Positions 1 to 56,646 of a stretch of 56,646 bases of DNA are shown here, in pieces. Origin of the DNA: a virus; IMG/VR virus record IMGVR_UViG_3300042934_000556, positions 1 to 56,646 of that record; one strand, given 5' to 3'. The translations under genes were made by a program, and so were the position numbers. The notes beneath the pieces are model-generated. The model saw only the letters and a list, made by a program, of their open reading frames with translations, was not told the DNA's origin and searched no databases. How positions within the stretch are numbered: the first letter of the stretch is position 1; every line of letters starts with the position of its first letter.

Positions 1-176
1 TGCGGATCACTTTGTCGGCGAGCAGGCACGGTTTTCAACTCCTTTCGGTTGGGTTCATGTCAAGAAAGTTAGACTCCTGGGACCTCAGCCCTAGGTTTGT
101 TTGACCAAAAGTTCCCCCGGGGCTTTCCGGGGGTGTAAAACTTCTGCCGAAAAGTTCCCCCGGAGGAAAAATATGG
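1..176. repeat. Terminal redundancy, left copy
   Basis: This stretch is repeated at the right end of the window with one difference (C at 128, T at 56598). It contains the first codons of the putative small terminase gene (29 down to 1, minus strand) and part of the upstream non-coding region. The simplest reading is that the contig closes into a circle of about 56470 bp. A genuine terminal repeat is possible but cannot be told apart here. Confidence 0.9.
107..163. repeat. Hairpin and 14-bp direct repeat upstream of the late operon
   Basis: AAAAGTTCCCCCGG occurs at 107-120 and again at 150-163. The first copy forms a hairpin with CCGGGGG at 127-133 (7-bp stem, six-base loop). The only mismatch between the two contig ends falls in this stem. 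The element lies between the end of the early genes and the small terminase start, where packaging or late-promoter signals would be expected. No function can be assigned from sequence alone. Confidence 0.5.
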
Positions 177-257
177 AGGCGGGCGATGCAGACGGGGGGT
201 ACTTTTTGCGAGACCCCCTCCCCCCTCTAAATGAAGGAGGTGGGAATCTCACAATGT

Positions 258-346
258 GACTCGGGACCAGCCGTCGGGCTGCCCAAGAGTCTCGCCGTGA
301 TCCCTATAATCACGAGAAGCGAGAACCCAAAGGCTGGCCCCGAGTC
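258..346 (-). other. Predicted three-way-junction RNA structure in the intergenic region
   Basis: Bases 258-272 and 332-346 pair over 15 positions. Read as minus-strand RNA all 15 pair, including one G-U wobble; read as plus-strand RNA that position is an A-C mismatch. Inside are a second helix, TCTCGC/CGTGAT (290-301) with ATCACG/GCGAGA (309-324, four-base bulge AGAA), and a small GGG-CTG-CCC hairpin (276-284). There is no U-tract, so this is not a simple terminator. It follows the last early gene and precedes the terminase. It could be a structured terminator, a processing site, a small RNA or part of the packaging region. Confidence 0.45.
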
Positions 347-360
347 AGTCAGTGGTAGAG

Positions 361-624
361 CTACGAGACGGACGCGAAGGGCTTCCAGTTCTCGGTCACT
401 CTGATGTGGAGGCCCGAAACGTTCTCGGTGATGATCTCCAGAATTGCGTCTTCGATGTCCGCATCCTGAAGTTCTTCTGGAAGTTCGTCGGACGTCCTGG
501 TCACCCGCGCTAGTAGGGCAAGGGAGTGGTGGCCCTGTTCCAGGTCATACTGGAGCCACTCATCCCAATGGGTGAAAGGGTTGTAAGGATTGTCGATGGT
601 GGTGAGCATGTGGTTCTCGCTCAT
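361..624 (-). CDS. Small conserved phage protein, function unknown
   Basis: This 87-residue protein is soluble and acidic, with no membrane segment. Its N-terminal part reads DNPYNPFTHWDEWLQYD, a pattern I recall from many phage proteins of unknown role (recollection, not a search). The start ATG overlaps the stop of the RNA polymerase-like gene by 4 bases, suggesting translational coupling. It is the last gene before the 330-base non-coding region. Confidence 0.75.
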   Translation of the reverse strand: MSENHMLTTIDNPYNPFTHWDEWLQYDLEQGHHSLALLARVTRTSDELPEELQDADIEDAILEIITENVSGLHIRVTENWKPFASVS

Positions 625-3404
625 TCGCCACCTCCACTCAGGCCAGCCTTGAGAGTGGACACCGGGACACCGAGCTGGTCGGCTACCTCGGCAAGGGTGT
701 ACTTGTCACCACGAAGAAGCAGCATGGCCCTGTTCTTGAGGGCAGCGCTCATGACTGGCTTCTCTCTTGGCGTGGCCAGTTCCTTGATCTTTTCTACATC
801 GGTGTTGTCGAGAATCTGCTTCAAGACGTTGTTGCTGACGGCGCCAGCCTGGATCGCTTCCCACTCACGTGGTTCGATCGTGATCTTGTCCTTGCCAGCC
901 TGAAGTCTCATGCGAGCCTCAGCGAGAGCCTTCGACTTGAGCTTCTTCTGCTCGGCTTCCTCCATCTCAGGGTGCGACTCAAGCTTTCGCTTGTAGATGG
1001 CGTTTGCTACGACCTGGGCCTGTCGTTCACGGGGGGCGTTCATGAGTGCCAGGGTCAGCTTGTCCTTGAGCATCTGGACTTCCTTGGCATACACCTTTGC
1101 CGCAGAGGGGGAGCGCTCGATACCCTTGGTCTTGACAAGCTCCTTGCGAGCATCGTTAGCCAGGGACTTCAACCTGTTCGAGTGATCAGCGTAGATCACC
1201 TCGATGGGCTTGCGCTTCTCCGAGACAAGGTCATGAGCGTCGTCCGTCTCAGCAAGCTTTGTGGTCTTGACCATCTTAGGCTTGCCGGGGACGTACTCCT
1301 TACCCGTTTCCACCCACACAAGCTTGCCTGTTTCAGGATCGATCGGACCGCCATCCTTGGCTTTCCGAAGTTCCCTATCGAGAACCCGCTTCTGAGAAGT
1401 GGCCCGAGAGATGATGGTTGAAGCACCACCATCGGCCTGACCAGCAGGCTTGGGCTGATACTTCGACACCAAGGCAGGGATACCGTTGTCGATCGCCGAT
1501 TGCTTGTAATTGAGCTTGTGCTTCTCGGCATCGATGATGACCATGGAATGTCGGACTGCGCGAGCAAGCTCGTTGTCCGTGGCCCCATGAATCGTCATGT
1601 CGGTGATGAGGTTGGAGATCTTCCCCATCTCGGTACCCTTAGCTTTGGGGTTGGCCTTCTCGCCTTCGGCGAACTCGACCTTCTTTGTCTTGGCGTTGTA
1701 CGTGCCTCCGCCCAGAACTCGCATACCATCGTAGCCAGGGTACGCCGACTGAGGATCGAATCCCTTGAGACCCTCGAGTGGCGGACGGGACTTGACCTTT
1801 CCGTGGTTGTTCGGAATGACCAGAACCGTATCACCGTCGAAGTCAGCACCCGACAAGCGCTCTGCCACAGAGTGATGGATACCTACTGCGTCAGGAGCAT
1901 TGCCGAGAAGCTTATTCGCCTGAGGGTGGCGGTTGTTCACAATGAGTTCGGGGATCTCGAAGAGACCTCCGTGCGGGAAGCGAACAAGCGCTACTCGGTC
2001 ACCGTTGTCCAGGGTGGGTGCGTAGATCTCTCGAGGACTCATCGAGTTGATCGGCAGTATGACCTTGGTCGCCTGACGAGGAAGGTGTGCAGCCTTCAGA
2101 TGGACAGCCGACGAATCTGTTGAATCAGCGAACTTCTCCAACAGATGTGCCTTTACGGCATCGTTGGTGAGACTCATGATGGTGTCGAACTCGCTCTTCT
2201 TGGTCTCGTACGTGATGTCGAGTTGGTCCTTGGCGAGCGTCGGCTTCTGCTTGGACAGCATCTGAGATGACAGGCTCTTAGACCATTCATCCCAGTTACC
2301 TTCCTTGTTCACGATGTTCATCGCGGACTCGACGATCTTGTTGCCGTCCTTGTCGCGCATCTCAGTGCCGTCAGGGTTCTTGCGGTAGATCTGGTCATCG
2401 ATGACGGCTCCGAACGGGTCGTCCTCCATCACCTTGCCAGTGTTCTTGTCCCGCTTCATCTCCTTCATGGCGTCGAGCTTGTTGCCCGTGTTCTTCTTGT
2501 TGGTGTTGAACACGAGGTCTACGCCAGGCGGCATGTCGTCGTTGTACATCGCCATACCTTTGAGGTAATGCGTGCCATCGACAGCGATGCGAACCTGTGC
2601 ATAGTTCGACTTTCCAAGCGATACGTCGGGGACCCCGCGACGAACGTAGATGACACCGTCGGCGTCGGTTCCGCCTTCTTCAGCGTAACGGACTTTGACC
2701 CTCTTGGAGTCGATCGAGATCGGAGGACGGATACCGTCGTAGGTGCGACCGCCATCCTTCGACTTGACGAGGATCTGCTGGATCTGATCCCGATTGTCGT
2801 TGACCTCTTTCCAAGGGACTTCAGGACCCGCCAACACCTTCAAGGTCGTGAACTTGCCCGTACCGAGCTGTTCCACCTTGATGTAGTGCATCTTGTAGCC
2901 CTCGTCCTCGAGGAGCTTACGAGCGGCCCTGAGCTTCTCCTTGCTGATGTTCAGGTGAAGCTCGACACCAGCGCCGACGTCGATGTACTTCTTCTTGGCA
3001 ACCTGGTCGCGGAGCATGTCCGCAGTCGACTCGAGGATACTGTTCTCTTCAGCGGCGCCCGGCCTGATGAGCGTCCGGAACGTGGATTCAGGGACACCCA
3101 TCTTCTTGGCTGCAGCGACATTGGAGAGGCCTCGCTCCTTGAGTTGGTTGGCTCGAGCGATGTCAGCGGCCTTTCGGGCTCGCTTGGCCATGGCGGTGGT
3201 GTCACGCAGTTGGGTGGTAGTCATACCGAACCCTTCCGCGATGTCCTTCTCCTTGAGCTCCTGTCGCTTCAGGTCTGCAACCATGGACTGGAAGGTACCT
3301 GCACGCTCGTAAGGCGTCTCACCGGAACCCCAGGGGTAGCGGCCCGACTTGCGTCGGATGCCGTAGTGAACGAGAGCATCACGCTCTTCTGCTTCGATGT
3401 TCAA
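621..3404 (-). CDS. Two-barrel RNA polymerase-like protein with N-terminal HYG tag
   Basis: 927 residues. Residues 519-527 read GADFDGDTV, matching the metal-binding DFDGD signature of the beta-prime/QDE-1/YonO double-psi barrel. Just before it (about 449-518) is a stretch resembling the rest of that barrel. Around 275-305, HYLKGMAMYNDD and following residues could be the lysine-bearing first barrel. Helix-turn-helix-like segments lie at about 52-66, 90-112 and 900-920. Residues 13-28 (HYGIRRKSGRYPWGSG) are a variant of the tag on the head-gene block. It starts with TTG overlapping the upstream TGA, with GGGAG before it. A YonO- or crAss-like single-chain RNA polymerase is the best guess; a structural protein with a degenerate barrel is the alternative. 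Confidence 0.6.
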   Translation of the reverse strand: MNIEAEERDALVHYGIRRKSGRYPWGSGETPYERAGTFQSMVADLKRQELKEKDIAEGFGMTTTQLRDTTAMAKRARKAADIARANQLKERGLSNVAAAKKMGVPESTFRTLIRPGAAEENSILESTADMLRDQVAKKKYIDVGAGVELHLNISKEKLRAARKLLEDEGYKMHYIKVEQLGTGKFTTLKVLAGPEVPWKEVNDNRDQIQQILVKSKDGGRTYDGIRPPISIDSKRVKVRYAEEGGTDADGVIYVRRGVPDVSLGKSNYAQVRIAVDGTHYLKGMAMYNDDMPPGVDLVFNTNKKNTGNKLDAMKEMKRDKNTGKVMEDDPFGAVIDDQIYRKNPDGTEMRDKDGNKIVESAMNIVNKEGNWDEWSKSLSSQMLSKQKPTLAKDQLDITYETKKSEFDTIMSLTNDAVKAHLLEKFADSTDSSAVHLKAAHLPRQATKVILPINSMSPREIYAPTLDNGDRVALVRFPHGGLFEIPELIVNNRHPQANKLLGNAPDAVGIHHSVAERLSGADFDGDTVLVIPNNHGKVKSRPPLEGLKGFDPQSAYPGYDGMRVLGGGTYNAKTKKVEFAEGEKANPKAKGTEMGKISNLITDMTIHGATDNELARAVRHSMVIIDAEKHKLNYKQSAIDNGIPALVSKYQPKPAGQADGGASTIISRATSQKRVLDRELRKAKDGGPIDPETGKLVWVETGKEYVPGKPKMVKTTKLAETDDAHDLVSEKRKPIEVIYADHSNRLKSLANDARKELVKTKGIERSPSAAKVYAKEVQMLKDKLTLALMNAPRERQAQVVANAIYKRKLESHPEMEEAEQKKLKSKALAEARMRLQAGKDKITIEPREWEAIQAGAVSNNVLKQILDNTDVEKIKELATPREKPVMSAALKNRAMLLLRGDKYTLAEVADQLGVPVSTLKAGLSGGGE

Positions 3405-4006
3405 GCCGACTCTCCCATCCTCTGTTGCTTCACTTGAGCCCGGTACTCCTCGATGATCTGGTCATCGTGCCGGATCTTGTCGTAGACCGTCGCCAAGTAT
3501 GACCGGTCGATCGTCTCTGTCTGGTAGCCGTCGGCCTGGTAGATGCGGAGCTCGCCGTTGATCTCGAACGGCCTGAACTCGTACTCCAGACAGAATATGG
3601 CGGCGTACACATACAACTGATCGAACGAGGCCTTGGAGGTTCCGGTCTTGAGGTCATGAATCCGAAGGAACATGGCCACGGGATCGAACCCGATCGCGTC
3701 TACGGTGCCGAAGCAGTTGAAGGAGTAAAAGAGCTCCTTCTCCGGAAACAGACCCAAGTCCAAGGCGTCGTTGATGTAGTGACAGAGATAGTCACCGTCT
3801 CGAGGTTGGTAGCGCTCGAAGGTGATGGCTTCCGCAGCCCAGGCATGCAGCCTGGTGCCCCTCTCAGTGGCCCTGGCGTTCTCCAGACGGGCGATCAGCT
3901 TCTCAGGGTCGTCCCGGAGCCAGTGATACTTTGAGGGGCTCAGGAAGGCGTGTGTGCCTTCCACTTTCGGATGGGAGTTAAACCTGAAACTCTGCTCTGA
4001 GAGCAT
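3401..4006 (-). CDS. PD-(D/E)XK nuclease, RecB/Cas4-like
   Basis: 201 residues. The pattern fits the RecB-family nuclease fold: ERGTRLHAWAAEAI (early helix with histidine), then a D before a beta-strand (FGTVDAIGF) and IHDLKTGTSKASFDQLYVY, where D-x-K and the following Q are the usual catalytic and motif residues. A role in DNA end processing or recombination is likely. The ATG at 4006 has AGGA eight bases upstream. The gene overlaps the VRR-NUC gene by 29 bases, so the two nucleases are probably co-expressed. Confidence 0.8.
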   Translation of the reverse strand: MLSEQSFRFNSHPKVEGTHAFLSPSKYHWLRDDPEKLIARLENARATERGTRLHAWAAEAITFERYQPRDGDYLCHYINDALDLGLFPEKELFYSFNCFGTVDAIGFDPVAMFLRIHDLKTGTSKASFDQLYVYAAIFCLEYEFRPFEINGELRIYQADGYQTETIDRSYLATVYDKIRHDDQIIEEYRAQVKQQRMGESA

Positions 4007-4268
4007 CAAGCACTTCCTGTTCGTTCGAGGGATGGATGAAGGCCGCGAAGGACATGCCGTTCAGCAACTCGACGTAGTAGTTCTGGTTCGGCCTACTGGG
4101 CGCCTTCGCATTGGCCTTGACTTCAAGCATGGCCCACCGGCCTCCATGAAGGATCAGGAGGTCCGGTACACCCTGCAGGTAGCCCGGGTCATTCTTGAGA
4201 ATGAAGCAGCCGGGGAACATGCGCTCGAGCTTCACGATGAGCGTTTTTTGGTAGTCCCGCTCCAGCAC
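3978..4268 (-). CDS. VRR-NUC domain nuclease
   Basis: 96 residues, the whole protein being one VRR-NUC (PD-(D/E)XK superfamily) domain. GVPDLLIL supplies the first acidic residue and MLEVKAN the E-x-K motif, followed by the helix with SRPNQNYYVELLN. Family members act on structured or branched DNA, and phage versions sit among replication genes as here. GTG start with AAGGAG upstream. The N-terminal half has the typical D-Y-x-x-x-L-I helix. Confidence 0.9.
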   Translation of the reverse strand: MLERDYQKTLIVKLERMFPGCFILKNDPGYLQGVPDLLILHGGRWAMLEVKANAKAPSRPNQNYYVELLNGMSFAAFIHPSNEQEVLDALRAEFQV

Positions 4269-4359
4269 GCTTCACTCCTTTCGCATAGAAAACCGCAGGC
4301 TTATTCTATCCCTTCTATTAAAGCACATGTATTGATCACGGATTGGTATCTACTCTCTG

Positions 4360-4869
4360 TTACCGGTCCAGCAATTTGAAGTGCTGGAAGATGGGCCATA
4401 CATAGCAGCGCGTCATGATGGACATCGCTATCTCCCGGTCTAGCAGCCCGAGCGTCGTTGCTGCGTGCCAGGAGGTCTCGTACACCTCCTCGGTCTCGAT
4501 CAGCACGATGGGTCGGCCGAAGCTTGGGCCGGATTGCTGGAACTGCTGGCCGTACTTGATGGCGAACCACCTCGGACGCCAGAGGATGTTCGACACGTTG
4601 TTGTTGAGTCGGTCGCCGTCGAGATGGATCGGCGTGTCGAACTCCTCGTTCGGACGAGGCAGGAACGCTTGCGCGACGAGGACGGCTATCGACCTCTTGT
4701 GCTGAGCCACGAGTCCGTCGATACCACGCTTGCATATACCGACGTAGGATATGCCTCGTCCGTTGGTCTGATGGGCCATCATTTTTCCGGTGGCTTCGTT
4801 TCGAACTAGACCGGTGTTGCTGACGTAGTAACCCGGGAACTCAGCGATCTCTCGCCACTCTTCTCGCAT
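4360..4869 (-). CDS. NUMOD4/HNH homing endonuclease
   Basis: 169 residues. The N-terminus EEWREIAEFPGYYVSNTG is a NUMOD4 motif. IHLDGDRLNNNVSNILW (about 80-97) is the HNH core, with one active-site histidine visible as IHLDGD where NHIDGD is usual. The C-terminal part (EVYETSWHAATTLGL...) looks like a DNA-binding NUMOD1-type segment. Such genes are mobile and often stand alone in phage genomes. It lies alone between two non-coding stretches, the larger being the iteron-like region. Confidence 0.9.
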   Translation of the reverse strand: MREEWREIAEFPGYYVSNTGLVRNEATGKMMAHQTNGRGISYVGICKRGIDGLVAQHKRSIAVLVAQAFLPRPNEEFDTPIHLDGDRLNNNVSNILWRPRWFAIKYGQQFQQSGPSFGRPIVLIETEEVYETSWHAATTLGLLDREIAMSIMTRCYVWPIFQHFKLLDR

Positions 4870-5117
4870 GGGACCCCACCCTGATCACTTTCTTGGACGA
4901 ACTATGGTTCTTTGGAGCCGAGTCGGACATCTTGGAACGAATCCTCGCGCTGCCACTTTTGCGCGAAAACTCAAAAAAGTTTTTAAAACTTGCGTACACG
5001 GTATCTACTTTTTTTTTCGCGCATTATTTTTAAAAAAAAGTGGTAAAGTGGCAAGACTGGAAGAGCGAAACCCTCTGACCTGCAACGATGCCTGCGCGAA
5101 ACGGACAAAATAGGATG

Positions 5118-5136
5118 TCACTTTTGAATCAAAAGT
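5118..5136. promoter_or_regulatory. 19-bp perfect palindrome
   Basis: CACTTTTGAATCAAAAGTG is a perfect inverted repeat around a central A and includes one iteron. Immediately beside it, GCCAC-AAAA-GTGGC (5146-5159) forms a small hairpin with the next iteron. Dimeric initiator or repressor binding would fit. Confidence 0.5.
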
Positions 5137-5267
5137 GGCAGCCGAAGCCACAAAAGTGGCAGCGACCCATCCAAGAGCCGGGCGCCCCTGTCCGATTAGT
5201 GTGGCTATTCACACGTACGGCCGTAAGCGCCCGACTCACCCGGATGGCCCTATTCACTCGGGCCCCT

Positions 5268-5304
5268 TGCCACTTCTCTGCCACTTTTGACATCAGAAGT
5301 GGCA
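5268..5304 (-). promoter_or_regulatory. Alternative hairpins after the SF2 helicase gene
   Basis: The copy at 5297-5304 can pair either with 5279-5286 or with 5268-5275, giving two mutually exclusive stems directly downstream of the helicase stop. The outer version extends with CCCC/GGGG flanks (13 of 14 positions). Without a U-tract it could be an attenuator-type structure or simply overlapping protein-binding iterons. Confidence 0.35.
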
Positions 5305-5312
5305 TGGGGTTT

Positions 5313-6497
5313 TCAGGCCGCAGCCCTCAGTTTCCGAGCGAACTTGACCTCATTAAAGCTGTGTTTCTTGATCAAAGCCGCCAAAACCCCACCATCAATA
5401 GCAGCTTCGGACATAAGCACGTAGTAGTGCAGTACGTCGAATGGGGTGTTCAGACGGTCGATTCGACCATGAGCCTGATGCCAGGCCTTGTACGAATACG
5501 TCAGCGAGTAGAAGAGCATCGCGTCCGTCGACGTACAGTTCCAGCCCTCCGATCCAGCCGTGTACTGGACCAGGTAGACCCATCGATCGGTGTCTGGGAT
5601 CTCCTCATGCTTGTGCCCATTCCACTCCGCCACGGGCACTTCCCCGGCCAGTGTTCGGAGCACCTCCAACTCGTAGTCGAAGTTGTAGAACACAACCAGT
5701 CTGGGATGTCGCTTCATCCGCTCCCGAACAGCCTCGAGACGAGACGGGTGGGAATATACGACTTTCCGCATGAGGTAGAAGAACTCAGCGAGGCTGCGGA
5801 TAGGCCTCTCTTCGTACGGATTCCAGCGCTCGTGAGTGATCAACCGCAGAGTGTCTGCATCGAACTCCACCTTCACATTGTGTGTGATCCTGGTGGTGTG
5901 TCGTTCGAACGGCATGTGCACGAGAAGCTCGTTGCGGAGTCGCTCAAGCTTGTGTTCGTTGTGGAACCGCTCGATCTTCGGGAACTTGGTGTAGCTGTTG
6001 AATTCGACGTGGTTGTCGATGAACTCTGTACGGTTCTTGTAGAAACCGTTGGCGATGAAGACCGGGATGTAGTCCATCCAGGTATCGCCGGGAGTGGCAC
6101 TTAGGAGTATCCAGGTGTTCTTCTTCTCCGCTTTGACAATATGGAGAAAGGCCTTACTCCAAGCGCCACTCCCGACGAGCCTCTGCTCATCGAAAATGAA
6201 GAACGCGTTCCGGACGTTCTTGTACTTGGCGATGTTGTTCCAGGAGTCCACCACGAGGCGGCCCGTAAGCGGCCCTGCGGCCTCTCCGACGCCGAACTTG
6301 ATGAACTCCTTCTCCCAGTCCAGGGAGTCCCTCTTCTTCGCCGTGGTGATGACGTAGACGTCTTTCGGCGCTTCCTTCTCGATGTAGTACGCGGCTGCAG
6401 TCAGTGACTTACCGGTACCCACATCACCCCACAGGATCTTGCCATTCGACATGTCGCCGATGGCTTTCTTCTGATGGGGGAACAGGGTAACGGACAC
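5313..6497 (-). CDS. SF2 DEAD/SNF2-like helicase
   Basis: 394 residues with both RecA-like lobes. Motif I is GDVGTGKS (24-31), motif II FDEQR (102-106, DEQR replacing the usual DEAH), motif III LLSATP (131-136). In the second lobe are the VVFYNF strand, [10 protein letters not shown] (motif V) and [11 protein letters not shown] (motif VI). It probably unwinds or remodels nucleic acid during replication or recombination. GTG start with AGGAG nine bases upstream; it follows the 279-residue gene after 6 bases. Confidence 0.9.
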
Positions 6498-6503
6498 TGT
6501 AAC

Positions 6504-7343
6504 TTACTCCTCATGACTGACCCACAGGGGCTTGACGGTGGACGTGCTGTCGGTGTTGTTGGAAGCAGCGTTCACGGACTCGTCAGTCTGCTCCGGGGTG
6601 GTGTCGTTCATCCCGTCCTTTCGGTCGATCGCTATGTAGGGCGGCACTGGGTTGAACTCATCGGGGTCTATCATCTCCGGGTCGCTCAGAGACTCGTTGC
6701 TCTCCCGGATCTCGTCGGCTATCCAAGAAGGCATGGTCTTCTCCGACATGGGCGGCACGAAGCGGTCGTCGTGGAGCTGTGCGGCCTTCTCACGGCCTTC
6801 CATGACACCGTGGTGGTAGAGGGCCAACTGACGCTGGCGGACGTCCTCAGCGACCATGTCGGTCTTGAGTTCGGACTGCACACGCTCGAAGGCGATGGGC
6901 TTGACGGGAGCAATGTAAATCTCGTCCTCGTCTGGGTCGCCCGACTGCCACTCGTCGACCCATGCCAGCTTGGGACGCATCCCGTTGAGCATCGCAACGG
7001 TGTCTGCAACGTCCTCCTTGACCGTCTGGACCGGAGGGACCATCACCTCGGCCTCGAGCATGAGCTCGCCAGTGTCGTCGTCCTTGACGACATCCATGGA
7101 CTTGATGAAGGACCCGGCAGGGGTACCCTCCAGAATCTGCATCGGCATCGTCTGGATGAACTCCTGGAGCTGCTTGGCGAACTCCGGGTCGGGCTCGGGG
7201 ACCTGGATGAGCTGGGCCACGGACCGCTTGGGCAGCGGCGCCTTCACCGGCGCCAGGAAAGGCGTGGACATGGTCTTGAGGATCTCGCTACCCTTCGCGC
7301 CGTACTCAGCGATGAGCGCATCGAAGAACGGGGTGTTGCTCAT
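6504..7343 (-). CDS. Acidic protein of unknown function
   Basis: 279 residues, rich in D, E and P, with no membrane segment or motif I recognise. The centre contains LAWVDEWQSGDPDEDEIYIAP. The C-terminal 50 residues are Asn/Ser/Thr-rich and probably disordered. Good AAGGAG site before the ATG. It is the gene immediately upstream of the SF2 helicase, so a replication accessory role is possible but unsupported. Confidence 0.7.
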   Translation of the reverse strand: MSNTPFFDALIAEYGAKGSEILKTMSTPFLAPVKAPLPKRSVAQLIQVPEPDPEFAKQLQEFIQTMPMQILEGTPAGSFIKSMDVVKDDDTGELMLEAEVMVPPVQTVKEDVADTVAMLNGMRPKLAWVDEWQSGDPDEDEIYIAPVKPIAFERVQSELKTDMVAEDVRQRQLALYHHGVMEGREKAAQLHDDRFVPPMSEKTMPSWIADEIRESNESLSDPEMIDPDEFNPVPPYIAIDRKDGMNDTTPEQTDESVNAASNNTDSTSTVKPLWVSHEE

Positions 7344-7401
7344 GGTGGTACTCCTTGCTGTGGAGCTGATGGTACGAGTGAAAAATAGACTGCTTGTGTT
7401 A

Positions 7402-7433
7402 CAGGGGCAGAGGCCCGAAGACCCCTACCCCTG
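7402..7433 (-). terminator. 14-bp hairpin with UUCG tetraloop
   Basis: As minus-strand RNA this is CAGGGGUAGGGGUC-UUCG-GGCCUCUGCCCCUG, fully paired with G-U wobbles that would be mismatches on the other strand. The exceptionally stable UUCG loop and the strand-specific wobbles indicate an RNA function. There is no U-run after it. It follows the stop codon of a tiny ORF and could act as an attenuator or 3'-end stabiliser. Confidence 0.6.
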
Positions 7434-7435
7434 CC

Positions 7436-7492
7436 TCACACTCCTTCCCCGACCCCGAAAGGACGGAGAATACATAATAAGCGCGTCTTCAT
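7436..7492 (-). CDS. Candidate 18-residue leader-type peptide
   Basis: The peptide MKTRLLCILRPFGVGEGV is preceded by GGAGGTGA, a near-perfect Shine-Dalgarno seven bases from the ATG and the strongest in the neighbourhood. Its stop codon lies at the foot of the UUCG hairpin. This looks like a translated leader or small regulatory ORF. I do not recognise the peptide. Confidence 0.45.
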   Translation of the reverse strand: MKTRLLCILRPFGVGEGV

Positions 7493-7535
7493 GACGCAAT
7501 CACCTCCATTCAAATATGGTTGAGCCTTCCTAGGA

Positions 7536-7868
7536 CTAAGCGAGGATTTCGTTCTTGACGTCCAGGATGCTCCGGATCTCCTGGTATTCGCTCTCGCTCA
7601 GGTCGAACATGTAGTTCCAGAACTCGACCTTGAACTCGACCCACTCCTCCTCGGTCATGGAGTTCCGGAAGTGTTCGATCTCCCGGGGGTGCAGGTACTT
7701 ACCCTGCAAGCTGAAGAACGTGATCATGCGGGCGTACGTCGGGAGGTCCGGGCCGTTCATGAACGCACCCAGACGCTGGATCTCACCCTCGCTCATTGGT
7801 TCCCCCTCTATGGAATATGGGTCAGGACTCGGTCTTATCGAGGACGGCGTCGGGTCCTCGTCCACCAT
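7536..7868 (-). CDS. Small acidic protein, paralogue of the gene at 9582-9845
   Basis: 110 residues if started at the ATG that overlaps the upstream TGA (TGATG). Met-25 at 7796, with GAGGGGGA upstream, is an equally good start giving 86 residues. The C-terminal half, with MTEEEWVEFKVEFWNYMF, resembles the tail of the protein at 9582-9845 (LTEEERLSIMLDF). Function unknown. Confidence 0.7.
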   Translation of the reverse strand: MVDEDPTPSSIRPSPDPYSIEGEPMSEGEIQRLGAFMNGPDLPTYARMITFFSLQGKYLHPREIEHFRNSMTEEEWVEFKVEFWNYMFDLSESEYQEIRSILDVKNEILA

Positions 7869-8128
7869 CAGAGAGCCCCCTTCACGACGAGCAGGAGGCA
7901 GGTCGTGATCTTCTCGGCGACCTCGTGGCGGTCCGCCCCGCCGCTTCCGTACTCCTCCAGGCCGCAGAGAACCAGGGTGTGGAACTCGTCGTAGAGTGAG
8001 ACGTCGTCCTCCAGGAGGGTCCTGAGGTTCTCGATTTGCTCCGGAGTGATGTGCGGCAGTCCTGCCTCTCGCTTACGAAGACCCTCCGGACTCAGGATAT
8101 CGCCCAAGGCCATCTTGCGGTCGCTCAT
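7868..8128 (-). CDS. Small protein of unknown function
   Basis: 86 residues from the ATG at 8128, which overlaps the preceding stop as TGATG and has GGGGAGGA upstream. Predicted mostly helical, with HITPEQIENLRTLLEDDVSLYDEFHTLVL in the middle and a hydrophobic C-terminus. It is one link in a chain of coupled genes between 9020 and 7536. No family recognised. Confidence 0.7.
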   Translation of the reverse strand: MSDRKMALGDILSPEGLRKREAGLPHITPEQIENLRTLLEDDVSLYDEFHTLVLCGLEEYGSGGADRHEVAEKITTCLLLVVKGAL

Positions 8129-8628
8129 CAGTCTTCCTCCCCGACTCCGCAGTTGCACTTGGTGGCGCGACCCTCGCGGTCCCAGTTGCCCACTCGCTTC
8201 GGGCAGTCCCAGGCGTGGGGCATGTAGTAGGCCTCGGCCTCGACCACCGTACGGATGGCCCTCAGACCGGCGCTCTCCAGCTCCCCGGTCTCGTACCCAT
8301 CGGCGTTGTAGGCCGTCTTCCCCATGGACTCCAGGAGGCTCTTGAGCTCCTCACGGACGATCCGGCGGAGTCGTCCCTCCACCTGCTTGGCGATCTCCTC
8401 CTGGATGACGTCGCCGACGTTGTGCTGCTTCGGCTTGGCGCCGTCCATGTAGTCCTTGATGCTCATGACCTCGCCGGTCTTGGTGATGCGGACCCAGTGG
8501 ATGTTGGCCGCCTCGAAGTCGGTGACCCCCTCGAGCCACAGGGACGTCTCGAACGGCGAGCCGGTGTACAGCACCTCCTTGTTCTTGTCGAGAACGGAGT
8601 GCCAGTTGGGCATCTTGGTCTCACTCAT
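8128..8628 (-). CDS. Unknown protein with possible C-terminal zinc-binding residues
   Basis: 166 residues. The C-terminal 30 residues hold H-x3-C, C-x-C and nearby charged residues (HAWDCPKRVG... KCNCG), which could bind a metal. The middle (EEIAKQVEGRLRRIVREELKSLLESM) is helical or coiled coil. Coupled by overlap to the genes on both sides. Confidence 0.7.
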   Translation of the reverse strand: MSETKMPNWHSVLDKNKEVLYTGSPFETSLWLEGVTDFEAANIHWVRITKTGEVMSIKDYMDGAKPKQHNVGDVIQEEIAKQVEGRLRRIVREELKSLLESMGKTAYNADGYETGELESAGLRAIRTVVEAEAYYMPHAWDCPKRVGNWDREGRATKCNCGVGEED

Positions 8629-9020
8629 CAGTCGTCCTTACCCATGTCGAGGATCTTCCGGGTGGTTCGCTCGATATACGCCTCGAGCCTGGCAGGGTCT
8701 CGCTTGTAGATGGCAAGGTCCTTCTTGCGAAGGAGCTCCTTGACCATGCCGACGGCCGTCTCCCACTTCTCCTGGTAGAGGTACTCGGAAATGGTGACAA
8801 CCTGTTTGGTCTCTCCGACCAAGACGAACTTCCACGGCTCGGGGTATGGCGACCTGAGCCTGCGTCGCACCTCGTCCGGCTCCCCGGGAAATACGGGGCG
8901 CATGAACTCGTTCAGTACGGTGTCCACTACGATTCTCTCCCCTCTTGAGGTCTCCTCCGGAAATATGCCGTCAGAGAAGCCCCAGAACCTACCTCGTGGA
9001 ACCCGTCTAGGCGCTGACAT
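8628..9020 (-). CDS. Unknown protein related to the gene at 9090-9569
   Basis: 130 residues. The last 50 (VKELLRKKDLAIYKRD... IERTTRKILDM) align by eye with the C-terminus of the next gene upstream (VKRAMTEQDLATYYSK... ITEEILKLF), suggesting a shared domain. The N-terminus is arginine-rich (MSAPRRVPRGRFWGF). Start chosen at the ATG with GGAG seven bases upstream. Confidence 0.7.
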   Translation of the reverse strand: MSAPRRVPRGRFWGFSDGIFPEETSRGERIVVDTVLNEFMRPVFPGEPDEVRRRLRSPYPEPWKFVLVGETKQVVTISEYLYQEKWETAVGMVKELLRKKDLAIYKRDPARLEAYIERTTRKILDMGKDD

Positions 9021-9049
9021 AGCTCGGCTCCGAATATGAAAGTATGTGG

Positions 9050-9078
9050 GTGGGCGGCTTTTAGCGTCTTCCGCCCAC
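9050..9078 (-). terminator. Hairpin between genes
   Basis: GTGGGCGG (9050-9057) and CCGCCCAC (9071-9078) pair over 8 bases with a 13-base loop, directly after the stop of the 9090-9569 gene. There is no clear U-tract, so termination is likely partial if it occurs. Confidence 0.45.
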
Positions 9079-9089
9079 AGGACTGGTGC

Positions 9090-9569
9090 TCAGATGAACA
9101 GCTTGAGGATCTCCTCGGTGATGGCCTCGGCCGTCCCCTTGGTCTCGTCCGATCCCTTGCTGTAGTACGTCGCCAGGTCCTGCTCGGTCATCGCCCGCTT
9201 CACGAGCTGCAGCACCTGGTGGTTCCGGGCAGCGACCTCGGGTTCCGTCATGGCCTCCCGGTGGACCTTCTCCTCGCGGGTCTCGAACGTGGCCCTGTAG
9301 GCCTTGGTCTTGTAGACCATGAAGGAGGAGTCCTTCGGCGCGAAGACGATCCAGTCGCCGATGTACGCCCGGTCGACGTTCGTCACACCCTTGAAGCCGT
9401 GGACGATGAGGTCTATTCGCCGACCCATGACGCCGAGTTCGCTCGTGTGGTACATGCGGATATCGCCACCGCACCACCTGGCGACGGCCTCGATGTTCTC
9501 GTCGGTCACCTGAACAGCTCGTGCCGACCATGTCTTGCGGAAGACCTCGGTGGTCCCGATCTCGGTCAT
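9090..9569 (-). CDS. Conserved-type phage protein of unknown function
   Basis: 159 residues. The N-terminal part (RAVQVTDENIEAVARWCGG... RAYIGDWIVFAPKDSSFMVYKTKAYRATFE) has the look of a small beta-rich phage domain that I have seen annotated only as hypothetical. The C-terminus matches the following gene (8628-9020). ATG start with GGAG at good spacing. Confidence 0.75.
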   Translation of the reverse strand: MTEIGTTEVFRKTWSARAVQVTDENIEAVARWCGGDIRMYHTSELGVMGRRIDLIVHGFKGVTNVDRAYIGDWIVFAPKDSSFMVYKTKAYRATFETREEKVHREAMTEPEVAARNHQVLQLVKRAMTEQDLATYYSKGSDETKGTAEAITEEILKLFI

Positions 9570-9581
9570 CAGATCTCCATT

Positions 9582-9845
9582 CTAGGAGAAATCAAGCATG
9601 ATTGAAAGACGCTCCTCTTCAGTGAGAACGCCCCAGAACTGGAGGAGTTCGCGAGGCGTCAGCGGCTTCCATGGGACGTTGTCGAAGTAGAAGAACAGAG
9701 ACCACATGACTCCGGTGGCGTCCTGGCTGAATCCCTTCATGAGCTCGTAATCCAGGTACTCGTGGAACGAGATCTCGTTGGGAATATCAGCTTCTTCCCA
9801 GAGTTTCTTTAGGTCGTTCTGCCACTCCTCGAGGTTTTTTCCCAA
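9582..9845 (-). CDS. Small protein, paralogue of the gene at 7536-7868
   Basis: 87 residues starting at TTG with GGAGG six bases upstream. Rich in aromatic residues (VMWSLFFYFDNVPW) but without a clear membrane helix. The tail PLTPRELLQFWGVLTEEERLSIML parallels HPREIEHFRNSMTEEEWVEFKV in the 7536-7868 protein. The start overlaps the upstream membrane-protein gene by 37 bases. Confidence 0.65.
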   Translation of the reverse strand: MGKNLEEWQNDLKKLWEEADIPNEISFHEYLDYELMKGFSQDATGVMWSLFFYFDNVPWKPLTPRELLQFWGVLTEEERLSIMLDFS

Positions 9846-10006
9846 CCTGATCCTCCCCTTTCCAGACGTGCGCGACGGTATCTACGACGCTCTACCAGAA
9901 GACGAACCTCGTCGACCACCTTCAAGATCCCCAGCACGACGAGAGAAGCTCCGATGATGACCAAATAAGTCCAGAGCCAATTGAAGTCGGATATGAAGGT
10001 CTCCAT
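9809..10006 (-). CDS. Single-pass membrane protein, 65 residues
   Basis: A clear membrane helix spans about residues 11-30 (LWTYLVIIGASLVVLGILKV), followed by an arginine-rich tail that would lie in the cytoplasm. Function unknown. It lies in a run of three very small membrane-protein genes (10342-9809). Confidence 0.65.
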   Translation of the reverse strand: METFISDFNWLWTYLVIIGASLVVLGILKVVDEVRLLVERRRYRRARLERGGSGWEKTSRSGRTT

Positions 10007-10007
10007 G

Positions 10008-10241
10008 TCAGGCGACCTTGTTGAGCCGGTGGGTGCCGGTGGGGTTCTCCCGAAGGGCCAGGCGGGCGTGGTTGATCTTGGCGATGGCGTAGGTGAGCCG
10101 CGCCTCGTGGACCTTCTGCTCGGCCTCCTTGCGCTTCTTCTCCGCCTTGCGCCGGGCGAGGATGTCCGTTCCGTTGTCGACGCACCAGGCCACGGCTACG
10201 ACCGCGACCCACATGAGGACGACGAAGGTCAGTATGTTCAC
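10008..10241 (-). CDS. Single-pass membrane protein, 77 residues
   Basis: GTG start at 10241 with GGAG upstream. Residues 3-19 form a hydrophobic helix, followed by a lysine/arginine/glutamate-rich helical tail (RRKAEKKRKEAEQKVHEA). It overlaps the preceding 34-residue gene by 4 bases. Unknown function. Confidence 0.65.
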   Translation of the reverse strand: MNILTFVVLMWVAVVAVAWCVDNGTDILARRKAEKKRKEAEQKVHEARLTYAIAKINHARLALRENPTGTHRLNKVA

Positions 10242-10342
10242 TTCGAGTTCTCCTTCTTGATCTGTGATATGGCGATGCCGGTTGTGATTCCGACAAGAGC
10301 CATGATGAAACCGAAAGCCGTTCCGATGGCGAATGCGATCAC
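10238..10342 (-). CDS. 34-residue membrane peptide
   Basis: Starts with a GTG that overlaps the upstream stop as GTGA. Nearly the whole peptide is a single membrane helix (IAFAIGTAFGFIMALVGITT) ending in KKENSK. It is in frame with neither neighbour. Tight overlaps on both sides support a real gene despite its length. Confidence 0.55.
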   Translation of the reverse strand: MIAFAIGTAFGFIMALVGITTGIAISQIKKENSK

Positions 10343-10938
10343 CGGGACAGCACCTTCTCGTCGTCGAAGACCCACCCGGAGTCCGTGACGACCTCGGCCC
10401 CGTCCGGAGCCTCCAGGGCACGAACGCCACCCTCGAGGGGGATCTGCGGCGGTGCACCCTCGATCGGGATGTGGGCGTACTTCTTGTCGAGGTCGTCCTC
10501 GTGGAGGATGGCGAACATCGACTTCAGGTACGCGCTGACGCCCTGCTTGCCGCCGATGTTGTAGTTGTACGGGCTGATCTTGAGGTCGATGTTGTCGAAC
10601 TCGCCCCAGTCCATCATCCCGACGAGGTCCTCCTCGATCTGGGTGCGGCTGTTGGTCGACATGGTGACCAGGAAGATCCGGGGCGGACGCGGGCCGTCGA
10701 ACTTGACGTTGACCTTGAGGTGGTAGAAGGGCAGCTCGCCCTCCTCGCGCGGCGGCTTGACCTTGACGTTCCACCCGGCGGCCAGCATGGCCTCGCCCTG
10801 GACCGGGTCGAGGACCACGTGGAAGTTGCGGTAGCCCTTCGCGTTGTACATACCCTCGTTACCGGCGAAGTTCCGGTAGATGATCCGGGCTCCCTCCAGC
10901 GTGATCTCGTCGTCGACCCTGCGAACCAGTTGGCTCAT
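10339..10938 (-). CDS. Putative ssDNA-binding protein, internal start of the fusion
   Basis: Internal in-frame ATG with its own AGGAG ten bases upstream, giving a 199-residue protein. GARIIYRNFAGNEG, RNFHVVLDP, WNVKV and the KVNVKF/YNYNIGGKQGVSAYLKSMF pattern resemble a conserved phage protein I recall as a free-standing, OB-fold-like single-strand-binding candidate. That supports separate translation in addition to the fusion. Position beside replication genes fits. Not verified by search. Confidence 0.55.
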   Translation of the reverse strand: MSQLVRRVDDEITLEGARIIYRNFAGNEGMYNAKGYRNFHVVLDPVQGEAMLAAGWNVKVKPPREEGELPFYHLKVNVKFDGPRPPRIFLVTMSTNSRTQIEEDLVGMMDWGEFDNIDLKISPYNYNIGGKQGVSAYLKSMFAILHEDDLDKKYAHIPIEGAPPQIPLEGGVRALEAPDGAEVVTDSGWVFDDEKVLSR

Positions 10939-11337
10939 GTTGCTCTTGCTCCTAAATATCTGGGTGTTGATACTGGCCTTCTCGGCCAGTTCACTGCAGT
11001 GTGTTGCACCGTTCGATTCGTTGTGAATGAACGCAAGGCAACGGTCCGCGCCGAGCTTTACCATCTCCGCATTCCGAGCGAAGCCAGCACCTCTCTTGCG
11101 CGGACCGTTCCAGTCTGCCGGGTGACGCTCGACGCCGATGAGATGGGGGAGTACAGAGCCTCGCACTCGCGCCCACTCATCAGCATGAGAATCAGCCCCG
11201 GTAGGGCAAGCCCCGTGAACAACAACGAATTCGTCTTCGTCACTCTCGAGGAAATATGTCTCGAACAGCCAGTCGAGCTCTTCGAAGACAAGTGACTTGT
11301 CCGTCCAGTCCCGACTACCTGTTACCAGGACTCTCAT
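10339..11337 (-). CDS. SLOG (DUF2493)-type domain fused to a putative ssDNA-binding protein
   Basis: 332 residues with no stop between two distinct parts. Residues 1-132 match the DUF2493/SLOG Rossmann-like fold: MRVLVTGSRDW, VVHGACPTGADSHADEWA and GAGFARNAEMV, a nucleotide-binding pattern. Residues 134-332 are the protein described at 10339-10938. Start ATG at 11337 overlaps the previous stop, with GAGGT upstream. Because the reading frame runs through, translation from here must give the fusion. The SLOG part may sense or bind a nucleotide. Confidence 0.65.
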   Translation of the reverse strand: MRVLVTGSRDWTDKSLVFEELDWLFETYFLESDEDEFVVVHGACPTGADSHADEWARVRGSVLPHLIGVERHPADWNGPRKRGAGFARNAEMVKLGADRCLAFIHNESNGATHCSELAEKASINTQIFRSKSNMSQLVRRVDDEITLEGARIIYRNFAGNEGMYNAKGYRNFHVVLDPVQGEAMLAAGWNVKVKPPREEGELPFYHLKVNVKFDGPRPPRIFLVTMSTNSRTQIEEDLVGMMDWGEFDNIDLKISPYNYNIGGKQGVSAYLKSMFAILHEDDLDKKYAHIPIEGAPPQIPLEGGVRALEAPDGAEVVTDSGWVFDDEKVLSR

Positions 11338-11477
11338 CGACGCTTGTACCTCACGACCGCACCGGGAGACCGAGAGTCGAGGTAGGCGTAAATGTAGGCT
11401 TGCGAGGGCGAATAGAATATCGACCCTCGCTTGGGACGGAATCCCTTTCGATAAAGCATTCGCCGAATCCAACCCAT
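11334..11477 (-). CDS. 47-residue basic protein
   Basis: Starts at the ATG at 11477 with GGAGGAG upstream and ends with TGA overlapping the ATG of the SLOG gene. It begins MGWIRRMLYRKGFRPKRG and is rich in arginine and tyrosine. The strong ribosome site and the exact overlap on the 3' side make it credible. No family recognised. Confidence 0.6.
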   Translation of the reverse strand: MGWIRRMLYRKGFRPKRGSIFYSPSQAYIYAYLDSRSPGAVVRYKRR

Positions 11478-11482
11478 GTCGA

Positions 11483-11701
11483 TCACTCCTCCGACTGGTA
11501 CAGCGAGACGTCCCCCAGCGAAAAGCCCCGGCGGAGAATATCGGCCGTCTTACCGCGGAGGTTCATGTGGACGATCTGGTCTCCGCAGGGGAGTTCCTCC
11601 ACTATGCCCGTGCCTACGACCTGACCTTCCTCCTCGGTACCCTCGAGCCTGTTGATGATCGGGATCTCGCCGACGATCTTGGTTCTGCGCAGTGCGGCCA
11701 T
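11483..11701 (-). CDS. 72-residue protein of unknown function
   Basis: ATG at 11701 with GAGGGGG upstream. The predicted fold is beta-rich (KIVGEIPIINRLEG... GQVVGTGIVEELPCGDQIVHMNLRGKTADILR). No membrane segment. Upstream in-frame codons lack a ribosome site and are rejected. Confidence 0.65.
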   Translation of the reverse strand: MAALRRTKIVGEIPIINRLEGTEEEGQVVGTGIVEELPCGDQIVHMNLRGKTADILRRGFSLGDVSLYQSEE

Positions 11702-11720
11702 GGTGGAATATCCCCCTCGG

Positions 11721-12155
11721 TCAGATCTTGACGGTGGTGTTCTTGGTCTTCTGGTACTCGTCGATGTAGGCCTCGTTACGGTCACCGTTGAAGGTGATCT
11801 CGTAGTACTTGCCGTCGGGCCGGTCGGTGGCGACGAGCGCCTTCCAGTGCTGCAGGACCTTGACGAACCAGACGACGTAGACCTCGAACACGGGCTTCTC
11901 GAACTCCGTGGAGTAGTGCGAGTCCACGTAGTCGATCAGCAGCCGCTTCGCCTGGGCCACGAAGTCGTCCGGGACGTTCATCGGAACGACCGTCTCCTTC
12001 GGGGTGACCGAGACGTTGTAGAGGTCGTGGAACTCCTTGACCTCCGCCCGACACCTGGGGCAGACCTTCAGACCACCGCAAAGTGTGGCGTCCGGCTTGG
12101 GGCCCTTCTCCACCGGCGATCCGGCGATCTCGTGGCCGTGGCTGGTGTAAGCCAT
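11721..12155 (-). CDS. DUF6275-like protein
   Basis: 144 residues. From about residue 65 it matches the DUF6275 pattern as I remember it: AKRLLIDYVDSHYS, VYVVWFVKVLQHWKALVAT, YYEITFNGDRNEAYIDEYQKTKN. The N-terminal part contains CGGLKVCPRC, a possible zinc knuckle not usual for the family. Function of the family is unknown. Overlaps the next gene by 1 base. Confidence 0.8.
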   Translation of the reverse strand: MAYTSHGHEIAGSPVEKGPKPDATLCGGLKVCPRCRAEVKEFHDLYNVSVTPKETVVPMNVPDDFVAQAKRLLIDYVDSHYSTEFEKPVFEVYVVWFVKVLQHWKALVATDRPDGKYYEITFNGDRNEAYIDEYQKTKNTTVKI

Positions 12156-12436
12156 CAGTCCTCCTCGTATGAAGCAAAGATCTTCTTCACTTCGTCGATG
12201 ACGATCTCTTCTACTTCGTTGTCGGCCTTGATGAGCTTGTCGAAGATGAATTCAAAAGCCCTCCGAAGGTCCGACATCTCGACCTTGTGCCGGTTCAGAC
12301 TCTGGCTACCTGCGAATATGGCATAAGCTTCACACACGTAGTCGTCGCCGTTGTCGGCTAGATATGTCGCAGGTAGGTTGTGTGTTTCGCACCAGAGCTG
12401 ACTGTCTTTGAAATCCATCGCGTCACAGAACTTCAT
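12155..12436 (-). CDS. 93-residue protein of unknown function
   Basis: ATG at 12436 overlaps the preceding TGA (TGATG) with AAGGA upstream. Contains three Cys and a His in the first 45 residues (FCDAMD, LWCETHN, YVCEAY), possibly metal-binding. The rest is helical and acidic. No family recognised. Confidence 0.65.
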   Translation of the reverse strand: MKFCDAMDFKDSQLWCETHNLPATYLADNGDDYVCEAYAIFAGSQSLNRHKVEMSDLRRAFEFIFDKLIKADNEVEEIVIDEVKKIFASYEED

Positions 12437-12635
12437 CAGTCCTTCTCCTTGCTCTTCTTGGATCGCCACTCGACGACCCAGTCGGGAATATGATCGGGAC
12501 ACCAGGCATCGCCGTTCCTCTGGAGGAACCACCCTCTTTGGTGAGCGTCTATGGTTCCGTGCTTGTGGTTGGGAACGAGTTTGGACATTCCTTATTGGAA
12601 CAGAAGTGCTGGCCCGATACGCAATATGCAGTCAC
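12436..12635 (-). pseudogene. Small Cys-rich gene split by an apparent -1 frameshift
   Basis: Two short frames share this interval. Frame A starts at GTG 12635 (overlapping the previous stop as GTGA), contains HFCSNKECPNSFP and stops at 12549. Frame B, one base back, ends at 12436 and contains RGWFLQRNGDAWCPDHIPDWV. Read together they look like a single protein with a Cys-rich N-terminus followed by the WCPxHIPxW ending. Frame B has no usable ribosome site of its own. A sequencing indel, a true mutation or programmed frameshifting could explain it. Confidence 0.5.
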
Positions 12636-12841
12636 TCCCACTGATCTTCCCACTGCTTGTCGACCTCGGCGGCTGCGGCCTTTCGCCTCTCCGCGTCCCA
12701 CACGGAGTGGAAAATGAAGTCCGCTGCAGCGTCGCCCTGATCGGCGGCCTTGCAGATCTCGATGTCCGATGCGTTCGCCAGGAGGTGTGTGACCTCCAGG
12801 TTCTCAGCCTCGTCCAGTTCGTCCGAGTAGATCTCGTCCAT
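12632..12841 (-). CDS. 69-residue acidic protein
   Basis: ATG at 12841 overlaps the upstream TGA and has AAGGA close by. Helical, with DELDEAENLEVTHLLANASDIEICKAADQGDAA and a charged C-terminus ending in WEDQWE. Unknown function. Confidence 0.6.
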   Translation of the reverse strand: MDEIYSDELDEAENLEVTHLLANASDIEICKAADQGDAAADFIFHSVWDAERRKAAAAEVDKQWEDQWE

Positions 12842-13170
12842 CAGTCCTTCGCCCCTCCGCAAGCCACGCATCCGTACCTTGTGGTGCAGCCGCAATATCC
12901 GGAACTCCGAAGCCGATGGAGCAACTCCGTGTGATCCGGAAGCGGGCCGTTCTGCTCGTCCATCCACTGGAATACGATGCTGAGGATGGTCTTGGCGTCA
13001 CTGCCGTCGAGGTGGTCGCCACGCTCGCGGAACCGAACGCCGTCCTCCAGCATCTCGAGCATGACGTTGTGTACTTCGGAGTCATCCAGACCGGAATCCT
13101 CCAAGATCCTGTGGACCCTGGTCATGACGTCCGGCACGTACCCCGGCGGGTCAGGATAGTGGATGGGCAT
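12841..13170 (-). CDS. Unknown protein with C-terminal Cys cluster
   Basis: 109 residues. The C-terminus contains CGC, then GCVACGG, four closely spaced cysteines suggesting a small zinc site. The body is helical (TRVHRILEDSGLDDSEVHNVMLEMLEDGV). The ATG overlaps the upstream stop by the same TGATG arrangement used throughout this cluster. Confidence 0.65.
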   Translation of the reverse strand: MPIHYPDPPGYVPDVMTRVHRILEDSGLDDSEVHNVMLEMLEDGVRFRERGDHLDGSDAKTILSIVFQWMDEQNGPLPDHTELLHRLRSSGYCGCTTRYGCVACGGAKD

Positions 13171-13343
13171 CAGTTGAGCTCCACGAATCCGATACCGGCG
13201 TCCCGCAGCTCGTCGATGAGCTCCTGGGCCTCGCTCTGCGGCATCCCGAACAGGTCGTCGAGGATGACACGAACCCGATGCATCAGGTCCTCATGCGCCA
13301 CGAAGTTCTCTTCGCCCGACTCGAATACGTTCCTGGGGGCCAT
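13170..13343 (-). CDS. 57-residue protein of unknown function
   Basis: ATG at 13343 with AGGAGGGG immediately upstream, overlapping the previous stop (TGATG); its own stop overlaps the next ATG in the same way. The sequence contains EDLMHRVRVILDDLFGMPQ and AQELIDELRDAG and is predicted all-helical. The perfect coupling on both sides makes it convincing. Confidence 0.65.
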   Translation of the reverse strand: MAPRNVFESGEENFVAHEDLMHRVRVILDDLFGMPQSEAQELIDELRDAGIGFVELN

Positions 13344-13507
13344 CACCCCTCCTCTACATCCAATTGGCCGAGCGTCTTCAGGGCACCTACGTATCTACTG
13401 AAGCCGATCGGATCGAATATGGGCCATGTGTCGTGGTACCACCGCTCGGCGAAGGAATACGGATCGAACTCCTCCGCCGAGTCGATGGGTTGTGCTCTGT
13501 TGCTCAC
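13343..13507 (-). CDS. 54-residue protein of unknown function
   Basis: GTG start directly after the replicase stop codon, with no spacer; stop overlaps the next ATG. Contains FAERWYHDTWPIFDPIGF, an aromatic-rich middle. No strong ribosome site, so it probably depends on re-initiation after the replicase. Confidence 0.55.
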   Translation of the reverse strand: MSNRAQPIDSAEEFDPYSFAERWYHDTWPIFDPIGFSRYVGALKTLGQLDVEEG

Positions 13508-16500
13508 TCAGACCGAGCAGAACTCATCGGCGTTGCCGAACTGAGCGATGGACTGGTACGCCTCCTCGGCGACCTGGTTGTAGTACGCCACGTCGATGAT
13601 GTCCGCGATGGACCCGGTACCCGAGACGGCGTCGTCCAGGTTCTCGAACACCATCCGGTCGACGGCTTCGGGATACAGCAGACGGATGGCCTCCGCCTCC
13701 AGCCAGGAATATCCCTTGGTACCGCTGACCGCGAACTCCTTGCCGTCCTTGATACGAAGAAGCTCCCCACCCTTGACGACGTCCTGATCCGGGTTGATCG
13801 GGACGAACATGCCGGACCGGCCGACGTGCGTGTCCTCGTCCTCGGGAGTCTCCGTCGTGAGCGCCTCGTCCTTAGGCTCCCCGATCTCCTTCACGGCCCC
13901 GTTGAACCGGAGGTACATGGCACCCTCCTTGACCTGCTTGGTCTCACACAGATCCTTGAAGTAGATCGGCTCGCCGGTGAACAACTTCTTGAAGACGTAT
14001 GGGTGCTTGAACTCCGCGCCAGTAGCCGACCAGTAGCCGACCGGGTCGCCCTCCGGCGCCCATCCGACGTAGGCGATGTACACGGCGTCGTTGACGAGGC
14101 ACATCTTCTTGTAGGTGGACTCGTGCTTGAACTCGTAGCCGTACTTGGCACCGAAGTCCTTCACGAACTGAATGATCTCCGGAGTGGCCCCCGGGATCTT
14201 GACCGAGTCGGTCTTGATGTGGGCAACCGTGACGCCCTTCTCCTGGAGCGCGTGCTTCAGGTCGATCATGAAGAGCGCACCGCGCTTGGCGACGATGTTG
14301 TCCTTGTTGCGCGGGTCTCTAGCCGGGTTGTCGAACTTCGCCGACGTGTAGCCGTAGGTCGAGTTCGCCACCAGCTTCAGCGACTGCTCGAGGTTCTTGA
14401 AGGCCTTCTTGCGCTCCTTCGGGTCCTCGATCTTCTGAATCTCCTCGATATGCGGGCGGAGCTTGCCCTCCAGGAGACCCTTGGCGTACTCGTAGTCGCC
14501 CTCCTTGATGGAGAGACGGGCTTCGAGGATCGCGGAGTACTTCGCCGTGTAGGGGCCGAACAGGTTCAGCTTCACGATCGAAGTCGGGTGCATCGAGGCG
14601 ACGTCCAGGAGAGCGACGTTCTCGTACATGCCCGGTTCCGCGTAGACGTAGCCACCCTCGCCGACGACCTCACCCCGGTAGGTGCTCTTGTCGACCTTGG
14701 CGTACTCGTCGAACTTGTAGCCCGGGAACATCTTCGACAGGTCGGTGTACACAAACGACCGCTGCGGGTTCCGCTCGTTGCCGAACAGGATGCGCATGAC
14801 GTGCGTGCGAGTCGAGTGATTGACGGTGAGGCCGCTGAGGTCCGCCAGGATCTGCCGGGCGATGAAGTCCTGCTGGCAGTGGTTCCAGACTACCTCGAGG
14901 GCGTTGACGTCGTTCTTGCAGTATTCGACGACCTGCTTGATCTTGTTCTTCGGGACCGGCTTGTCCCAGGGAATATCCATCTCGACATGCGGGAAACCGA
15001 GCTCGATCTCCCACTTCTTCAGAGACTTCTTGTCCGAGGAGAAGTCGTACACGTCGGCGTAGGACGCGTTCCAGGCGCTGGCGAACTTCGCCGCGTTGTC
15101 GTTCTCGTTGATGATCCGCTGGGAGAGGTGGTAGAGCTCCTCGTTGTTCATGCCGAGCATCCGACCCCAGAGGATATGGTTGTCGTACCCCCGGTTGTTG
15201 AAGCCGACCAGCTTGAAGTTCTTGACGAGGTTCTCGACCTCCGACGGAGTCGGTTCGATCATCGCGGTGACGGTCGAGGAGCCGAGGTACTTCCAGCAGA
15301 TCACGAAGAGATTCTGGTAGACCTCGCAGTCGAAGAATACGATGCGGCCGTTCTCGGCACTCTCGTTCTTCACGATCTCCGGGCTGTCCTCCAGAGAGGC
15401 CTCCGACTGGAAGTCCATCCGGAAGACGGTCTTCAGGCAGATATCCTTCTGGTTCGTGCTGTTGTTGGCGAGCGTCATGAGATCAGACCTCATGTCGGTC
15501 AGGTCGAAGGGGACTCCCCTCCTCTTGGCTTCGCCGAGGATATGGGCGGCGAAGTCGATGTTCTGCTTGGTACTGCCGAACTCCTTCCTCAGGCATCGGA
15601 CGAGCATGTTCCGGAGACCTTGCTCAGTCTTGATGGTGTTGTCTGTCAACACAGTCTTCTTCTCCCTGATGGGCAGTCCACCGCTAAGGGTGGCTACCGC
15701 GACGTTATTGCACCTCGTCAGCTTCCGTCGGAGTGACGCGTTCCCCGTGTACACCTTGATCTCGATACCGGGGGCATACTCCTTGGCCAGCTCGTTGACA
15801 TCGCCGTCGTAGATATAGTGCAGGTGGACACCCTTGCCGCTCTTGCTGATCTCGGCGTAGGTATGCGGCCAACCGTCGGCAGCCGCCTCCATGCTCCGTT
15901 CGAGCGACTTGGTCTTACCGTCGTCTTCGGTCAGGTCGAAGTCGATGACGATGTGGTACTCGGGGACCTTGAGAAAATGGAGCTCCGAAGTGTCAAGATC
16001 ACCGAGGACCGTGGATACGACCTGGTTGGGCTTGGGGGTGAAGGTCTCGCCCTTCTTGTTGATGCGCTCGGAGTCATCCCAGTAGAGCTTCGGGTTGCCT
16101 GCAGCATTCGCATACTGCGCAGGATATCCGGCGTACATCTCATCCAGGATCGACTCGGTCTCGTCCATGGCCAGGGTAAAGGCCGTGCGCTTCGAGTTGG
16201 TAACCTGAGTTCGGTACTTCTGGGCTCGGAACACCTTGTAGACGCTCCTTACAGAACTCCCGTCGAAGACCGCTCGGTCGTGGAACTCTTCGAAGTAGTC
16301 CTTCAACTGCTCGCGGAAGTGGTACTTCTTCATGGACCAGCCGAGCTTGCTGTCTTCCGCCCAGTTGTTGAAGAGGGCCCAAGCTTGGGTGAGAGTTGTG
16401 CCGTCCTTTTCCTTGAAGATATCGAAGTGATCGTCGATGAAGTTGGCGAACGGATCGGTGTTGAGGATCATGCGCTCGGGCTTGTAGTCGTTGTATGCGC

Positions 16501-17521
16501 CACGACCGCCCTTCGCCTTGTAGACCTCCAGACAATGGTGGGCGATCGCACCCAGCTCGAACTCCACCCTCGCCATGAGAGATCGGTAGTGGTTGAACTC
16601 GAGCGTGATACCTGTCGGGTTCACGTCAATAAGACGACGGATCAGGCCTGACTTGGAGTCACTGATTTTGACAGGCTTGTTCGTCCCCATGAACAGGAAC
16701 GCGTCGATGACCATCTCGTAGCCGGGCTTGTGCTTTTCGTTGATGATCATCTTGTCGTGACCAATCACCGAGTTGAGCACGCTGTTGTCCTCGATCTTGG
16801 ACAAGTCCCCGTCGTGCTGGACCGCAACCAGGGGGTTTGTCTTGAAGACCGCCGTGGCGAAGGCGTTGTTAGAACCAACCAACGCCTTGGCCTCGAACAT
16901 GCCGACGTAGCCCTCGAAGAGCTTCTCGATGATCTTCATGATGGTCGACTTACCGGTGCCGGGCTCTCCGAAGAAGACCACGAACTTCTCGATCTTCTTT
17001 GACTCTCCGGATACGATGGCTCCGATCGACCATTCGATCTTCTCGCGTTCCTCGTCGGAATATAGAGTACCCACGAGTTCATCCCAGGCACTGAAGTCAC
17101 CCGGGGCGAGATTGTACGGAAGCCTCTTGCTGACGAAGTCGTTCTTCTTGACCTCCGTGTTAAGGAAGGTCAGTTTTCGGTCGAGCTGCTTGGCGTCGTC
17201 GCTAGCATTCTTGAGGTACTGCTTGTACTGCGTCCACTGCTTGGAGTTGTGCGAGCGGAGGAGTTTCACGTTGCACGGAGTGCCGGCTTCCTTCAACTGC
17301 CTAGCGTAGGCCAGAAGGGCTTCGTCCACCGCGTCCTTGACGTCGTACTCGCGGGTAGACCAGAGACCCTCCTTCTCGTTCCACATGGCGTAGAACGACT
17401 GCCCACGGACCATGAGGTCCTTGGAGTTCCCGACGATGAAGTCGGGGTAGATCTCCACCGGTTCGCCTTCCTTGCGGGGAGGTTTCGTGCACACCTGAAA
17501 GAAATCCAGTTTCGATTCCAT
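13508..17521 (-). CDS. Single-chain replicase: SF3 helicase, AEP primase, 3'-5' exonuclease and family B polymerase
   Basis: 1337 residues. About 145-330 is an SF3/D5-type helicase (Walker A GEPGTGKST 185-193). About 500-620 resembles an archaeo-eukaryotic primase: D-x-D in IDFDL (526-530), GKGVHLHY (563-570) and IEIKV (586-590). About 726-875 is a DEDDy proofreading domain (DCE 731-733, FNNRGYDN 774-781, YCKND 867-871). About 965-1200 is the PolB palm: motif A DVASMHPTSI (D973), KLVANSTYGYT (1049-1059), motif C IKTDS (1102-1106, with K in place of the first Asp of DTD). Ribosome site AAGGAGG precedes the ATG. It could supply most of the replisome alone. Confidence 0.85.
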   Translation of the reverse strand: MESKLDFFQVCTKPPRKEGEPVEIYPDFIVGNSKDLMVRGQSFYAMWNEKEGLWSTREYDVKDAVDEALLAYARQLKEAGTPCNVKLLRSHNSKQWTQYKQYLKNASDDAKQLDRKLTFLNTEVKKNDFVSKRLPYNLAPGDFSAWDELVGTLYSDEEREKIEWSIGAIVSGESKKIEKFVVFFGEPGTGKSTIMKIIEKLFEGYVGMFEAKALVGSNNAFATAVFKTNPLVAVQHDGDLSKIEDNSVLNSVIGHDKMIINEKHKPGYEMVIDAFLFMGTNKPVKISDSKSGLIRRLIDVNPTGITLEFNHYRSLMARVEFELGAIAHHCLEVYKAKGGRGAYNDYKPERMILNTDPFANFIDDHFDIFKEKDGTTLTQAWALFNNWAEDSKLGWSMKKYHFREQLKDYFEEFHDRAVFDGSSVRSVYKVFRAQKYRTQVTNSKRTAFTLAMDETESILDEMYAGYPAQYANAAGNPKLYWDDSERINKKGETFTPKPNQVVSTVLGDLDTSELHFLKVPEYHIVIDFDLTEDDGKTKSLERSMEAAADGWPHTYAEISKSGKGVHLHYIYDGDVNELAKEYAPGIEIKVYTGNASLRRKLTRCNNVAVATLSGGLPIREKKTVLTDNTIKTEQGLRNMLVRCLRKEFGSTKQNIDFAAHILGEAKRRGVPFDLTDMRSDLMTLANNSTNQKDICLKTVFRMDFQSEASLEDSPEIVKNESAENGRIVFFDCEVYQNLFVICWKYLGSSTVTAMIEPTPSEVENLVKNFKLVGFNNRGYDNHILWGRMLGMNNEELYHLSQRIINENDNAAKFASAWNASYADVYDFSSDKKSLKKWEIELGFPHVEMDIPWDKPVPKNKIKQVVEYCKNDVNALEVVWNHCQQDFIARQILADLSGLTVNHSTRTHVMRILFGNERNPQRSFVYTDLSKMFPGYKFDEYAKVDKSTYRGEVVGEGGYVYAEPGMYENVALLDVASMHPTSIVKLNLFGPYTAKYSAILEARLSIKEGDYEYAKGLLEGKLRPHIEEIQKIEDPKERKKAFKNLEQSLKLVANSTYGYTSAKFDNPARDPRNKDNIVAKRGALFMIDLKHALQEKGVTVAHIKTDSVKIPGATPEIIQFVKDFGAKYGYEFKHESTYKKMCLVNDAVYIAYVGWAPEGDPVGYWSATGAEFKHPYVFKKLFTGEPIYFKDLCETKQVKEGAMYLRFNGAVKEIGEPKDEALTTETPEDEDTHVGRSGMFVPINPDQDVVKGGELLRIKDGKEFAVSGTKGYSWLEAEAIRLLYPEAVDRMVFENLDDAVSGTGSIADIIDVAYYNQVAEEAYQSIAQFGNADEFCSV

Positions 17522-17532
17522 CTATCCTCCTT

Positions 17533-18072
17533 TCACTCAGCTCGCCCCCGCTCCAGTACGTAAGCACTCAGTTGATCCCAGAGTTCAACCGAACGCTGAT
17601 CCGTACGTGGATATCGCAGTGGGAAGAATCCGCCTTCCCCGGCCGGGCTGTAGTTCCTATGTATTACGTCCTCGAGGACGTTGCTGATGAATGATCTGGG
17701 CAGTCGTCGACGATCGTGATATCCCTCGAGCCCGATGTTGCTCATAAGAGTCCAGAACCAGTAGTGGACCGTCCCGTCAGCCTCAAACTCGAGGTCTTGA
17801 GCAAGACGGACCATCAGTTCAAACACCGAGCACCCCGTCTCCATCCATTCAGGGTCCTCGTCAACAGGAAGGCCCTGGTCCTCCAAAAATCGGAGTCGCA
17901 GAGCCTTCCCGCCTTCGATTCGGTTCTCGTCACGTTCGACGACAACCTCGAACTCCGTAGTGAAGAGAATACGGAGCAGACGCCAGTATGTCAGGGGTCC
18001 TTCGGGGATATCGGGATCGGCGACCTGCCGGTAGAGCCACTCGAAATATGGCTCGTCAAGGCGGACGCTCAT
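17533..18072 (-). CDS. Protein of unknown function upstream of the replicase
   Basis: 179 residues, soluble, rich in aromatic residues (EPYFEWLYRQV, VHYWFWTLMSNIG). No motif recognised. It ends 11 bases before the replicase start, so they are likely co-translated. It might be a replisome accessory, but that rests on position only. Confidence 0.7.
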   Translation of the reverse strand: MSVRLDEPYFEWLYRQVADPDIPEGPLTYWRLLRILFTTEFEVVVERDENRIEGGKALRLRFLEDQGLPVDEDPEWMETGCSVFELMVRLAQDLEFEADGTVHYWFWTLMSNIGLEGYHDRRRLPRSFISNVLEDVIHRNYSPAGEGGFFPLRYPRTDQRSVELWDQLSAYVLERGRAE

Positions 18073-18087
18073 CCCGTAGTCACCCCC

Positions 18088-18750
18088 TTACTTGCCGATC
18101 ACGCTCTCGGAGTGGCGGCCGTCCCAGACGATCTCGAAGTCCATCTTGTACCGGTCGTTCCGGACGTAGATGGTTTTGCGGTGCTCGCCGAGCTGCTCGA
18201 GGTTGTAGTACCCGATGTGCCTCTGGACGAGCTCCTTCGAGAGCGTCTCGTCGTTCTCGTCGGCCACTTCGCTATCGGTGGCGAAATATGTCACTGTGGC
18301 CTGCTGGTAGTCGTTCTCGTTCGCGTCGTACATCGTGAAGTTGATGAGACGCGGACCGGGCTCATTGGTGTTGGTGGCGGCGTCCAGCTTCTCCGCCTCC
18401 TCGACCTTGGTACTGATCTGGGACTGAACCAGTTCCTGAGCGAGAACGGACGGCGCCGAGGAAATGCCCTGGTAGTTCGTCAGTGCCTCAGCGGCCTCCT
18501 CGGAAAGAATGCTGGCCGGGAGGTCATCGCTCGACACTTCGCTTTCAGCCTCGTCCTGCTCCACGATCACTTGGGTGTCATGAGCAAGCAACGCGGCCTC
18601 GATCTTCGCCTTGTACTTCTCCTCGAAGAAGTACCGGGAGACTTCGGTCTCCTTGCGGAGCCTCTCCACGTAGTGGTCGTGAAGTTGTGTCTTGGCGACG
18701 TAATATCCCGCCGCCGCTCCGAGCGCAGCCCACAGTAGCTTGGTGAACAT
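18088..18750 (-). CDS. Membrane-anchored protein with coiled-coil stalk
   Basis: 220 residues. ATG at 18750 chosen because the GTG three codons earlier abuts the GAGGGGA ribosome site. An N-terminal helix (about 4-18, LLWAALGAAAGYYVA) anchors it, followed by a charged helical region and a C-terminal beta-rich part (LINFTMYDANENDYQQATVTYFAT). Unknown function; it precedes another membrane protein. Confidence 0.7.
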   Translation of the reverse strand: MFTKLLWAALGAAAGYYVAKTQLHDHYVERLRKETEVSRYFFEEKYKAKIEAALLAHDTQVIVEQDEAESEVSSDDLPASILSEEAAEALTNYQGISSAPSVLAQELVQSQISTKVEEAEKLDAATNTNEPGPRLINFTMYDANENDYQQATVTYFATDSEVADENDETLSKELVQRHIGYYNLEQLGEHRKTIYVRNDRYKMDFEIVWDGRHSESVIGK

Positions 18751-18772
18751 TTCGATCACTCCCCTCAGGTCC

Positions 18773-19699
18773 TCAGACCTGCTTCATCAGGCTGAGGATC
18801 TCGCCGTCGACGTTGAAGTCGAGAAGGATCGCCTGCTTGTCGCCGTTGATCCACTTCTTGCCCTCGTACACGCCCTCGTTCCAGACGCCGAAGTCGATGA
18901 CGCCGTCGCCACGGCCGTCCTTGGGGTTGATGACCCAGCCGACGACCTGACCGGCAGCGGTACGCTCGAAGCCGAGCATCTCGTAGACCTGGTTCAGCGT
19001 GACGAAGCCGTCGACGCGGAGAAGGGTGTTCGCCATGTTCTGGACGTTCTCGATGCGCGTCTGGTTCTGGTGCGGGAACTCCGACCAGTCATCGTGGTCC
19101 GAGTCGAACAGACGGGCGTAGACCGACCCGGCGTCGATCTCCTTCTTGATGGCCTCCTGGTCGAGACCCTTCAAGATCGTGGTGACCGGGCCGGTCTCGG
19201 TCTCCTCGACGACCTCCCTCTCGGCGGTGCCCCAGCGGTACTCGAGGTCCTTCTCGGTGCCCTGATCCTCGACGACACGCTTGCGGTAGTCCTGGAGCGT
19301 CTTGGTGGCGATGCCGAGAGAGGCGGTGAGAGCGGTGTTGCGACGCGTCAGGATGACATGAGCGCCGGTGAGAGCGGTGAGGGTGCCGAGTCCAATGGCG
19401 ACAGACGGGGCGTAGAGTTTGGCGACGCGGATGGCCACCTGCAGCTTTGCGCCGATCTTTGCCTTCTTCTTGACCTCCTCGCCCTCGTTCTCGGTCTTCT
19501 CGTCGACCTTGTTGAGGAGCTTGTTGCCCTCTTCGAGGACGTCGCTCAGCTTGAGGGTCGCTCGACAGGCGAGGACGACCGTTGTGGTGAATCCGACGGC
19601 GCCGAGGCCGAGCAGCAGGACGGGCGAATGGGTCTTGACAGTGAGGGTCTGCCGGGCCATGGCTCCGGTGACACGGTTCCTCATGGACTTGAGGCTCAT
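18773..19699 (-). CDS. DUF6353-like membrane protein
   Basis: 308 residues. Two hydrophobic segments (about 26-46 and 95-120) flank a charged region (NKVDEKTENEGEEVKKKAK), as in DUF6353 proteins. The C-terminal 100 residues contain NTLLRVDGFVTLNQVYEMLGFER and GDGVIDFGVWNEGV, shared with the genes at 20306-20776 and, more weakly, 23316-24095. Probably at the host membrane; role unknown. Start overlaps the upstream stop. Confidence 0.8.
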   Translation of the reverse strand: MSLKSMRNRVTGAMARQTLTVKTHSPVLLLGLGAVGFTTTVVLACRATLKLSDVLEEGNKLLNKVDEKTENEGEEVKKKAKIGAKLQVAIRVAKLYAPSVAIGLGTLTALTGAHVILTRRNTALTASLGIATKTLQDYRKRVVEDQGTEKDLEYRWGTAEREVVEETETGPVTTILKGLDQEAIKKEIDAGSVYARLFDSDHDDWSEFPHQNQTRIENVQNMANTLLRVDGFVTLNQVYEMLGFERTAAGQVVGWVINPKDGRGDGVIDFGVWNEGVYEGKKWINGDKQAILLDFNVDGEILSLMKQV

Positions 19700-20151
19700 C
19701 GGTTGTTCTCCTGGGCGTTGGTGTAGGTGCGGATACAGTGCTCGGCGATCTCGTCCAATTCGGAGTCAATCATGTCCATGAGCACGTAGTACTTGTTGAC
19801 CGGCAGACGTTCGCCAGTGGTACGAACGAAGATGGTCCCGCTCAGCGCAAAGGGTTCGTTCAAAGCCTCAGCGAAAATGAACGGGTCACCCTCGATCGGG
19901 AAATAACCCTCGTGTTGGAAGACCACGTGTGGGGTTCGACGACCCGAATCCACGATGTTGAAGAGCTGAAGGCGGTGGATGATCCTCATGATGGTCGTCT
20001 TACCGCTGCCTCCTCGACCGCAAATGATTACGATCTTGGGTTCCCCGCCAGTGAGCATCGCACCGACGATGATCTCCAGCTTCCTCCGGTCTTCGGGCTC
20101 GAGCAGACGGTCCATCAGCTCATTGTAGGCCTTGGGAATATGGCCGTTCAT
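19696..20151 (-). CDS. Small P-loop ATPase-like protein, related to the replicase helicase domain
   Basis: 151 residues with Walker A GRGGSGKTT (45-53). The stretch LEIIVGAMLTGGEPKIVIICGRGGSGKTTIMRII parallels IEWSIGAIVSGESKKIEKFVVFFGEPGTGKSTIMKII of the replicase SF3 domain, including spacing. It is much shorter than a complete SF3 helicase (no full sensor or arginine-finger part is evident), so it is either a minimal ATPase or a remnant. GGAGGT precedes the ATG. Confidence 0.75.
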   Translation of the reverse strand: MNGHIPKAYNELMDRLLEPEDRRKLEIIVGAMLTGGEPKIVIICGRGGSGKTTIMRIIHRLQLFNIVDSGRRTPHVVFQHEGYFPIEGDPFIFAEALNEPFALSGTIFVRTTGERLPVNKYYVLMDMIDSELDEIAEHCIRTYTNAQENNR

Positions 20152-20384
20152 CGTCGGTACCTCCTGTAGGGTCCGGGCTCGCTGTTCGTCTCGCCGTAGA
20201 TCTTCTCGTCGACGAAGGACAGCACGCTCTCGACGCGCCGAGCGACGAACTTGGCGACCATGTCGCTGCTCTTGTCGCCTACCTTCTGACGGATCGACTT
20301 CGGTACTACCCTTGCGGTGGTTCTGACGATGGTGCGACCGAACAACGTTCCCACCACGACACCGGCGGCGAATCGCATTCCCAT
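20148..20384 (-). CDS. 78-residue glycine-rich small membrane protein
   Basis: ATG at 20384 with GAGGGGAAA upstream. The N-terminus MGMRFAAGVVVGTLFGRTIV is a hydrophobic, glycine-bearing helix; the rest is basic and helical. It overlaps the end of the 20306-20776 gene by 79 bases and the next gene by 4. Function unknown. Confidence 0.6.
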   Translation of the reverse strand: MGMRFAAGVVVGTLFGRTIVRTTARVVPKSIRQKVGDKSSDMVAKFVARRVESVLSFVDEKIYGETNSEPGPYRRYRR

Positions 20385-20776
20385 TGGAGTTTCCCCTCCT
20401 CTTTCAACTTGCGTATTCGGTACGTCAGGGGGTCGTCGGATCGGTCGACGTTGAAATATAGAGGCTTGAAGTCGACTTTGCCGCGCGTCCAGTCCCGGCC
20501 CTCGGCGAATCCATGCGCCCATACACCGAAGTCGATGTACCCGTCGCCTTCATCCGAGTCTCGAATCCACCCGATCATCTCGCCCCATCGGTCTTTCTCG
20601 AAACCGAGGAGCGTCAGTACCTCGTTCAGCGAAACGTGACCACGGGTTCGGAGAATATGATTCGCCTTCTCCTGCGCGTCCTGTACGAACACCGCGTTCA
20701 ACCAGCGGTCCCTGCTGTTCCAGTTCGGATTGGTCCTGTCGAAAACTCTTTTGTGCCGAGAGGCACGGGACTTCAT
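20306..20776 (-). CDS. Stand-alone copy of the DUF6353-associated C-terminal domain
   Basis: 156 residues. HILRTRGHVSLNEVLTLLGFEKDRWGEMIGWI and GDGYIDFGVWAHGFAEGRDW closely follow the C-terminal domain of the 18773-19699 protein, but here without the membrane part. The 3' 79 bases are also read in another frame by the next gene. Unknown function; the domain is probably a soluble module used by several membrane proteins of this phage. Confidence 0.75.
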   Translation of the reverse strand: MKSRASRHKRVFDRTNPNWNSRDRWLNAVFVQDAQEKANHILRTRGHVSLNEVLTLLGFEKDRWGEMIGWIRDSDEGDGYIDFGVWAHGFAEGRDWTRGKVDFKPLYFNVDRSDDPLTYRIRKLKEEGKLQWECDSPPVSWWERCSVAPSSEPPQG

Positions 20777-20919
20777 CAGATCTTCCCCTGCCGTTTGAGT
20801 CTGAAGAATATGGCCACGACCTGGCCCTCGGGCATCTTGTTCACCTTCGAGGGCCAGGTCTTGCTGTGGGGGTAGGCCTGCTTGATCAGCTCCCTCTTCT
20901 GAAATATGTCACTGGACAT
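20776..20919 (-). CDS. 47-residue protein of unknown function
   Basis: ATG at 20919, stop overlapping the next ATG (TGATG). Contains IKQAYPHSKTWPSKVNKMPEG followed by QVVAIFFRLKRQG. The pattern YPxSxxW...KVxxMxxxQVxAI is one I associate with small phage proteins of unknown role. The ribosome site is weak, so coupling to the upstream gene is likely. Confidence 0.6.
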   Translation of the reverse strand: MSSDIFQKRELIKQAYPHSKTWPSKVNKMPEGQVVAIFFRLKRQGKI

Positions 20920-20932
20920 GGCCGTGGGGTGC

Positions 20933-21640
20933 CTAGCGTCCGGTGTCGATCGGCTCGGGCTCCGGGAAGGTGATCCCGTAACCGCCGTCGGACAGAGGCA
21001 CCGGGCGAGCGCGGTTGAGGTTGTACCAACCCCACTCCTCGTCGGTGCTCTTGGGGACCACCCCGGGGATGAGGTTGTAGTAGTCGCCGACGGTCGCGTG
21101 CCGGTACTTCTCGATCAGCCCCTCGAGGGAGAGGAGGATGTTGACGGCGTCCTGCCGGGACTCGAACGCGAACTGCTGAACGGAGTTCGACCGGCGAACG
21201 ACCTTCGGCTGATAGCTCCCGTTCTGAGAAACCGGGACGACGTTGTTCATCGTCCGGATGACCGGAGCGTTGGACGAGAAGCGGTTGTAGGGGACGTGGT
21301 TGCCCCCCATGGGCGGACTGGTGATACTGGGGCGCTCGCCGTGGTTCAACTTCTCCTCGAGCGCCTGCTGGAAGCCGGTCGTCACCTGACCGAACGCCGC
21401 GACGATCATCCCCCGGATCGTGGGCATCAGCATGTCCTTGACGAACCAGTCGCGGAGGTTCTCACCCTCGTCGACGAACATCTCGCGCATCTGACGTCCG
21501 ATGGACTTCTTGCGGGGCGTGACCTTGCCCTTGACGTCGACCGGTTCTATCTTCTTGGGTGCCTCGGAGTTTTCCGTGGTACCCGAGTCCTCCTTGGAGG
21601 CCTTGATGTGTGACAAGTGGCTGTTACCAGGGAAATCCAT
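20933..21640 (-). CDS. Conserved phage protein of unknown function
   Basis: 235 residues. It begins MDFPGNSHL and has a KVTPRKKSIGRQMREMF segment, a mid-region amphipathic helix (MLMPTIRGMIVAAFGQ) and the ending YGITFPEPEPID. I recall this set of motifs from phage proteins labelled only hypothetical. It starts just downstream of terminator 21651-21680 with no copy of the cassette promoter, so it needs read-through or another promoter. Confidence 0.75.
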   Translation of the reverse strand: MDFPGNSHLSHIKASKEDSGTTENSEAPKKIEPVDVKGKVTPRKKSIGRQMREMFVDEGENLRDWFVKDMLMPTIRGMIVAAFGQVTTGFQQALEEKLNHGERPSITSPPMGGNHVPYNRFSSNAPVIRTMNNVVPVSQNGSYQPKVVRRSNSVQQFAFESRQDAVNILLSLEGLIEKYRHATVGDYYNLIPGVVPKSTDEEWGWYNLNRARPVPLSDGGYGITFPEPEPIDTGR

Positions 21641-21650
21641 GGCTACCTTT

Positions 21651-21680
21651 CGAAAAACCCAAACCCCTTGCGGGGTTGGG
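21651..21680 (-). terminator. Cassette-type intrinsic terminator
   Basis: Minus-strand RNA reads AACCCC-GCAA-GGGGTT followed by TGGGTTTTTCG. It lies just after the 21690-21842 gene and matches the terminators that follow the small genes between 24.6 and 27.8 kb. Confidence 0.8.
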
Positions 21681-21689
21681 AAATGAGTG

Positions 21690-21842
21690 TTACGCGGTCA
21701 GTTCCTTCTTGGGCTCTTCGTCAGGGCCAAAGTACTCGTCAGCCTGCTTGTTTATCACCTTTTCGATCTTCCCGAGAAGAACGGCGGCGAGTCCAGCAGC
21801 GAGGAATTTGACGATATCCTTCTTATTCTGGGGCTTGAGCAT
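21690..21842 (-). CDS. 50-residue membrane peptide, cassette gene
   Basis: ATG at 21842 with GATTGGA upstream. One membrane helix (about 11-23, FLAAGLAAVLLGK) follows a short basic N-terminus; the tail is acidic. It has its own 35-bp promoter (21861-21895) and terminator, the outlying member of the array at 24.6-28.5 kb. Confidence 0.7.
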   Translation of the reverse strand: MLKPQNKKDIVKFLAAGLAAVLLGKIEKVINKQADEYFGPDEEPKKELTA

Positions 21843-21860
21843 GAGAGGGCGTCCAATCGT

Positions 21861-21895
21861 TAGGGGTCTCATTATAGGCCTTGTGAAATATGCGA
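21861..21895 (-). promoter_or_regulatory. Cassette promoter 1
   Basis: Minus strand: TCGCA, four free bases, TCACAAGGCC, TATAAT (21876 to 21871), GAGACCCCTA. The TATAAT lies 28 bases from the start of the 50-residue gene. Differs from the consensus by TCACA for TTACA. Confidence 0.85.
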
Positions 21896-21908
21896 GGAGC
21901 CTAGGGTG

Positions 21909-22049
21909 TCACTTTCTCGGTCCCGTGTTGAAGATTCGACATACGTGGAGTGAGACCTCCCACCGCGAACAACGCTTCTTTCTTGCGCACTCTTCGTGGG
22001 TCTTCTTGCATCGCGGGCAGCAATTCGACGGAATGGATTCCTTCTGCAT
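21909..22049 (-). CDS. 46-residue cysteine-rich protein
   Basis: ATG at 22049 with GGAG seven bases upstream. Six cysteines (CCPRCKKTHEEC, then C and C) and a very basic composition suggest a small zinc-binding, nucleic-acid-contacting peptide. The stretch between it and 22223 (about 170 bases) holds several overlapping short frames with poor ribosome sites; I cannot support a gene there. Confidence 0.5.
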   Translation of the reverse strand: MQKESIPSNCCPRCKKTHEECARKKRCSRWEVSLHVCRIFNTGPRK

Positions 22050-22222
22050 TATGTCGCTCCGATACCGAGTACGAATATGGCGCGATGAGCGGGGCGCATG
22101 TTCCTCACGTTGGGGGAGTCATGAGCTACGGCTGTCGTTTGGTCGACCAGCATCCGGAATATGGTTTCGGGAGACCCCTCCCACCGTCGCCATTGCTGGT
22201 CGCCCCGTTCATCATTGTTGCG

Positions 22223-22747
22223 TCAGGCCGCGTTGCCCGTCTTTCGCTTCATGGCGATCATGGTGTGATGCTTCGACCACTGCATCGGGTTCTTGCCTGC
22301 GACCTTCATGAAGTCCTCGTCGGACATGGCGAGGAGCTCGTCGTCGTTGTACTGACGCTCCTGGGTTTCGCTCTCGGCGATCTTCTTCTGGATGTCGGCG
22401 GGCATGATCGAGATGAAGAACGAGAACCCGGCGTCGGGCATCTCGACCAAATCGGCGAAGAACGCCTCGTAGGCACCACACCCCTTAAAGCGTCGTATGA
22501 CACCCGCGTCCTTGATGATGAGGTCGTCCTCGCGGATGCCGACCGAGCGGAACAGCATCTCCTGCCAGAGGTCCAGCATCCGACGGCTGTCCTCGTTCTC
22601 GACGATCTCCTTGAGGTACGTGCCGGGGTCCTTCATGTGGGCCAGTTCCATCTCGGCCATGTCGGTCTTGCCGAGGGAGAAGTACCACTCGGACTGGACG
22701 TCGGTTCCGTCGGGGGTCTGGTGGCTGATGATCTTGCGGACGGGCAT
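22223..22747 (-). CDS. Conserved phage protein resembling a tail assembly chaperone
   Basis: 174 residues from the ATG at 22747. The pattern (EWYFSLGKTDMAEMELAH, LWQEMLFRSVGIREDDLIIKDAGVIRRF, AYEAFFADLVEMPDAGFSFFISIMP) recalls proteins often described as tail chaperones in other phages. It sits outside the tail module, however, and a different chaperone candidate lies at 41737-42279. Treat the role as unproven. Confidence 0.6.
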   Translation of the reverse strand: MPVRKIISHQTPDGTDVQSEWYFSLGKTDMAEMELAHMKDPGTYLKEIVENEDSRRMLDLWQEMLFRSVGIREDDLIIKDAGVIRRFKGCGAYEAFFADLVEMPDAGFSFFISIMPADIQKKIAESETQERQYNDDELLAMSDEDFMKVAGKNPMQWSKHHTMIAMKRKTGNAA

Positions 22748-22782
22748 TGCTTTCTCGTTTCTCTTCGATTTAACAAGCGGAA

Positions 22783-22820
22783 GGGGCGGCACGCAGAATA
22801 TGACTTCCACGTACCGCCCC
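22783..22820 (-). terminator. Intrinsic terminator after 22840-23214
   Basis: GGGGCGGUACG pairs with CGUGCCGCCCC as minus-strand RNA (11 pairs with one U-G wobble, 16-base loop), followed by UUCCGCUUGUUAAAU. The weak U-run makes partial termination likely. Confidence 0.6.
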
Positions 22821-22839
22821 GACCTTCAACGGGTGTTGA

Positions 22840-23214
22840 TCAGGCGTTCTCGGCGAGCACCTGCTCGTTCTCGCCGGTGATGACCTGGAGGTCGACCTCG
22901 TCCTCGCTGAGGGTCTCCTCGTCGGCCTGCTTCGCGGCGAACTTGGCGAAGGCCACGGCGGCCAGGGCCACGGAGACGGCGACTCCGGCGACGACCTTCT
23001 TGTTCTCCTTGAGCTTCTCGGTCACGGAGACCAGGCGCTCCTTGAAGGACTTCTTGCCGCCCTCGATGACCTCCAGCTCCGGGGCCTCGGTGGTCTCCTC
23101 GATGACCTCCAGCTCGGAGGCCTTCTCGCTCTGCGCCGGGACGACCAGGTTCTCCTCGGCGGCCTGGGCGGCGACGGACTCGGCGGTGACCTTGGTGTTC
23201 TTGTTGTTCGACAT
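22840..23214 (-). CDS. Membrane-anchored acidic protein
   Basis: 124 residues from the ATG at 23214 (GGAG upstream). A Glu-rich N-terminal half with the near-repeat ELEVIEETTEAPELEVIEGG is followed by a Lys-rich stretch and one membrane helix (about 74-92, VVAGVAVSVALAAVAFAKFA), then an acidic tail ending ENA. It shares the anchor-plus-acidic-tail design of the cassette proteins. Confidence 0.7.
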   Translation of the reverse strand: MSNNKNTKVTAESVAAQAAEENLVVPAQSEKASELEVIEETTEAPELEVIEGGKKSFKERLVSVTEKLKENKKVVAGVAVSVALAAVAFAKFAAKQADEETLSEDEVDLQVITGENEQVLAENA

Positions 23215-23228
23215 GCTCTTGGGCTCCT

Positions 23229-23315
23229 TCAGTTTCCGAAAATATCGTTCGGGTGGCTTGTGTGGTACTCGTACGCGGCGATCCAATATGGATTACCGCG
23301 AGGGCCCCAATCTCT
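23229..23315 (-). other. In-frame open extension beyond the UGA of the 23316-24095 gene
   Basis: Directly after the TGA at 23318-23316 the same frame stays open for 28 codons without an ATG, GTG or TTG start, and reads like protein (RDWGPRGNPYWIAAYEYH...), ending at TGA 23229. Either the UGA is sometimes read through or the gene was recently shortened by a nonsense change. Confidence 0.4.
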
Positions 23316-24095
23316 TCAATAGAGCTGGGCGTACCTGTGATTCGGTCGGTTGACGAAGTCGATGGCGAGACACGGGACGTTGTTCTTCGTGAGCGCCGAC
23401 GTGTAGTTGAGTTCGAGCTTGTCGTTGGAGTCCCAGCCGAGGTCGTCGGAGGCGCCGATGGGCGTCAGACCCAGAAGGTGGTAGAACTCCGTCAACGACA
23501 GGTGTGTGCTGTTGATCAGCTCGTGGTTGAAGTCGTTCACGGCCTTACGAATCGTCTCCATGTCACTGACGAAATATCGATCCGACCACTTGTCCCAACA
23601 TAGGACGCTTCCCTGCTGAGCGGCGAGAGCGAGTACCGTCTGGCCCGGAGGGTTCGCTGTGATGCGGTCCTGGACGATCTCGTCGCGGATCGCCTGCTCC
23701 TTGTTCTTACCGACCTTCTTCAGCGTCTTCTCGCGGTACTCCTTGAAGCTCTTCTCGGCGAACGCGTAGGCCGATGCCATGGCAGCCGCCCGGCGCTCAC
23801 TCACGCGGTTGGCGCAGATGGTCGCCGTGACGGTCATGGCCAGGCAGGTCGCTGCCGGGATGTACAGCTTCCAGGTGAGCTCGGCCTTTCCCTTGAACGT
23901 GTTGAAGTGTTCGGCTTCCTCGGTGGTGGAGATCTCCACTTCCGCTTCTCCGAGAACCTTGGCGGCCTGGAAAGCTGCCTTGGCGGCCAAATATACGGAT
24001 GTGACAGCGCCAGAGACGCTTAGTGCGGTCAGAATCGCCGGAGAGTTGTTTGCGGCGACCTTACCTGCACGCTGGAACAGCGCGCTGAAGTCCAT
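23316..24095 (-). CDS. DUF6353-like membrane protein
   Basis: 259 residues. NNSPAILTALSVSGAVTSVYLAAKAAFQAAKVL (about 16-48) and LYIPAATCLAMTVTATICANRV (about 77-98) are the paired hydrophobic segments typical of DUF6353. The charged helix between and after them is also typical. The C-terminal part (HLSLTEFYHLLGLTPIG) weakly resembles the module in 18773-19699 and 20306-20776. AGGAG before the ATG. Confidence 0.8.
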   Translation of the reverse strand: MDFSALFQRAGKVAANNSPAILTALSVSGAVTSVYLAAKAAFQAAKVLGEAEVEISTTEEAEHFNTFKGKAELTWKLYIPAATCLAMTVTATICANRVSERRAAAMASAYAFAEKSFKEYREKTLKKVGKNKEQAIRDEIVQDRITANPPGQTVLALAAQQGSVLCWDKWSDRYFVSDMETIRKAVNDFNHELINSTHLSLTEFYHLLGLTPIGASDDLGWDSNDKLELNYTSALTKNNVPCLAIDFVNRPNHRYAQLY

Positions 24096-24186
24096 GATTG
24101 AAGCTCCTGTCGTGTCGCCGTGTTGGCGATTCTGATGCGTGGTTTGGTTCTACTTCTCGTTCTTGGGGAGAGGGGTGATCAGATTC

Positions 24187-24504
24187 TTACGCATTGTCTC
24201 TCTCCTTCTTCGCTTCCTCGAAGCGCTCGTTCGCCTCGTCGGAGAACTCGTTCGAACCCGTGTTGTACTGGGCGTAGACGTCATCGTCACTGATGCGAAC
24301 GTGGCGGTAGAGCATCGACTCACCAGCCTCGAGTTCCTCCATCGTCGATGGGGGAACCGGAATTGTCGACCAGCCGTCGCCGTAGTGGTCTGCCTCGAAC
24401 TTTTCGAGTTCGTTCTTATACTTCACCGCGAGAGACGTGGCGACGACCGTCCCGACGACTCCGGCGATGGTCGGAATATGGCGCTTGAGCTGTCGCAGCC
24501 TCAT
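24187..24504 (-). CDS. Membrane-anchored protein, start uncertain
   Basis: 105 residues from the ATG at 24504 (GAGGT upstream); a GTG at 24561 would add 19 residues but lacks a ribosome site. One membrane helix (TIAGVVGTVVATSLAVKY) near the N-terminus and an acidic C-terminal half. A 14-codon frame after it (MRKNLITPLPKNEK) is noted but not supported. No cassette promoter directly upstream. Confidence 0.6.
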   Translation of the reverse strand: MRLRQLKRHIPTIAGVVGTVVATSLAVKYKNELEKFEADHYGDGWSTIPVPPSTMEELEAGESMLYRHVRISDDDVYAQYNTGSNEFSDEANERFEEAKKERDNA

Positions 24505-24585
24505 CTTCAGAACCTCGCGCCGGAGCTGGTTCTTCGTCTTACCCGTCACTTCACCGAACACAGGGGGCAGCCCTTCTGAATATGG

Positions 24586-24613
24586 CGAAACCCAAACCCC
24601 ATGCGCGGGTGCG
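24586..24613 (-). terminator. Cassette-type terminator, imperfect stem
   Basis: Follows the 24634-24828 gene. The conserved GGGGTTTGGGTTTCG 3' part is intact, but the 5' arm (ACCCGCGCAT) pairs over only four or five bases. Confidence 0.6.
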
Positions 24614-24633
24614 CTGAGGCGTGGGTCTTGAGG

Positions 24634-24828
24634 TCAGTTCTCGTCTTCGGGGGTGTAGAACTCGTTGTAGAGGCCCTTCTCCTTGAGGAACTCGTCGTGC
24701 TGCTTCAGACCGATCTTCAGCAGTACCGCCGCGCCGGTGGCGGCAACGGTGGTGACTGCGAGGATCTTGGTCTTGTTCTCGACGATCTTGTCCTTGGCGG
24801 AGGTAAGGGCCTTCTTGGCGGCGTTCAT
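24634..24828 (-). CDS. 64-residue membrane peptide, cassette gene
   Basis: ATG at 24828 with GATTGGA upstream. Basic N-terminus (AAKKALTSAKDKIVENKTK), one membrane helix (about 21-37, ILAVTTVAATGAAVLLK) and an acidic tail ending DEN. Own promoter and terminator. Likely inserted in the host membrane with the acidic tail outside or in the cytoplasm; role unknown. Confidence 0.75.
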   Translation of the reverse strand: MNAAKKALTSAKDKIVENKTKILAVTTVAATGAAVLLKIGLKQHDEFLKEKGLYNEFYTPEDEN

Positions 24829-24852
24829 AACACGTCCAATCTGGTTAGAGGG

Positions 24853-24887
24853 TAGGGGTCTCATTATAGGACGTGTAATTCTTGCGA
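24853..24887 (-). promoter_or_regulatory. Cassette promoter 2
   Basis: Minus strand: TCGCA, AGAA, TTACACGTCC, TATAAT (24868 to 24863), GAGACCCCTA. The distance from TCGCA to TATAAT is 14 bases, as in all ten copies. The start codon lies 34 bases beyond the TATAAT. Confidence 0.9.
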
Positions 24888-24900
24888 GGGTAGGTTAACC

Positions 24901-25098
24901 CTACGAACGCCTCGACTTTCCGTACGTGCTGCTCTTGATGCGACGGTTGACGTCCTTGGCGTAGGCCCGGCGGCCCTGGTAAGCGCCGATCGCGTTGATC
25001 ACCTTTCCCGCCGCCGCGAGCGCCACGGAAATGACTCCGATGACGGCTACCGGGTTGTTGTTGAACTCTTCCTTGAGCCGCTTCAGACCTTCGTTCAT
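24901..25098 (-). CDS. 65-residue small membrane protein
   Basis: ATG at 25098 overlaps the previous stop (ATGA) with AGGGGAG upstream. One hydrophobic segment (about 17-37, VAVIGVISVALAAAGKVINAI) and a basic tail. It is the last gene of a three-gene run (25381-24901) with no cassette promoter of its own. Confidence 0.65.
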   Translation of the reverse strand: MNEGLKRLKEEFNNNPVAVIGVISVALAAAGKVINAIGAYQGRRAYAKDVNRRIKSSTYGKSRRS

Positions 25099-25289
25099 GC
25101 TTCACTCCCCTTGGAATATGACTTGACCGACTTCGCCAGTTGCCGCATGGCGATTCCGGTGGCGACCTTGAGACCCAGTACGACGACCAGGTTGATAACG
25201 ACACGTCGGAACGGAGGGTCCCAGAAGGGCTCGTTCTCGATAACTTCTTCCTCTTTAGGAAGTAGCGTCACCAGCTTTGGTGGTTCCAT
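25095..25289 (-). CDS. 64-residue small membrane protein
   Basis: ATG at 25289 overlaps the stop of the 30-residue gene (TAATG). An acidic N-terminus (LLPKEEEVIENEPFWDP) precedes a membrane helix (about 30-46, VVINLVVVLGLKVATGIA). Function unknown. Confidence 0.65.
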   Translation of the reverse strand: MEPPKLVTLLPKEEEVIENEPFWDPPFRRVVINLVVVLGLKVATGIAMRQLAKSVKSYSKGSEA

Positions 25290-25381
25290 TACTTGTACCA
25301 CCAATCCCAGATCCATCCGGCCAGCTTTCCCGCGCAACACCCGATCGCCAAACAGGATATGATCGTAACTAGAATGTCCAC
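25289..25381 (-). CDS. 30-residue membrane peptide
   Basis: GTG start at 25381 with AGGAGGGAC upstream. It begins (M)DILVTIISCLAIGCCAG and ends in the aromatic cluster WIWDWWYK, a typical membrane-interface anchor. Stop overlaps the next ATG. It starts just after terminator 25399-25429, without the 35-bp promoter. Confidence 0.6.
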   Translation of the reverse strand: MDILVTIISCLAIGCCAGKLAGWIWDWWYK

Positions 25382-25398
25382 TAACTGTCCCTCCTAGG

Positions 25399-25429
25399 CG
25401 AAACCCAAACCCCTTGTGGGGGTTCGGGC
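25399..25429 (-). terminator. Cassette-type intrinsic terminator
   Basis: Minus-strand AACCCCC-ACAA-GGGGTT, then TGGGTTTCG, just after the 25436-25624 gene. Confidence 0.8.
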
Positions 25430-25435
25430 TTGAGG

Positions 25436-25624
25436 TCAGTTCTCGTTGGTGGTCTTCTTGGTCTTCTTGGCCTCCTTCTTCTCCAGGTATTTCGCGTAGG
25501 CGAGGCCGACCGCGAGGAATCCGGCAGTGGTGGCAGCCGACATAGCGGCGCCCACGGCGAATGCCTTGGCGATCTCCTTGCCGAAATTGATGTCCTGGGA
25601 CTCGGTGGAGGTGTTGTTGTCCAT
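25436..25624 (-). CDS. 62-residue membrane peptide, cassette gene
   Basis: ATG at 25624 with GATTGGA upstream. Polar N-terminus, one Ala/Gly-rich helix (about 19-44, KAFAVGAAMSAATTAGFLAV) and a Lys-rich tail ending TNEN. Complete with its own promoter and terminator. Confidence 0.75.
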   Translation of the reverse strand: MDNNTSTESQDINFGKEIAKAFAVGAAMSAATTAGFLAVGLAYAKYLEKKEAKKTKKTTNEN

Positions 25625-25646
25625 GAGAGGTTTCCAATCTAAAGGT

Positions 25647-25681
25647 TACGGGTCTCATTATAGAGCATGTAATTCTTGCGA
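25647..25681 (-). promoter_or_regulatory. Cassette promoter 3
   Basis: Minus strand: TCGCA, AGAA, TTACATGCTC, TATAAT (25662 to 25657), GAGACCCGTA. TATAAT is 32 bases from the ATG of the 62-residue gene. Confidence 0.9.
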
Positions 25682-25719
25682 GTTTTGCCCAAAATACCCG
25701 CTCGGGAAATTTTGGAAAA

Positions 25720-25750
25720 CGAAACCCAAACCCCTTGTGGGGGTTCAGGC
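25720..25750 (-). terminator. Cassette-type intrinsic terminator
   Basis: AACCCCC-ACAA-GGGGTT then TGGGTTTCG on the minus strand, after the 25758-26048 gene. Confidence 0.8.
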
Positions 25751-25757
25751 TTTGAGG

Positions 25758-26048
25758 TCAGTTCTCGATGTTGGTGTTGTTCATGATGGAAAGGTAGTAG
25801 ACGTCGTCCATCTCGCTCTGCTGGACGATCAGGTCCTCGCGCTCCAGGAGCGCCTTCTTGTCGTCGCCGGTCACCTCCGGAAGGGGCTCGAACTCGACCT
25901 CCACCTCGGGCGCCTGGGCGGCGTTCTTGATGGAGTTGAGCACGAGCACCGTGGAGGCGGCGGCTGCGGTGAAGGCGATCACGCTGGGGGCGTAGGTCTT
26001 GATCTTCTGCTTGAGGGTGGCGAACTTCTCGTTCTTCTTCTCGTTCAT
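25758..26048 (-). CDS. 96-residue membrane protein, cassette gene
   Basis: ATG at 26048 with GATTGGA upstream. Lys-rich N-terminus, membrane helix (about 21-40, SVIAFTAAAASTVLVLNSI), then a long acidic soluble part (EVEVEFEPLPEVTGDD...) ending NIEN. The largest acidic tail among the cassette proteins. Unknown function. Confidence 0.75.
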   Translation of the reverse strand: MNEKKNEKFATLKQKIKTYAPSVIAFTAAAASTVLVLNSIKNAAQAPEVEVEFEPLPEVTGDDKKALLEREDLIVQQSEMDDVYYLSIMNNTNIEN

Positions 26049-26066
26049 GGTAAGTCCAATCTAGAG

Positions 26067-26101
26067 TAGGGGTCTCATTATAGGGCATGTAATTCTTGCG
26101 A
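26067..26101 (-). promoter_or_regulatory. Cassette promoter 4
   Basis: Minus strand: TCGCA, AGAA, TTACATGCCC, TATAAT (26082 to 26077), GAGACCCCTA; 28 bases from TATAAT to the ATG. Confidence 0.9.
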
Positions 26102-26109
26102 GGACATGT

Positions 26110-26138
26110 CGAAACCCAAACCCCTTGTGGGGTCGGGT
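26110..26138 (-). terminator. Cassette-type intrinsic terminator
   Basis: ACCCC-ACAA-GGGGT with TTGGGTTTCG after it on the minus strand, just past the 26145-26390 gene. Confidence 0.8.
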
Positions 26139-26144
26139 CTGAGG

Positions 26145-26390
26145 TCAATCTTGGTCGGCGCTCTTGGTTTTCTTGACGGCGATCTGACTCACGGTGTCGA
26201 TGGCCTTGACGGCGGCGTAGACTCCGATCGCGGCGAGAGTGACATGCTTCACCAACGTCTTTCCGTGGTCGGCGATGGCCTTGACGGTTTCGGGGTGAAG
26301 AATATGGGTCTCTTCGGGAGCGGAGTCGTCAGCCTTCTTGTTCTTGGGCTTGTCGACGAACGTGAGCTGAACGGCCTTCTTCTTGAACAT
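26145..26390 (-). CDS. 81-residue cassette protein with one hydrophobic segment
   Basis: ATG at 26390 with GATTGGA upstream. Here the order is reversed relative to the other cassette proteins: a polar N-terminal half (FVDKPKNKKADDSAPEET) and a C-terminal hydrophobic stretch (about 50-69, VKHVTLAAIGVYAAVKAIDT), then a Lys-rich end. Function unknown. Confidence 0.75.
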   Translation of the reverse strand: MFKKKAVQLTFVDKPKNKKADDSAPEETHILHPETVKAIADHGKTLVKHVTLAAIGVYAAVKAIDTVSQIAVKKTKSADQD

Positions 26391-26406
26391 AGCGGGGTCC
26401 AATCGG

Positions 26407-26441
26407 TAGGGGTCTCATTATAGGCCGTGTAATATGTGCGA
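26407..26441 (-). promoter_or_regulatory. Cassette promoter 5
   Basis: Minus strand: TCGCA, CATA, TTACACGGCC, TATAAT (26422 to 26417), GAGACCCCTA; 26 bases to the ATG. It starts 8 bases after the stop of the 26449-26679 gene, with no terminator between. Confidence 0.9.
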
Positions 26442-26448
26442 AGGCCTG

Positions 26449-26679
26449 TCAGAACAGCTCGTCGTCGACGATCTGCTTCCAGAAAATGACCGACTCTACC
26501 CGACGTTTCGGGTCGTCCTCGTACATCCGCATCTGATCTTCGAATGCCTTGTGGTACGTACGGATGCGAGCGTTCTTGTCGAAGCTTCGCTGGTACCTCC
26601 GCTGAGCAAGAACTGTCCCTATTGCCGATGACGCTACGGCTCCAACCACAACGAGTGCGAAGAAGAGCTTTCCGTTCAT
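26449..26679 (-). CDS. 76-residue membrane protein
   Basis: ATG at 26679 with GGGGAGGG upstream, a different ribosome site from the cassette genes. N-terminal membrane helix (about 4-22, LFFALVVVGAVASSAIGTVL) then a basic helical region. It follows terminator 26714-26744 and has no cassette promoter, so it depends on read-through or an unrecognised promoter. Confidence 0.65.
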   Translation of the reverse strand: MNGKLFFALVVVGAVASSAIGTVLAQRRYQRSFDKNARIRTYHKAFEDQMRMYEDDPKRRVESVIFWKQIVDDELF

Positions 26680-26713
26680 GGTTCCCTCCCCGAAATATGA
26701 TGACCCCTGGCGG

Positions 26714-26744
26714 CGAAACCCAAACCCCATGTAGGGGTCCGGGC
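26714..26744 (-). terminator. Cassette-type intrinsic terminator
   Basis: GACCCC-TACA-TGGGGTT-TGGGTTTCG on the minus strand, after the 26751-26969 gene. Confidence 0.75.
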
Positions 26745-26750
26745 TTGAGA

Positions 26751-26969
26751 TTAGTTCTCGATCTTGTCCAATGTCAGCTTAAGCTTGAAGCCTTCGCGCT
26801 TCACATTGAAGTGGTAGAGGCCGTCTTCAACGCTTTCGTTAATCCCACCCTGATTCTGCAGTACGCTATAAAGCCACTGGTTGCGAGGGGTGAGGTTTCC
26901 GATAGCGTCCCAACGACCGTTACCAACGATAATGGTGAGGGGCGTGAGGTCCTTCTTCTTGCGGAACAT
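26751..26969 (-). CDS. 72-residue soluble cassette protein
   Basis: ATG at 26969 with GATTGGA upstream. Unlike its neighbours it lacks a membrane helix; it looks like a small beta-sheet protein (LTIIVGNGRWDAIG, YHFNVKREGFKLKLTLD). It ends in IEN, like several other cassette proteins. Function unknown. Confidence 0.75.
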   Translation of the reverse strand: MFRKKKDLTPLTIIVGNGRWDAIGNLTPRNQWLYSVLQNQGGINESVEDGLYHFNVKREGFKLKLTLDKIEN

Positions 26970-26983
26970 AGTGATCCAATCGG

Positions 26984-27018
26984 TAGGGGTCTCACTATAG
27001 GACGTGTAATCCTTGCGA
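26984..27018 (-). promoter_or_regulatory. Cassette promoter 6
   Basis: Minus strand: TCGCA, AGGA, TTACACGTCC, TATAGT (26999 to 26994), GAGACCCCTA; 24 bases to the ATG. TATAGT replaces TATAAT. Confidence 0.9.
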
Positions 27019-27056
27019 GACCTCTAGAGAATCACTCTCATTTTGACCCCGAGCGG

Positions 27057-27085
27057 CGAAACCCAAACCCCATGCGGGGTAGGGT
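27057..27085 (-). terminator. Cassette-type intrinsic terminator
   Basis: ACCCC-GCAT-GGGGT with TTGGGTTTCG after it on the minus strand, past the 27093-27293 gene. Confidence 0.8.
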
Positions 27086-27092
27086 CTTGAGC

Positions 27093-27293
27093 TCACTCGT
27101 CAAACGTACCGTTGTCGACGAAGTAGTCCACGGCCACTGCGATCATCTCTTCGACACTCGTCACCTGTCCGGCCTTGAGCTTTTCGCTGAGGTGGGCGAT
27201 GTAGCCATTCACCATAGCGAACTGCTCGAGGTCTAGGTAACGGAGTCCGATGAGCTGAATCGAAGTGATCTCGAGGATCTGCTTGTGCAGCAT
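27093..27293 (-). CDS. 66-residue soluble cassette protein
   Basis: ATG at 27293 with GGAAGG upstream. All-helical and acidic (LRYLDLEQFAMVNGYIAHLSE, VEEMIAVAVDYFVDNGTFDE), no membrane helix. The ORF could extend upstream only through the promoter, so this start is preferred. Unknown function. Confidence 0.7.
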   Translation of the reverse strand: MLHKQILEITSIQLIGLRYLDLEQFAMVNGYIAHLSEKLKAGQVTSVEEMIAVAVDYFVDNGTFDE

Positions 27294-27308
27294 TGGTAAG
27301 CCTTCCGT

Positions 27309-27343
27309 TAAGGGTCTCATTATAGGCCTTGTAAAGCTTGCGA
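27309..27343 (-). promoter_or_regulatory. Cassette promoter 7
   Basis: Minus strand: TCGCA, AGCT, TTACAAGGCC, TATAAT (27324 to 27319), GAGACCCTTA; 25 bases to the ATG. Confidence 0.9.
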
Positions 27344-27357
27344 GACCCCTAACGGAG

Positions 27358-27388
27358 TAAACCCAAACCCCTTGCGGGGGTCTGGACT
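27358..27388 (-). terminator. Cassette-type intrinsic terminator
   Basis: ACCCCC-GCAA-GGGGTTTGGGTTTA on the minus strand, after the 27395-27700 gene. Confidence 0.8.
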
Positions 27389-27394
27389 TTGAGG

Positions 27395-27700
27395 TCAGTT
27401 CTCGTCGGGGACGGGGGTCATGATGAACATTGGTTCGTCGCGGCCGTTGTAGAAAGTGACGGAGTGACCGGTCTCGCGGACGTGCTTGGCAGCATCGTTG
27501 ACTTCTCGGATCTTCGCATCGGCGGCCTCCACGTCCTTGAGCGTCTCAGCGATGTCCTCTCGGACTTCGTCGATGCGCTTGATGACGTGGAGACAGAACG
27601 CTGCGGTGGCGAGGCAGCCAGCGACGATGGCAGCATCTACTGCGATCTGGTTCTCCTGGTACTTCTTCTTGGCCTTCTCGAACTTCTGCTTGATGTTCAT
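27395..27700 (-). CDS. 101-residue membrane protein, cassette gene
   Basis: ATG at 27700 with AAAGGA upstream. Lys-rich N-terminus, membrane helix (about 20-40, VDAAIVAGCLATAAFCLHVI), coiled-coil segment (RIDEVREDIAETLKDVEAADAKIREVNDA) and a C-terminus ending PDEN. Complete cassette with promoter and terminator. Confidence 0.75.
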   Translation of the reverse strand: MNIKQKFEKAKKKYQENQIAVDAAIVAGCLATAAFCLHVIKRIDEVREDIAETLKDVEAADAKIREVNDAAKHVRETGHSVTFYNGRDEPMFIMTPVPDEN

Positions 27701-27719
27701 GAGCGGCTGTTCCTTTCGT

Positions 27720-27754
27720 TAAGGGTCTCACTATAGGGCGTGTAAAATATGCGA
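27720..27754 (-). promoter_or_regulatory. Cassette promoter 8
   Basis: Minus strand: TCGCA, TATT, TTACACGCCC, TATAGT (27735 to 27730), GAGACCCTTA; 29 bases to the ATG. Confidence 0.9.
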
Positions 27755-27761
27755 CCCTCGA

Positions 27762-27791
27762 CGAAACCCAAACCCCATGTGGGGTCCGGGC
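27762..27791 (-). terminator. Cassette-type intrinsic terminator
   Basis: GACCCC-ACAT-GGGGTT-TGGGTTTCG on the minus strand, after the 27798-28016 gene. Confidence 0.8.
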
Positions 27792-27797
27792 TGAAAC

Positions 27798-28016
27798 TCA
27801 GTCCTTCTTGGTCTCAGATATGCTCTCGCACTGCGCGACGGTCTGGTCGATGGTCTCGAAGGCTCTGTCCCACCCAGCCGTGAACCCGTCGATGAACTGC
27901 ATACGGCCGAGGACTTCGAGGTCTTCAGCCTGATGACGGTTCTTCTTCCGGTTCAGGATATAGGGGGTGCAGATTCCTGCGATGACACCGAGCAGAGCAG
28001 CGATAGCGATGGTCAT
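27798..28016 (-). CDS. 72-residue membrane protein, cassette gene
   Basis: ATG at 28016 with GAAAGG upstream. Signal-anchor-like N-terminal helix (MTIAIAALLGVIAGICTPYI), then a basic patch (NRKKNRHQ) and an acidic helical domain. The positive patch after the helix suggests the C-terminus stays in the cytoplasm. Confidence 0.75.
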   Translation of the reverse strand: MTIAIAALLGVIAGICTPYILNRKKNRHQAEDLEVLGRMQFIDGFTAGWDRAFETIDQTVAQCESISETKKD

Positions 28017-28035
28017 AGCTAACAGCCTTTCTAGG

Positions 28036-28070
28036 TAAGGGTCTCATTATAGGCCTTGTAATATGTGCGA
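28036..28070 (-). promoter_or_regulatory. Cassette promoter 9
   Basis: Minus strand: TCGCA, CATA, TTACAAGGCC, TATAAT (28051 to 28046), GAGACCCTTA; 29 bases to the ATG. Confidence 0.9.
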
Positions 28071-28105
28071 TACCGGCGTAAAGGGTCCCAGAGAGAGCTA
28101 TTAGG

Positions 28106-28151
28106 CAAAAAACAGACGGCGTGTAAACCTTGTTAGGGTCTACACGCCGTC
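28106..28151 (-). terminator. Strong intrinsic terminator, unrelated to the cassette type
   Basis: GACGGCGTGTA (28151 to 28141) pairs perfectly with TACACGCCGTC (28125 to 28115), with an inner ACC/GGT extension, followed by TGTTTTTTG. It ends the transcript of the 28195-28482 gene and is the best classical terminator in the window. Confidence 0.9.
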
Positions 28152-28194
28152 CATCCGGTCGTCCTGGTTGGGACGCTTTCTCAGTTGATGAAGG

Positions 28195-28482
28195 TCACTT
28201 CTTGACGAGGCTGAATGCCTTCGTGGCGATCACGTGGGTGTGCTCGTAGCTGATGACGATGAGGATGCCAGCGAGAGACGACAGCGCAGCGACTACCTGG
28301 TCCTTGCTCACCTTCTGCTTGGAATCGACTTCCTGCAGCTTGTAGAGCTTGGCCAACTGGTCGCTTACGCGGTTGTACTCATCGCTGTCCTCCGGCGTGT
28401 TAGACAGCTTCTTGAACAGTCGCGCGATCTCCTTCTGGAGGTCGTTCGGCTCCGACGTCTTGAACTTCAGCATCTTGGGCAA
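28195..28482 (-). CDS. 95-residue conserved phage protein, cassette gene
   Basis: TTG start at 28482 placed by AAGGA at good spacing; the ATG three codons later is too far from it. A soluble helical N-terminal part (LQKEIARLFKKLSNTPEDSDEYNRVSDQLAKLYKLQ) precedes a hydrophobic C-terminal segment (VVAALSSLAGILIVISYEHTHV). I recall this combination from other phages without a known function. Confidence 0.75.
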   Translation of the reverse strand: MPKMLKFKTSEPNDLQKEIARLFKKLSNTPEDSDEYNRVSDQLAKLYKLQEVDSKQKVSKDQVVAALSSLAGILIVISYEHTHVIATKAFSLVKK

Positions 28483-28496
28483 AGCAGTTCCTTCCG

Positions 28497-28531
28497 TAGG
28501 GGTCTCACTATAGGGCGTGTAAAATATGCGA
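28497..28531 (-). promoter_or_regulatory. Cassette promoter 10
   Basis: Minus strand: TCGCA, TATT, TTACACGCCC, TATAGT (28512 to 28507), GAGACCCCTA; 24 bases to the TTG start. First copy of the array in the direction of transcription, directly after the late module. Confidence 0.9.
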
Positions 28532-28547
28532 CCCCTGCGACCTAATG

Positions 28548-28619
28548 TTACGCCTCGTTGGTGGCCTTGCGGAACCAGAACCGGTTCTCGATCTCTTCTA
28601 CACCCATTACCACGAACAT
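28548..28619 (-). CDS. Tiny protein (23 or 19 residues), possible truncated remnant
   Basis: Starts at ATG 28619 (GAGG almost touching it) or ATG 28607. Contains MGVEEIENRFWFRKATNEA. The segment resembles the N-terminus (xxENRFxFxxxT) of a small phage family that is normally several times longer, so this may be a leftover piece. It sits between the holin gene and promoter 10. Confidence 0.4.
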   Translation of the reverse strand: MFVVMGVEEIENRFWFRKATNEA

Positions 28620-28628
28620 TCCTCTTCC

Positions 28629-29024
28629 CTAGGGCTTGACGATCGGATTGGTACCCGTGTCGCTGTTGACCTTGAACGTAGCAACATCCATAGTTTCGAG
28701 GTCCTCGGGGTCGCCGTCGACGACCAATGAGAATACCTTGCGGGTCCCGTCGTCCGAGTCTTCGACCTTTATCTCTCCCACGTAGGGGGCGTTGCTCGCG
28801 TAATAGGACTTCTTGGAGATCTGGACGAGAACGCCCAGAAAGGTGTTCAGTGCGGTGATCGACGCTACGACCTTCTCGGGCTCCGGGAAGTTCCAGAGCT
28901 GCGCCAGCGCGAAATATAGCGTGGCGAGTCCCGGAAGCACGATCGTTGCTGACTTCTTCACGACGTTGTAGGCGCCGTCACCCAACATGGGGGTCTGTGG
29001 TTTGGCGTGCGACGACACGGACAT
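28629..29024 (-). CDS. Holin, r1t-like
   Basis: 131 residues from ATG 29024 (AGGGAG upstream). Two hydrophobic segments around ATIVLPGLATLYFALAQLWNFPEPEKVVASITALNTFLGVLVQI match the Lactococcus phage r1t-type holin pattern, including the short polar turn after NFPEPE. It would permeabilise the membrane to release the endolysin, whose gene is far away at 54.7-55.6 kb. It overlaps the next gene by 47 bases. Confidence 0.8.
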   Translation of the reverse strand: MSVSSHAKPQTPMLGDGAYNVVKKSATIVLPGLATLYFALAQLWNFPEPEKVVASITALNTFLGVLVQISKKSYYASNAPYVGEIKVEDSDDGTRKVFSLVVDGDPEDLETMDVATFKVNSDTGTNPIVKP

Positions 29025-29373
29025 CGTTGATCTCCCTTGGTTCCCTGCTTTGGAATATCGATTCGTACTCGTCTTGCGGACCGAACGGAAGCTTATCCAC
29101 TTCATTCATGACCCGTTCGGCTGCACCGTTTCCACCGAGAGCCCGGTAAGGCTCGTAGAAGTACTTCCGGAGTTCCTCGTACTCGTCCCGGGTAGCCCAC
29201 CCACGGCGAATATACGCGACACCGAACGTCATGATGTGTTCGTAGGCGATACCCATCAGAAGGCGTACCGTTGCGGCCTTTGTGCGATCCTTGTGCTGCA
29301 AGTAGGCCCAAAAACCGGACGATGCGCCTAGTGTCACGAGTGAAGTGATGGCCAATTGCAGCCATGTTTCCAT
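28978..29373 (-). CDS. Second holin-type membrane protein
   Basis: 131 residues. N-terminal membrane helix (LQLAITSLVTLGASSGFWAYL) followed by a soluble domain with MTFGVAYIRRGWATRDEYEELRKYFYEPYRALGGNGAAERVMNEV, a pattern common in phage proteins next to holins. It could be a holin partner, antiholin or spanin-like regulator of lysis. Ribosome site AGGGGAGG before the ATG. Confidence 0.7.
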   Translation of the reverse strand: METWLQLAITSLVTLGASSGFWAYLQHKDRTKAATVRLLMGIAYEHIMTFGVAYIRRGWATRDEYEELRKYFYEPYRALGGNGAAERVMNEVDKLPFGPQDEYESIFQSREPREINDVRVVARQTTDPHVG

Positions 29374-29398
29374 ACTCGCCCTCCCCTAAATATGTGTG

Positions 29399-30385
29399 TT
29401 AGGTAGTCCTCTTCCAGACCCCTACGGACTTGGTCCACGGTTCAGCGAGTTTCCACACCCCGTCGACCTTCACGTACGGAACTGCAAGTTTCCACTCAAC
29501 ACCTACTTTCACATAGGCACCCGCGAGTGTTCTGATACTGGTGGCCGCCGACCACGCACTCCATCCGACCGAACTCTTTGCCCGGGTTCGAAAATAGTAC
29601 AGCGTGCCAGGAGTGAGCCCGGCGACTGTCTTTGGAGACGTTGCGGGTATGGTCGTTGTTGGCGACCCCGATACGCTGGTGGAATATCCGACTTCATATC
29701 CCGTGATCGGCGATCCGCCGTTACCGTTAGCGCTCCATGCGGCATCTACACTGGTCATCCGAACAGCAGCCAATAGAGGAGCTGTTGGCGGATCTGGAAC
29801 TTTGAGCGTCTTTGTAGTTGCTCGACCGGACCACGCACTCCACCCCTCGGAGTTATGAGTCCGGGCCCAGAAGTAATACGTCGTTCCCGGAGTCAATCCG
29901 GATATGGTCGTAGATCGGTCGGAAGAGACGATGTGTTGCGCAGAGGTAGAACTCGTCCCGTAACCGATTTGCCTCGAATCAATAGCGTCACCGCCATTGG
30001 AACCATCCGAGAATGTTGCATGAACCGATGTAGACGTGACGTTGGATATGACCGGGGTGGATGGCTTAGACGGGATCGTGTCACGTTTGATGGCCTGACT
30101 GAACGTCGTAGGCCCGCCGATACCCGTGGCACTGGACTTCTCGAGCAGACGGAACGTTACCGTCTGAGAGTCCGCGACCCTGACCTCGCCAACCTTGTAC
30201 CAGTCGGCACCGGTCGGATAATTGATGGTTTTGTAGGTGGTGTTTCCATTAGCGGTCCAGTTGAACGGCATCCCGTTCCACCAGTCGCTGGAATATCCCG
30301 CCTTGAACCAGAACTCAACATCCGACCCGGTGTCTCGGATCATCATCGTGCCGTTGACGCCTGTAGTCTTCTTGTAGTCGACCAT
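29399..30385 (-). CDS. Tail fibre-like protein with two fibronectin type III domains
   Basis: 328 residues. Two FN3 domains at about 108-195 and 200-290, each with the SGLTPGTTYYFWARTHNSEGWSAWS-type strand pattern. The N-terminal 100 residues are beta-rich. The last 45 residues are short repeats (YVKVGVEWKLAVP, YVKVDGVWKLAEP), a design also seen at the C-terminus of the protein at 40188-40922. Probably exposed on the virion and involved in host-surface contact. Confidence 0.8.
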   Translation of the reverse strand: MVDYKKTTGVNGTMMIRDTGSDVEFWFKAGYSSDWWNGMPFNWTANGNTTYKTINYPTGADWYKVGEVRVADSQTVTFRLLEKSSATGIGGPTTFSQAIKRDTIPSKPSTPVISNVTSTSVHATFSDGSNGGDAIDSRQIGYGTSSTSAQHIVSSDRSTTISGLTPGTTYYFWARTHNSEGWSAWSGRATTKTLKVPDPPTAPLLAAVRMTSVDAAWSANGNGGSPITGYEVGYSTSVSGSPTTTIPATSPKTVAGLTPGTLYYFRTRAKSSVGWSAWSAATSIRTLAGAYVKVGVEWKLAVPYVKVDGVWKLAEPWTKSVGVWKRTT

Positions 30386-30393
30386 GGGCGTCG

Positions 30394-30633
30394 CTAACTG
30401 ATGATCTTGAAGTAGATGTCTCCGTCGTTCCCGCCGGTCGGATCAGCGGTTCCTGAGGATATGCCTGCTGCGGTTCGGAAACCGGCCTTGCCGGTTGGGA
30501 TGAGAGATTTCACCGCAGCGATGAGATCTCGGGTCCTGTTGATCTCCCTTGCTCCCCAGCGAACCCGGCCTTCTTCTCCGGTATCCGGGACCAACGGGTA
30601 CCCTGCAGCTTGCGCTGCGTCTCCGACAGCCAT
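30394..30633 (-). CDS. Small tail-associated protein
   Basis: 79 residues, with VPDTGEEGRVRWGAREINRTRDLIA in the middle and NDGDIYFKI at the end, a phrase typical of the beginnings of phage fibre domains. It lies between the Gp37-like protein and the FN3 fibre and probably contributes to the tail tip or fibre assembly. Confidence 0.65.
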   Translation of the reverse strand: MAVGDAAQAAGYPLVPDTGEEGRVRWGAREINRTRDLIAAVKSLIPTGKAGFRTAAGISSGTADPTGGNDGDIYFKIIS

Positions 30634-30654
30634 TCCTAACCTCCCTTACAAATA

Positions 30655-31827
30655 TCAGGGCTGTTCCGACCAAGTCGTCGCGTCTGCGTCGAGGTCGAAC
30701 CAGGTCTTGTTGTTCATCCAGGACAGCCAAGAACCGGTGTTGATGAAGGTGTTGAGAGTGAGAGTCGGATATGACCGCTCTCCCTCTCGGTCAGACACAA
30801 AGATTTGTTCTGTCACCCGCATGTTGTTGGTAACACCATCCGTGTTACGCATCTCGACTATATCGCCGAGGTTGTAGTGAGTGCCGTACTTGTACTGGCT
30901 GAATTGGCTGATCTCACCGTCGAGGCTCTGGATTGCCTGGTTCTTGGAGAGTTCCTCCTTGCCTCGCTGAATAAGAGCCGACACCACGTCCGGGTTTTCG
31001 GCTGTGATGTCTGTTGCGTTTACGACCAGAACTCGGCGCTCGAACCCTTCGATCTCAGGGTCGATACCCACTGGGTATACCTTCTGGAAACCAGCAGGAG
31101 AATATACATACGCTACGTTCTTGGCCTTTTCGATGGTGGTGAGCTCTTTGACGTTCTGCAAGTTGTCGAGCTCGGGCGTGAAGACGACCGGCGCCAGTAC
31201 CGTCTGGGCAGTGGTCCGGTCGCTTCCGCTGTAAATATCGAAGTAGAGCTGTGACGAGTCGTAGTACCGCAGCATTCGGAACCCGAGGTTCCAGACACTG
31301 CAAATATCCTTGATCGCCGTGTAGACCGTAGTCGGGTCCAGCTCCACCGTGATGGGGTCAATCGGCTCCACGATGGTGTCCTCGGGCATGAACGTCCCCT
31401 CGATGATGAAGGGAATGACATCGCCTAGGTCGAGGACACCTGTGACGCAAATATCGTGGAAGATCTTCCTAGCGACGTTCCCGGGAGTGTCCGTGATGGT
31501 CCACTTTGGAGACGTCGTCAGATCAGACAATGATTCCTTGGCGATCCGGTCGTCGAGGATCGCCTCGAGTGAACGACCCTTCGCCGTGAGCATCTTACGG
31601 CCCTCGGCGTCGACCGAGTCCTCTACCGTCTCCACCGTCATGATCCGATGCGACTCGTTCATGGCGAGCATGGTTCCGGTCTTGAGGAGCATCCGGCTCT
31701 TGTTCGTCGAGTAAATATCGATCTGGAAGTCACCGTAATCCTGATACCGCTCGGTCCAGATGAGCGATTCGAACTGATCAATGACTTCCTGACGACGGAG
31801 GAGAGGATCGAGGGTGTAAGCCTCCAT
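30655..31827 (-). CDS. Minor tail protein, ReqiPepy6 Gp37-like
   Basis: 390 residues. The whole length follows the Gp37-like siphovirus pattern: RRQEVIDQFESLIWTERYQDYGDFQIDI near the start, MTVETVEDSVDAEGRKMLTAKGRSLEAIL, and the late FINTGSWLSWMN. These proteins belong to the tail tip next to Dit. ATG at 31827 overlaps the Dit stop (TGATG), with GGAGGA upstream. Confidence 0.85.
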   Translation of the reverse strand: MEAYTLDPLLRRQEVIDQFESLIWTERYQDYGDFQIDIYSTNKSRMLLKTGTMLAMNESHRIMTVETVEDSVDAEGRKMLTAKGRSLEAILDDRIAKESLSDLTTSPKWTITDTPGNVARKIFHDICVTGVLDLGDVIPFIIEGTFMPEDTIVEPIDPITVELDPTTVYTAIKDICSVWNLGFRMLRYYDSSQLYFDIYSGSDRTTAQTVLAPVVFTPELDNLQNVKELTTIEKAKNVAYVYSPAGFQKVYPVGIDPEIEGFERRVLVVNATDITAENPDVVSALIQRGKEELSKNQAIQSLDGEISQFSQYKYGTHYNLGDIVEMRNTDGVTNNMRVTEQIFVSDREGERSYPTLTLNTFINTGSWLSWMNNKTWFDLDADATTWSEQP

Positions 31828-32648
31828 CACAGTCCTCCGTACTTGTTGACGTACTCGATGGACACCGGTATTGCGTCTCCAGTCGCGTAGACCCGGAGGC
31901 CGTTGTTACCGCGCTTCAGCTCCAACCACTTCGACTGTGGAGATATGCCGTAGAGAACGGAGCTAATAGTTCCACCCCGATTGAGGGTTGCCCCCTTGTT
32001 GCCTTCGACTGTACTGATGGTCAGAATATCGCCAGCAATCAAGGGGGCGTTGTCGAACGTCAGCGTCTGTATTTCGCCGCTGGGAATGCGGTGATACACC
32101 GTCAGCTCATCGACGGCCCGGTCTGTGGTCACCGTGATGACGACACCCGTCTCGACTGTTCCCGGATAGTCGAAATATGTTTCGGTGAGATCGGTGGTCA
32201 GCAGACCGGGGATAGACTGAGTAGTGAGCTCGTAGAAGTCAGGCTTGAAGCACATGATGGATACATCCATCGTTGGCTCCTGCGTGAAATGATCGGGATC
32301 GCAGGATTCCACGATACCCAAGATCTCGACTACGAGCCCACTCTCAAGGAACCACTGTAGAGCGATCTCGGACTCAGGCATGAAGAAGTCGTACAGCTTC
32401 TGCCTGAGAGTCCAGACCGTTTCTGTTGCCGGATCAGGGTCGAGTTCCAGCTTGAACTTGACGTTCCGGGCTTCTCGTCGGCTCGACTGATATTGCTCTC
32501 CGTCGACACCGGCGAAACTAGACGACACAAGAGTCGCCTTGACAGGCCCGAGCCCGTCAATATCGGCCACGATGAACCCCTGAGGGTCTTCGAGGACCAG
32601 TTTGAACAGGTCGCCCTGAACGTTTCGAACTTCGACCCTTTCGAGCAT
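31827..32648 (-). CDS. Distal tail protein (Dit-like)
   Basis: 273 residues, directly after the tape measure. VEVRNVQGDLFKLVLEDP, then ARNVKFKLEL and FFMPESEIALQWFLESGLVVEILGIVESCDPDHF, match the N-terminal ring domain of Siphovirus distal tail proteins. It would form the hub joining tail tube and tip. Length fits the family. Confidence 0.8.
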   Translation of the reverse strand: MLERVEVRNVQGDLFKLVLEDPQGFIVADIDGLGPVKATLVSSSFAGVDGEQYQSSRREARNVKFKLELDPDPATETVWTLRQKLYDFFMPESEIALQWFLESGLVVEILGIVESCDPDHFTQEPTMDVSIMCFKPDFYELTTQSIPGLLTTDLTETYFDYPGTVETGVVITVTTDRAVDELTVYHRIPSGEIQTLTFDNAPLIAGDILTISTVEGNKGATLNRGGTISSVLYGISPQSKWLELKRGNNGLRVYATGDAIPVSIEYVNKYGGL

Positions 32649-35600
32649 TACGTCAGAGCTCCCTTCGTGGTTGACAGTTGATTCTTTGTCTGACGGTAGA
32701 TCTCCGCCGAAGACAGAGCCTTGGGCGAAGTGTTGTTTTGGATGTAGGTGATGGAACCGAGAGGATTGGTCTCGATCTCATCGGCTGCGGCTTGATTACT
32801 TGCGTAACCCGAAGCGACATACCTCGCCTTGGCATAGGCCGAGTCGATGGGAATATAGGAAGATCCGAACATCCCACTGATCCCAGCGACATCCCTACGG
32901 ACACTGGACAGGTCCAGAACCGGAGTGATTACTGGTTGCATGTCGTTCTCGTTGGTGATCAAGTCGGAGAAACCCGTGAGCGACTTCCTAAGAGATTCGA
33001 CGGCAGCCGTTCCAGTGCGGGCGGCAGACCGTTCGACGGAACCGGACATTTCGTCCAGGCCCTTGATGAGTCCCTGCGCGGAATATCCTCCCATCTCCAT
33101 GAATACACGAGATGGAGACTTGATCTTCAGCTTGGTCTTGATGGCCCTGATCATTGCCGCAGCAATGACATCCATCTGCTTCTCGATGAACTTCTGCTGA
33201 GACTTCAGACCGTTCAGAATACCCTTGGCCGAGTCGACACCTGCCTGGTAGAGAGCATCCGAACCCGTCTTACCAATATGAGCGCCTGCTGCGTCAAGAT
33301 CCTTACCGAGCTTGTTGACCTCGTTAACGCCCTGAATACCCTTGTCGAGAAGTTCGGTTACGAACGGCAGAGCACTGGGGCCCTGCTCCAGCAGATCCTT
33401 GTAGAGCTCGTCGTTGAGACCGAACCCACGCAGCTTCTGAAGCGCATTCGAGAACAGCTTGGTATCCTCGATCTGCTTCTTAAGCTCCTCCACGTAGCTC
33501 GAATATGTCGTCTCTGCTGTAGGGCTTGCAACGTCCGAGTACTTGTCGGTGATTTGCTTGCGGTAGTCGTCCCGAGTCTTGATGGCGGCTTGATATGCCT
33601 CGTCCGCCTTCTTGATCTTCTCAGTGAGGATGTCGTACTTGTCGGCGAGTTTACCTATAGCGGTCTTCTCGTCGTTGAGCGATTTGGTCAGGGCAGTATA
33701 GGCTTCTGCGGCCTTCTTGCGTTCCGATGAAGAAGCCTTAGAACTCTTTGAGAGATCTTTAAGCATCTTCTTCAGATCGTCAAATGCCTTGTAAACCTGA
33801 CCCTTGTTTCCGTCAAGCCCCTTTCTGAAACCATCGTTTACGTAGTTACCAAGCTTCTCGAATTCCTTGGAAGGAGAGTTGATTCCAAGGAAATCCTTAG
33901 CCGAATTGTACGCCGAGCTGGCAACTTCACGAGCTGCCGATGCTACAGCTCCTACACCGCTGGCAAGCCCCTTAACCATACCTTCGATGATTGCGCCAGC
34001 CAGATTTCGACCAGCTTGATTCATAGCGTCGGTGTTTTCGCGGATGGTTTTGGCCATACCATTTATGAAACTAATGATCATTTTGACGCCAGCGTCAATG
34101 ACCTTCGGAAGATTCCGCCCGATACCCTCGATGAACTTCACGACCACTCGAGTAGCCTGATCGATCACGTCACCGAGGTTGTTCGCAATGCCTCGGAGGA
34201 TACCCGTCAACAACTTGAGTCCGGCATCGACCATCTTCGGGACGTACTGTGCAAGCTTCTGAAGAAGCATCGTGAGCATACGCAGAAGTGCGTCCACGAT
34301 CTTCGGAGTAAGCCTGACGATCGCAGAGATGAGTGACTCCATCACTGTGACAATGGCCTTGGTGATGGAAGGACCGGCTGTGGCTATAACCTCAGCAAAG
34401 GCGATAAGTCCCAAGCCGATTTGCTTCATGACCTCCGGAATAAGACCTATGAGACCGGCCACGATCCCGATGATCATTGCTGTTGCAGCGCCACCAGCCG
34501 CAGCCAATGCCGTAAGTGCAGCAGCGAACAGAAGCACTCCTGCTCCAGCAGCCAACATGCCGACGCCCAGTAGAGCGACGCCCACGCCCAGACCGATGAT
34601 GGCTGGAACCACCGGGGCCAGAATAAGACCCGCCAGACCGATGACCACAAGGGCACCGGCCAGCATGACAAGACCCTTACCTATCTCCTCCCAGGTCATC
34701 CCGCCGAAAGCAACGAGCACGGGATGAAGAACCCACAGCGCCGCTGAAACGACGAGTAGAGCAGCCGCTCCGGGAAGCGCCCCGGTCATGAGGAACAGGG
34801 CCCCGGCGATCAAACCGAGGGTACCTGCCAACATGACCATGGACTTGCCGATTTCTTCCCAAGAGAACTCTGACATTTTGACGAGAACGCCGGTAACCTG
34901 CTGAAGAGCAAGCACTGTGATCAACATCGCAGCCGCACCGAGAGGAGCAGTCGGCGGAATGACGTACAAAGCTGCCGCCATCAAGCCGAGAGCACCTAGC
35001 ATAACTGTCAGACTCTTCCCGATCTCACCCCAAGACATCTTGGCCATGTCTTCGAGGGCGTCGGCGACCTGACCTAGTGACAGTGCCACGAGAAGAATAC
35101 CCGCGCCAGCAAGTGGTGCAGTAGGAGGGATGAGTTTGAGAGCTCCCGAGATGACGACGAGACCACCGGCCAAGGCCGCTAGACCCTTTCCGATTTCGCC
35201 CCAGGACATCTTAGAGAAGTCCTCTACGGCACTGGCGAGGATCTTGATCCCTGCCGCCAGCAATACGATTCCGGCCGCCTGAGCCAGTCCGCCCTTATTG
35301 GCCTTGGCGAACATGGTGAAGAGAGTTAGCGCTCCGAGAAGAGCACCGACTCCCACGAGACCCTTGGCAAGTTCGTTCCAGCCAAGGCTCGACAGGTCTT
35401 CTACCGCACTGGCCAGGATCTTGATCGCCCCGGCGAGAACGATCATAGCAAGACCTGTGGTTATGAGACCCTTGGGGTTCTTCATGAGTTGAGAAACCCC
35501 GACAAGGGCCCCGAGAAGACCAATTGTGCCGGTCAACCCCTTGGCCAACTCGTTCCAGTCCAGAGCAGCGAGGTCTTCGACGGCCTGGGCAAGAATAAGG

Positions 35601-38101
35601 ATTGCGACTGAGAGCAGGATCATCGAAGCGGCCACGAACGGCATCTTGGCGAAGCCCGCGAACCCCGACAGCTTCTCGAATATGAGAAGAGATCCGAGAA
35701 GTTGCGTGAACAGACCACCCATAGCGACAGAAGCTCGCGTCAAGCCGTCGGCATCGATCTTGGAGAGGATGTTCATGGCTGCTGCCAATATACCTACCGC
35801 AAGAGCAATCTGAAGAAGCGTCGCAGCTCGAAGGGTGTTTTGCATGGAACCGAGTACGCCGGTGAAGTTCTCGATGGCTTCACTAATACCGTCGAGCAAT
35901 CCTGGAGCTCCGCCACCGGCGAAGTTCTTGATGATCAGAACAAGACCTGCGAACAGACCCGTGTTGATCCCGGCGAGGACGTTCTCGAAATTGAGCCCGT
36001 CGAACATCGTGGAGACATCGATACCCAGCCCGCTGAAGAAGTCGGATATGCGACCACCCAGCTTCTGGAAGAAATTACCCACGTTCTCCATGACCGTGAG
36101 AGTCTTCTCCCAAGCCTTGGAGGCTACTTCACCCAACCGTCCGAGAGGCTCGAGTTTGGAGGATATACCCTCGACACTCTTCTCGACGCCCTTGGAATCG
36201 GTGTCCTTGAAGAGCGAACCGAGCCACTTGGCAAGCTCCTGTACGAGCTTGATCGGAATGGCGAGAACCACTCCGATCCCCTTGAAGAGATTCTTGAGCC
36301 CCTCTCCTTCTCGGATTCCGTTTCGGACAGCGACGAGAAAATCGCCGATCTTCGCAGTGAAGCTGAGGAACCCTCCGGAGCCTTGTGTCACCGCTCCGAA
36401 CAAGTCAAAGATTACACCAACAACACCCTTGATGATGTCGACAGCGATTCCAAATATCGCAAAGACACCGGCAAAGGTTCGCTTCAGTTTGTCTGCTGTT
36501 TCTCCCCCGACGATAAGTCGTTCGGTGAAGTCCCTGAAAGACTTCGTCATGTCGGCAAGCTGCTTGCCGGTGGTGGCCGGGAATATCTGGCGGAATGCAT
36601 CCTTGATCGGTTTGAGCACCGACATCAGGCCCTTGAAGACGTTCGTGACGCCTTCAACGAGTGCGTCTCTGCCGCCGAAAGATTTCCAATCCGACAACAT
36701 CTTGTTTCGGCCTTCGGCAGAACCTTGGATCATCTTGCCGATGGAATCGCTGATACCGGTGAACAGACCCTTGGCTTCCATGAAGTCGCCAAATATGATC
36801 TTCCAGGTCTGAGCCCACCCCGAAGTCATTTGCTCTTTGAACGTTCCGAAGAGCTGGGTGACGGTCTTTACTTCCGTAGCCGCTTTCTTGGCGGTTTCGG
36901 CCTGCTTCTGGATTGCCTTGATCTGCGACTTACTGAATCCTTGAGCCGCAAGATCAGCATCGGTGAGATCTCCAGTGAATTGCTGAAGAGTCGCCGTGAG
37001 AACTTCTGAATCCAACCATGACTCACCGTTCACAGCAGAAATCGAGTTTCGGAAAGACTTTCCGTTGACTTCGATATTCTTCATGGGACCGACGAGCTTG
37101 ACAGCACCATCCTTGAGTTTACCCATGGCTACGGCAGTGTCAGCCAAGGCTTGCTTAAATACGGCACCGCCCATACTGGCAGCTTCGACTGAGTTCCAGT
37201 CCTCGAGCGAAACAGTACCCGAGGAAATGGCCTGAGAAAGCTGATACATGGCGCCAGCGGCACGTTCAGAACTGGTACCTGACATCGCAGCAAGGTTAGC
37301 GATACCCTTGATGGCGCCAACCGACGTTTCGAGATCGACACCGGCAGCAGTGAACTGACCAATGTTCTTCGCCATTTCGGAGAAGTTGTAGATCGTCTGG
37401 TCGGAATAATGGTTCAGTTCATCCAAGGCCTTCGTGACGTCGTTCAGATTTGTACCTTGACGCTCTGTGTTCGCCAGGATGGTTTGGATCGAGTTGATGT
37501 TCGTCTCATACTCTCGAAAACCCTCCATGATGGGTCCGAAAGTGAATGAGTTGACGAGCCTCTGTCCTGCTTCGGCGGCTCGAGCACCAATGTTGTGAAG
37601 GGCTCCGGTGGCTACTTGTCCAAGAGCGGTGAATCGGCCAGCGAGACTCTGAACTCCACTCTCGAGATTCTTTAGGGCGTTAGAATTCTTGTTGGTTTCC
37701 TCGTTGCTCTTGTTCATCTTCGTGAGAAAGCCCTCAAGGGCCTTCTCACTGGACGAGACCTTCTGGCCGAACTGTTGAGCTGCAGTGGCCACCGTGCTGA
37801 CGCCACTGGAAAAACGCTCGAGAAATCCTCGTCCGGCTTCGACCTTCTGACCGAATTGCTGGGTTTCGGTGGCCACTTCCGAAACACCCTTTGTGAAGCG
37901 CCCAAGAGCATCTCGGTTGGTGACCATGTTCTGGTTGAAGCTCTGGCTGACCTGAGCGACCCCCGCGAGACCCTTCTGCGCCCCCTGGAGCTGGAGGCTC
38001 TTGTTGAGGACTTCGAGGGAGCGGATCGTCTGCTGAACGCCCTGTTGGAACTCGGCGTTTTGGAACTTCATCTGAACGACGCGTTCGTCGATGGTGCTCA
38101 T
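32648..38101 (-). CDS. Tape measure protein
   Basis: 1817 residues from ATG 38101 (GGTGA upstream). It is the longest gene and lies between the tube/chaperone genes and Dit, as expected. The N-terminal third is helical/coiled coil; QMLSPAM-like TMP patterns appear around YETNINSIQTILANT and GAMYQLSQAISSGTVSLEDWN. A long central region (about 750-1230) is alanine/glycine/leucine-rich and hydrophobic with repeats containing LSSLGWNELAKGL and EEIGKSLVMLAG. It sets tail length and probably enters the host envelope. Confidence 0.95.
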   Translation of the reverse strand: MSTIDERVVQMKFQNAEFQQGVQQTIRSLEVLNKSLQLQGAQKGLAGVAQVSQSFNQNMVTNRDALGRFTKGVSEVATETQQFGQKVEAGRGFLERFSSGVSTVATAAQQFGQKVSSSEKALEGFLTKMNKSNEETNKNSNALKNLESGVQSLAGRFTALGQVATGALHNIGARAAEAGQRLVNSFTFGPIMEGFREYETNINSIQTILANTERQGTNLNDVTKALDELNHYSDQTIYNFSEMAKNIGQFTAAGVDLETSVGAIKGIANLAAMSGTSSERAAGAMYQLSQAISSGTVSLEDWNSVEAASMGGAVFKQALADTAVAMGKLKDGAVKLVGPMKNIEVNGKSFRNSISAVNGESWLDSEVLTATLQQFTGDLTDADLAAQGFSKSQIKAIQKQAETAKKAATEVKTVTQLFGTFKEQMTSGWAQTWKIIFGDFMEAKGLFTGISDSIGKMIQGSAEGRNKMLSDWKSFGGRDALVEGVTNVFKGLMSVLKPIKDAFRQIFPATTGKQLADMTKSFRDFTERLIVGGETADKLKRTFAGVFAIFGIAVDIIKGVVGVIFDLFGAVTQGSGGFLSFTAKIGDFLVAVRNGIREGEGLKNLFKGIGVVLAIPIKLVQELAKWLGSLFKDTDSKGVEKSVEGISSKLEPLGRLGEVASKAWEKTLTVMENVGNFFQKLGGRISDFFSGLGIDVSTMFDGLNFENVLAGINTGLFAGLVLIIKNFAGGGAPGLLDGISEAIENFTGVLGSMQNTLRAATLLQIALAVGILAAAMNILSKIDADGLTRASVAMGGLFTQLLGSLLIFEKLSGFAGFAKMPFVAASMILLSVAILILAQAVEDLAALDWNELAKGLTGTIGLLGALVGVSQLMKNPKGLITTGLAMIVLAGAIKILASAVEDLSSLGWNELAKGLVGVGALLGALTLFTMFAKANKGGLAQAAGIVLLAAGIKILASAVEDFSKMSWGEIGKGLAALAGGLVVISGALKLIPPTAPLAGAGILLVALSLGQVADALEDMAKMSWGEIGKSLTVMLGALGLMAAALYVIPPTAPLGAAAMLITVLALQQVTGVLVKMSEFSWEEIGKSMVMLAGTLGLIAGALFLMTGALPGAAALLVVSAALWVLHPVLVAFGGMTWEEIGKGLVMLAGALVVIGLAGLILAPVVPAIIGLGVGVALLGVGMLAAGAGVLLFAAALTALAAAGGAATAMIIGIVAGLIGLIPEVMKQIGLGLIAFAEVIATAGPSITKAIVTVMESLISAIVRLTPKIVDALLRMLTMLLQKLAQYVPKMVDAGLKLLTGILRGIANNLGDVIDQATRVVVKFIEGIGRNLPKVIDAGVKMIISFINGMAKTIRENTDAMNQAGRNLAGAIIEGMVKGLASGVGAVASAAREVASSAYNSAKDFLGINSPSKEFEKLGNYVNDGFRKGLDGNKGQVYKAFDDLKKMLKDLSKSSKASSSERKKAAEAYTALTKSLNDEKTAIGKLADKYDILTEKIKKADEAYQAAIKTRDDYRKQITDKYSDVASPTAETTYSSYVEELKKQIEDTKLFSNALQKLRGFGLNDELYKDLLEQGPSALPFVTELLDKGIQGVNEVNKLGKDLDAAGAHIGKTGSDALYQAGVDSAKGILNGLKSQQKFIEKQMDVIAAAMIRAIKTKLKIKSPSRVFMEMGGYSAQGLIKGLDEMSGSVERSAARTGTAAVESLRKSLTGFSDLITNENDMQPVITPVLDLSSVRRDVAGISGMFGSSYIPIDSAYAKARYVASGYASNQAAADEIETNPLGSITYIQNNTSPKALSSAEIYRQTKNQLSTTKGALT

Positions 38102-38475
38102 GCGGATGTCACCGCCTTCCATACTTGATCTGCGATGTGGTCAAATATCGGTTTCATCGCGGGGTTGATGTAGTCCCGACCTTGGACGTAACCACCGGTT
38201 CCGGTACCATAGCCGTACTGAAGCATGATGGCTACGGGAAATCCGTTTTCAACATCGTTGTTGGTCCATGTTATGGAAACGGACCCCCGGGAGTGTTCGA
38301 CTGTGTAATCCCAGGAGTCCGATGCCAAACCGGAGTCTTTAGGTACTGCTGAAGCCAAAGCGTTTACTCCCATTTTGGCTGCTGCGTCCAACGACTTATA
38401 GATGTCGCTGCTTCGCATCTTCCGAATGGAGTCTTCCGTTCGTAGGCCCGAACGTTTGACTACGAACGAAATCAC
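38098..38475 (-). CDS. HK97 gp10-like tail-completion protein
   Basis: 125 residues. AAAKMGVNALASAVPKDSGLASDSWDYTVEHSRGSVSITWTN and ILQYGYGTGTGGYVQGRDYINPAMKP fit the HK97 gp10/minor tail family of head-tail or tail-completion proteins. Its position directly before the tape measure, far from the other connector genes (43.2-43.8 kb), is unusual. It overlaps the tape measure start by 4 bases. Confidence 0.8.
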   Translation of the reverse strand: MISFVVKRSGLRTEDSIRKMRSSDIYKSLDAAAKMGVNALASAVPKDSGLASDSWDYTVEHSRGSVSITWTNNDVENGFPVAIMLQYGYGTGTGGYVQGRDYINPAMKPIFDHIADQVWKAVTSA

Positions 38476-38489
38476 TTTGGCTCCTTTGG

Positions 38490-38768
38490 TTACTCCAGGC
38501 CGGTCATCTTCCGACCAGCATCGAAGGCGTTGGTGTTGGCGTTCTTGATCGCGTTGAAGGTCTCGAAGTAGAACCGGAGCGCGTATGCCTCATCGGCGTC
38601 ATACCCGAAGGGTTCAGAGGTCAAAGGGTCGACCCCGTCGATCACTGCGTGATTTGCGAGCCATGCTGCGATGGCTTCGACATCTTCGAACGCCTCTCGG
38701 AGACGAATGACCGCCTGAGCGGCCTTCATGTCGAGTACCTGCTTGTTGACTTCTAGACCGATGGCCAT
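38490..38768 (-). CDS. Small protein in the tail module, unknown role
   Basis: 92 residues, helical, starting MAIGLEVNKQVLDMKAAQAVIRLREAFEDVEAIAAWLANH. No membrane segment. It lies between the fibre and gp10-like genes, so a tail assembly role is plausible. I cannot name a family. Confidence 0.7.
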   Translation of the reverse strand: MAIGLEVNKQVLDMKAAQAVIRLREAFEDVEAIAAWLANHAVIDGVDPLTSEPFGYDADEAYALRFYFETFNAIKNANTNAFDAGRKMTGLE

Positions 38769-38785
38769 GCGTTTGTATTCCTTAG

Positions 38786-40159
38786 TTATGCGGAAGAGGA
38801 AGCTTCATAGGAGAAATGGCCCTTGATGCCACTGCCCGAAACCCATGTGAATGGTGTCTGGGAGTCAACATCTCCGGTATTGGTGTTTGATCCGTTCACC
38901 TGCCCAGAAACGACGCCTATACGGAATGCGTTCGCCGTGACCATACGTGCACGGCCCAGACAAACAGCCGAGTTGCTGTTGTTGTTCAACTCCACGAAAC
39001 CGAGACTATCTGAACTTCGGGCACCAGTTAGAGGAAGACTGAACTGCCAGTTGTCCGCAGTCCCTCCTCCACCGAAATTGGTTGTAGAGCCGAACTCGAT
39101 TTCGAACCGGACTTCGACCTTTCGACCTATCTTGATGTAGCGACAACTGATCGTCGCGTTACCGAAAGACGGAAGAGCAGCACCACTCGATGTTGTCCAC
39201 GTCGGCGTATAGGACGTCCAGACACCAGGATCGTTGAGGAGACGTCTCCAGGGGGACCAACCATTCGCAGCGTTTGCTGTGCGATGCCAGATGTCGGATA
39301 CCGTGCTCGAACCACCAACGTGCTTGGTGAAGGTCTGCTTGGCGAAATCAGTCCCATCCACGTACGTCAACAATTCACCCGCGCTACCCGCGAAATCCCA
39401 GCCCGTTGAATCGGTCGAGGTGAAATACGATCTCGACCATCCATTGGGATATGAAGTGATTGCAGTCGTCTGCGTGATCGTTCCTGATGCCAGCGTCAGA
39501 AGAGTACTAACCAGAGACCATCCGGTCCATCCACCACCACCAACTGAAGTATGGTAGGTTCTGGTCCACATGCGCGAACCACGTGATCCCCCGTCAGTAC
39601 CGACCAAAGTCTGGTAGCATCGGTCCGATTCGAGTTTGTACGTGGTGAGGGTGCCGAATCCCGCACCAACTGACCAACCAGAATTTGTGGTCAGATTCAT
39701 CTGCGAGATACCACTAGGATATGCGGTCGGTGTTGCAGTCTCGGTGTTTGCGTTCGAGGCGAGAATCTGAACCTTGTTACCGGGAACCGCAGCAAGTCCC
39801 GCCGGGGTTACTGCACGAGTCGTGTCCGTGCCAGATATGGTCTCCGCCGAAGTGGCGAGCTCTACTAGACCCTTCTGGATTTCACTTGCGTAGGGCCCGG
39901 CCAGATCGTTTGTGTCCAACCACACCGAACCATCCGGAACGGCACCAGGGTCGGCATCTCCGACATACGTGAAGGCATCTACCTTGGAATATGAAGTTCC
40001 GCCATAGATCTGCATTCCTGAAACGGCTCCGACATCGATTGGCGTTCCATCATGCCGAACGAGAACGAGGTGGCCAGACTCGTTGACCGAACCGGAAACG
40101 ATCGATGTGGATTCGATTTCAAGTGTTCGCTCTGCGGTTACTACAGTTACCGTAGCCAC
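38786..40159 (-). CDS. Tail fibre / receptor-binding protein
   Basis: 457 residues. The first 150 residues are a shaft containing GLVELATSAETISGTDTTRAVTPAGL, a motif widespread in phage tail fibres. The remainder is a Gly/Thr/Ser-rich beta region with GWTGWSLV and NGWSPWRRL repeats like those in fibre tips. Predicted to bind the host surface. Ribosome site AAAGGTGG. Confidence 0.8.
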   Translation of the reverse strand: MATVTVVTAERTLEIESTSIVSGSVNESGHLVLVRHDGTPIDVGAVSGMQIYGGTSYSKVDAFTYVGDADPGAVPDGSVWLDTNDLAGPYASEIQKGLVELATSAETISGTDTTRAVTPAGLAAVPGNKVQILASNANTETATPTAYPSGISQMNLTTNSGWSVGAGFGTLTTYKLESDRCYQTLVGTDGGSRGSRMWTRTYHTSVGGGGWTGWSLVSTLLTLASGTITQTTAITSYPNGWSRSYFTSTDSTGWDFAGSAGELLTYVDGTDFAKQTFTKHVGGSSTVSDIWHRTANAANGWSPWRRLLNDPGVWTSYTPTWTTSSGAALPSFGNATISCRYIKIGRKVEVRFEIEFGSTTNFGGGGTADNWQFSLPLTGARSSDSLGFVELNNNSNSAVCLGRARMVTANAFRIGVVSGQVNGSNTNTGDVDSQTPFTWVSGSGIKGHFSYEASSSA

Positions 40160-40187
40160 GAGGCCACCTTTCTTACTCGACGAAATA

Positions 40188-40922
40188 TCAGATCATAGGG
40201 TCCCAAGCCCCATCGATACGAGGTTTGGGGGCTGCCGGAATCCATACTTCTCCGGTACGAACTCGAGGCGTCGCCGGAATCCATTTACCACCCCAACGGA
40301 CCTTTCGTGTCACAAAAGTCTCGGACTCGTTAGCCCAATATGATGCATCATCGAAGTTCGCTACGAGGTTAGGGGTGGTCCCATTCCAGACACCGGCCAT
40401 AAAGACCATTCCAACAGACGTCTTGTTGAACGTCCCTCCGACGGTGCAACGAGCCATCTCGTTCCAGACCTGACCGTCAGTGGAGTTATACATCCGCACG
40501 ACGTTGTTGCCGTCCATGTTCCCGATACCCCACCAGGCACTCGGAATCCAGTCCCACCCGATACCAACAGTTGTATCGGTCACGACTTCATCGCTGAAGG
40601 TGGTGAGGCCTCCAGGTTGGAACGTGATGTAAGCACCGTTCGGACCACCAAGGGCCGAGATATGGTTACCAGCCCCGTCGTGAGCTCCGATGTAGAACTC
40701 ACAACCTTCGGCTCGATCGCCAGTCACGGACAGTTTAGCGGCGAAAATCCCCTGTGTGAGATCGAAGCTGATATCACCTTCGATTCTTGGGTAATCAGCA
40801 ACGCAGGCCAAATTCAGAGTCCCGCCAGATTCGATGGCCCCCGGGCCCTGTGTTTCGGTCCACTTGGTTGAATCAAGATTTCCATCATCAAAATTGTCGA
40901 TGAGCGTTTGCTTGTATACCAC
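40188..40922 (-). CDS. Lectin-like tail protein
   Basis: 244 residues. About 1-200 is a beta-sandwich resembling concanavalin A-like/DUF1349 carbohydrate-binding domains (DNFDDGNLDSTKWTE, YNSTDGQVWNEMARC). The C-terminal 45 residues are short repeats (VRWGGKWIPATPRVR, TGEVWIPAAPKPRIDG) similar in layout to those of the FN3 fibre. Likely host-surface recognition. GTG start. Confidence 0.75.
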   Translation of the reverse strand: MVYKQTLIDNFDDGNLDSTKWTETQGPGAIESGGTLNLACVADYPRIEGDISFDLTQGIFAAKLSVTGDRAEGCEFYIGAHDGAGNHISALGGPNGAYITFQPGGLTTFSDEVVTDTTVGIGWDWIPSAWWGIGNMDGNNVVRMYNSTDGQVWNEMARCTVGGTFNKTSVGMVFMAGVWNGTTPNLVANFDDASYWANESETFVTRKVRWGGKWIPATPRVRTGEVWIPAAPKPRIDGAWDPMI

Positions 40923-40934
40923 AGGGCCTCCCTT

Positions 40935-41723
40935 CTATCCGTCGCTGATGGTGTAAGTGTTCTCGTCGATTGAAACGACTGTCGGCCAATCGAATTGAAG
41001 GTAAATATCGTCCAGTTTCTCGATGGCTTCATCCGGACCGGAGATAGTGAACGTACGATCCCCGTTGTCGGTGACAACGAATACAAAGAACGCGTCGTAC
41101 ATTTCGACTAGTTCCGAGAAAGATGGCAGTCTGGCTGCGTTTTCCTCATCCCCGTAAAGGGCGTTTTCGATGAGCTCTAGCACCTGCGAATCGGTGGTAC
41201 GAGAATCGATCTCTACGTGAGAAGTCCTCTTGTAGCCCGAAACAACAGGTGGTCGAGTTGTCACGTTCCAACTGAACTCTACGGGATCTGTTGAGTCACT
41301 AAGGGACGAATATGACCGTTGGGTTGGTTCGGCCAAGGCATTGTATACGATGTGTATCTTATACCCTAGATCACCGTTGAGGTCACTCCCCACCAGTGTT
41401 CGGTAGGAGAAGCCGAATGACTTTCTACGTTGTTGAGTGAGACGAAGACCAGTGCGGATCTCGGCCGTACCATCGCACCGAGCAAATAGATCAGGATATG
41501 TGAACGCATTGATCGTAGCTCCGAACTCCTCGGCGGAAGACGCGATCAAGTACTTGTTACCGTCGAGGTAGTACGATTTGGTCCCTCCTCCAGTGGGATT
41601 CATCTCAACTGAAGTCAAACCGGTCCACGGCACTCCTGGGAATCCATCTACATAGAGGACTCCACGGTCAATTCCGGCTTCGTAGAGTCTAGTTCCGGAA
41701 ACACTCCATATGAGTCGAGCCAC
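40935..41723 (-). CDS. Second tail-tube-like protein (paralogue of 42309-43193)
   Basis: 262 residues. Parallels the main tail-tube protein: TRLYEAGIDRGVLYVDG, GLTSVEMNPTGGGTKSYYLDGNKYLI, SAEEFGATINAFTYPDLFARCDGT, GFSYRTLVG. It has diverged and lacks the Ig-like C-terminal domain of its partner. It may form a tail-tip or terminator variant of the tube, or a minority tube subunit. Confidence 0.8.
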   Translation of the reverse strand: MARLIWSVSGTRLYEAGIDRGVLYVDGFPGVPWTGLTSVEMNPTGGGTKSYYLDGNKYLIASSAEEFGATINAFTYPDLFARCDGTAEIRTGLRLTQQRRKSFGFSYRTLVGSDLNGDLGYKIHIVYNALAEPTQRSYSSLSDSTDPVEFSWNVTTRPPVVSGYKRTSHVEIDSRTTDSQVLELIENALYGDEENAARLPSFSELVEMYDAFFVFVVTDNGDRTFTISGPDEAIEKLDDIYLQFDWPTVVSIDENTYTISDG

Positions 41724-41736
41724 TCGTTTCCTCCTC

Positions 41737-42279
41737 TCAACCTCTAGTTCCGAACTGTTGCTTCCTCTGAGCGTTGAGCTTCTGACGCTGTGAAAGCATC
41801 TCCCGCTTACCCATCTTCTTCGGAGGAGCGCTCTTCAGATTGATCACTCGGATCAACGTCAACAACCGGTTTAGATGCCAGTGTTGACACTCGAACGGGA
41901 CGCCCGCCGCGATCATCCAGTGGTAGACGATCTCCGCAGTGATCACCTCACGGTTTTTCTTGGGGGCGCCCTGATCGTTGAATGTCGTTGCGGTCATCTT
42001 CGAATCGATATAGTTTCGAATCGCCTCGACGTTGTCCTTTGTGAGACTGGCGAAAACCTCCGGAGGAACATTCGGAGTGAGCGTCATCATCTTGATGTAC
42101 TCGAAAACTTCCTCCGGGGCTTTCTCCTTGTCACTGAGGAACGGTTTCTCGAAGAATGACTCCCATTTTGACAGAGAGACAAGAGAGTGCTCCAACTCGA
42201 GCACGCAAGACTTAACAACAACAAACTTCTGGTTCTCTTCGTCGAAGCCTTCTTCGAGAACGACTTCGATGGTGAGCAC
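41737..42279 (-). CDS. Tail assembly chaperone
   Basis: 180 residues, between the two tail-tube genes and upstream of the tape measure. LEHSLVSLSKWESFFEKPFLSDKEKAPEEVFEYIKMMTL and YIDSKMTATTF fit the actinophage-type tail chaperone. A frameshifted longer product is common in this class. A following frame is not obvious here, so I annotate only the simple protein. GTG start with AGGAGG upstream. Confidence 0.75.
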   Translation of the reverse strand: MLTIEVVLEEGFDEENQKFVVVKSCVLELEHSLVSLSKWESFFEKPFLSDKEKAPEEVFEYIKMMTLTPNVPPEVFASLTKDNVEAIRNYIDSKMTATTFNDQGAPKKNREVITAEIVYHWMIAAGVPFECQHWHLNRLLTLIRVINLKSAPPKKMGKREMLSQRQKLNAQRKQQFGTRG

Positions 42280-42308
42280 TCTCTAGCCTCCTTCTGTCGA
42301 TGGGTTGA

Positions 42309-43193
42309 TTACGAGTAGGTGATGAGCCAGTCGTTGTCTACGTTGGACGGGAACTTGTAGCCCTTGGCCGGACGGGCCTCGACGATGGTGTCCTCAGAGA
42401 TGATGACCGGGCCGGGGGCCTGGAGCTCACCGCCGATGTAGTAGTTGACGCCCGTGACAGTCGGGATGGTGATGGTGTCGGTCGCCGCGTCGTACGACGG
42501 CTCGGTCGGAGTCGCTTCGAGAACGGTTCCGGAGAACATGGCGATGACGGTGGCCGGGTCCGGGAGCGATGGGTCGGTACCCTCGGTGCCGTAGAGGAAC
42601 TCCTCCAGGGTGTCGAGTGCTCCGGCGTCTACCTTGGTGGAGTCGATCGTCAGGGTGGCCGTTGGCTTGTAGTCGACACCGGCGATCTGGCCGACCTCGA
42701 CGGGGGTAGTGGTGAACTCCCACGAGAACGTGATCGCCTCGGGCGAGTCATTGACGGTGGCGTACGCCTTCTCCGACGGGGCCGCGAGGGCGCCGTAGAC
42801 GAGGTGCAGCTTGTATCCGTGGTCCTGGCCGTCCAGGTCGTTGCCGAGCTTGGTGCGGTAGGACAGACCGAAGGCCTTGCGAGACTGCTGACCGACGAGG
42901 ACGCCCGGCGTGGGCGCTGCGGTACCGTCACACTGGCCGAACTCGTCAGGGTAGGTGAAGGCCTCGATCGTGCCGCCGAACTCCTCGGCCGAGATGAGGT
43001 TCAGGTACTTGATGTTGTCGGCGTACTGCGGGTTGGACTCGGCACCCGACGGCGACTCGGTGACGGTGGTGAGACCGTTCCAAGCGTAGCCGCTGGTGTA
43101 GGCACCTGCGCCGTTGGGGATGTAGAGGACACCGTGGTCGACGCCGGTCTCATAGTACCGCTCGCCACTCTTGTCCCAGGTGAGCTGGGTCAT
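42309..43193 (-). CDS. Major tail (tube) protein with C-terminal Ig-like domain
   Basis: 294 residues. Core about 1-220: TGVDHGVLYIPNG, SAEEFGGTIEAFTYPDEFGQCDGT, GLSYRTKLGND. The last 70 residues (TITIPTVTGVNYYIGGELQ... AKGYKF... W) form a beta domain strikingly like the C-terminus of the capsid protein, so both surfaces of the virion may display the same type of module. Expected to be highly expressed. Confidence 0.85.
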   Translation of the reverse strand: MTQLTWDKSGERYYETGVDHGVLYIPNGAGAYTSGYAWNGLTTVTESPSGAESNPQYADNIKYLNLISAEEFGGTIEAFTYPDEFGQCDGTAAPTPGVLVGQQSRKAFGLSYRTKLGNDLDGQDHGYKLHLVYGALAAPSEKAYATVNDSPEAITFSWEFTTTPVEVGQIAGVDYKPTATLTIDSTKVDAGALDTLEEFLYGTEGTDPSLPDPATVIAMFSGTVLEATPTEPSYDAATDTITIPTVTGVNYYIGGELQAPGPVIISEDTIVEARPAKGYKFPSNVDNDWLITYS

Positions 43194-43209
43194 ATTTGGA
43201 GACTCCCTC

Positions 43210-43533
43210 TCAGAAGTACAGGTTGTAGACGTAGTGATGGAGATTGTCCGCCGTGAATATACGATTCAGGTTGGACAATCGCAACAAAGCGATCTTGTCC
43301 GGGACGTCCCAATCCGGACTCCTGGATATCGCCGTAACCTGGTATCGCTTGGCGTAGCTGTATGGCTTGTTGCCCGCGAATTCGACTTTTGCATTGTCCT
43401 GGGCGTAGATGATACAGGGATACTTCATCCCTGTGTTGGGGGGTTGTTGGAAATATACGTTCGCACTTCCCAACACCCCCTCCAGGAGCGTCTGAAGCTC
43501 AAGACGTTTCGGGTCTGGGGCCGTTGTAGACAC
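43210..43533 (-). CDS. Tail terminator / neck protein
   Basis: 107 residues. GSANVYFQQPPNTGMKYPCIIYAQDNAKVEFAGN followed by YAKRYQVTAISRSPDWDVPDKIALL and a C-terminal DNLHHYVYNLYF fits tail-terminator/neck proteins of Gram-positive siphoviruses. It lies directly before the tail-tube gene, as expected. Overlaps the upstream connector by 35 bases. Confidence 0.7.
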   Translation of the reverse strand: MSTTAPDPKRLELQTLLEGVLGSANVYFQQPPNTGMKYPCIIYAQDNAKVEFAGNKPYSYAKRYQVTAISRSPDWDVPDKIALLRLSNLNRIFTADNLHHYVYNLYF

Positions 43534-43828
43534 CCCCTAGCCTCAGGAGAAGGCGGGGATTCTGCACCTCGACCTCAGAAACGGTCCACAGAGTCCCCGC
43601 CCACTCGACATAGCGAATGGCAAAGAAATGCTCGTTCGCGTAAGCATCTGCAACAACACTTATGGAGTTGCTCACCGAGAGGTCATTGTTGACACTCTCA
43701 CCTTCCCTGAACTTCAGCGAATTCCTGACCACGTCTCCAAAATATGAGAACTCTGTGATCTGGTCTTCGTGCACGCCGGGGGAGGTTTCAACAGTTACGC
43801 CGTATCCCACCTTTCCATAGAATCTCAT
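43499..43828 (-). CDS. Head-tail connector protein
   Basis: 109 residues. YGKVGYGVTVETSPGVHEDQITEFSYFGDVVRNSLKF and RYVEWAGTLWTVSEVEVQNPRLLLRLGGVYNGP are, to my recollection, a conserved connector family found next to the capsid gene. Start ATG lies inside a GTCAAAATG string seen at other late gene starts. Confidence 0.75.
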   Translation of the reverse strand: MRFYGKVGYGVTVETSPGVHEDQITEFSYFGDVVRNSLKFREGESVNNDLSVSNSISVVADAYANEHFFAIRYVEWAGTLWTVSEVEVQNPRLLLRLGGVYNGPRPETS

Positions 43829-43846
43829 TTTGACGCATCAGTCCGA

Positions 43847-45895
43847 TCAGGCAGACTTGCGCTTGAACGTCCAGGAGTCCTCCGCCGTGTTGGCGAAGTA
43901 GTAGCCGTCCAGGGCGACCGCGTAGACGGTCGTGGAGGCACCGGCCGCCAGAGCGGGCTGGGCACCCGGGGTCAGGACCGCGTCGTTGCTGTCACGGTAC
44001 TCCACGCCGGTGACCGTCGGGATGGTCACGACGCCGGTGGTCGAGTTGAAGGTCGGCTGAACCGGCTCGACGAGGTTGTCGGCAGACGCCACCGTCTTGA
44101 TGACCAGAGCCGACTTCGGTCGGATGAGGGCACCCGATGCACGGGTCTCCATCAGGTACTTGTACTGGTTGTAGTCGATGTCGAAGTCGTCGAACATCGT
44201 CAGCTCGCCACCACGGTCGGTGCCGACGTTGTAGTCCGCCAGGTTGACGATGATTCCGATCAGGTCGGAGATCTCCTTCATCGGCTCGACGGTGACGATC
44301 TTGTCGACGCCCAGCGCGTCCGCGACCTCGCCTCGGTTCTTGTAGAGCCGCTGACCGTTCAGGTCACGGGCCTGCAGGAACTTGTTGAGCTGGGGGATCG
44401 TGGTGAAGAACGTCGGGGTACCGGTCCCCTTGTAGTACTCCATGCCGTCCATGACGCCGTCGACGACGACCTCGTAGCCCAGGTCGTTTCCGGTGGCCGT
44501 CGGGTTGACGAACAGCGTGGTGACGAACAGCTCGTGGTCGTTGAGAATCGACCGGATGCCGGAGCCGCTGGAGGCGCCCATCGGGTCCTTGACCTTGTCC
44601 TCGTCGGCGATGTCTCGACCGTCACCGATGAGGACCGCACGTGCGAACTCCTCCTCGGTCATCAGACGCATCTCGCCCTTGAGGAAGGCGACCATGTCGA
44701 AGTCGGTGATGTCGAGCAGGTCGTCGCGGTCGAGCTTCTGCTTCTTGTAGATTGTGGTCGGGTCGGTGGTCCGCTTGGTGACGCCGAACCACTCCTCGCG
44801 CTTGTAGTTCCCCTTGATGTAGCCCTTGGCACGGGCCTCGTCCTGGGTCAGGTCGGCGGCGAAGGTCTTGATCCGGGAGAACGGGGTGTGTCGGGTGCTG
44901 TTGAGGACCGTGGCAACCCACTCGGTCCGACGCTTGTCGAGCTCGATGACGCCGGTCGCGGCCTTGGCGTCCGGGAACAGGATGTCGATGTTCTCGATGC
45001 CGTGCTGCAGGTTGTCCTTGGCGTACTGCTCGACAGCCGCCTTGAGAGAGCCGCGCTTCTCGGCGTCGGCGAAGATGCCCTTGAGGGCGTCGTGGGAGAG
45101 CTCGTGCTTGGCACTGCCCTTGTCGTCGGTGTTGGTCTGGTCGAAGACGTTGCGCGACATGTGGTTGCCGGCTCCTTCCTGGTGGGTGAGGTCGCCGCCA
45201 TCGGCGGACTTGTCGGAGTGCTCGGCGGAATTCGCCTTTGCTGCGTCCTGGAGTGCGACGCCGATCAGATAGTGGACGACGTTCTTCTGCTCTTCGTCGA
45301 AGGTCTCGTAGACGTCGTTGATGGTGAGATCGTCGTCGTCCTCGTCACCATCGGCGTGCTGAAGATCCTCGTCGTCCTCGTCACCGTCTTCCTCGTCTTC
45401 CTCGTCTTCCTCGTCGGAGTTTCCGGCGTGGTCGAGCTCGAGTCCCGTGTGGATGACGGCTTCGTCCTCAAGTGTCTCGAAGTCGCCATCGCCGTGGTTG
45501 ATGTTGACGAAGTCGATCTTGGCGCCGGGATTGGCCCCGGCCAGGACCAGGCTGACCTCGCGGATGATTCCGTGGAGGACTTCCTTGCCCTTCTCCACCA
45601 GGTTGTTGGCGTAGATGGAGAGATGCTTGATGTCACCGTGCTCGACGAGGCTTCGGGCGTTCTTCCCCTGCTCGGTGTCGTTGAAGAACGCGTAGGCGTA
45701 GACACCCTCGTCGCGGTGCTCGAGGACCGCGTGACCGAGGACGTTCTTCGCGTCGCTGTGTCCGTGCTGCCAGACCAGAGGAACCTGCTGGTGGTGCATC
45801 TTCTCGAAGGCACCGCGCATAATGGTCCGACCGTCGGAGCACCTGAGGCCAGCCTTGGTGGCCCAGCCGCCGAAGTCAGCTTCGATTACTGCCAT
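43847..45895 (-). CDS. Fused prohead protease, scaffold and major capsid protein
   Basis: 682 residues. About 20-135 is a U35-type HK97 prohead protease (WQHGH with H44; HLSIYA with S93; IIREVSLVLAGANPGA). About 157-255 is an extremely acidic, helical region (DEEDEEDEEDGDEDDED), presumably the scaffold. About 270-605 is the HK97-fold capsid protein. The last 74 residues (VVTIPTVTGVEY... DGYYFANTAEDSWTF) form an Ig-like domain also present on the tail-tube protein. Maturation cleavage would be expected between scaffold and capsid. Confidence 0.9.
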   Translation of the reverse strand: MAVIEADFGGWATKAGLRCSDGRTIMRGAFEKMHHQQVPLVWQHGHSDAKNVLGHAVLEHRDEGVYAYAFFNDTEQGKNARSLVEHGDIKHLSIYANNLVEKGKEVLHGIIREVSLVLAGANPGAKIDFVNINHGDGDFETLEDEAVIHTGLELDHAGNSDEEDEEDEEDGDEDDEDLQHADGDEDDDDLTINDVYETFDEEQKNVVHYLIGVALQDAAKANSAEHSDKSADGGDLTHQEGAGNHMSRNVFDQTNTDDKGSAKHELSHDALKGIFADAEKRGSLKAAVEQYAKDNLQHGIENIDILFPDAKAATGVIELDKRRTEWVATVLNSTRHTPFSRIKTFAADLTQDEARAKGYIKGNYKREEWFGVTKRTTDPTTIYKKQKLDRDDLLDITDFDMVAFLKGEMRLMTEEEFARAVLIGDGRDIADEDKVKDPMGASSGSGIRSILNDHELFVTTLFVNPTATGNDLGYEVVVDGVMDGMEYYKGTGTPTFFTTIPQLNKFLQARDLNGQRLYKNRGEVADALGVDKIVTVEPMKEISDLIGIIVNLADYNVGTDRGGELTMFDDFDIDYNQYKYLMETRASGALIRPKSALVIKTVASADNLVEPVQPTFNSTTGVVTIPTVTGVEYRDSNDAVLTPGAQPALAAGASTTVYAVALDGYYFANTAEDSWTFKRKSA

Positions 45896-45912
45896 TTTGA
45901 CTGTCTCCCTCC

Positions 45913-46404
45913 TTACTTCTTAGATGTTGTGTTCCGGGCTCCGACGGAGCCGTTCTTGCGCATCTTCTCGATCCGCTCCTGCATGGTCTTGATCTTCGCC
46001 TTTAGCGACTTGACCTCGTCTTCGAGAAGCTTGTCCTTGTTCTTCTCGTAGTACTCCTTGGACGCCTTTGCAGCCTTGGATTTCTGAGCTGCAGTCTGCT
46101 TAGTCGATGACTTCGCTGCGGACGAAGCCTTCTTCTCTGGCGTCTTTTTGGTTTCAGCGCCACTTCGGGCTTTGGCCTGCTCGGTCAATACCGTCAGAGC
46201 CTTACGAAGCTTTTCCAACCGACTTTTGAGGGCTGTCACTTCGGCCTCGAGCTTCTTGCGCCTTTCGGCTTGACGCTGGGCTCTGGTCTTGGTCGCTGGC
46301 TTGAGTGTGACGCCCTTCTTCGTACGACCCTTCAACTGACGGGTCTTCAAGTAGTAGGCGCGTCGTTTCGCCGGGTCGTACTCGTGGACGATCTCGTCAG
46401 CCAT
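45913..46404 (-). CDS. Lys/Ala-rich coiled-coil protein between portal and capsid
   Basis: 163 residues from the ATG that overlaps the portal stop (TGATG). It begins with YDPAKRRAYYLKTRQLKGR, a second short conserved motif I have seen in phages carrying the HYG tag, followed by two coiled coils flanking a Lys/Ala/Ser linker. It may be an assembly or internal head protein. Confidence 0.7.
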   Translation of the reverse strand: MADEIVHEYDPAKRRAYYLKTRQLKGRTKKGVTLKPATKTRAQRQAERRKKLEAEVTALKSRLEKLRKALTVLTEQAKARSGAETKKTPEKKASSAAKSSTKQTAAQKSKAAKASKEYYEKNKDKLLEDEVKSLKAKIKTMQERIEKMRKNGSVGARNTTSKK

Positions 46405-47753
46405 CATTCGGCCCCAAGGCTCTGGAGCATGGAGTCGATCATCGCATTGGCTTCAGCGATTCCGCTCTGAACCAGATCTTCCCCTTCGTCTTCGGAGTCC
46501 TCCTCTTCCAAGGCAGAGCCCGAATCGACCGGAGATGTTGTTGGATCTCCGGCCTGAGGCATGTTGCTGTTGACAAGCTGGTCGGCCTTCGGGTCCTTGG
46601 AGGGTTTGAAGCCGATGCCCTGTCGGATCTCGTTGGCGGAGAGGACTTCGTTTCGAGTGAACTTGTCGGCGATCTCAGCGATCTGCTCCATCGGAACGAG
46701 CTTGAACGGGTCGCGGAAGTACATGATCGACTGCTTCTGAGACCGGGCCGTTTTGGTCAGGAAGGTCTTCTTCATGGCCTCCGAGATCGCCTGAACGACG
46801 GGCTCGATGGTCCGGCTGAAGTAGTTCAGCATGGCCTTCTCGTCAGCCGTGCCGTTCATGACCTCCTCCGTCAGACCAAGCTGAGCGTAGAGGATGCTCG
46901 TGAGGTACTCGATCTGCTTGAGGAGATTGTTCTCGACCGGCCGGTTGAGCTGCGTGATTTTCTCGGTACCATCGGTATAGGCGATACCGTACTGACTCCC
47001 CTTGAGCTGGAACTCAATATCCTTACGCCTTTGTTCGGCTTGCTGCCGTCTGGCTTCGGATTTGATCACGTAAGGAAGCTGAATGATCATGTCGAGCTTA
47101 CCGGAACTCGACTGCTCGTCCACCGAGTCCAACATGTTGAGCTTGTGAATGAGTCGTTTAAGTGTCGAGTTCGGTTCGTTCATCACCGAATATAGGGGGT
47201 TCTCGACGATCGCGGTGTACTTCTTTTCGACCGTGACTTGCTTCCTCTGCCCAACCCGGTCGTCGTAAAGACTTACTGTTACGTGTCGGGGATGCCATGC
47301 CACGATCTCGCCGACTCGAAGACTCCGGATGGTATAACTCGCCGACTCGGACGGATTAATATCTGTCTCTACCGGAACGATCGCCGCCGTACCATGTTCG
47401 AACAGCGTCATTGCTATGTCCTGACGGAACTGTCGGGCGCCCTGGTCGATGTTGGGTTCAACCTGGAGACAATCCTGGAGTCCGCTGTCCATGTCTTCGA
47501 GGTAACGTCCCTCCTCGTCGGTTCGGACGTGTCGAATATCGACACCAGCGACATCGATACCGAGCCTGGTGTAGATTGACGAGATGATGGATCGTTCGCT
47601 GGAATATGACGACCGACTACGACTCGAAGGAGAGTAGTAGTACCCTGTACTCTCGTGTCCGCCGAAGGAGCGGACGCCGGTGTAGTTGTCATCGAGAAAG
47701 ACGTTCCAACTGTGCTTGAGAGTCCTCTTTACTCGCGAAAGCAAACCTGCCAT
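46404..47753 (-). CDS. Portal protein
   Basis: 449 residues. Upstream of capsid and downstream of terminase, with portal features: IYTRLGIDVAGVDIRHV near the start, a central stem region (QIEYLTSILYAQLGLTEEVMNGTADEKAMLNYF) and the C-terminal NEVLSANEIRQGIGFKPS, a classic portal phrase. The final 50 residues are acidic. It forms the DNA entry ring in the capsid vertex. Confidence 0.9.
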   Translation of the reverse strand: MAGLLSRVKRTLKHSWNVFLDDNYTGVRSFGGHESTGYYYSPSSRSRSSYSSERSIISSIYTRLGIDVAGVDIRHVRTDEEGRYLEDMDSGLQDCLQVEPNIDQGARQFRQDIAMTLFEHGTAAIVPVETDINPSESASYTIRSLRVGEIVAWHPRHVTVSLYDDRVGQRKQVTVEKKYTAIVENPLYSVMNEPNSTLKRLIHKLNMLDSVDEQSSSGKLDMIIQLPYVIKSEARRQQAEQRRKDIEFQLKGSQYGIAYTDGTEKITQLNRPVENNLLKQIEYLTSILYAQLGLTEEVMNGTADEKAMLNYFSRTIEPVVQAISEAMKKTFLTKTARSQKQSIMYFRDPFKLVPMEQIAEIADKFTRNEVLSANEIRQGIGFKPSKDPKADQLVNSNMPQAGDPTTSPVDSGSALEEEDSEDEGEDLVQSGIAEANAMIDSMLQSLGAE

Positions 47754-47789
47754 TGGTCACCTCCTTCCTGAAAATATGGCCCGGAGAGT

Positions 47790-48446
47790 CTAACCGATCC
47801 CCATGTTCTTGAGCATCTCCTGGGCAGACTTTTGACCGTTCGGATCGGTAGCCTTCTTGTAGGCCTTCTTACCAGCGTCGGCAATGGTCTTGTCGATACC
47901 GGCCTTGTGGGCCCAGAGAGCGCCTCCGACCACGATTGCCGTTGCCGCCGAGGCATACTGCGAATTACCTCTGAGGATATGGCTCGTGCCTCGAATACCC
48001 TTGCGGGTGCTGTTTGCAACGTTCTTGCGTTTACGCTCGCCCTTGGCCTTGTCTGCGTGCTTGGACATGTCCTGATTGGACAGATGAGCGTCGAAGGCCT
48101 TCTTGTACGCCGGATTCTTACTCTTGCCCTCGACCTTGGCTTTGATCAGCTTTCGTCGAGTACCAGCGCCTTCGCCGTAGAACATCTTGGCTCGGGCGAA
48201 CTCCTTGGCATCCTTGGCGGCGTCTCGGTTGATCGATCTGGACACTCCGTTGGGGCGGGACTTACGGATGCCCCATTTCATACCCTTGACACCGTAGTGA
48301 ACAAGTTCGCCGTTTACATAAGAGTGGAAGAACTCATCGTCCAAGATAACAGCTCCCGGAGCATTGCGAATCTCTTCGAGTCTCCGCGTCATACTCTCCT
48401 CATCGGGGATTTGAGAGGGCAATATGAAACCGGGGGACCTGTACAT
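47790..48446 (-). CDS. HYG-tagged protein 1, next to portal
   Basis: 218 residues. It starts MYRSPGFILPS, like the next gene, and carries HYGVKGMKWGIRK at 50-62. The following AKDAKEFARAKMFYGEGAGTRRKLIKAKVE... ERKRK region is basic and helical, and the C-terminus has a hydrophobic stretch (ASAATAIVVGGALWAHKAG). A head-internal or DNA-associated protein is plausible. No enzyme motif seen. Confidence 0.8.
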   Translation of the reverse strand: MYRSPGFILPSQIPDEESMTRRLEEIRNAPGAVILDDEFFHSYVNGELVHYGVKGMKWGIRKSRPNGVSRSINRDAAKDAKEFARAKMFYGEGAGTRRKLIKAKVEGKSKNPAYKKAFDAHLSNQDMSKHADKAKGERKRKNVANSTRKGIRGTSHILRGNSQYASAATAIVVGGALWAHKAGIDKTIADAGKKAYKKATDPNGQKSAQEMLKNMGIG

Positions 48447-48447
48447 G

Positions 48448-49281
48448 TTACTTCACCTCCTTAAAAGGTGTTGGGTCGACACCCATCTCTTTGTGTAGAG
48501 TTTTACCCCATTCCTGAACGTACCTTGGCGGGTTGGTCCCCCAGTGATATGCACTGAAGAGTTCAGCTTCCAACTCGCCTCTCTCCATGGTGCTCATCGC
48601 GTAATCGGATACGTCCCAGATTTGGCGTCCCTCGCGAGCGGCTACTTTCTGAGCAACCTTCAGAGCCTTGTTTCGAGCTTCGATGTTCCCACCCGAGACC
48701 TTTTGCCTACCACGAGAATCGGTAGTCAATTGCTGGGTGGAATGAAATATGGCGTGAGAATTCTCATGAGTGATCAGACCCTTCACGTTACCGGTACCCG
48801 CGTGGTTCCAATTCCCATCGGCATCTTGGAGCTCACGGCGCATGTCTCGAGCGCCGACGAAGATTGTACCTTCGTTAGCCGAACCGAGTTCCTGAGTGTT
48901 CTCTACGAAAGCGAGGAAACTCTTCTCGAGTTCAGGCGTGTATATCGGGTGACTTTTGTCGAAGACCTTTACGTCCTTGACTGTGTAACCGTACCGATCA
49001 TGCATGAGACGAGCAACTTCGAGAGCACCCGAGGCAGTGCTACTGTGAACTCGAGAATCAATTCTAGGCGGTGTGAAAGGCTGCCTAGAGGTCGTCTCCT
49101 CGTCCTTACGAACACCCCACTTCATACCCTTGACACCATAGTGAACAAGTTCACTGTCGAAGTCGCTGAATTCGAATAGAGTAAAACCCGTAGTTTCCTC
49201 GGATCGCCTTCGAAGATCGTCTTTGAGTTCTTCCTGGGAAGAATATGCCGACGGAAGGACGAATCCAGGCGTTCTGGACAT
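48448..49281 (-). CDS. HYG-tagged zincin-like metallopeptidase 1
   Basis: 277 residues. N-terminus MSRTPGFVLPS matches the neighbour at 47790-48446. Tag HYGVKGMKWGVRK at 47-59. Catalytic-type motif HENSH at 172-176 with GELEAELFSAYHW (236-248) offering the third, glutamate ligand, a gluzincin arrangement. Close paralogue of the next gene. It would be expected to cleave a host or virion protein; the substrate is unknown. Confidence 0.8.
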   Translation of the reverse strand: MSRTPGFVLPSAYSSQEELKDDLRRRSEETTGFTLFEFSDFDSELVHYGVKGMKWGVRKDEETTSRQPFTPPRIDSRVHSSTASGALEVARLMHDRYGYTVKDVKVFDKSHPIYTPELEKSFLAFVENTQELGSANEGTIFVGARDMRRELQDADGNWNHAGTGNVKGLITHENSHAIFHSTQQLTTDSRGRQKVSGGNIEARNKALKVAQKVAAREGRQIWDVSDYAMSTMERGELEAELFSAYHWGTNPPRYVQEWGKTLHKEMGVDPTPFKEVK

Positions 49282-49284
49282 CGG

Positions 49285-49989
49285 TCACTTCCTTTCCTTG
49301 AATGGGGTCGGGTCGATCCCCATTTCTGCGTGAAGAGTCTGCCCCCATACCGTTACGAAAGAAGGCGGTTTCGGATGCCAGTGGTACTGTGAGAAGAGTT
49401 CGGCTTCGATCTCCTCATGGCCGTGCGAGGAAGCTGCGTAACCAGACAGCTTCTCCAATAGTCTGTGTTCTGATATACCCTTACGCTGTGCCTCGTCGAC
49501 CATGGCTTGGAGAGCCTTCATTCGGGCTTCTTTCTCCCCACCAACTACCTTTCCATTCTCGTCGTACTTCTCCCGTGAATGGAATATCGCGTGTGCAGAT
49601 TCGTGGGTGATGAGCCCTATCGGGTTCCCCAAACCTTTCCCTACCCAGCCCGTCTTCTCGGAGGCCTTCATCTCTCGAGTGGGATCACGTATGGCGAGGT
49701 AAATATCACCTTCGAGTTTTTGCTTACCATTGTTCGCAACGTAACCGAGGGTGCCTCTCGAGTATTCTTCGTGACCAGGAGCGATGGCTTTGATCTCTCG
49801 AACCTTGTAGCCGTATCGCTCTTGGATCAGAGCTGCGACCTCACGAGCGGCTTGCTGGGAAACCACATGGACTCTAGAGTCCATCTTGGGGCTTTCGCCA
49901 ACGGACTGAAAACGTCCAGCGACATCATCATCCTTACGGACGCCCCACCGCATACCCTTGACGCCATAGTGGACGAGTTCGTCGGTCAT
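49285..49989 (-). CDS. HYG-tagged zincin-like metallopeptidase 2
   Basis: 234 residues. The tag HYGVKGMRWGVRK occupies residues 7-19, almost at the N-terminus. HESAH (129-133) and EEIEAELFSQYHW (192-204) match the metal site of its neighbour, and the ending MGIDPTPFKERK matches MGVDPTPFKEVK there. A tandem duplication with divergence in the region before the catalytic motif. Confidence 0.8.
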   Translation of the reverse strand: MTDELVHYGVKGMRWGVRKDDDVAGRFQSVGESPKMDSRVHVVSQQAAREVAALIQERYGYKVREIKAIAPGHEEYSRGTLGYVANNGKQKLEGDIYLAIRDPTREMKASEKTGWVGKGLGNPIGLITHESAHAIFHSREKYDENGKVVGGEKEARMKALQAMVDEAQRKGISEHRLLEKLSGYAASSHGHEEIEAELFSQYHWHPKPPSFVTVWGQTLHAEMGIDPTPFKERK

Positions 49990-50960
49990 GACCCCAGCTT
50001 GTGGTCGCTCTTCTTGTGGGCGGCGAGAGCGAGGCTAGAGAGGCTTACTGTTCCGTAGGCCTTCAGAATATCCGAGGTCTTGGCCTTGCCGGTGGCCAGA
50101 CGCTTTTCCTGATCTCGAAGCTTCTTGGCTCTACGAGCTGCCTCGTTCTTGAGGCCACCGCTCCGGACGAGGTTGGCGGCCGTGGAGTTCATGGCGGTTG
50201 CGAACTTCTCCATCTTCGTAGCCGTGCCGTCTGCCACTCTTTCTAGACGGGCTGCGCGGAGATTCAAGTCGCCGGTTCGAGCCTTGCGGACGCCCCACTT
50301 CATACCCTTGACGCCGTAGTGCTTGAGTTCGGAATGCTTCGCTTCATCGAAGTTGTATTCCATGTTCGTCAGACCTCCCCACATTCCGGCGCCAGATCCT
50401 GTCACTTCTCCGGTCACCTTGAAGCCGAGCTTCTCATAGATATGCCTAGCGTCGGGAGAGATCCCGGGTACTTCGAGGGTCATCTTCTTGAAGCCCTCCT
50501 GCTTACCAAAATCCCGTCCAGCCTGCATGACGGCTGTAGCATAACCTTTACCACGAGCGGACTTGTCGATCCCAAGCCAATTGAGATAAAGCTCGTCCTT
50601 GTTTCGCTTCGTGACGTAGGCATCTCCGACCTTTTTACCGGAGCCATCCAAGATGTCGAGACTGGCGTTCTTCGAGTACCACTCGCGATACTTCTTACTC
50701 ATCCTACCCGTGAGTTCAGCGACCTTGGTGGGCGGGACTTTCTGGAGTGTGATGGTCTCTCCCGAAGCCGTCTTACGACTTACCGTGTCCGGTCCGAGAG
50801 ATTTGAGTGGTTCTCGCGTTGGCTTGTCGGACTTCCGAACACCCCACTTCATACCCTTAACACCGTAGTGCTTGAGTCCCTCGCTCATTTCGGCAATGTT
50901 GCTCTCGATGAGATCGAGGAGGTCTCCGTACTCCGCTTCGAGATTGAAATCACTACTCAT
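49986..50960 (-). CDS. GNAT acetyltransferase with two HYG tags
   Basis: 324 residues. First tag at 31-43, second at 214-226. Between them (about 70-205) lies a GNAT domain: LYLNWLGIDKSARGKGYATAVM carries the R-x-x-G-x-G/A acetyl-CoA loop (136-141), and ARHIYEKLGFKVTGE is the usual final helix-strand. The part after the second tag is basic and helical, like the tag-linked tails of other members, so this looks like a fusion of two tagged genes. The ATG lies in a GTCAAAATG string. Confidence 0.85.
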   Translation of the reverse strand: MSSDFNLEAEYGDLLDLIESNIAEMSEGLKHYGVKGMKWGVRKSDKPTREPLKSLGPDTVSRKTASGETITLQKVPPTKVAELTGRMSKKYREWYSKNASLDILDGSGKKVGDAYVTKRNKDELYLNWLGIDKSARGKGYATAVMQAGRDFGKQEGFKKMTLEVPGISPDARHIYEKLGFKVTGEVTGSGAGMWGGLTNMEYNFDEAKHSELKHYGVKGMKWGVRKARTGDLNLRAARLERVADGTATKMEKFATAMNSTAANLVRSGGLKNEAARRAKKLRDQEKRLATGKAKTSDILKAYGTVSLSSLALAAHKKSDHKLGS

Positions 50961-50989
50961 TTTGACAGGACCTCCCTTCGAGGTCTCGT

Positions 50990-52030
50990 TTAGTACTTAC
51001 GATTCTCCAACTCGATGAGGCTGGCTTCGGCGAAGTTGATGTCGTCCTTGGTGAGAGGTTCATTCGACTTCTTACCGACAAGCTCACGAGCGAAGATGAC
51101 GAGAGGAGTCTCTCCGATGACGCCAGCGTCCATCTCATCGACAATTGCTCCATAACCCTTCTTACGGAGTGCGTCGAACATTCCCATGGCGTGGCCGTCA
51201 CTCCAACTACCACCACTGAGCTCTTGATACTTGGCCAAGACTCGTTCATCCGTGTACCAAGCCTCGAACTCTTTCTTACCGCCTATCAGAGATTCTTTCA
51301 GTGCTTCGAGTGTGGTCGACAGCTTTGGAACTCGAATGTCTTGCTCGGCTTGAAAGGTTACATGGTGAAGTGGTCCGAGCAGCTCTTGGCGGAACTGAGA
51401 TACATATCGATGGTAGTCTTCCAGGCTGTGAGTGGAATACGTCGCATCTCGAAACTCGGTTTCCGCTTTTTGTGAGAGTCGATGAAACTCGTGACCAGCC
51501 GGAAGGGTGAACTCGTCCCGCTCCCAAGAACTGTCTTTGATGTAGTCGTTACTACCCCAAGTTTTGATCTTGGAATGCATGACGTGCTTATGGAACGTCT
51601 CTGGACTGATCGACTTTCCGCGAAGTTCCTCAATGGACTTTACGGTCTTGGCTTCAGCAATCGCATTTGCTGCGATCAGACCAGCAATGGCACCGGTGAA
51701 TATCAGAGCTTTCTTGTGTCTGGCAACAAAGCTCTTCTTGGTTGGCTTCTCGTCTGAACCTTCGAGCTTGGCCTGAGACTTCTTCTCGTTGGCCTCCAGG
51801 TTTTTCTTGATCTGTTTGGCGTTGGGTTCCTTCTTGGGCTTGTGCGCCTTCTTCCACTTCTTGTCAGCGGAAGTCATGCGGTACTTGCCGGTCTCCTCGT
51901 CCTTTCGGACACCCCACTTCATACCCTTGACGCCGTAGTGGGTAAGAAACCTCTCGCTTCGGAGAATATCGTCAATGGCCGAGGCACCATGCTGAAGTAT
52001 CCGAGCAATCTCGTCTTCCGAACTACTCAT
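50990..52030 (-). CDS. HYG-tagged protein, possible ADP-ribosyltransferase
   Basis: 346 residues. Tag at 31-43, a Lys-rich region, a hydrophobic helix (about 108-127, ALIFTGAIAGLIAANAIA) and a C-terminal domain (about 165-320). This domain has FTLPAGHEFHRLSQ, DATYSTHSLEDYHRYV and GYGAIVDEMDAGVIGETPLVIF. The order R, then S-T-x-S, then acidic loop is reminiscent of ADP-ribosyltransferases, but the catalytic glutamate is not certain. Alternatively a structural protein. Confidence 0.6.
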   Translation of the reverse strand: MSSSEDEIARILQHGASAIDDILRSERFLTHYGVKGMKWGVRKDEETGKYRMTSADKKWKKAHKPKKEPNAKQIKKNLEANEKKSQAKLEGSDEKPTKKSFVARHKKALIFTGAIAGLIAANAIAEAKTVKSIEELRGKSISPETFHKHVMHSKIKTWGSNDYIKDSSWERDEFTLPAGHEFHRLSQKAETEFRDATYSTHSLEDYHRYVSQFRQELLGPLHHVTFQAEQDIRVPKLSTTLEALKESLIGGKKEFEAWYTDERVLAKYQELSGGSWSDGHAMGMFDALRKKGYGAIVDEMDAGVIGETPLVIFARELVGKKSNEPLTKDDINFAEASLIELENRKY

Positions 52031-52042
52031 TTCACCTCCTTC

Positions 52043-53788
52043 CTACTCGAACTGTTCCTTGTTGAGCTTGTAAGCGATGAAAGCATCCATCATCGCAGCA
52101 ACGTTGTCGATCTTGGCTTCCTGACGCTTCTTAAGAAGCTTTCGGTTGCCGTTCGTGTCCTCCATGGTAATGGCGTTACCCATGGCAAAGGTCATCAGTG
52201 CCTGATCAAATATGAGCAAACGTTCGCCACTCAGAGCCTTGAGTTCCCCAAGCGGGACCGACTCTGTCTTCGCCCCCTGAATCACTTTCTCGATGCCGTA
52301 AGGCCCGTTCTCCGCTTCCCAGCGGGCTACAAACTCCTTTGCGTTGTAGGGGTCGAAACCAAGTGCGCGCACATCATAGTTACAGTCCTGGATATGGACG
52401 TCCAGGTCGTCGTAGACCTCCATCATGTCGAGGATCGTTCCCTCAAGAACGTGGAGGCTGCCCTCGTCTATGAACTCGTTGTACTTTTGGCGCATAGCTC
52501 CATGGAGCTTGAGCAAGGTCAACGAGGAAATGTAGCTGCGGGTCTTTACGCCAAATCCTCCGCCTCGCAGAGGGAAGATGAATGTGAACGCACAGAAGTC
52601 GTCACCCTGAGAGAGGTCCGCTCCAAGAGCGCAAGGCATTCCCCAGAAGGTTCGAGGATGGTGAGGCAGAGTCTCTTCGTAAGTGAAGAAGTACGTATAC
52701 CCCTCCATCGGAATCCCGAAACGCTTTGCCAGAATATCGTTCCGGGAAGCAGGAGCCTTCTCGGCTCGTTCAACGTCGAGTTGGTAGGTGTCATAGGTGA
52801 CGGTCTTCCCGAGATTGGGATTGGCCTTCAACCACATCGCCGGGTTTCCGACCTCTTCCAACTCATCCAATCGGTAATGCCAGATCGAAACGTGAGGTGC
52901 TTGATACTCGCCCTTGAGAATATCGGCAAGCTCGAGCTTGATGGTGTCACCGCTGCCGTTTCGAACGGTTCCCTCGGAGCTGACGGCTACAATGAGATAG
53001 TCGTCCAGCTTGGAAGAACCCTGTTCGATGGCGCCAATGACGTCTTCCCGGAGATCTCCCGAAAGCCACTCGTCGACGGTCGCTACCTTGGTTCGGAGGC
53101 CTTGGAGCTTGTTGATGGTCATTGGCCGGACCTCGAGCATCGATCCCGTGAGGAAGTTCTCGATACCCTTCTTGGTGGCAGCCAGTTTGACTCGGTTGGC
53201 CTTGGAACCAGTCGTGTTCTGTAGTGACCCTTCGGTCATGAACGAAAATAGCGGACCGCGACTTCTGGTGATTGCGGTCCTGATCGGCTGCATGACCTCT
53301 TCGGCTTGCTTCATGGTCGGAGCCGTGGTGATCTGGTGAGTCGTCGAGGTGTCCACGTTCAGAAAATAGCTCTGAAGACACGACTCATAGAGCGACTTGG
53401 CGGCGCCTCGTGCAACGATGAGGTACTGCTTGGTTGTCAACCGCTTCTTGATAACCTTGTCGACGTACCTACCCCCATGGTTGTCGGGATCGGGTTCGTA
53501 GACGCTCCGGTTGATGAAGTAGTACCAGCAGAATATCTGTTCGGCCCAGAGCTTGAACGAGTCGAGCAGATGAAGGTCACTCCCGTCGGTGAGAGTTAGT
53601 TCCTTCTCACAGTAGAGGACGAAGCCCTCGACCGGAGCAGGATCGTAGTAGATGTTCGGGTTGGCGATGAGTGCGTCGATGCGGTTCATCTCCAAGGAGA
53701 CTTCTCGGTTGACCGGAATATCACCGCGCATCACCGCCTCACGGAACTTGCCGTAGTAGTACGGTGTTGCCGTGTTCGACAGAGCCAT
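52043..53788 (-). CDS. terL: Large terminase subunit
   Basis: 581 residues. ATPase part with Walker A-like VARGAAKS (125-132) and Walker B VATVDEW (235-241); nuclease part beginning with ALGADLSQGDD (387-397, first catalytic Asp D391) and the later DCNYDVRALGFDPYNA segment typical of HK97-type terminases. Packages DNA into the prohead. Located between HYG-tagged genes. Confidence 0.95.
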   Translation of the reverse strand: MALSNTATPYYYGKFREAVMRGDIPVNREVSLEMNRIDALIANPNIYYDPAPVEGFVLYCEKELTLTDGSDLHLLDSFKLWAEQIFCWYYFINRSVYEPDPDNHGGRYVDKVIKKRLTTKQYLIVARGAAKSLYESCLQSYFLNVDTSTTHQITTAPTMKQAEEVMQPIRTAITRSRGPLFSFMTEGSLQNTTGSKANRVKLAATKKGIENFLTGSMLEVRPMTINKLQGLRTKVATVDEWLSGDLREDVIGAIEQGSSKLDDYLIVAVSSEGTVRNGSGDTIKLELADILKGEYQAPHVSIWHYRLDELEEVGNPAMWLKANPNLGKTVTYDTYQLDVERAEKAPASRNDILAKRFGIPMEGYTYFFTYEETLPHHPRTFWGMPCALGADLSQGDDFCAFTFIFPLRGGGFGVKTRSYISSLTLLKLHGAMRQKYNEFIDEGSLHVLEGTILDMMEVYDDLDVHIQDCNYDVRALGFDPYNAKEFVARWEAENGPYGIEKVIQGAKTESVPLGELKALSGERLLIFDQALMTFAMGNAITMEDTNGNRKLLKKRQEAKIDNVAAMMDAFIAYKLNKEQFE

Positions 53789-53803
53789 CGTCGACCCTCC
53801 CTT

Positions 53804-54352
53804 CTACGGTCTCCGTTCGCGCTCTCGTGCGATGTTCCTAGCAATGGCTCCGGCTCCTGCGGCTACGGCAGCAGAAGTGCCGCCAGTCGCGTAAGCAGCT
53901 CCTGCCGAAAGGGCCGTACCGAGACCCGTCTTGACGGCCTTTCCGGTTTCCGTCTCCAGGAATTTCCGAACCTTCTCGACGGTCTCGCCGTAAGCGAGAA
54001 CCTTCTTGACCTGATCGTGGCCCTTGTCGACAGATGACTTCTGGGGAGACCCAGGCGGGGGTGTCACAATATTCCGGTACTGGCGTTCCAGGTTCATGCG
54101 GGTCAGAAGACCTTGGAGTTCCTGGTTGCTGAGCGAATGTGTCCCGCCTTCGGCAATCTTGCGCTGGGCGTCCATGGCAGCCTTGACGTCGGCCGAGACC
54201 TTGGGTTTCGAAGCCGATCGAGACTCGGATGATCCGCCGGAACCGCCCGCTCGAGCGAGTTCTGCATCGGAGCGACGTACGCCCCACTTCATGCCCTTGA
54301 CACCGTGATGACTCAGGCTGCCGGAATAACCTCCGGGTCGGGATCGATCCAC
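53804..54352 (-). CDS. HYG-tagged small protein
   Basis: 182 residues from GTG 54352 (AGAGGAGG upstream). Tag HHGVKGMKWGVRR at 15-27. The remainder is Ser/Gly-rich, then helical, with a C-terminal alanine/glycine-rich hydrophobic stretch (GLGTALSAGAAYATGGTSAAVAAGAGAIA). No enzymatic motif. It starts inside the connector gene (40-base overlap) and precedes the terminase. Confidence 0.75.
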   Translation of the reverse strand: MDRSRPGGYSGSLSHHGVKGMKWGVRRSDAELARAGGSGGSSESRSASKPKVSADVKAAMDAQRKIAEGGTHSLSNQELQGLLTRMNLERQYRNIVTPPPGSPQKSSVDKGHDQVKKVLAYGETVEKVRKFLETETGKAVKTGLGTALSAGAAYATGGTSAAVAAGAGAIARNIARERERRP

Positions 54353-54690
54353 TGGTCCTCCTCTCGCAGGACGTTGAGGCGCCACTCAAGTTCGGCGGCG
54401 GTCTTGTTCATGGCATCGAGGGCGAACGAGGTCCCTGGAGGATCGAAGAGAAGTCGTACCTTCAAGTACAGATACGACTTCACCATGTTCATCCGTGAGT
54501 CGCCCCCGATGAAGCTTTCCCACGTGGCCGTAGAGTCCTCGATCATGAACCCTTCGGTCGGACCTATCCCGACTTGGGTCAGGACTGAGATCATGCTGTT
54601 AAGATGAAGCATGATGTCGAGGTCGAACGAGGTGTCAGCCTCACTGAGACCGATGAGCTTCTTCGTTGACGTAAGGATGCTCTGCGCCAC
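54313..54690 (-). CDS. Head-tail connector, gp6-like
   Basis: 125 residues, all-helical. MAQSILTSTKKLIGLSEADTSFDLDIMLHLNSMISVLTQVGIG and a second half ending EWRLNVLREEDQWIDPD match the gp6/gp15-type connector family that sits below the portal. Its location beside the terminase instead of the capsid is unusual. GTG start with AAGGAGG upstream. Confidence 0.75.
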   Translation of the reverse strand: MAQSILTSTKKLIGLSEADTSFDLDIMLHLNSMISVLTQVGIGPTEGFMIEDSTATWESFIGGDSRMNMVKSYLYLKVRLLFDPPGTSFALDAMNKTAAELEWRLNVLREEDQWIDPDPEVIPAA

Positions 54691-54727
54691 GTGGGAAACC
54701 TCCTTTCATTTTGACGATGTTGCGTGT

Positions 54728-55612
54728 TCAGTCTCGACGATTGACCTCGGCCTGTACGGCGTCGTAGTTGTAACCCGCCTTCGTCAGCCGGGACTTGCGC
54801 TCGGCACCGTCACCCCAGTCGCCTCGGATGACCTGCGTGGCGACCTGGCTGACGGTCAGCTTGGGCTTGGTCTCGCCCTTGGGCGTGAGCAGCCGGTTGA
54901 CCTCGGCTTGGACCTTCTTGGCGTCGTAGCCCGCCTTCTTGAGACGAGAGACGCGGTCCGTTCCGTTGCCCCAGCCGCCTCGGCCCTCGATGATCTCGTT
55001 GGCGATCTGGCTGACGGTCTTCTTGACCGGCGGGTCGCCCGCCTTAAGACGACGAACCTCAGCCTGGACGACGGAGTAGTTGTAACCGGCTGCCCTCAGA
55101 CGGCTCTCTCGCTCTGGACCGTTCCCCCACTCACCCTTGATGACAGACTTTACGATCGCGTCGAGACTCAGGGGGCCGTCGTTCTTGTCGGGGGTGGAGG
55201 GGTCCGGGGAGGAGGGGGTGGGCTTTTGGTAGCTGCCCGAGAAGAACAGTGCGTGGACGTGGTCCTTGTGGTTCGCCGTGCTGTTACCTCGGTCAGCCAT
55301 GCCACGTACGACGCCGGGGCTGGTGACGGTCGAGGTGATCTTCTGGTACCAAATGACGTGCTGTAGGCGGAGCCGCTTACGGTTCTTCCAGATGTAGTTC
55401 CGAACCCAGTCACCGGCCGCCTTGTTGCGGACCATGAAGTCCAGGGCTCGGCCGCTGTGGTGCTCGGTGTTGCTGGCGTTGCCGTCGTACCCCCACATGT
55501 ACCAGACGTCGTGTCCGGCTTCCTGGGCAGCGTCGAAGACCTCCCGGGAAATGGACTTGGTGGTGGCGGTGATCTTACCGAGCTTGGCGCTGGCGTGGCT
55601 GTAGGTGGTCAT
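54728..55612 (-). CDS. Endolysin: LAS-type metallopeptidase with three CW_7 repeats
   Basis: 294 residues. The N-terminal domain has HHSGRALD (H-x-x-G-x-A-x-D with H51 and D58) and DHVH (H118, H120), the zinc site of M15/LAS peptidases that cut peptidoglycan cross-links. Three CW_7 (Cpl-7-like) wall-binding repeats follow at about 150-188, 200-241 and 254-293, each with the WGNGxxRxxRLxxAGY core. No signal peptide; export would use the holins at 28.6-29.4 kb. Confidence 0.9.
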   Translation of the reverse strand: MTTYSHASAKLGKITATTKSISREVFDAAQEAGHDVWYMWGYDGNASNTEHHSGRALDFMVRNKAAGDWVRNYIWKNRKRLRLQHVIWYQKITSTVTSPGVVRGMADRGNSTANHKDHVHALFFSGSYQKPTPSSPDPSTPDKNDGPLSLDAIVKSVIKGEWGNGPERESRLRAAGYNYSVVQAEVRRLKAGDPPVKKTVSQIANEIIEGRGGWGNGTDRVSRLKKAGYDAKKVQAEVNRLLTPKGETKPKLTVSQVATQVIRGDWGDGAERKSRLTKAGYNYDAVQAEVNRRD

Positions 55613-55746
55613 GCGGACTGGTCCTCCTCGGCGTCGAAGTCGGCCGCGCTCTCTTCGGCGAGAACGGTGTCGGCCAGCTCGTCCTCGCTGACGTCGTTGA
55701 TCGGCGGGCAGGGCCCGGTGGGCTCGTCGGTCTTCTTGGTGGTCAT
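55609..55746 (-). CDS. 45-residue acidic protein
   Basis: ATG at 55746 with AGGAGGAGCA upstream, stop overlapping the endolysin ATG (ATGA). It contains DVSEDELADTVLAEESAADFDAEED and is strongly acidic. The excellent ribosome site and overlap make it credible. It may simply couple endolysin translation or act as an inhibitor of it; neither is shown. Confidence 0.65.
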   Translation of the reverse strand: MTTKKTDEPTGPCPPINDVSEDELADTVLAEESAADFDAEEDQSA

Positions 55747-55754
55747 TGCTCCTC

Positions 55755-56162
55755 CTACCAGAGCTTCGTGTCGCCGGGCTGTCGGGCAACGAGCGGACGG
55801 GGAAGTAGTCTCTCGTCGCCGTAGTGGATGGCGTTGTGCGTTCGGTGAGTAACCGTGATCAGGTTGTCCGGGTCGATGAGACAGGGGTCTCCGGATTCGA
55901 GTTGTTGGAGAGTGATGGGATTGATGTGATGAATATAGACCCGATCATGGATCTCATAACCCTCGATCCCAAGATCGCAACCTTCATCTCGGACGATGAT
56001 CCTGTCCCGAGCTTGGCGCCACTCTCGTGAGGTGTAGAACCCTTGGTTGACCCATCGGTCAAAACCAAAGGTCGCTTGTCCTACGTTCCCTCGAAGAGCG
56101 AGGTAGCGAAAACGTTCGGCGAACGTTGTCAGCTTACGAAGCTCTCGGTAACTCCTATTCAT
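55755..56162 (-). CDS. HNH endonuclease near the terminase genes
   Basis: 135 residues. REWRQARDRIIVRDEGCDLG, then VYIHHINPITLQQLESGDPCLIDPDNLITVTHRTHNAIHYGD gives the HNH core (HHINP, N in PDNLITV, H in HNAIH). HNH proteins beside the terminase are needed for packaging cuts in many siphoviruses, which is the likely role. The start lies within the end of the upstream gene. Confidence 0.9.
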   Translation of the reverse strand: MNRSYRELRKLTTFAERFRYLALRGNVGQATFGFDRWVNQGFYTSREWRQARDRIIVRDEGCDLGIEGYEIHDRVYIHHINPITLQQLESGDPCLIDPDNLITVTHRTHNAIHYGDERLLPRPLVARQPGDTKLW

Positions 56163-56499
56163 CGGGCTGCTCAAACGGTTGCTGACCGGAATAAGCCCGC
56201 ATGGCGCTGATCGCGTTAGTGTACAGTTCCTCGATCCGCTGCTGAGACTCGTAGGCCTCGCGCTTGACCTTGAGTAGTTCGTTCTCGTGTCTGAGACGCT
56301 CCTGCTCGAGGATCTCTCGGGTCGAACCTAGCTTCAGGAAATGGGTGATCACCTGAGCTGAGGCTGTACCATCTTCCAACTGCTGTTCAGCGAGCCTGGC
56401 GGCCTTAGCCACGAGCTGACTCTCCCGAGCCTCGGGAGTTGCGGCCGGTTTATGTCGACTAGGTCTCGGTTGCGGATCACTTTGTCGGCGAGCAGGCAC
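56155..56499 (-). CDS. Putative small terminase subunit
   Basis: 114 residues from GTG 56499, placed by AAGGAG. Contains ESQLVAKAARLAEQQLEDGTASAQVITHFLKLGSTREILEQERLRHENELLKVKREAYESQQRIEELYTNAISAMR, a helical pattern I associate with phage small terminase-type proteins next to HNH and large terminase genes. First gene of the late module. Its 5' part is duplicated at 29-1 by the contig overlap. Confidence 0.65.
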   Translation of the reverse strand: MPARRQSDPQPRPSRHKPAATPEARESQLVAKAARLAEQQLEDGTASAQVITHFLKLGSTREILEQERLRHENELLKVKREAYESQQRIEELYTNAISAMRAYSGQQPFEQPDE

Positions 56500-56646
56500 G
56501 GTTTTCAACTCCTTTCGGTTGGGTTCATGTCAAGAAAGTTAGACTCCTGGGACCTCAGCCCTAGGTTTGTTTGACCAAAAGTTCCCCCGGGGCTTTCTGG
56601 GGGTGTAAAACTTCTGCCGAAAAGTTCCCCCGGAGGAAAAATATGG
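56471..56646. repeat. Terminal redundancy, right copy
   Basis: Copy of 1-176 with T at 56598 in place of C at 128. Includes the terminase start, the TTGACA-containing stretch and the hairpin described at 107-163. Confidence 0.9.

Follow-up and report, generated by a model that had tools for sequence, protein, structure and literature searches.

The window, the whole stretch of viral DNA of 56,646 nucleotides analysed here, carries at 621..3404 on the minus strand a gene for a 927-residue protein predicted to be a single-chain two-barrel RNA polymerase from its match to phrog_4291 and its Foldseek matches in the PDB. The open reading frame begins with a TTG start codon that overlaps the stop of the upstream gene. 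In a PHROGs profile search the match to phrog_4291 reached 1447 bits and covered residues 2-924, that is, the full length of the protein, and a database search returned 249 phage records in which at least 80% of the polymerase was covered. The name of phrog_4291 in PHROGs and RefSeq is 'RNA-dependent RNA polymerase', and many phage records call the homologues 'HTH DNA-binding protein'. The Pfam RdRP family (PF05183) was rejected as a match, since its E value of 0.04 fell under the cut-off.

Searching the PDB directly with the polymerase sequence gave no meaningful match, and the fold was therefore taken from structure. The PDB relatives found with Foldseek for the AlphaFold model were QDE-1 (E 1e-9), plant RDR2 and the polymerases of the P23-45 group (P74 gp62 and P23-45 gp64, E 6e-7 to 2e-6). 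Residues 228-759 of the model were aligned using VIA-align at Z scores of 12-14; for QDE-1 (Z ~14) the aligned range was 681-1186, which contains both DPBB1 (690-792) and DPBB2 (916-1018). The barrel assignment is made at the level of this aligned range over both QDE-1 barrels, in a model with a pTM of 0.58. The catalytic DFDGD motif (residues 521-525; 1830..1844, minus strand), named in the initial annotation as the polymerase signature, is present, lies within the part of the model aligned to the QDE-1 segment bearing its catalytic aspartates, and is invariant at all five residues among 53 homologues (46-100% identical). K282 and K303 are also invariant and fall in the region expected for the barrel 1 lysines; they are candidate counterparts of K743 and K767 of QDE-1. 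By its predicted fold and DxDxD triad the gene product is assigned to the single-chain two-barrel RNA polymerases, and the structural comparison bears out the initial annotation on this point. The kinship with YonO put forward at the same time was not detectable by sequence: hhalign returned a probability of 3.6% over 19 columns, in a comparison whose sensitivity is limited by the single sequence on one side. Phage phi14:2 gp66 was not among the PDB matches listed for the model, which still leaves room for such a relationship.

Helix-turn-helix regions are predicted at both ends of the polymerase. The N-terminal one (approximately residues 41-114; 3063..3284, minus strand) is drawn from a match of residues 41-113 to the PHROGs DNA-binding family phrog_664 (E 3e-5), a weak Pfam HTH_3 match and helices at residues 31-113 of the AlphaFold model. 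The C-terminal one (approximately residues 890-922; 639..737, minus strand) resembles sigma-70 region 4 and HTH_23, scoring 26.6 bits against Pfam HTH_23 (cut-off 24.6) and E 2.5e-5, slightly under the cut-off, against Sigma70_r4_2.

The protein begins with a short tag at residues 13-28 (HYGIRRKSGRYPWGSG; 3321..3368, minus strand), at the position where the initial annotation had read it. H13, G15, S20-Y23 and S27 of the tag are invariant in the 53 homologues, in which mean column conservation was 0.86 in the tag, compared with 0.74 in the catalytic barrel region and with 0.34 and 0.45 in the sequence preceding and following the tag. The tag is thus real: its flanks vary, but its own conservation is on a par with that of the catalytic barrel region. 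In the AlphaFold model residues 1-23 have pLDDT values below 50 and are predicted to be disordered.

Tags of a second type are found in the head cassette of the same window, where seven tags of the KGMKWG type occur in six proteins between 48.3 and 54.3 kb. This type corresponds to Pfam DUF7211 (PF23847), a 25-residue HYGVKGMKWGVRK motif present on six window proteins; we found no description of the KGMKWG tag in the literature. The genes, all on the minus strand, encode a protein of phrog_6291 (47790..48446; DUF7211 E 2e-10), proteins whose translations contain the HExxH-like motifs HENSH (48448..49281; E 4e-13) and HESAH (49285..49989; E 1e-11, with the tag at the extreme N-terminus), a protein with two tags and a GNAT acetyltransferase domain (49986..50960; DUF7211 in two stretches, E 4e-22; E 1e-10 to Acetyltransf_1), a protein of phrog_7502 (50990..52030; DUF7211 E 2e-13; PHROGs E 1e-87) and, directly upstream of the terminase, a protein of phrog_11022 (53804..54385; Pfam and PHROGs). 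They are accompanied on this strand by genes for the terminase large subunit (52043..53788; TerL_nuclease E 1.5e-35), the portal protein (46404..47753; Phage_portal E 4e-17) and a fused prohead protease and major capsid protein (43847..45895; Peptidase_S78, Phage_capsid and phrog_3270, head maturation protease). A head-tag pattern matched 22 of 29 polymerase-bearing contigs (no matches for the reversed-pattern control), and under looser criteria each of the 19 genomes read completely or almost completely had one or more tagged head-cassette proteins.

The polymerase tag, HYGxxxxSGRYPWGSG, gave no match to PF23847 above the Pfam cut-off. Its relation to the head tags was seen in other phages. 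The polymerase-type tag, in the form HYGxxxxSGRYxxGSG, occurs on terminase-flanking proteins in five other phage sequences (L484, L489, L497, L498 and L500), and in L500 adjacent genes carry the two different types. In contig G106 the counterpart of the 53804..54385 protein bears the polymerase-type tag in place of the KGMKWG type; this protein, upstream of the G106 terminase, is a homologue of the KGMKWG-tagged proteins found at the same place and matches a Bifidobacterium phage protein at E 1e-5. The phrog_4291 profile also picks up six head-cassette proteins in contig G136 through the tag (best E 7e-9). These observations support the earlier suggestion that the polymerase tag is a variant of the tags at 47.8-54.4 kb, and they show by computation the equivalence of the polymerase tag and the DUF7211 tags, which share a place on head-cassette proteins. 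From this shared place we infer that both types may have the same role.

A promoter-like element, TCGC-N15-TATAATGAGACCCCTA, is present in ten copies in the window, each before small, presumably early genes ('early' is here a reading of map position). The first copy, TCGC-N15-TATAATGAGACCC, lies at 21861..21895 and the others at 24853..24887, 25647..25681, 26067..26101, 26407..26441, 26984..27018, 27309..27343, 27720..27754, 28036..28070 and 28497..28531, all on the minus strand. The form TCGC-N15-TATA[AGT]T occurred 131 times in 19 genomes against approximately 5 at any other spacing, while in control contigs the figures were 3 and 3.1. Phages of Streptomyces, Gordonia and Rhodococcus contain the element 7 to 11 times each (0 in shuffles), and it is also found in phages of Arthrobacter and of gut bacteria. 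In the genomes surveyed the structural block is free of it. In the polymerase carriers G022, G025, G026 and G028 exact TCGC-N15-TATA copies are rare or absent. Literature searches with the promoter string gave two unrelated matches, and the TCGC-N15-TATAAT element before small genes is new here.

The polymerase, the tags and the promoter element co-occur across the family, as shown by computation. In the first element scan the polymerase was present in 17 of 19 contigs of at least 42 kb, and in a blind scan of viral contigs by the element alone it was present in 30 of 35 large contigs, compared with 0 of 28 control contigs found by a sigma-70 pattern. A major tail protein is distributed over the same hosts as the polymerase. 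Since the genes for the polymerase, the tail and the head move as a set within a single phage lineage, the co-occurrence of element and polymerase is partly a matter of common descent. Element-bearing contigs without the polymerase were also looked at individually: G059, G080 and G091 seem truncated short of the genome end at which the gene is located, while in G078 and G099, which look partial, no terminase or tags were seen, the single element site of G074 is probably a chance occurrence, and G046 has none of the TCGC form of the element.

Taken together, we consider it probable that the protein is a tag-loaded virion transcriptase, a single-chain two-barrel DNA-dependent RNA polymerase that reads early promoters. 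The polymerase would be made late in infection and docked into the prohead by its disordered N-terminal tag, which belongs to one family with the DUF7211 tags, and would reach the host together with the phage DNA. It would then transcribe the small genes that separate the structural block from the replication block, using the TCGC-N15-TATAAT promoters, and may recognise these through its two terminal helix-turn-helix domains rather than through a sigma factor.

The elements lie before presumed early genes, where a pre-made polymerase would be needed, and the tag shared with packaging-adjacent proteins, together with the co-occurring early promoter, indicates that the polymerase is probably packed in the virion and injected for the first genes. 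For Lactococcus phage 1706 the original GenBank entry, EU081845, gives the label 'structural protein' to ORF75, the polymerase orthologue, and to the tagged ORF7, and leaves the tail-region ORF14-16 'unknown'. With these labels and the position of the elements, the packaging proposed in the initial annotation has indirect but good support. The paper on Faecalibacterium phages contains no virion proteomics for Oengus. The tag might instead place the polymerase at the portal for a non-injected role. Another reading, which we judge unlikely, is that the enzyme is a non-virion RNA polymerase made after infection and that the tag serves, for example, portal or terminase contact during assembly. There are precedents in YonO, which transcribes late genes (PMC5467207), and in P23-45 gp64, a non-virion polymerase of the same fold (PMC10770324), and the polymerase gene belongs to the replication block, at its distal end; however, this reading is at odds with the 'structural' label of the 1706 orthologue, with a tag common to the polymerase and the head-cassette proteins, and with an element that precedes presumed early genes and is missing from the structural block.

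The virion transcriptase reading also assigns the element to the polymerase. It is conceivable, though again improbable, that TCGC-N15-TATAAT is a host-polymerase promoter aided by another phage factor and that the tagged polymerase is carried to read other sites or to play another role. The -10 box of the element matches the host-type TATAAT perfectly, and genes that co-travel in one lineage leave co-occurrence unable to single out the reader of the element. Against this, a TTGACA-like -35 box 16-18 nt upstream was not found beyond chance (mean best match 2.29 of 6 compared with 2.46 at random positions), the polymerase has DNA-binding-like domains of its own, and the same box, spacing and downstream GAGACCC are common to phages of different host genera, with variants in Firmicutes phages (among them Lactococcus phage 1706) and gut phages. 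A sigma-70 scan of the window called none of the ten element sites, and a plain sigma-70 host promoter was rejected for want of a -35 TTGACA beyond chance. An RNA-dependent enzyme acting on RNA, for example copying transcripts, is highly improbable: the PHROGs and RefSeq name and the closest solved folds, the RNAi polymerases QDE-1 and RDR2, would suit it, but the tested single-chain phage members, YonO and the P23-45 enzymes, transcribe DNA (PMC5467207, PMC10770324), and both the helix-turn-helix domains and the promoter-like elements favour a DNA template.

Beyond the tag-loaded transcriptase itself, we lean slightly towards a broader proposal, in which a portable peptide at the N-terminus, with two forms that can replace each other (KGMKWG and SGRYPWGSG), would serve a large phage group with Gram-positive hosts as a general head-loading signal. 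Its cargoes would include a sigma-independent single-chain polymerase with its own TTCGC-N15-TATAAT early promoters, and such tag-loaded virion transcriptases would form a class distinct from the tape-measure-fused and the giant crAss/N4 forms. Should this hold, no fewer than 249 sequenced phages, many of them isolated with laboratory strains as hosts, would have a simple portable polymerase that accompanies the DNA into the cell, as well as a head-loading peptide and a short promoter read by the polymerase. DUF7211 would gain a function, the start of transcription without a sigma factor in these phages would be explained, the annotations 'HTH DNA-binding protein' and 'RNA-dependent RNA polymerase' would need correction, and a two-part expression system of enzyme and promoter would be on offer. 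Cultured phages (DrGrey, Rima and Lactococcus 1706) allow each of these claims to be tested at once.

Among known systems, the closest solved folds are QDE-1 and RDR2, eukaryotic RNAi enzymes with 10-15% identity to the window polymerase; we know of no tag on either. Lactococcus phage 1706 ORF75 (phrog_4291) belongs to the same protein family, the Lactococcus members being more distant at 35-38% identity among the matches listed, and the open literature searched describes no tag, promoter or injection role for it. YonO of Bacillus phage SPbeta is also a single-chain phage polymerase of approximately 100 kDa with a catalytic Asp triad and predicted barrels (PMC5467207), but it transcribes late genes and has no detectable sequence relationship to the window polymerase. 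The crAss-like virion polymerases (phi14:2 gp66 and the crAss001 proteins) share the two-barrel class and the expected ejection into the host. The RNA-polymerase-associated virion proteins of crAss001 are giants of 155-277 kDa in podoviruses, and the text examined describes no portable short tag for them (PMC10172136). P23-45 gp64 and gp96 and P74-26 gp62 are, like the window polymerase, siphophage enzymes with two barrels in one chain (Foldseek E ~1e-6, Z ~12). P23-45 gp96 is a virion polymerase for pre-early genes and is fused to the tail tape measure (PMC10770324), whereas the window polymerase is free, the tape-measure reading frame at 32648-38122 being separate from it, and differs further in its head-type tag, in the helix-turn-helix domains at its two ends and in the promoter element.

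A check of the sequence and its translation located the gene (621-3404, minus strand, 927 residues), its N-terminal tag (residues 13-28) and the DFDGD motif (residues 521-525) where the initial annotation had placed them. The TTG start codon overlaps the stop of an upstream exonuclease-like gene, and the product is 92% identical to the corresponding polymerases in Streptomyces phages, including Popy, DrGrey and Rima. It is matched over its full length (1447 bits) by phrog_4291 ('RNA-dependent RNA polymerase'). Relatives were found in 250 phage records, 249 of which cover at least 80% of the protein; their hosts are Streptomyces, Arthrobacter, Gordonia, Rhodococcus, Microbacterium, Curtobacterium and Lactococcus, and gut phages carry them too. 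Most of the records among those listed call them 'HTH DNA-binding protein'. The protein has HTH-like regions near both ends (residues 41-113 and 890-919), and the C-terminal one resembles sigma-70 region 4.

The proposed two-barrel fold was supported by structure prediction. For an AlphaFold model built from an alignment of 53 relatives (mean pLDDT 79.8, pTM 0.58), the only significant PDB matches were the two-barrel polymerases QDE-1, RDR2 and the P23-45-group enzymes P74 gp62 and P23-45 gp64 (VIA-align Z 12-14 over model residues 228-759). The range covered in QDE-1, 681-1186, contains both of its double-psi barrels and the catalytic aspartates. DFDGD is invariant in the alignment, and the protein is a predicted polymerase. 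A sequence relation to YonO, named as a relative in the initial annotation, was not detectable within the reach of hhalign.

The polymerase tag, HYGxxRxSGRYPWGSG, forms a conserved island among the 53 relatives, with a mean column conservation of 0.86 against 0.34 and 0.45 in its flanks (residues 1-12 and 29-40); the corresponding values are 0.74 in the catalytic barrel region and 0.98 in the DFDGD segment. Model pLDDT is below 50 at residues 1-23; a peptide both conserved and predicted to be disordered would be expected if the tag serves as a short recognition signal.

Through their KGMKWG tags, six proteins of the window (47.8-54.4 kb), encoded in the head cassette around the terminase and portal genes, match Pfam DUF7211. 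The polymerase tag did not match this model, so the link drawn earlier between the two tags needed testing. A search restricted to proteins without a DxDGD motif found the polymerase-type tag on proteins adjoining terminase and portal in five contigs (L484, L489, L497, L498 and L500). The tagged protein of L484 (contig G106) is encoded immediately upstream of the terminase and has homologues in other phages that occupy this place and carry the KGMKWG tag; the window protein at 53804-54385 aligns with it and with these homologues. In L500, neighbouring genes bear the two different tag types, and an unusual form, HYGVGHDKGGHSGRYPWGSG, is common to the L498 head proteins and the polymerase of another phage, L078. 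The polymerase profile itself matched six head-cassette proteins of contig G136 via the tag (best E 7e-9). On these findings, the best interpretation is that the two tags are forms of a single signal, in agreement with the initial annotation. Each of the 19 polymerase-bearing genomes that were read completely or almost completely has at least one tagged head-cassette protein.

Lactococcus phage 1706 provides a possible link to the virion. Its ORF75 is a tagged orthologue of the polymerase, and the original record (EU081845) labels both ORF75 and ORF7, which bears HKGVKGMKWG, 'structural protein'. The label is not tied to map position, since the tail-region ORF14-16 are labelled 'unknown' in the same record. 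A later RefSeq copy renames ORF75 RNA-dependent RNA polymerase, and ReqiPoco6 gp106 owes its 'structural protein' label to its similarity with 1706 gp75.

Among other tagged head-cassette proteins, HExxH-like motifs in two neighbours (HENSH in 48448-49281, HESAH in 49285-49989) suggest packaged metallopeptidase-like proteins, and the product of 49986-50960, with a GNAT acetyltransferase domain match between two tag copies, may be a second enzyme packaged in the head. The window also encodes a 682-aa prohead protease-major capsid protein fusion (43847-45895) and a 1337-aa protein (13508-17521) in which a helicase/primase-like ATPase domain (DUF5906) is joined to a family B DNA polymerase (phrog_4210). 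A 176-bp direct repeat at the ends of the 56.6-kb viral record (1-176 and 56471-56646, 99% identical) suggests a complete genome whose assembly ran beyond its ends.

Between 21.8 and 28.5 kb, the minus strand has ten copies of a 35-bp element, TCGCannnnTTACAnGnCCTATAATGAGACCCCTA, and each copy is directly followed by a small ORF. A weight matrix built from these copies gave no strong sites in shuffled sequence. Strong sites numbered 10-11 per genome in three other Streptomyces-type phages, 11 in one Rhodococcus phage and 7-8 in two Gordonia phages; Arthrobacter and gut phages had few, if any. Looser inspection revealed variants in Arthrobacter phage Mudcat, gut phages and 1706, the 1706 form being TTTTACA-N5-TATAGTAGAA (eight repeats). 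A spacing of exactly 15 nt between TCGC and TATA[AGT]T occurs 131 times in 19 genomes versus about 5 at any other spacing; the same count in control phage DNA was 3 versus 3.1. At the -35 position there is no resemblance to TTGACA. Apart from isolated sites that are probably chance, none lies in the structural block; the sites occupy the replication block or the stretch between the two blocks. The product of 18773-19699 matches DUF6353 (E 7e-66), and 23316-24095 looks similar by eye; many small genes behind the elements look membrane-associated as well. Near the ends of the small genes (21650-27803) there are CGAAACCCAAACCCC(A/T)TGNGGGG repeats, possibly terminators, which would give each small gene the layout of a promoter-gene-terminator cassette.

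The association of element and polymerase was assessed with two scans of viral contigs, each relying solely on a short DNA pattern from the element. The first (CTATAATGAGACCCCTA) returned 44 contigs, 29 of them with phrog_4291 (17/19 at lengths of at least 42 kb); the second (TTCGC-N8-CA-N5-TATAATGA) gave 30/35 among contigs of at least 38.9 kb. With an extended sigma-70 promoter as control, none of 28 contigs had more than a trivial 37-residue phrog_4291 match. On inspection, element-bearing contigs without the polymerase mostly looked cut short or contained a probable chance site. The window's major tail protein has nearly the same host spread over phages as the polymerase, which indicates that the polymerase carriers form one lineage, and co-occurrence alone is therefore no proof that the polymerase reads the element.

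The fold, the tag equivalence and the element distribution are computational results. The most likely scheme is a sigma-independent early transcriptase. The polymerase would be made late in infection, loaded into the prohead by its tag and delivered together with the DNA, and would then transcribe the first genes from TCGC-N15-TATAAT promoters with no help from a host sigma factor. If the promoters in front of the presumed early genes serve this enzyme, they themselves argue for carriage, because an enzyme that did not arrive with the DNA would need to be synthesised first.

Our search of the open-licence literature found no stand-alone peptide-tagged siphophage polymerase, no equivalence of the two tags and no such promoter element. 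The protein family is already annotated, and virion-carried polymerases are known from N4, crAss-like phages and P23-45 (gp96).

Follow-up and report, generated by a model that had tools for sequence, protein, structure and literature searches.

A four-domain HelPrimPolB-type replicase encoded by a Streptomyces phage, very probably a counterpart of GP55

The 1337-amino-acid protein described here, encoded in the window (the whole stretch of 56,646 nucleotides that was analysed), is very probably a HelPrimPolB replicase, the actinophage counterpart of GP55 from lactococcal phage 1706. Its chain starts with an SF3 helicase, continues with an AEP primase and an adjoining helical domain, and ends with a DEDDy exonuclease followed by a family B polymerase (PolB); this four-part fusion in one chain of a Streptomyces phage is real. 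With SF3, AEP and PolB plus exonuclease joined in the same order, the protein belongs to HelPrimPolB by its architecture. Our reading is based on a full-length match to phrog_4210, near-invariant catalytic residues, identity and residue correspondence with GP55, structural matches, the missing matches to DnaB, DnaG, PolA and PolIII-alpha, and a conserved gene cassette. The regions of the gene are as follows.

13508..17521 (-): HelPrimPolB / GP55-type replicase, 1337 aa, with the stop codon counted in the coordinates
16202..17521 (-): residues 1–440, which we take to comprise an N-terminal D5_N-like region, an SF3 AAA+ core (about 145–340) and a winged-helix-like tail (Pfam DUF5906, AF2 model, 7ola_C match)
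15662..16144 (-): predicted AEP (PriS-like) catalytic domain, residues 460–620 (about), from primase PHROGs, Pfam Prim-Pol and invariant motif residues
14747..15349 (-): DEDDy 3'-5' exonuclease, residues 725–925
13511..14704 (-): palm, fingers and thumb of the family B polymerase, residues 940–1337 (PolB profile matches, AF2 model, structure match)
15407..15649 (-): alpha-helical domain (aHD of GP55), residues 625–705, with modelled helices and a position as in the available part of PMC12205980

The ORF begins with ATG and was confirmed at exactly 13508..17521 (-). Its location on the minus strand was not given in the initial annotation.

Domain organization and catalytic sites

The PHROG profile phrog_4210 spans residues 5–1336 of the replicase with 2097 bits, which excludes a chance match. 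Profile matches and intact motifs bear out the proposal of the initial annotation that all four units lie in one chain of 1337 residues, and the catalytic sites of all four are nearly invariant among 171 relatives. This set of 171 sequences, some of them truncated, combines 80 genome loci, four named phages and a set of 87 sequences from which the contig-end fragments L011 and L015 and the repeat contigs L008, L009, L024–L027 and L032 were omitted.

The helicase half carries the SF3 motifs Walker A (G185–T193), Walker B (D237/D239), the sensor N281 and R295/R296, and Pfam DUF5906 covers residues 183–296. It matches the SaPI5 primase–helicase in profile comparison, and in the structure search chain 7ola_C aligned with model residues 1–424 (Z 21.9, 376 aligned residues, rmsd 4.3). 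The structure predictions covered residues 455–1337 and 1–720, with 64 and 63 relatives used together with the window protein, and the pLDDT was 88.5 for the model with the helicase half and 89.5 for that with the exonuclease–polymerase half. The helicase-first order, with the primase adjoining the polymerase, was likewise recognized correctly at the outset: in phrog_1829, a profile of AEP–SF3 primases, positions 447–760 align with residues 123–438 and positions 77–123 with residues 521–567, so that the two halves are matched in the opposite order and the arrangement is swapped relative to these primases.

The motifs of the AEP superfamily follow the consensus hhhDhD, SxH-type and h(D/E)h. The motif residues D527/D529, S559/H566 and E587 of the window protein are invariant in 171/171 sequences. 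Among 29 family members, the primase profiles phrog_3022 and phrog_695 have 28 matches each and Pfam Prim-Pol has 19, with a best E of 0.0015, the window member itself lying below the cut-off (E 0.13). Judged by these motifs and primase-profile matches, the region is a predicted member of the AEP superfamily; the initial annotation had allowed that residues 500–620 might lack such a fold, and this is the region that matches the primase profiles. No PDB primase was matched by the AEP region in the sequence-profile search, in which two lactococcin immunity proteins (E 0.12 and 0.28) aligned with the helical part only and were taken as chance. The structure-match lists of the two models were filled by SF3 and PolB chains, and the absence of an AEP chain from them therefore says nothing about the fold. 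The AF2 model places helices at residues 627–701, a position corresponding to the aHD of GP55.

The five exonuclease residues, D731/E733, D780 and Y867-x3-D871 (DEDDy), are invariant in 171/171 sequences. The polymerase region matches PolBs of known structure in profile searches, and its structure matches reach a Z of 14.0 with 460 aligned residues and an rmsd of 5.7. Its motifs are A (D973, DVASMHP), B (K1049/N1053/Y1056/G1057) and C (K1103-T-D1105-S, HIKTDS). The KTDS sequence, reported in the initial annotation in place of DTDS, is thus present; K1103 is found in 170 of the 171 rows, the remaining one being a gap, and KTDS is the family norm, shared by GP55, which is an active polymerase. 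The position of the steric-gate tyrosine in motif A is occupied by histidine in 171/171 sequences. The words steric, SLYP and ribonucleotide are absent from the main text of PMC7544198, the motif logos of Figure 4 lying outside that scope, and steric and ribonucleotide are also absent from PMC12205980.

A polymerase that is protein-primed in the manner of phi29, or primer-independent, with the AEP domain incidental, is a highly improbable explanation. Although the best Pfam match of the polymerase is DNA_pol_B_2 (E 0.00075, below the cut-off), phi29-type PolBs contain TPR1 and TPR2 inserts between motifs A–B and B–C. Here motifs A and B are 76 residues apart and motifs B and C 56, which leaves no room for inserts of this type, and the profile aligns continuously across A–C with Pol II without a long insert; membership of the phi29 type was rejected accordingly. 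According to the available part of PMC7544198 the primer-independent piPolBs likewise have no first Asp in motif C, whereas GP55 uses its PriS-like domain for RNA priming, as stated in the available part of PMC12205980.

Gene integrity and distribution

The gene assigned to a HelPrimPolB replicase is one long ORF in 93/93 viral-contig loci, a count that includes repeat contigs and leaves out L011 and L015, and likewise in 78 of the 80 genome loci, so that the split protein envisaged in the initial annotation is not the general state. The two genome loci at which the gene is in two pieces (L181 and L186) would suit an explanation in which the length of the ORF is an artefact of assembly or reading frame, a mis-joined or chance fusion of units that function as separate proteins; against the intact ORFs at the other loci and the activity of purified GP55 as one chain (reported in the available part of PMC12205980), this explanation is scarcely credible.

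A search for the same architecture elsewhere had been proposed, and relatives were found in phage records, IMG/VR stretches and bacterial genomes. By tblastn 267 phage records match the replicase; in 252 of these the match covers, in a single place, at least 80% of the protein. Relatives are encoded in at least 562 IMG/VR stretches and at least 149 bacterial-genome stretches; two of the sequences compared, L001 and L002, share 96% identity with that of the window. With relatives this numerous, the rarity implied by the initial annotation does not hold.

In the Streptomyces phages Rainydai and Thiqqums tblastn had joined two places, but a two-gene reading was rejected, as Thiqqums has an intact replicase and the second place there corresponds to a short SF3 paralogue. 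The closely related Streptomyces phages have a truncated SF3 paralogue in which the P-loop lysine is kept and the arginine fingers are missing. A short P-loop protein was found at 9/92 loci in a profile scan limited to ORFs of <350 aa; the unrestricted profile also matches the replicase itself (92/92).

Conserved neighbours and proposed mode of action

The replicase lies among the following genes.

17533..18072 (-): conserved neighbour of 179 aa, phrog_4678, directly upstream of the replicase and conserved across loci
18088..18759 (-): conserved neighbour of 223 aa, phrog_4695; some family members have a hydrophobic stretch at the N-terminus
18773..19699 (-): conserved neighbour of 308 aa, DUF6353/phrog_2152, a probable membrane protein
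10339..11472 (-): SLOG (YAcAr) and phage ssDNA-binding domain (Pfam PF24083 and PF10686)
5313..6497 (-): SF2-type helicase of 394 aa (phrog_62, phrog_16)

The replicase, the three upstream genes, one of them probably encoding a membrane protein, and the downstream ssDNA-binding protein form a conserved cassette. The ssDNA-binding part is found downstream of the replicase at 84/92 viral/phage loci and 73/80 genome loci, and the SF2-type helicase at 46/92 and 69/80, respectively. Homologues of phrog_4678 gave no match in the PDB profile search at E up to 1. No mention of the motif A histidine or the conserved cassette was found in the available parts of PMC7544198 and PMC12205980, and the words neighbor, SSB and membrane are absent from the latter. 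Profiles of DnaB, DnaG, PolA and PolIII-alpha, each of which matches 10 to 14 of 14 control genomes, have no match in the window genome; the record may be a fragment, and the absence of other replication genes is therefore not proof.

We propose that the N-terminal SF3 domain would open the duplex ahead of the fork, that the AEP and helical domains would make a short RNA primer, and that the C-terminal PolB would extend this primer with proofreading and strand displacement. GP55, characterized in 2025, has helicase, primase, exonuclease and polymerase activities and makes DNA de novo, according to the available part of PMC12205980; by analogy these four activities would also hold for the window protein, in agreement with the suggestion of the initial annotation that such a protein could unwind, prime and extend DNA by itself. 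The window protein would then be the main replicase of the phage, and the ssDNA-binding protein, the SF2 helicase and the three upstream genes may take part in the same replication module, which perhaps lies at the membrane. A broader scheme, possible but doubtful, is that HelPrimPolB forms the core of a membrane-linked module with near-obligatory upstream DUF6353, phrog_4695 and phrog_4678 genes as well as an ssDNA-binding protein encoded downstream, that the motif A histidine confers an unusual sugar selectivity suited to hand-over from a fused RNA primase, and that the truncated SF3 paralogue regulates the helicase by joining its oligomer. A whole fork machine can be contained in one chain, a design that is common among phages of Actinobacteria, Firmicutes and others.

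Comparison with GP55 and other known systems

The AEP–SF3 primase–helicases (phrog_1829; SaPI5 7ola, NrS-1 6k9c and poxvirus D5/E5) share a homologous SF3 half with the window protein, and the AEP half of phrog_1829 is homologous as well, but in these proteins AEP precedes SF3 and PolB is lacking; a canonical D5/NrS-1-type assignment was rejected because the AEP domain of the window protein is not N-terminal to SF3. The crAss-like phage PolB, which the available part of PMC7544198 mentions together with HelPrimPolB among the divergent members of one clade, has no first Asp in motif C either (NTD; L104 and L105), whereas it has no attached helicase or primase domain and retains SLYP in motif A.

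The four-in-one replicase family is already known. The HelPrimPolB group was named in 2020, with an SF3 helicase and a PrimPol fused N-terminally to PolB and a divergent motif C, and no difference from the window protein was found in the available part of PMC7544198; the available part of the paper on DNA polymerase swapping (PMC11348598) contains nothing on this group. The homologue GP55 (locus L020; 1317 aa, compared with 1337 aa here) has the same four-part order, the invariant catalytic residues, the motif A histidine and KTDS in motif C. The two proteins are 39% identical over 1209 positions, with 30% in the helicase half, 48% in the Pol region and 55% in the AEP region, the best-conserved of the stretches compared. 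Five residues inactivated in GP55, as given in the available part of PMC12205980, are identical in the window protein (K189–K191, D509–D529, D712–D731, E714–E733 and D949–D973, GP55 first).

The two proteins differ in the aHD, where Y655 and F667, essential for priming in GP55 according to the same source, are replaced by F672 and L684; F occurs at the former position in 12/171 sequences and L at the latter in 3/171. These replacements, together with the Prim-Pol score of the window AEP domain, could suggest a working helicase and polymerase–exonuclease with a weak or merely structural AEP/aHD and priming supplied by the host. Such an arrangement is very unlikely, as the substitutions are conservative, the AEP catalytic residues are invariant and the AEP region is the closest to GP55. 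A HelPrimPolB replicase with its own primase remains the preferred reading.

The GP55 phage infects Lactococcus and the window phage Streptomyces, and at the GP55 locus DUF6353 was found but homologues of phrog_4678 and phrog_4695 were not, unlike in the window. In the available part of PMC12205980, unwinding by GP55 depends on UTP/dTTP, the protein dimerizes through its helicase half, and priming and extension work in trans; with phages this distant, the nucleotide preference and the dimeric state may not carry over to the window protein. The main value of the latter is as a well-conserved actinophage member, with conserved neighbours and a steric-gate histidine, for study beside GP55.

Gene and domain arrangement of the replicase

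The window is a 56,646-base virus record. The open reading frame claimed in the initial annotation is present in it and is listed here with two related features.

13508..17521, minus strand: replicase open reading frame, 1337 aa
19696..20151, minus strand: truncated SF3 helicase paralogue, 151 aa, aligning to replicase residues 145–334
5313..6497: SF2-type helicase

The replicase matches phrog_4210 (PHROG) over residues 5–1336 and Pfam DUF5906 at residues 183–296 in its N-terminal half, and its sequence is 95–96% identical to those of Rimavirus-type Streptomyces phage proteins annotated in GenBank as DNA polymerase or DNA primase/polymerase. A plus-strand open frame of 790 aa (13364..15736) overlaps this well-conserved gene in antisense; it is probably a by-product of codon bias and does not indicate a gene.

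The predicted structure of the N-terminal half (pLDDT 88.5) was most similar to the SaPI5 primase-helicase (Z 21.9, 376 residues aligned, r.m.s.d. 4.3), followed by poxvirus D5/E5, ASFV PrimPol and NrS-1, while that of the C-terminal half (pLDDT 89.5) matched family B polymerases (PolB; best Z 14.0, 460 residues aligned, r.m.s.d. 5.7). Primase profiles support the placement of a predicted AEP domain between the two halves: among 29 family members, phrog_3022 and phrog_695 each matched 28 and phrog_1829 matched 26, and a permissive Pfam scan (E up to 10) found Prim-Pol in 19 (best E 0.0015) and AEP-TOTE in seven. The unusual order, with the helicase preceding the primase, was borne out as measured against a single primase family profile, phrog_1829 (772 positions), since both parts match it at opposite ends: the helicase half (residues 123–438) aligns to profile positions 447–760 at the C-terminal end and the AEP (residues 521–567) to positions 77–123 at the N-terminal end.

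The 151-aa paralogue is 29% identical to the corresponding replicase region (E 2e-14), with large internal deletions. In all ten aligned copies, some of them near-identical, the P-loop lysine is kept and the arginine-finger stretch is absent. Its annotations vary between terminase small subunit, helicase and hypothetical.

Conserved residues and the polymerase motifs

Across 171 aligned sequences (one from the window, 86 from viral-contig loci, 80 from genome loci and four from named phages), no variation is seen at AEP residues D527, D529, E557, S559, H566 and E587, at exonuclease residues D731, E733, D780, Y867 and D871, or at D973 of polymerase motif A. Walker A K191 is retained in 168 sequences, with a gap in three, and Walker B D239 is replaced in eight. 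The KTDS reading of motif C stands, but not as an oddity of a single copy: K1103 is kept in 170 of the 171 sequences (one gap), so that KTDS is the family state and no defect of the window copy. The first Asp of motif C is likewise missing from two crAss-like PolBs (loci L104 and L105) and another phage PolB (L106), where the motif reads NTD.

Motif B N1053, which we equate with the sensor N828 of Pol epsilon, is kept in 169/171 (one V, one gap). Alignment to E. coli Pol II places H978, a histidine in 171/171, at the position of the steric-gate tyrosine of motif A. According to the part of PMC10639073 considered here, this tyrosine is the steric gate of B-family polymerases (Y645 in Pol epsilon). 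H978 is a candidate influence on sugar choice.

Distribution and conserved neighbours

The replicase matched 267 of 50,697 phage records, 252 of them through a single stretch covering at least 80% of the protein, with hosts including Arthrobacter, Gordonia, Streptomyces, Lactococcus, Rhodococcus, Microbacterium, Curtobacterium and Faecalibacterium. A relative is encoded in at least 562 of 599 candidate IMG/VR stretches and in 149 of 179 candidate stretches of bacterial genome contigs; the latter are mostly Firmicutes, and many are metagenome bins with a possibly incorrect host assignment. In two genome loci the gene is in two pieces, broken between profile positions 364 and 366 in L181 (5995-10146) and within the PolB part in L186 (5992-10054), through either sequencing error or real decay.

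Of the viral and phage loci that extend more than 3.5 kb beyond the replicase on the upstream side, 82 in total, 78 have DUF6353, phrog_4695 and phrog_4678 all upstream of it; of the other four, two have two of these genes, one has one and one has none. In the 63 genome loci with flanks of more than 3.5 kb, phrog_4678, phrog_4695 and DUF6353 were found upstream in 62, 61 and 62, respectively. Proteins carrying a phage ssDNA-binding domain are encoded in 84/92 viral and phage loci and 73/80 genome loci. At least one hydrophobic 19-mer occurs in 148/151 DUF6353 proteins, 67/156 phrog_4695 and 7/160 phrog_4678 proteins, compared with 1/157 ssDNA-binding proteins and 0/115 SF2 helicases, from which a membrane role may be inferred.

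A second DUF6353 paralogue (259 aa) lies at 23316..24095 (minus strand), and the minus-strand gene at 10339..11472 fuses a SLOG-family (YAcAr) domain to a phage ssDNA-binding domain; in many distant relatives the homologous part lies in much shorter open frames of about 120–200 codons. At 621..3404 (minus strand), a 927-aa protein matches phrog_4291 ('RNA-dependent RNA polymerase') from end to end and has HTH/sigma-70 region 4-like matches near residues 890–918; its homologue in locus L022 matches Pfam RdRP at E 0.00015, under the Pfam cut-off. The 927-aa protein is possibly a YonO-like phage RNA polymerase.

Comparison with the HelPrimPolB group and GP55

Profiles for DnaB, the DnaG zinc-ribbon, PolA and PolIII-alpha gave no match within the window genome; they matched 14, 10, 10 and 10 of 14 control genomes, respectively. 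Pfam Prim-Pol also gave no match in this genome, even to the AEP of the replicase, so a second divergent primase could have escaped this profile. Given the SF2-type helicase, the replicase need not be the sole helicase.

The family has already been described, and one member has been characterized biochemically. PMC7544198, in the part consulted, names the group HelPrimPolB, in which the polymerase carries an SF3 helicase and PrimPol at its N-terminus and motif C is divergent. The consulted part of PMC12205980 reports that purified GP55 from lactococcal phage 1706 (locus L020) is a polymerase and 3'–5' exonuclease with UTP/dTTP-dependent helicase activity and RNA primase activity, synthesizes DNA de novo, dimerizes via its helicase half, and primes and extends in trans. 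Its inactivating positions K189, D509, D712, E714 and D949 (PMC12205980) align with K191, D529, D731, E733 and D973 of the window. GP55, in which motif A reads SLHP, also has KTDS in motif C, which is therefore compatible with robust synthesis. However, mutation of Y655 or F667 in the helical domain of GP55 abolished priming (PMC12205980), and these residues are replaced by F672 and L684 in the window replicase, which speaks against simple transfer. By analogy with GP55, the one member in which the four activities and their coupling were demonstrated, the window phage may use the same coupled cycle. The initial observation is correct, and so is the suggestion that such a protein could open DNA, prime and extend on its own. 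The histidine at the steric gate, the upstream cassette and the short SF3 paralogue point beyond what is described in the consulted parts of PMC7544198 and PMC12205980.

Follow-up and report, generated by a model that had tools for sequence, protein, structure and literature searches.

Closest described systems

YonO of the Bacillus phage SPbeta is a single-chain two-barrel RNA polymerase (RNAP) of ~100 kDa that is specific for phage genes (PMC5467207). YonO uses a single start, from which it transcribes a single late operon; according to Forrest et al. 2017, the sequence of its promoter had not been determined (PMC5467207). Phage P23-45 encodes two two-barrel RNAPs, gp64 (non-virion) and gp96 (virion), with conserved motifs upstream of many starts (PMC10770324); these motifs are GC-rich for gp64 and AT-rich for gp96 (PMC10770324). 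Repeats have also been reported from Gordonia phages of cluster DJ, as a 50-bp motif in Vardy (PMC9671010) and as intergenic repeats in Pherobrine and Burley (PMC9753669). Both papers deal with that one cluster only and make no link to an RNAP or to other phage groups (PMC9671010, PMC9753669).

Here we analysed a stretch of viral DNA of 56,646 nucleotides (hereafter the window), the source of which is a Rimavirus-like Streptomyces phage whose array region is ~84% identical to Hoshi, Rima and DrGrey. By predicted fold, it encodes the same kind of polymerase as SPbeta, i.e., a phage-encoded single-chain two-barrel RNAP; unlike the single start of YonO, the Rimavirus-like phage would have many promoters, located outside the structural genes. 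As in Gordonia cluster DJ, the array region lies behind the tail genes and combines small membrane-protein genes, TATAAT and terminators. The best explanation, which has no transcript, binding or in vitro data behind it and to which we assign a probability of roughly 0.8, is that the 35-bp elements of this array are promoters of the phage's own 927-aa two-barrel RNAP. The repeat is known from cluster DJ while its link to the RNAP appears to be new, since no paper joining the two was found in the open-licence literature on cluster BI, phage 1706 and two-barrel RNAPs.

A rigid element repeated ten times

Ten copies of TCGCA-N4-TTACA-N-G-N-CC-TATART-GAGACCC-N-TA with rigid spacing were found on the minus strand from 28531 to 21861 (Table 1). 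The initial annotation had counted ten, and a search allowing up to 3 mismatches recovers exactly this number, with no 11th copy anywhere in the record, whereas dinucleotide-preserving shuffles (n=100) gave 0 copies. An identical base occupies 25 of the 35 columns across all ten copies. Aligning the copies likewise confirmed the exceptions reported before, namely TCACA at 21895, CTC at 25681 and TATAGT in three copies, together with the invariant gap of 14 nt between TCGCA and the hexamer (10/10). A minus-strand start codon stands 24-34 nt downstream of the hexamer in 10/10 copies, again as claimed, given that ATG 26390 and ATG 25624 are taken as starts in the two genes for which a longer TTG reading is possible. 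The starts of the TCGCA, TTACA and TATART boxes are separated by 9 and 10 bp, about one helical turn, which would place the boxes on one face of the DNA and would suit a single protein bound along that face. In the aligned copies, conservation peaks across TATART-GAGACCC and stops at TCGCA, with nothing conserved farther upstream.

The genes downstream of the elements are short (about 50-100 aa) and about half of the ten contain a membrane segment predicted by a simple hydropathy test, one score of which was computed on an over-long reading of its gene. Terminator-like hairpins follow the small genes on the minus strand, and none of the CCCC-N4-GGGGTTTGGGTTT type was found on the plus strand.

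Table 1. Positions of the array elements, the hairpins and the polymerase gene in the window
Feature	Position	Strand	Remarks
35-bp element	28497..28531	-	before ORF 28195-28482 (TTG start)
35-bp element	28036..28070	-	before ORF 27798-28016
35-bp element	27720..27754	-	before ORF 27395-27700
35-bp element	27309..27343	-	before ORF 27093-27293
35-bp element	26984..27018	-	before ORF 26751-26969
35-bp element	26407..26441	-	before ORF 26145-26390
35-bp element	26067..26101	-	before ORF 25758-26048
35-bp element	25647..25681	-	before ORF 25436-25624
35-bp element	24853..24887	-	before ORF 24634-24828
35-bp element	21861..21895	-	before ORF 21690-21842; final copy ahead of the replication module
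Nine terminator-like hairpins, CCCC-N4-GGGGTTTGGGTTT	21655..27785	-	after small genes; GGGG starts at 27776, 27371, 27071, 26728, 26124, 25734, 25413, 24600 and 21667; termination itself only predicted
RNA polymerase, 927 aa	621..3404	-	phrog_4291; DFDGD = residues 521-525; HTH near both ends

The 927-aa polymerase

The 927-aa protein contains the stretch SGADFDGDTV and matches phrog_4291 (E=0), whose family label is 'RNA-dependent RNA polymerase'. Its DFDGD is invariant in 58 homologs and fits the DxDGD catalytic motif. Helix-turn-helix (HTH) matches were detected near both ends; the C-terminal one resembles sigma-70 region 4 and is kept in the homologs from P078, oengus, JoyLin, Count and Qui. 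An AlphaFold model built with the 58 homologs (pLDDT 77.5, pTM 0.57; a single-sequence run reached only pLDDT 40 and was discarded) matched QDE-1 (Z 17.1, 382 residues, 4.4 Å), plant RDR2 (Z 15-17), P74-26 gp62 (Z 13.6, 337 residues, 5.0 Å) and P23-45 gp64 (Z 13.0, 362 residues, 4.8 Å), the last of these being among the best fold matches. The matches to QDE-1, gp62 and gp64 cover residues about 227-760; relative to gp64, the terminal HTH regions of the 927-aa protein lie outside the matched residues 228-760. A sequence search of the PDB returned HTH-type or chance matches only, and hhalign of the RNAP profile against the single sequence of YonO aligned 19 columns, outside the active site. Judging from the predicted structure, the 927-aa protein is a single-chain two-double-psi-barrel RNAP of a length in keeping with the 90-110 kDa or so of such chains, its RNA synthesis activity being inferred from the family.

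Homologs are annotated otherwise. SEA-PHAGES records mostly read 'helix-turn-helix protein' and few say RNA-dependent RNA polymerase, while the 1706 homolog (38% identity) and that of ReqiPoco6 were deposited as 'structural protein'. In addition, the N-terminus of the RNAP, ALVHYGIRRKSGRYPWGSG, resembles ELVHYGVKGMKWGVRK, a tag that recurs on head-region proteins encoded at 48.3-51.9 kb of the window. The 'structural protein' labels and the resemblance to the tag hint that the RNAP may be carried in the virion, a possibility that stays open. The location of the array, which is mid-genome and not at a genome end, speaks against a virion RNAP.

Co-occurrence of element and polymerase in phages

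A scan of IMG/VR with the core of the element returned 100 stretches, in which TCGCA is 95-100% conserved at its fixed distance although the search pattern did not include it. The initial annotation had also proposed a motif search of this genome and its relatives; beyond the ten copies described above, the 35-mer matched 216 of the 50,697 phage records in INPHARED (Arthrobacter 95, Gordonia 55, Streptomyces 54, Rhodococcus 4, few others). A tblastn search of the same set with the RNAP gave 250 records, again with Arthrobacter 95, Gordonia 55, Streptomyces 54 and Rhodococcus 4, the comparison being one of genus counts and not of individual record names. The 34 additional RNAP records come from Lactococcus, Faecalibacterium, Microbacterium, Curtobacterium and uncultured phages; all those examined (1706, P078, oengus and Count) contain diverged elements. 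In Lactococcus phage 1706, about a dozen copies read TTTTACA-N5-TATAGT with YCRCA upstream. Diverged copies number about ten in Lactococcus phage P078, more than 10 in Microbacterium phage Count and eleven in Faecalibacterium phage oengus, where they are of the type ACGCGAAAAATACAGCCTCCTTTATGGA, alike in layout but different in letters. The elements of P078 and oengus were identified by direct pattern and repeat searches, generic motif refinement having failed and the upstream boxes being different. Among closer matches, Gordonia phage Petito matches across all 35 bases of the query copy (24887), and Pherobrine and Runhaar (98.5% identical to Vardy) carry the element at 94% identity. Orientation is uniform: nine genomes bear 8-33 sense copies apiece and 0 antisense.

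Metagenomic contigs gave a similar picture. A convincing RNAP match was present in 29 of the 37 element-bearing contigs of at least 30 kb; in the remaining eight, the adjacent Cas4 gene is missing too, and most of these contigs stop visibly close to the gene for DNA polymerase. Such losses would be expected of fragments. Conversely, 26 of 32 RNAP contigs contain the core at no more than 1 mismatch, on one strand per contig and far above a reversed-pattern control. The RNAP is not the only protein with this distribution, since the DNA polymerase, the helicase, Cas4 and at least 2 proteins of unknown function (20306-20776 and 20933-21640) show about the same degree of conservation. The phages have a common backbone, and its vertical descent could by itself yield the co-occurrence of element and RNAP.

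Prophages in bacterial genomes, and tRNA units

A pattern fixed beforehand from phages was applied to 15 whole RNAP-bearing bacterial genomes (about 61 Mb). This forward test gave 12 matches in five of the genomes, versus three for the reversed control. All 12 share both contig (identical lengths, overlaps verified) and strand with the RNAP and precede it by 14-27 kb, a placement which indicates that the phage order of array, replication genes and RNAP is preserved in Clostridia prophages. A refined motif found 10, 4, 10, 11 and 13 copies in the five positive genomes, and 0 antisense. The exact pattern was missing from the other 10 of the 15 Clostridia-type genomes, for which sequence drift accounts only partly.

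Seven tRNA genes were found directly behind an element, one each in the phages ReqiPoco6, P078 and 1706 and in four prophages of Clostridia; in these prophages, only 2-4 nt separate the TATART-like hexamer from the tRNA. This arrangement shows that element and tRNA gene form promoter-tRNA-terminator units. From the distance to the tRNA, transcription is inferred to start no more than a few nt past TATART.

A more precise assignment, with the start exactly at TATART+1 as deduced from RNA pairing (in 8/10 structured RNAs the first paired base directly followed the hexamer), rested on G-U and T-run pairs. It was dropped when a different window gave a mixed result, and only the argument from tRNA distance was retained.

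Which factor reads the element?

TATAAT is the -10 consensus of sigma-70, and a TATAAT or TATAGT hexamer, as a sigma-70 -10 box demands, occurs in 10/10 copies. This double identity of TATAAT is a point against assigning the elements to the phage RNAP. The copies might instead be promoters of host sigma-70/sigma-A, perhaps with a phage activator bound at TCGCA/TTACA in place of a -35 box, and the Vardy announcement interprets its TATAAT, a perfect -10, in that way (PMC9671010). Candidate activators would be the conserved unknown proteins, e.g., those encoded at 20933-21640 (phrog_4079) or 20306-20776, which accompany the element over about as wide a range as the RNAP. Nevertheless, we consider this alternative unlikely. 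The initial annotation had noted that TTGACA is missing at the -35 distance, and this holds: in 171 distinct copies from relatives, the mean best match at 15-19 bp was 2.38/6, below the 2.76/6 obtained in shuffles, and a sigma-70 scan of the window called 0/10 elements. Its observation that conservation runs past the expected start is also correct, GAGACCC being invariant in the copies, and a sigma-70 discriminator is seldom so invariant. In the four Clostridia prophages, the distance of 2-4 nt to the tRNA does not agree with a sigma-70 start 5-8 nt past the -10 box, which would fall within the acceptor stem; with transcription beginning 6-8 nt downstream, the stem would be truncated. The start site is judged here indirectly, from relatives rather than from the window itself. 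Furthermore, the same core TTACA-N5-TATART is maintained in phages that infect low-GC Bacillota and in others that infect high-GC Actinomycetota. As for other transcription factors, sigma-70 region 2 (PF04542) was absent from the window while the same search was positive in 10 control genomes; T7-family polymerase (PF00940) had no match in the window, nor in any control genome.

Repeated intergenic sites of one orientation with respect to transcription are also found in phages of clusters A/CA, where they are stoperators (PMC13313380). That the element is a repressor operator or stoperator and no start site at all is nevertheless very improbable: every copy is closely followed by a start codon or a tRNA gene, the conserved bases show no dyad by inspection, and Vardy, Pherobrine and Count were reported without immunity repressor or integrase. 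The initial annotation had left room for a promoter combined with an operator; the promoter part is supported, the operator part finds no support given the lack of a dyad and of a reported immunity repressor in relatives, although an overlap of the two cannot be excluded. Finally, a leader or translation-start signal acting in the RNA, comparable to the start-associated sequences (SAS) of cluster K mycobacteriophages, would agree with the short fixed distance to start codons and with copies in relatives that continue into a purine-rich RBS-like stretch, but a translational role is scarcely credible for an element of which seven copies precede untranslated tRNA genes, SAS being confined to protein genes.

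A promoter for the phage's own RNAP is the reading that we favour. The initial annotation had favoured a dedicated phage polymerase over plain sigma-70, and the encoded RNAP, its co-occurrence with the element in phages and prophages from two bacterial phyla, the lack of a -35 box and the tRNA geometry support that choice. The tRNA geometry, an architecture that stays fixed despite sequence drift and the missing -35 box argue for reading by the polymerase.

Proposed mechanism

We propose that the RNAP probably recognises the element without a host sigma factor, its independence from host factors being inferred. The fused HTH regions would contact the upstream boxes and TATART would melt; both steps are inferred and no binding data exist. 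Initiation would take place a few bases past TATART, at a position that is inferred as to the exact base, so that GAGACCC would approximately be the initial transcribed sequence and not a sigma-70 discriminator. Each promoter is predicted to drive one small gene or, alternatively in relatives, one tRNA, and most units would be closed by their own terminator hairpin.

Promoters of the T7 type are compact and rigid, with a TATA box beside the start and a conserved initial sequence containing GAGA. The 35-bp element has the same features, with TATA next to the proposed start; unlike in the T7 system, the polymerase is of the two-barrel type and not of the T7 family, and the element is longer, with its TCGCA box one turn farther upstream. 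No element motif was found in the late-promoter region of SPbeta, where the start used by YonO could not be mapped to the SPbc2 record with certainty.

No element precedes the RNAP gene or the replication genes in the window. Other signals must consequently start these genes, and the RNAP would first be expressed by the host RNAP or by particle-borne RNAP. A further-reaching and still tentative hypothesis, which we hold to be possible but on balance doubtful, is that of a self-sufficient pair in which the RNAP with its sigma-like HTH is packaged in the virion via the N-terminal HYG-type tag, is injected and starts the array without host polymerase, the pair being kept across Actinomycetota and Bacillota.

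Implications for two-barrel phage polymerases

The element is a candidate promoter of 25-35 bp for a type of polymerase whose best-studied phage member, YonO, had none determined (PMC5467207). Because culturable laboratory phages (Rima, 1706 and Gordonia cluster DJ) are available, the way in which a minimal relative of cellular RNAP finds and opens promoters without sigma is directly testable. If true, the assignment would correct the annotation 'helix-turn-helix protein' in some 200 actinobacteriophage genomes, bring the regulation of about 250 phage records under one scheme and possibly offer an orthogonal transcription tool for high-GC hosts. Should the self-sufficient pair also prove true, it would provide a defined promoter code for this branch of two-barrel RNA polymerases.

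Possible non-coding features behind the element

In Clostridia prophages a tRNA-like gene, the anticodon of which is not clear, starts 2-4 nt after an element, and a T-run comes after the gene. These sets are minimal promoter-tRNA-terminator units, the use of which is unknown. T-run hairpins start directly after the element and ahead of the gene in sequence L288, and could possibly be attenuators or tiny RNAs. Because no obvious ORF or tRNA was found downstream of some elements in two other sequences (L116 and L113) and in the joined sequence of Arthrobacter phage Qui (L202+L203), small RNA genes are suggested there.

Small-gene arrays

The array of Qui (MN183282), a relative with a 113.7-kb genome, has grown and holds over 20 small genes, of which many encode membrane proteins and nearly all have their own element; 33 copies were found in the part of Qui searched. 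The window array includes a Phage_TAC_17 tail assembly chaperone-like protein, apart from the tail genes, and one of two paralogous DUF6353 / phrog_2152 proteins, the other being encoded just past the array.

Positions of the features discussed
Feature	Sequence	Position	Strand
Element, tRNA-like gene, T-run	L284	2795	
	L285	18751-18822	
	L286	15138-15212	
	L287	3583	
Element, hairpin, T-run	L288	5442, 1364	reverse
Element, no obvious ORF/tRNA	L116	35709	
	L113	23102, 23196, 23345	
	L202+L203	33734-33987	
Expanded array	MN183282	37.6-44.7 kb	
DUF6353 / phrog_2152 paralogues	window	23316-24095, 18773-19699	-
Phage_TAC_17-like protein	window	22223-22765	-
Tag HYGVKGMKWGVRK, head region	window	48299, 49143, 49971, 50321, 50870, 51940	-
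HYGIRRKSGRYPWGSG, RNAP start	window	3344-3368	-

The predicted RNA polymerase

The N-terminus of the predicted RNA polymerase (RNAP), HYGIRRKSGRYPWGSG, is related to a tag, HYGVKGMKWGVRK, present in five head-region proteins of the window, one of which bears two copies. The two related sequences are possibly a shared packaging or ejection signal. Members of the RNAP family phrog_4291 are mostly labelled 'helix-turn-helix DNA-binding domain protein' in SEA-PHAGES records, a label that masks their likely function as RNA polymerases.

What the first reader, a model, noticed from the sequence alone, without database searches (positions are those of the whole stretch)
47790..54352. A family of proteins marked by HYGVKGMKWGVRK, possibly a head-packaging tag for co-injected effectors
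Six genes around portal and terminase carry seven copies of the 13-residue motif (47790-48446, 48448-49281, 49285-49989, 49986-50960 twice, 50990-52030, 53804-54352). It usually sits in the first 60 residues and is joined to unrelated partners: two zincins, a GNAT enzyme, a possible ADP-ribosyltransferase and basic proteins. One short invariant motif fused to varied enzymes, all beside head genes, fits a sorting signal recognised by portal, scaffold or capsid. The motif is seen; I recall it being widespread in phages without an assigned role; the sorting role is inference.
Basis: partly seen in the sequence, partly recalled or inferred. Interest (0 to 1): 0.92.

Follow-up and report, generated by a model that had tools for sequence, protein, structure and literature searches.

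The report
Shared tag on candidate head-packaged proteins
A 15-residue peptide is attached to many unrelated phage proteins (acetyltransferase, protease, toxin-like enzymes) and occurs almost only in phages with one particular type of head, so it is probably the address label that loads these proteins into the virus particle for delivery into the next host.

Summary
In detail: seven copies of HYGVKGMKWGVRK (four exact, three with 1-2 changes) lie in six minus-strand genes between and beside terminase and portal. The motif is Pfam DUF7211 (25 residues, no assigned function); I found no paper on it. Survey of about 470 loci: over 800 distinct tagged proteins share only this 15-residue core, at the protein level, on some 280 partner clusters (GNAT, zincin, ADP-ribosyltransferase fold, papain-type deamidase, Ntox50, 2H phosphoesterase). 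Of 50,697 phage records, 242 hold the tag and 244 hold the window's protease-capsid fusion, with nearly the same counts genus by genus. Within one phage, unrelated proteins share the same tag variant, more than homologous proteins do across phages. In two predicted structures the tag is disordered, outside the folded enzyme domain. One tagged protein (Lactococcus phage 1706 gp07) is annotated as structural. A portable head-loading signal that works like the T4 capsid targeting sequence is the best explanation (about 0.7). The receptor is not shown; the protease-scaffold-capsid fusion is favoured, because 168 of 231 cassettes have no separate scaffold gene between portal and fusion, and four portals carry the tag themselves. 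Encapsidation and injection remain untested.

The parts
48261..48299 (-). tag copy HYGVKGMKWGIRK
49105..49143 (-). tag copy HYGVKGMKWGVRK
49933..49971 (-). tag copy HYGVKGMRWGVRK
50283..50321 (-). tag copy HYGVKGMKWGVRK (second, internal copy of the GNAT protein)
50832..50870 (-). tag copy HYGVKGMKWGVRK (first copy of the GNAT protein)
51902..51940 (-). tag copy HYGVKGMKWGVRK
54272..54310 (-). tag copy HHGVKGMKWGVRR
47790..48446 (-). tagged basic protein (218 aa, phrog_6291), next to portal; 24 distinct members found among the collected loci
48448..49281 (-). tagged zincin-like metallopeptidase (277 aa; HENSH)
49285..49989 (-). tagged zincin-like metallopeptidase, paralogue of the previous one (234 aa; HESAH)
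49986..50960 (-). tag - GNAT acetyltransferase - tag - phrog_17496 domain (324 aa), a fusion of two tagged units; Psst2 has the second unit as a gene of its own
50990..52030 (-). tag - membrane-helix-like segment - ADP-ribosyltransferase-fold domain (346 aa, phrog_7502)
53804..54385 (-). tagged small basic protein with second motif LSNQELQGLLTRMNLERQY (193 aa, phrog_11022), upstream of terminase
52043..53788 (-). terminase large subunit (head lineage marker)
46404..47753 (-). portal protein (head lineage marker)
45913..46407 (-). K-rich coiled-coil protein between portal and capsid, possible scaffold; no gene in this place in many tagged phages
43847..45895 (-). S78 prohead protease - major capsid protein fusion (phrog_3270); favoured receptor of the tag (inference)

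Best explanation
The 15-residue core L-x-H-[HY]-G-[VI]-K-G-[MQ]-[KR]-W-G-[VI]-R-[RK] is a portable protein-sorting tag. During head assembly it binds a constant component of one family of HK97-type heads, whose terminase, portal and S78 protease-capsid fusion are marker genes. It thereby draws unrelated cargo proteins into the procapsid, and the cargo is carried in the virion and delivered with the DNA into the next host. The cargo includes GNAT, zincin, ADP-ribosyltransferase-fold, 2H phosphoesterase and toxin-like enzymes, and small basic or membrane-helix proteins. Shown here: the motif is a module separate from the folds, conserved at the protein level, tied to one head lineage across hosts from Streptomyces to Lactococcus and Faecalibacterium, and shared in variant form within each phage. 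Inferred: the receptor (favoured: the protease/scaffold part of the capsid fusion), encapsidation and injection.
For: (1) 242 vs 244 of 50,697 phage records carry the tag and the capsid fusion, with matching counts: Arthrobacter 95/95, Gordonia 55/55, Streptomyces 54/54, Lactococcus 11/13, Curtobacterium 7/7, Rhodococcus 4/4, Microbacterium 4/4, Faecalibacterium 2/2. All 14 annotated phages of the lineage that I opened carry it. (2) Reverse control: 42/45 terminase-seeded and 29/31 capsid-seeded complete cassettes carry it, and four of the five exceptions hold a variant my filter missed, such as HYGKKGMRWG. (3) Orientation: 515/515 and 197/197 tagged genes with a terminase in the locus lie on its strand. 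(4) 150 diverse tagged proteins share only H, G, G, W, G as invariant columns; recognised partners are effector- and toxin-like enzymes. (5) The tag is disordered and separate from the domain in both models. (6) Unrelated proteins of one phage share tag variants (0.68 identity in variable columns) more than homologues at 15-60% identity in other phages (0.56-0.64); matched triples 1684 vs 905. Paella has nine tagged genes, all with the form HYGVxGMKWGK. (7) Tagged proteins are basic, +0.08 vs -0.02 charge per residue, as are T4 internal proteins (PMC9026906). (8) 1706 gp07, with two tags, is annotated 'structural protein'. (9) The ART-like domain resembles one in the cyanophage A4 pre-ejectosome, Z 7.0. 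(10) Tagged genes far from the head operon argue against a merely positional feature.
Against: No direct virion or injection data were available; the 1706 paper is not held. The two counts agree by genus, but the record lists were not compared one by one. Lineage inheritance alone could explain part of the association, since neighbouring genes stay together. The tag is beyond residue 60 in about 15% of copies, unlike the strictly N-terminal T4 signal. Homogeneity within a phage is partly phylogenetic, and tag codons in one phage match somewhat more than expected (0.52 vs 0.42), so some copying or gene conversion may contribute.
Confidence: 0.7

Rival explanations
1. The motif is a recognition or cleavage site of the prohead protease: tagged proteins are brought in as substrates and cut, and the tag is mainly a processing signal.
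For: The tagged phages belong to a lineage with an S78 protease fused to the capsid protein. The T4 signal is both targeting and processed (PMC9026906).
Against: The tag often lies between two domains (GNAT-tag-domain, DUF5662-tag-toxin, 2H-tag-domain), so cutting would split them. The capsid fusions, which are presumably substrates themselves, hold no tag. Compatible with the best explanation as an added step.
Confidence: 0.12
2. The tag binds terminase or the packaging motor or DNA; tagged genes are accessory DNA-packaging factors, one of them perhaps the missing small terminase.
For: Genes flank the large terminase gene; the tag and the proteins are basic; no small terminase was recognised in the part of the cassette that was scanned.
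Against: Up to nine tagged genes per phage with unrelated enzyme domains; tags on portal tails; tagged genes far from terminase; 1706 gp07 is annotated as structural.
Confidence: 0.08
3. The tag acts after injection, steering effectors to a host target such as membrane, nucleoid or RNA polymerase.
For: Partners are effector-like; 21% have a membrane-helix-like segment, nearly always after the tag.
Against: It tracks the head type across Actinobacteria and Firmicutes hosts and not the host, and it occurs on portal proteins.
Confidence: 0.05
4. It is a recombination or mosaic-exchange linker, or a selfish DNA cassette, without a protein function.
For: Modular spread over unrelated genes; excess of shared codons within a phage.
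Against: 854 distinct nucleotide versions with codon use not far from that of the same genes; amino-acid conservation has sharp edges.
Confidence: 0.03

Closest known systems
T4 capsid targeting sequence (CTS) of internal proteins IPI-IPIII (PMC9026906; PMC12373910)
   Same: A short peptide shared by otherwise unrelated, basic head proteins, several per phage; the T4 proteins have anti-defence functions.
   Different: Sequences not compared; here often internal and even on portal tails; an HK97-type head with the protease fused to the capsid protein; wider enzyme repertoire; cleavage unknown.
MuF-domain fusions and polyvalent proteins (PMC5512222)
   Same: Similar classes of effector domain (zincin, GNAT, 2H, ADP-ribosyltransferase, toxin domains), in phages with a portal-terminase system, thought to be packaged and injected.
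   Different: Delivery is attributed to a structural domain (MuF or portal) or to large multidomain proteins, not to a 15-residue tag. No MuF domain was found in 150 tagged proteins; a search of that paper for the motif stem GXKGM gave nothing.
Pfam DUF7211 (PF23847)
   Same: This is the family: 148 of 150 diverse members match.
   Different: Pfam gives no function; the head-lineage link, the concerted variation and the variant forms (HYGKKGMRWG) are from this study.

Membership tests
DUF7211 (PF23847) | Profile match above the curated cut-off | tested here: met
   All six window proteins, 40-78 bits against a cut-off of 27
T4-type capsid targeting sequence | One short peptide on several otherwise unrelated proteins of the same phage | tested here: met
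T4-type capsid targeting sequence | Strictly N-terminal propeptide of 10-19 residues | tested here: not met
   519 of 611 copies lie in the first 60 residues, the rest further in, including portal tails
T4-type capsid targeting sequence | Sequence similarity to the T4 leader | not tested
T4-type capsid targeting sequence | Sufficient to package a foreign protein | not testable with these tools
   Needs a reporter experiment
T4-type capsid targeting sequence | Removed by the prohead protease | not testable with these tools
   Needs virion peptide data
MuF / polyvalent proteins | MuF or portal structural domain in the effector protein | tested here: not met
   No MuF match among 150 tagged proteins; portal fused in only four loci
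ADP-ribosyltransferase superfamily (protein 50990-52030) | ART fold | tested here: inconclusive
   Model 165-342 matches MbcT 7.6, ParT 6.4, diphtheria-toxin catalytic domain 6.2, anti-CRISPR 6kyf 4.6 (Z); coherent list but Z under 8; catalytic residues not assigned
Zincin metallopeptidase (48448-49281, 49285-49989) | HExxH plus downstream Glu ligand | tested here: met
   T-H-E-x-x-H and E-A-E-L-F invariant in six homologues; model resembles lethal-factor/PPEP-type zincins, Z 7-8; activity and metal binding untested

The most novel reading that the evidence does not exclude
One 15-residue peptide code, read by the protease-scaffold part of a capsid fusion, lets a whole head lineage of phages and prophages in Actinobacteria and Firmicutes load many different proteins into the virion. 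It would amount to a modular delivery system in which polymorphic-toxin-type enzymes are carried by virions into new cells.
Probability: 0.4. Interest if true: 0.93.

Novelty: new variant of a known kind. Interest (0 to 1): 0.82.

Why it matters
A sequence-defined loading signal would turn hundreds of unannotated phage genes into a predicted set of virion-delivered effectors, many perhaps acting against host defence, and would give siphophages of Gram-positive bacteria the equivalent of the T4 targeting sequence. It makes 'which proteins does a phage inject?' answerable from sequence alone for this lineage.

Tried and rejected
Motif as part of one fold: rejected, because it is disordered in both models and attached to about 280 sequence clusters. 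DNA cassette: disfavoured by largely free synonymous codons, with an excess of shared codons within a phage noted. Dedicated scaffold gene as receptor: disfavoured, since 168 of 231 cassettes have no gene between portal and capsid fusion. Portal as sole receptor: disfavoured, because four portals carry the tag themselves. Flavour (M or Q) as a strict phage-specific code: not strict, 64 mixed contigs against 171 expected by shuffling. Literature searches for the motif strings and for DUF7211 found nothing. The 1706 paper is not held. The virion proteome of Thermobifida phage P318 was looked at but not followed further. PADLOC gave only weak matches. Sequence searches of the PDB with the ART-like and zincin profiles and with the capsid fusion found nothing convincing. 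Foldseek alone gave no clear zincin match; the zincin resemblance rests on the VIA second look.

Full report
What is there. The window belongs to a Streptomyces phage close to the Rimavirus group. On the minus strand run terminase large subunit (52043-53788), five tagged genes, portal (46404-47753), a K-rich coiled-coil gene and an S78 protease-major capsid fusion (43847-45895). A sixth tagged gene lies upstream of terminase. The seven tag copies were confirmed at the stated places; four are exact, three differ by one or two residues, and chance is excluded. Pfam knows the motif as DUF7211 without function.

Module, not fold. I collected loci from IMG/VR, GTDB genomes and annotated phages by DNA patterns and by homology to terminase and capsid. 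The first set holds 568 tagged proteins with 611 copies in about 240 loci, and all sets together 908 tagged ORFs, 817 of them distinct. 517 complete ones fall into 280 clusters. Aligning 150 of them leaves only H, G, G, W, G of the motif invariant. The information profile has sharp edges at L(-4) and R/K(+10); the G, G, W, G columns there are partly fixed by my filter. In AlphaFold2 models of the ART-like protein and of a zincin, the tag has pLDDT around or below 60 while the domains are confident.

Partners. Pfam finds GNAT, papain-type glutamine deamidase, Ntox50, DUF6883, 2H phosphoesterase, DUF5662, P-loop and portal domains; most partners match nothing. In the window, the 346-aa protein has a domain that matches the ADP-ribosyltransferase superfamily (MbcT, ParT, diphtheria-toxin catalytic domain, an anti-CRISPR) and a domain of the cyanophage A4 pre-ejectosome (Z up to 7.6). 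The two metalloproteins have HExxH, and the modelled one resembles lethal-factor/PPEP-type zincins. Tagged proteins are basic, and 21% have a membrane-helix-like segment against 8% of length-matched neighbours, after the tag in 161 of 163.

Link to one head type. tblastn of the tag (E up to 10) and of the protease-capsid fusion against 50,697 phage records finds 242 and 244 records with nearly the same counts per genus; the lists were not compared record by record. All 14 annotated phages of this head type that I opened have tags, including the 113-kb phage Paella with nine. Seeding from terminase or capsid instead, 71 of 76 complete cassettes have tags by my profile, and four of the five others carry a variant (HYGKKGMRWG and the like). 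Tagged genes are on the terminase strand in every case where this could be judged. In the IMG/VR set nearly all lie upstream of portal, but Caudovirus D_HF5_2C has them downstream of the capsid gene, and some Firmicutes prophage contigs have them tens of kb away.

Concerted variation. Unrelated proteins of one phage share tag variants more than homologous proteins of different phages up to 60% identity; Paella and L347 show phage-specific forms. Codon use in the tag is not far from that of the genes, with an excess of shared codons within a phage (0.52 vs 0.42). This is what recognition by a phage-specific partner predicts, though copying of tags can contribute.

Which receptor. The constant candidates are terminase, portal and the protease-capsid fusion. 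Terminase does not stay in the virion (established knowledge). Four portals carry the tag on their C-terminal tail, the part that faces the head interior in known portals (established knowledge), so they look like customers. No gene lies between portal and capsid fusion in 168 of 231 cassettes. The fusion, with its protease and scaffold-like region inside the procapsid, is favoured by elimination (inference).

Virion evidence. Lactococcus phage 1706 gp07, with two tags and a form of the second motif, is annotated as a structural protein. I recall that this rests on mass spectrometry by Garneau et al. 2008 (cited in PMC4155818); the paper could not be read. ReqiPepy6 gp019 is called structural by similarity only.

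Comparison. The T4 internal proteins share only an N-terminal leader that directs packaging (PMC12373910; PMC9026906). DUF7211 resembles it in anatomy but is not filed as a member: it is not strictly N-terminal, it serves a different head type, and sufficiency for packaging is untested. Polyvalent and MuF proteins (PMC5512222) share the effector repertoire, not the tag.

Noticed in passing
window 53804-54385; L006, L146, L231 and others: A second motif, LS[ND]xELxxxVxRMNLExQYxxL, occurs in 73 of 908 tagged proteins and in only 5 of 28,690 other ORFs. It marks a widespread small tagged protein beside terminase.
   Followed up: partly
L071:6486-8108, L116:7306-8961, L237:5124-6578, L421:2-1168: Portal proteins carrying the tag on their C-terminal tail.
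   Followed up: partly
L391, L392, L401, L405, L418, L438 and others: DUF5662 - tag, often with a GPPYPL extension - variable C-terminal domain (Ntox50, DUF6883 and others), an architecture like polymorphic toxins, in Firmicutes prophage contigs.
   Followed up: partly
tags of all loci: Codons of tags within one phage agree more often than local codon use predicts (0.52 vs 0.42), and some positions show codon preferences shared across phages (first Gly as GGC); unexplained.
   Followed up: partly
window 50990-52030, ART-like domain: Structural similarity to residues 1419-1604 of a cyanophage A4 pre-ejectosome protein (PDB 9k3a), Z 7.0.
   Followed up: no
L006:3776-4102 and 8436-11219 (Psst2): Two genes annotated as RNA-dependent RNA polymerase in a dsDNA Streptomyces phage; not examined.
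   Followed up: no
window 43769-46051 (+): A 760-codon open frame antisense to the capsid fusion; likely a by-product of high G+C.
   Followed up: no
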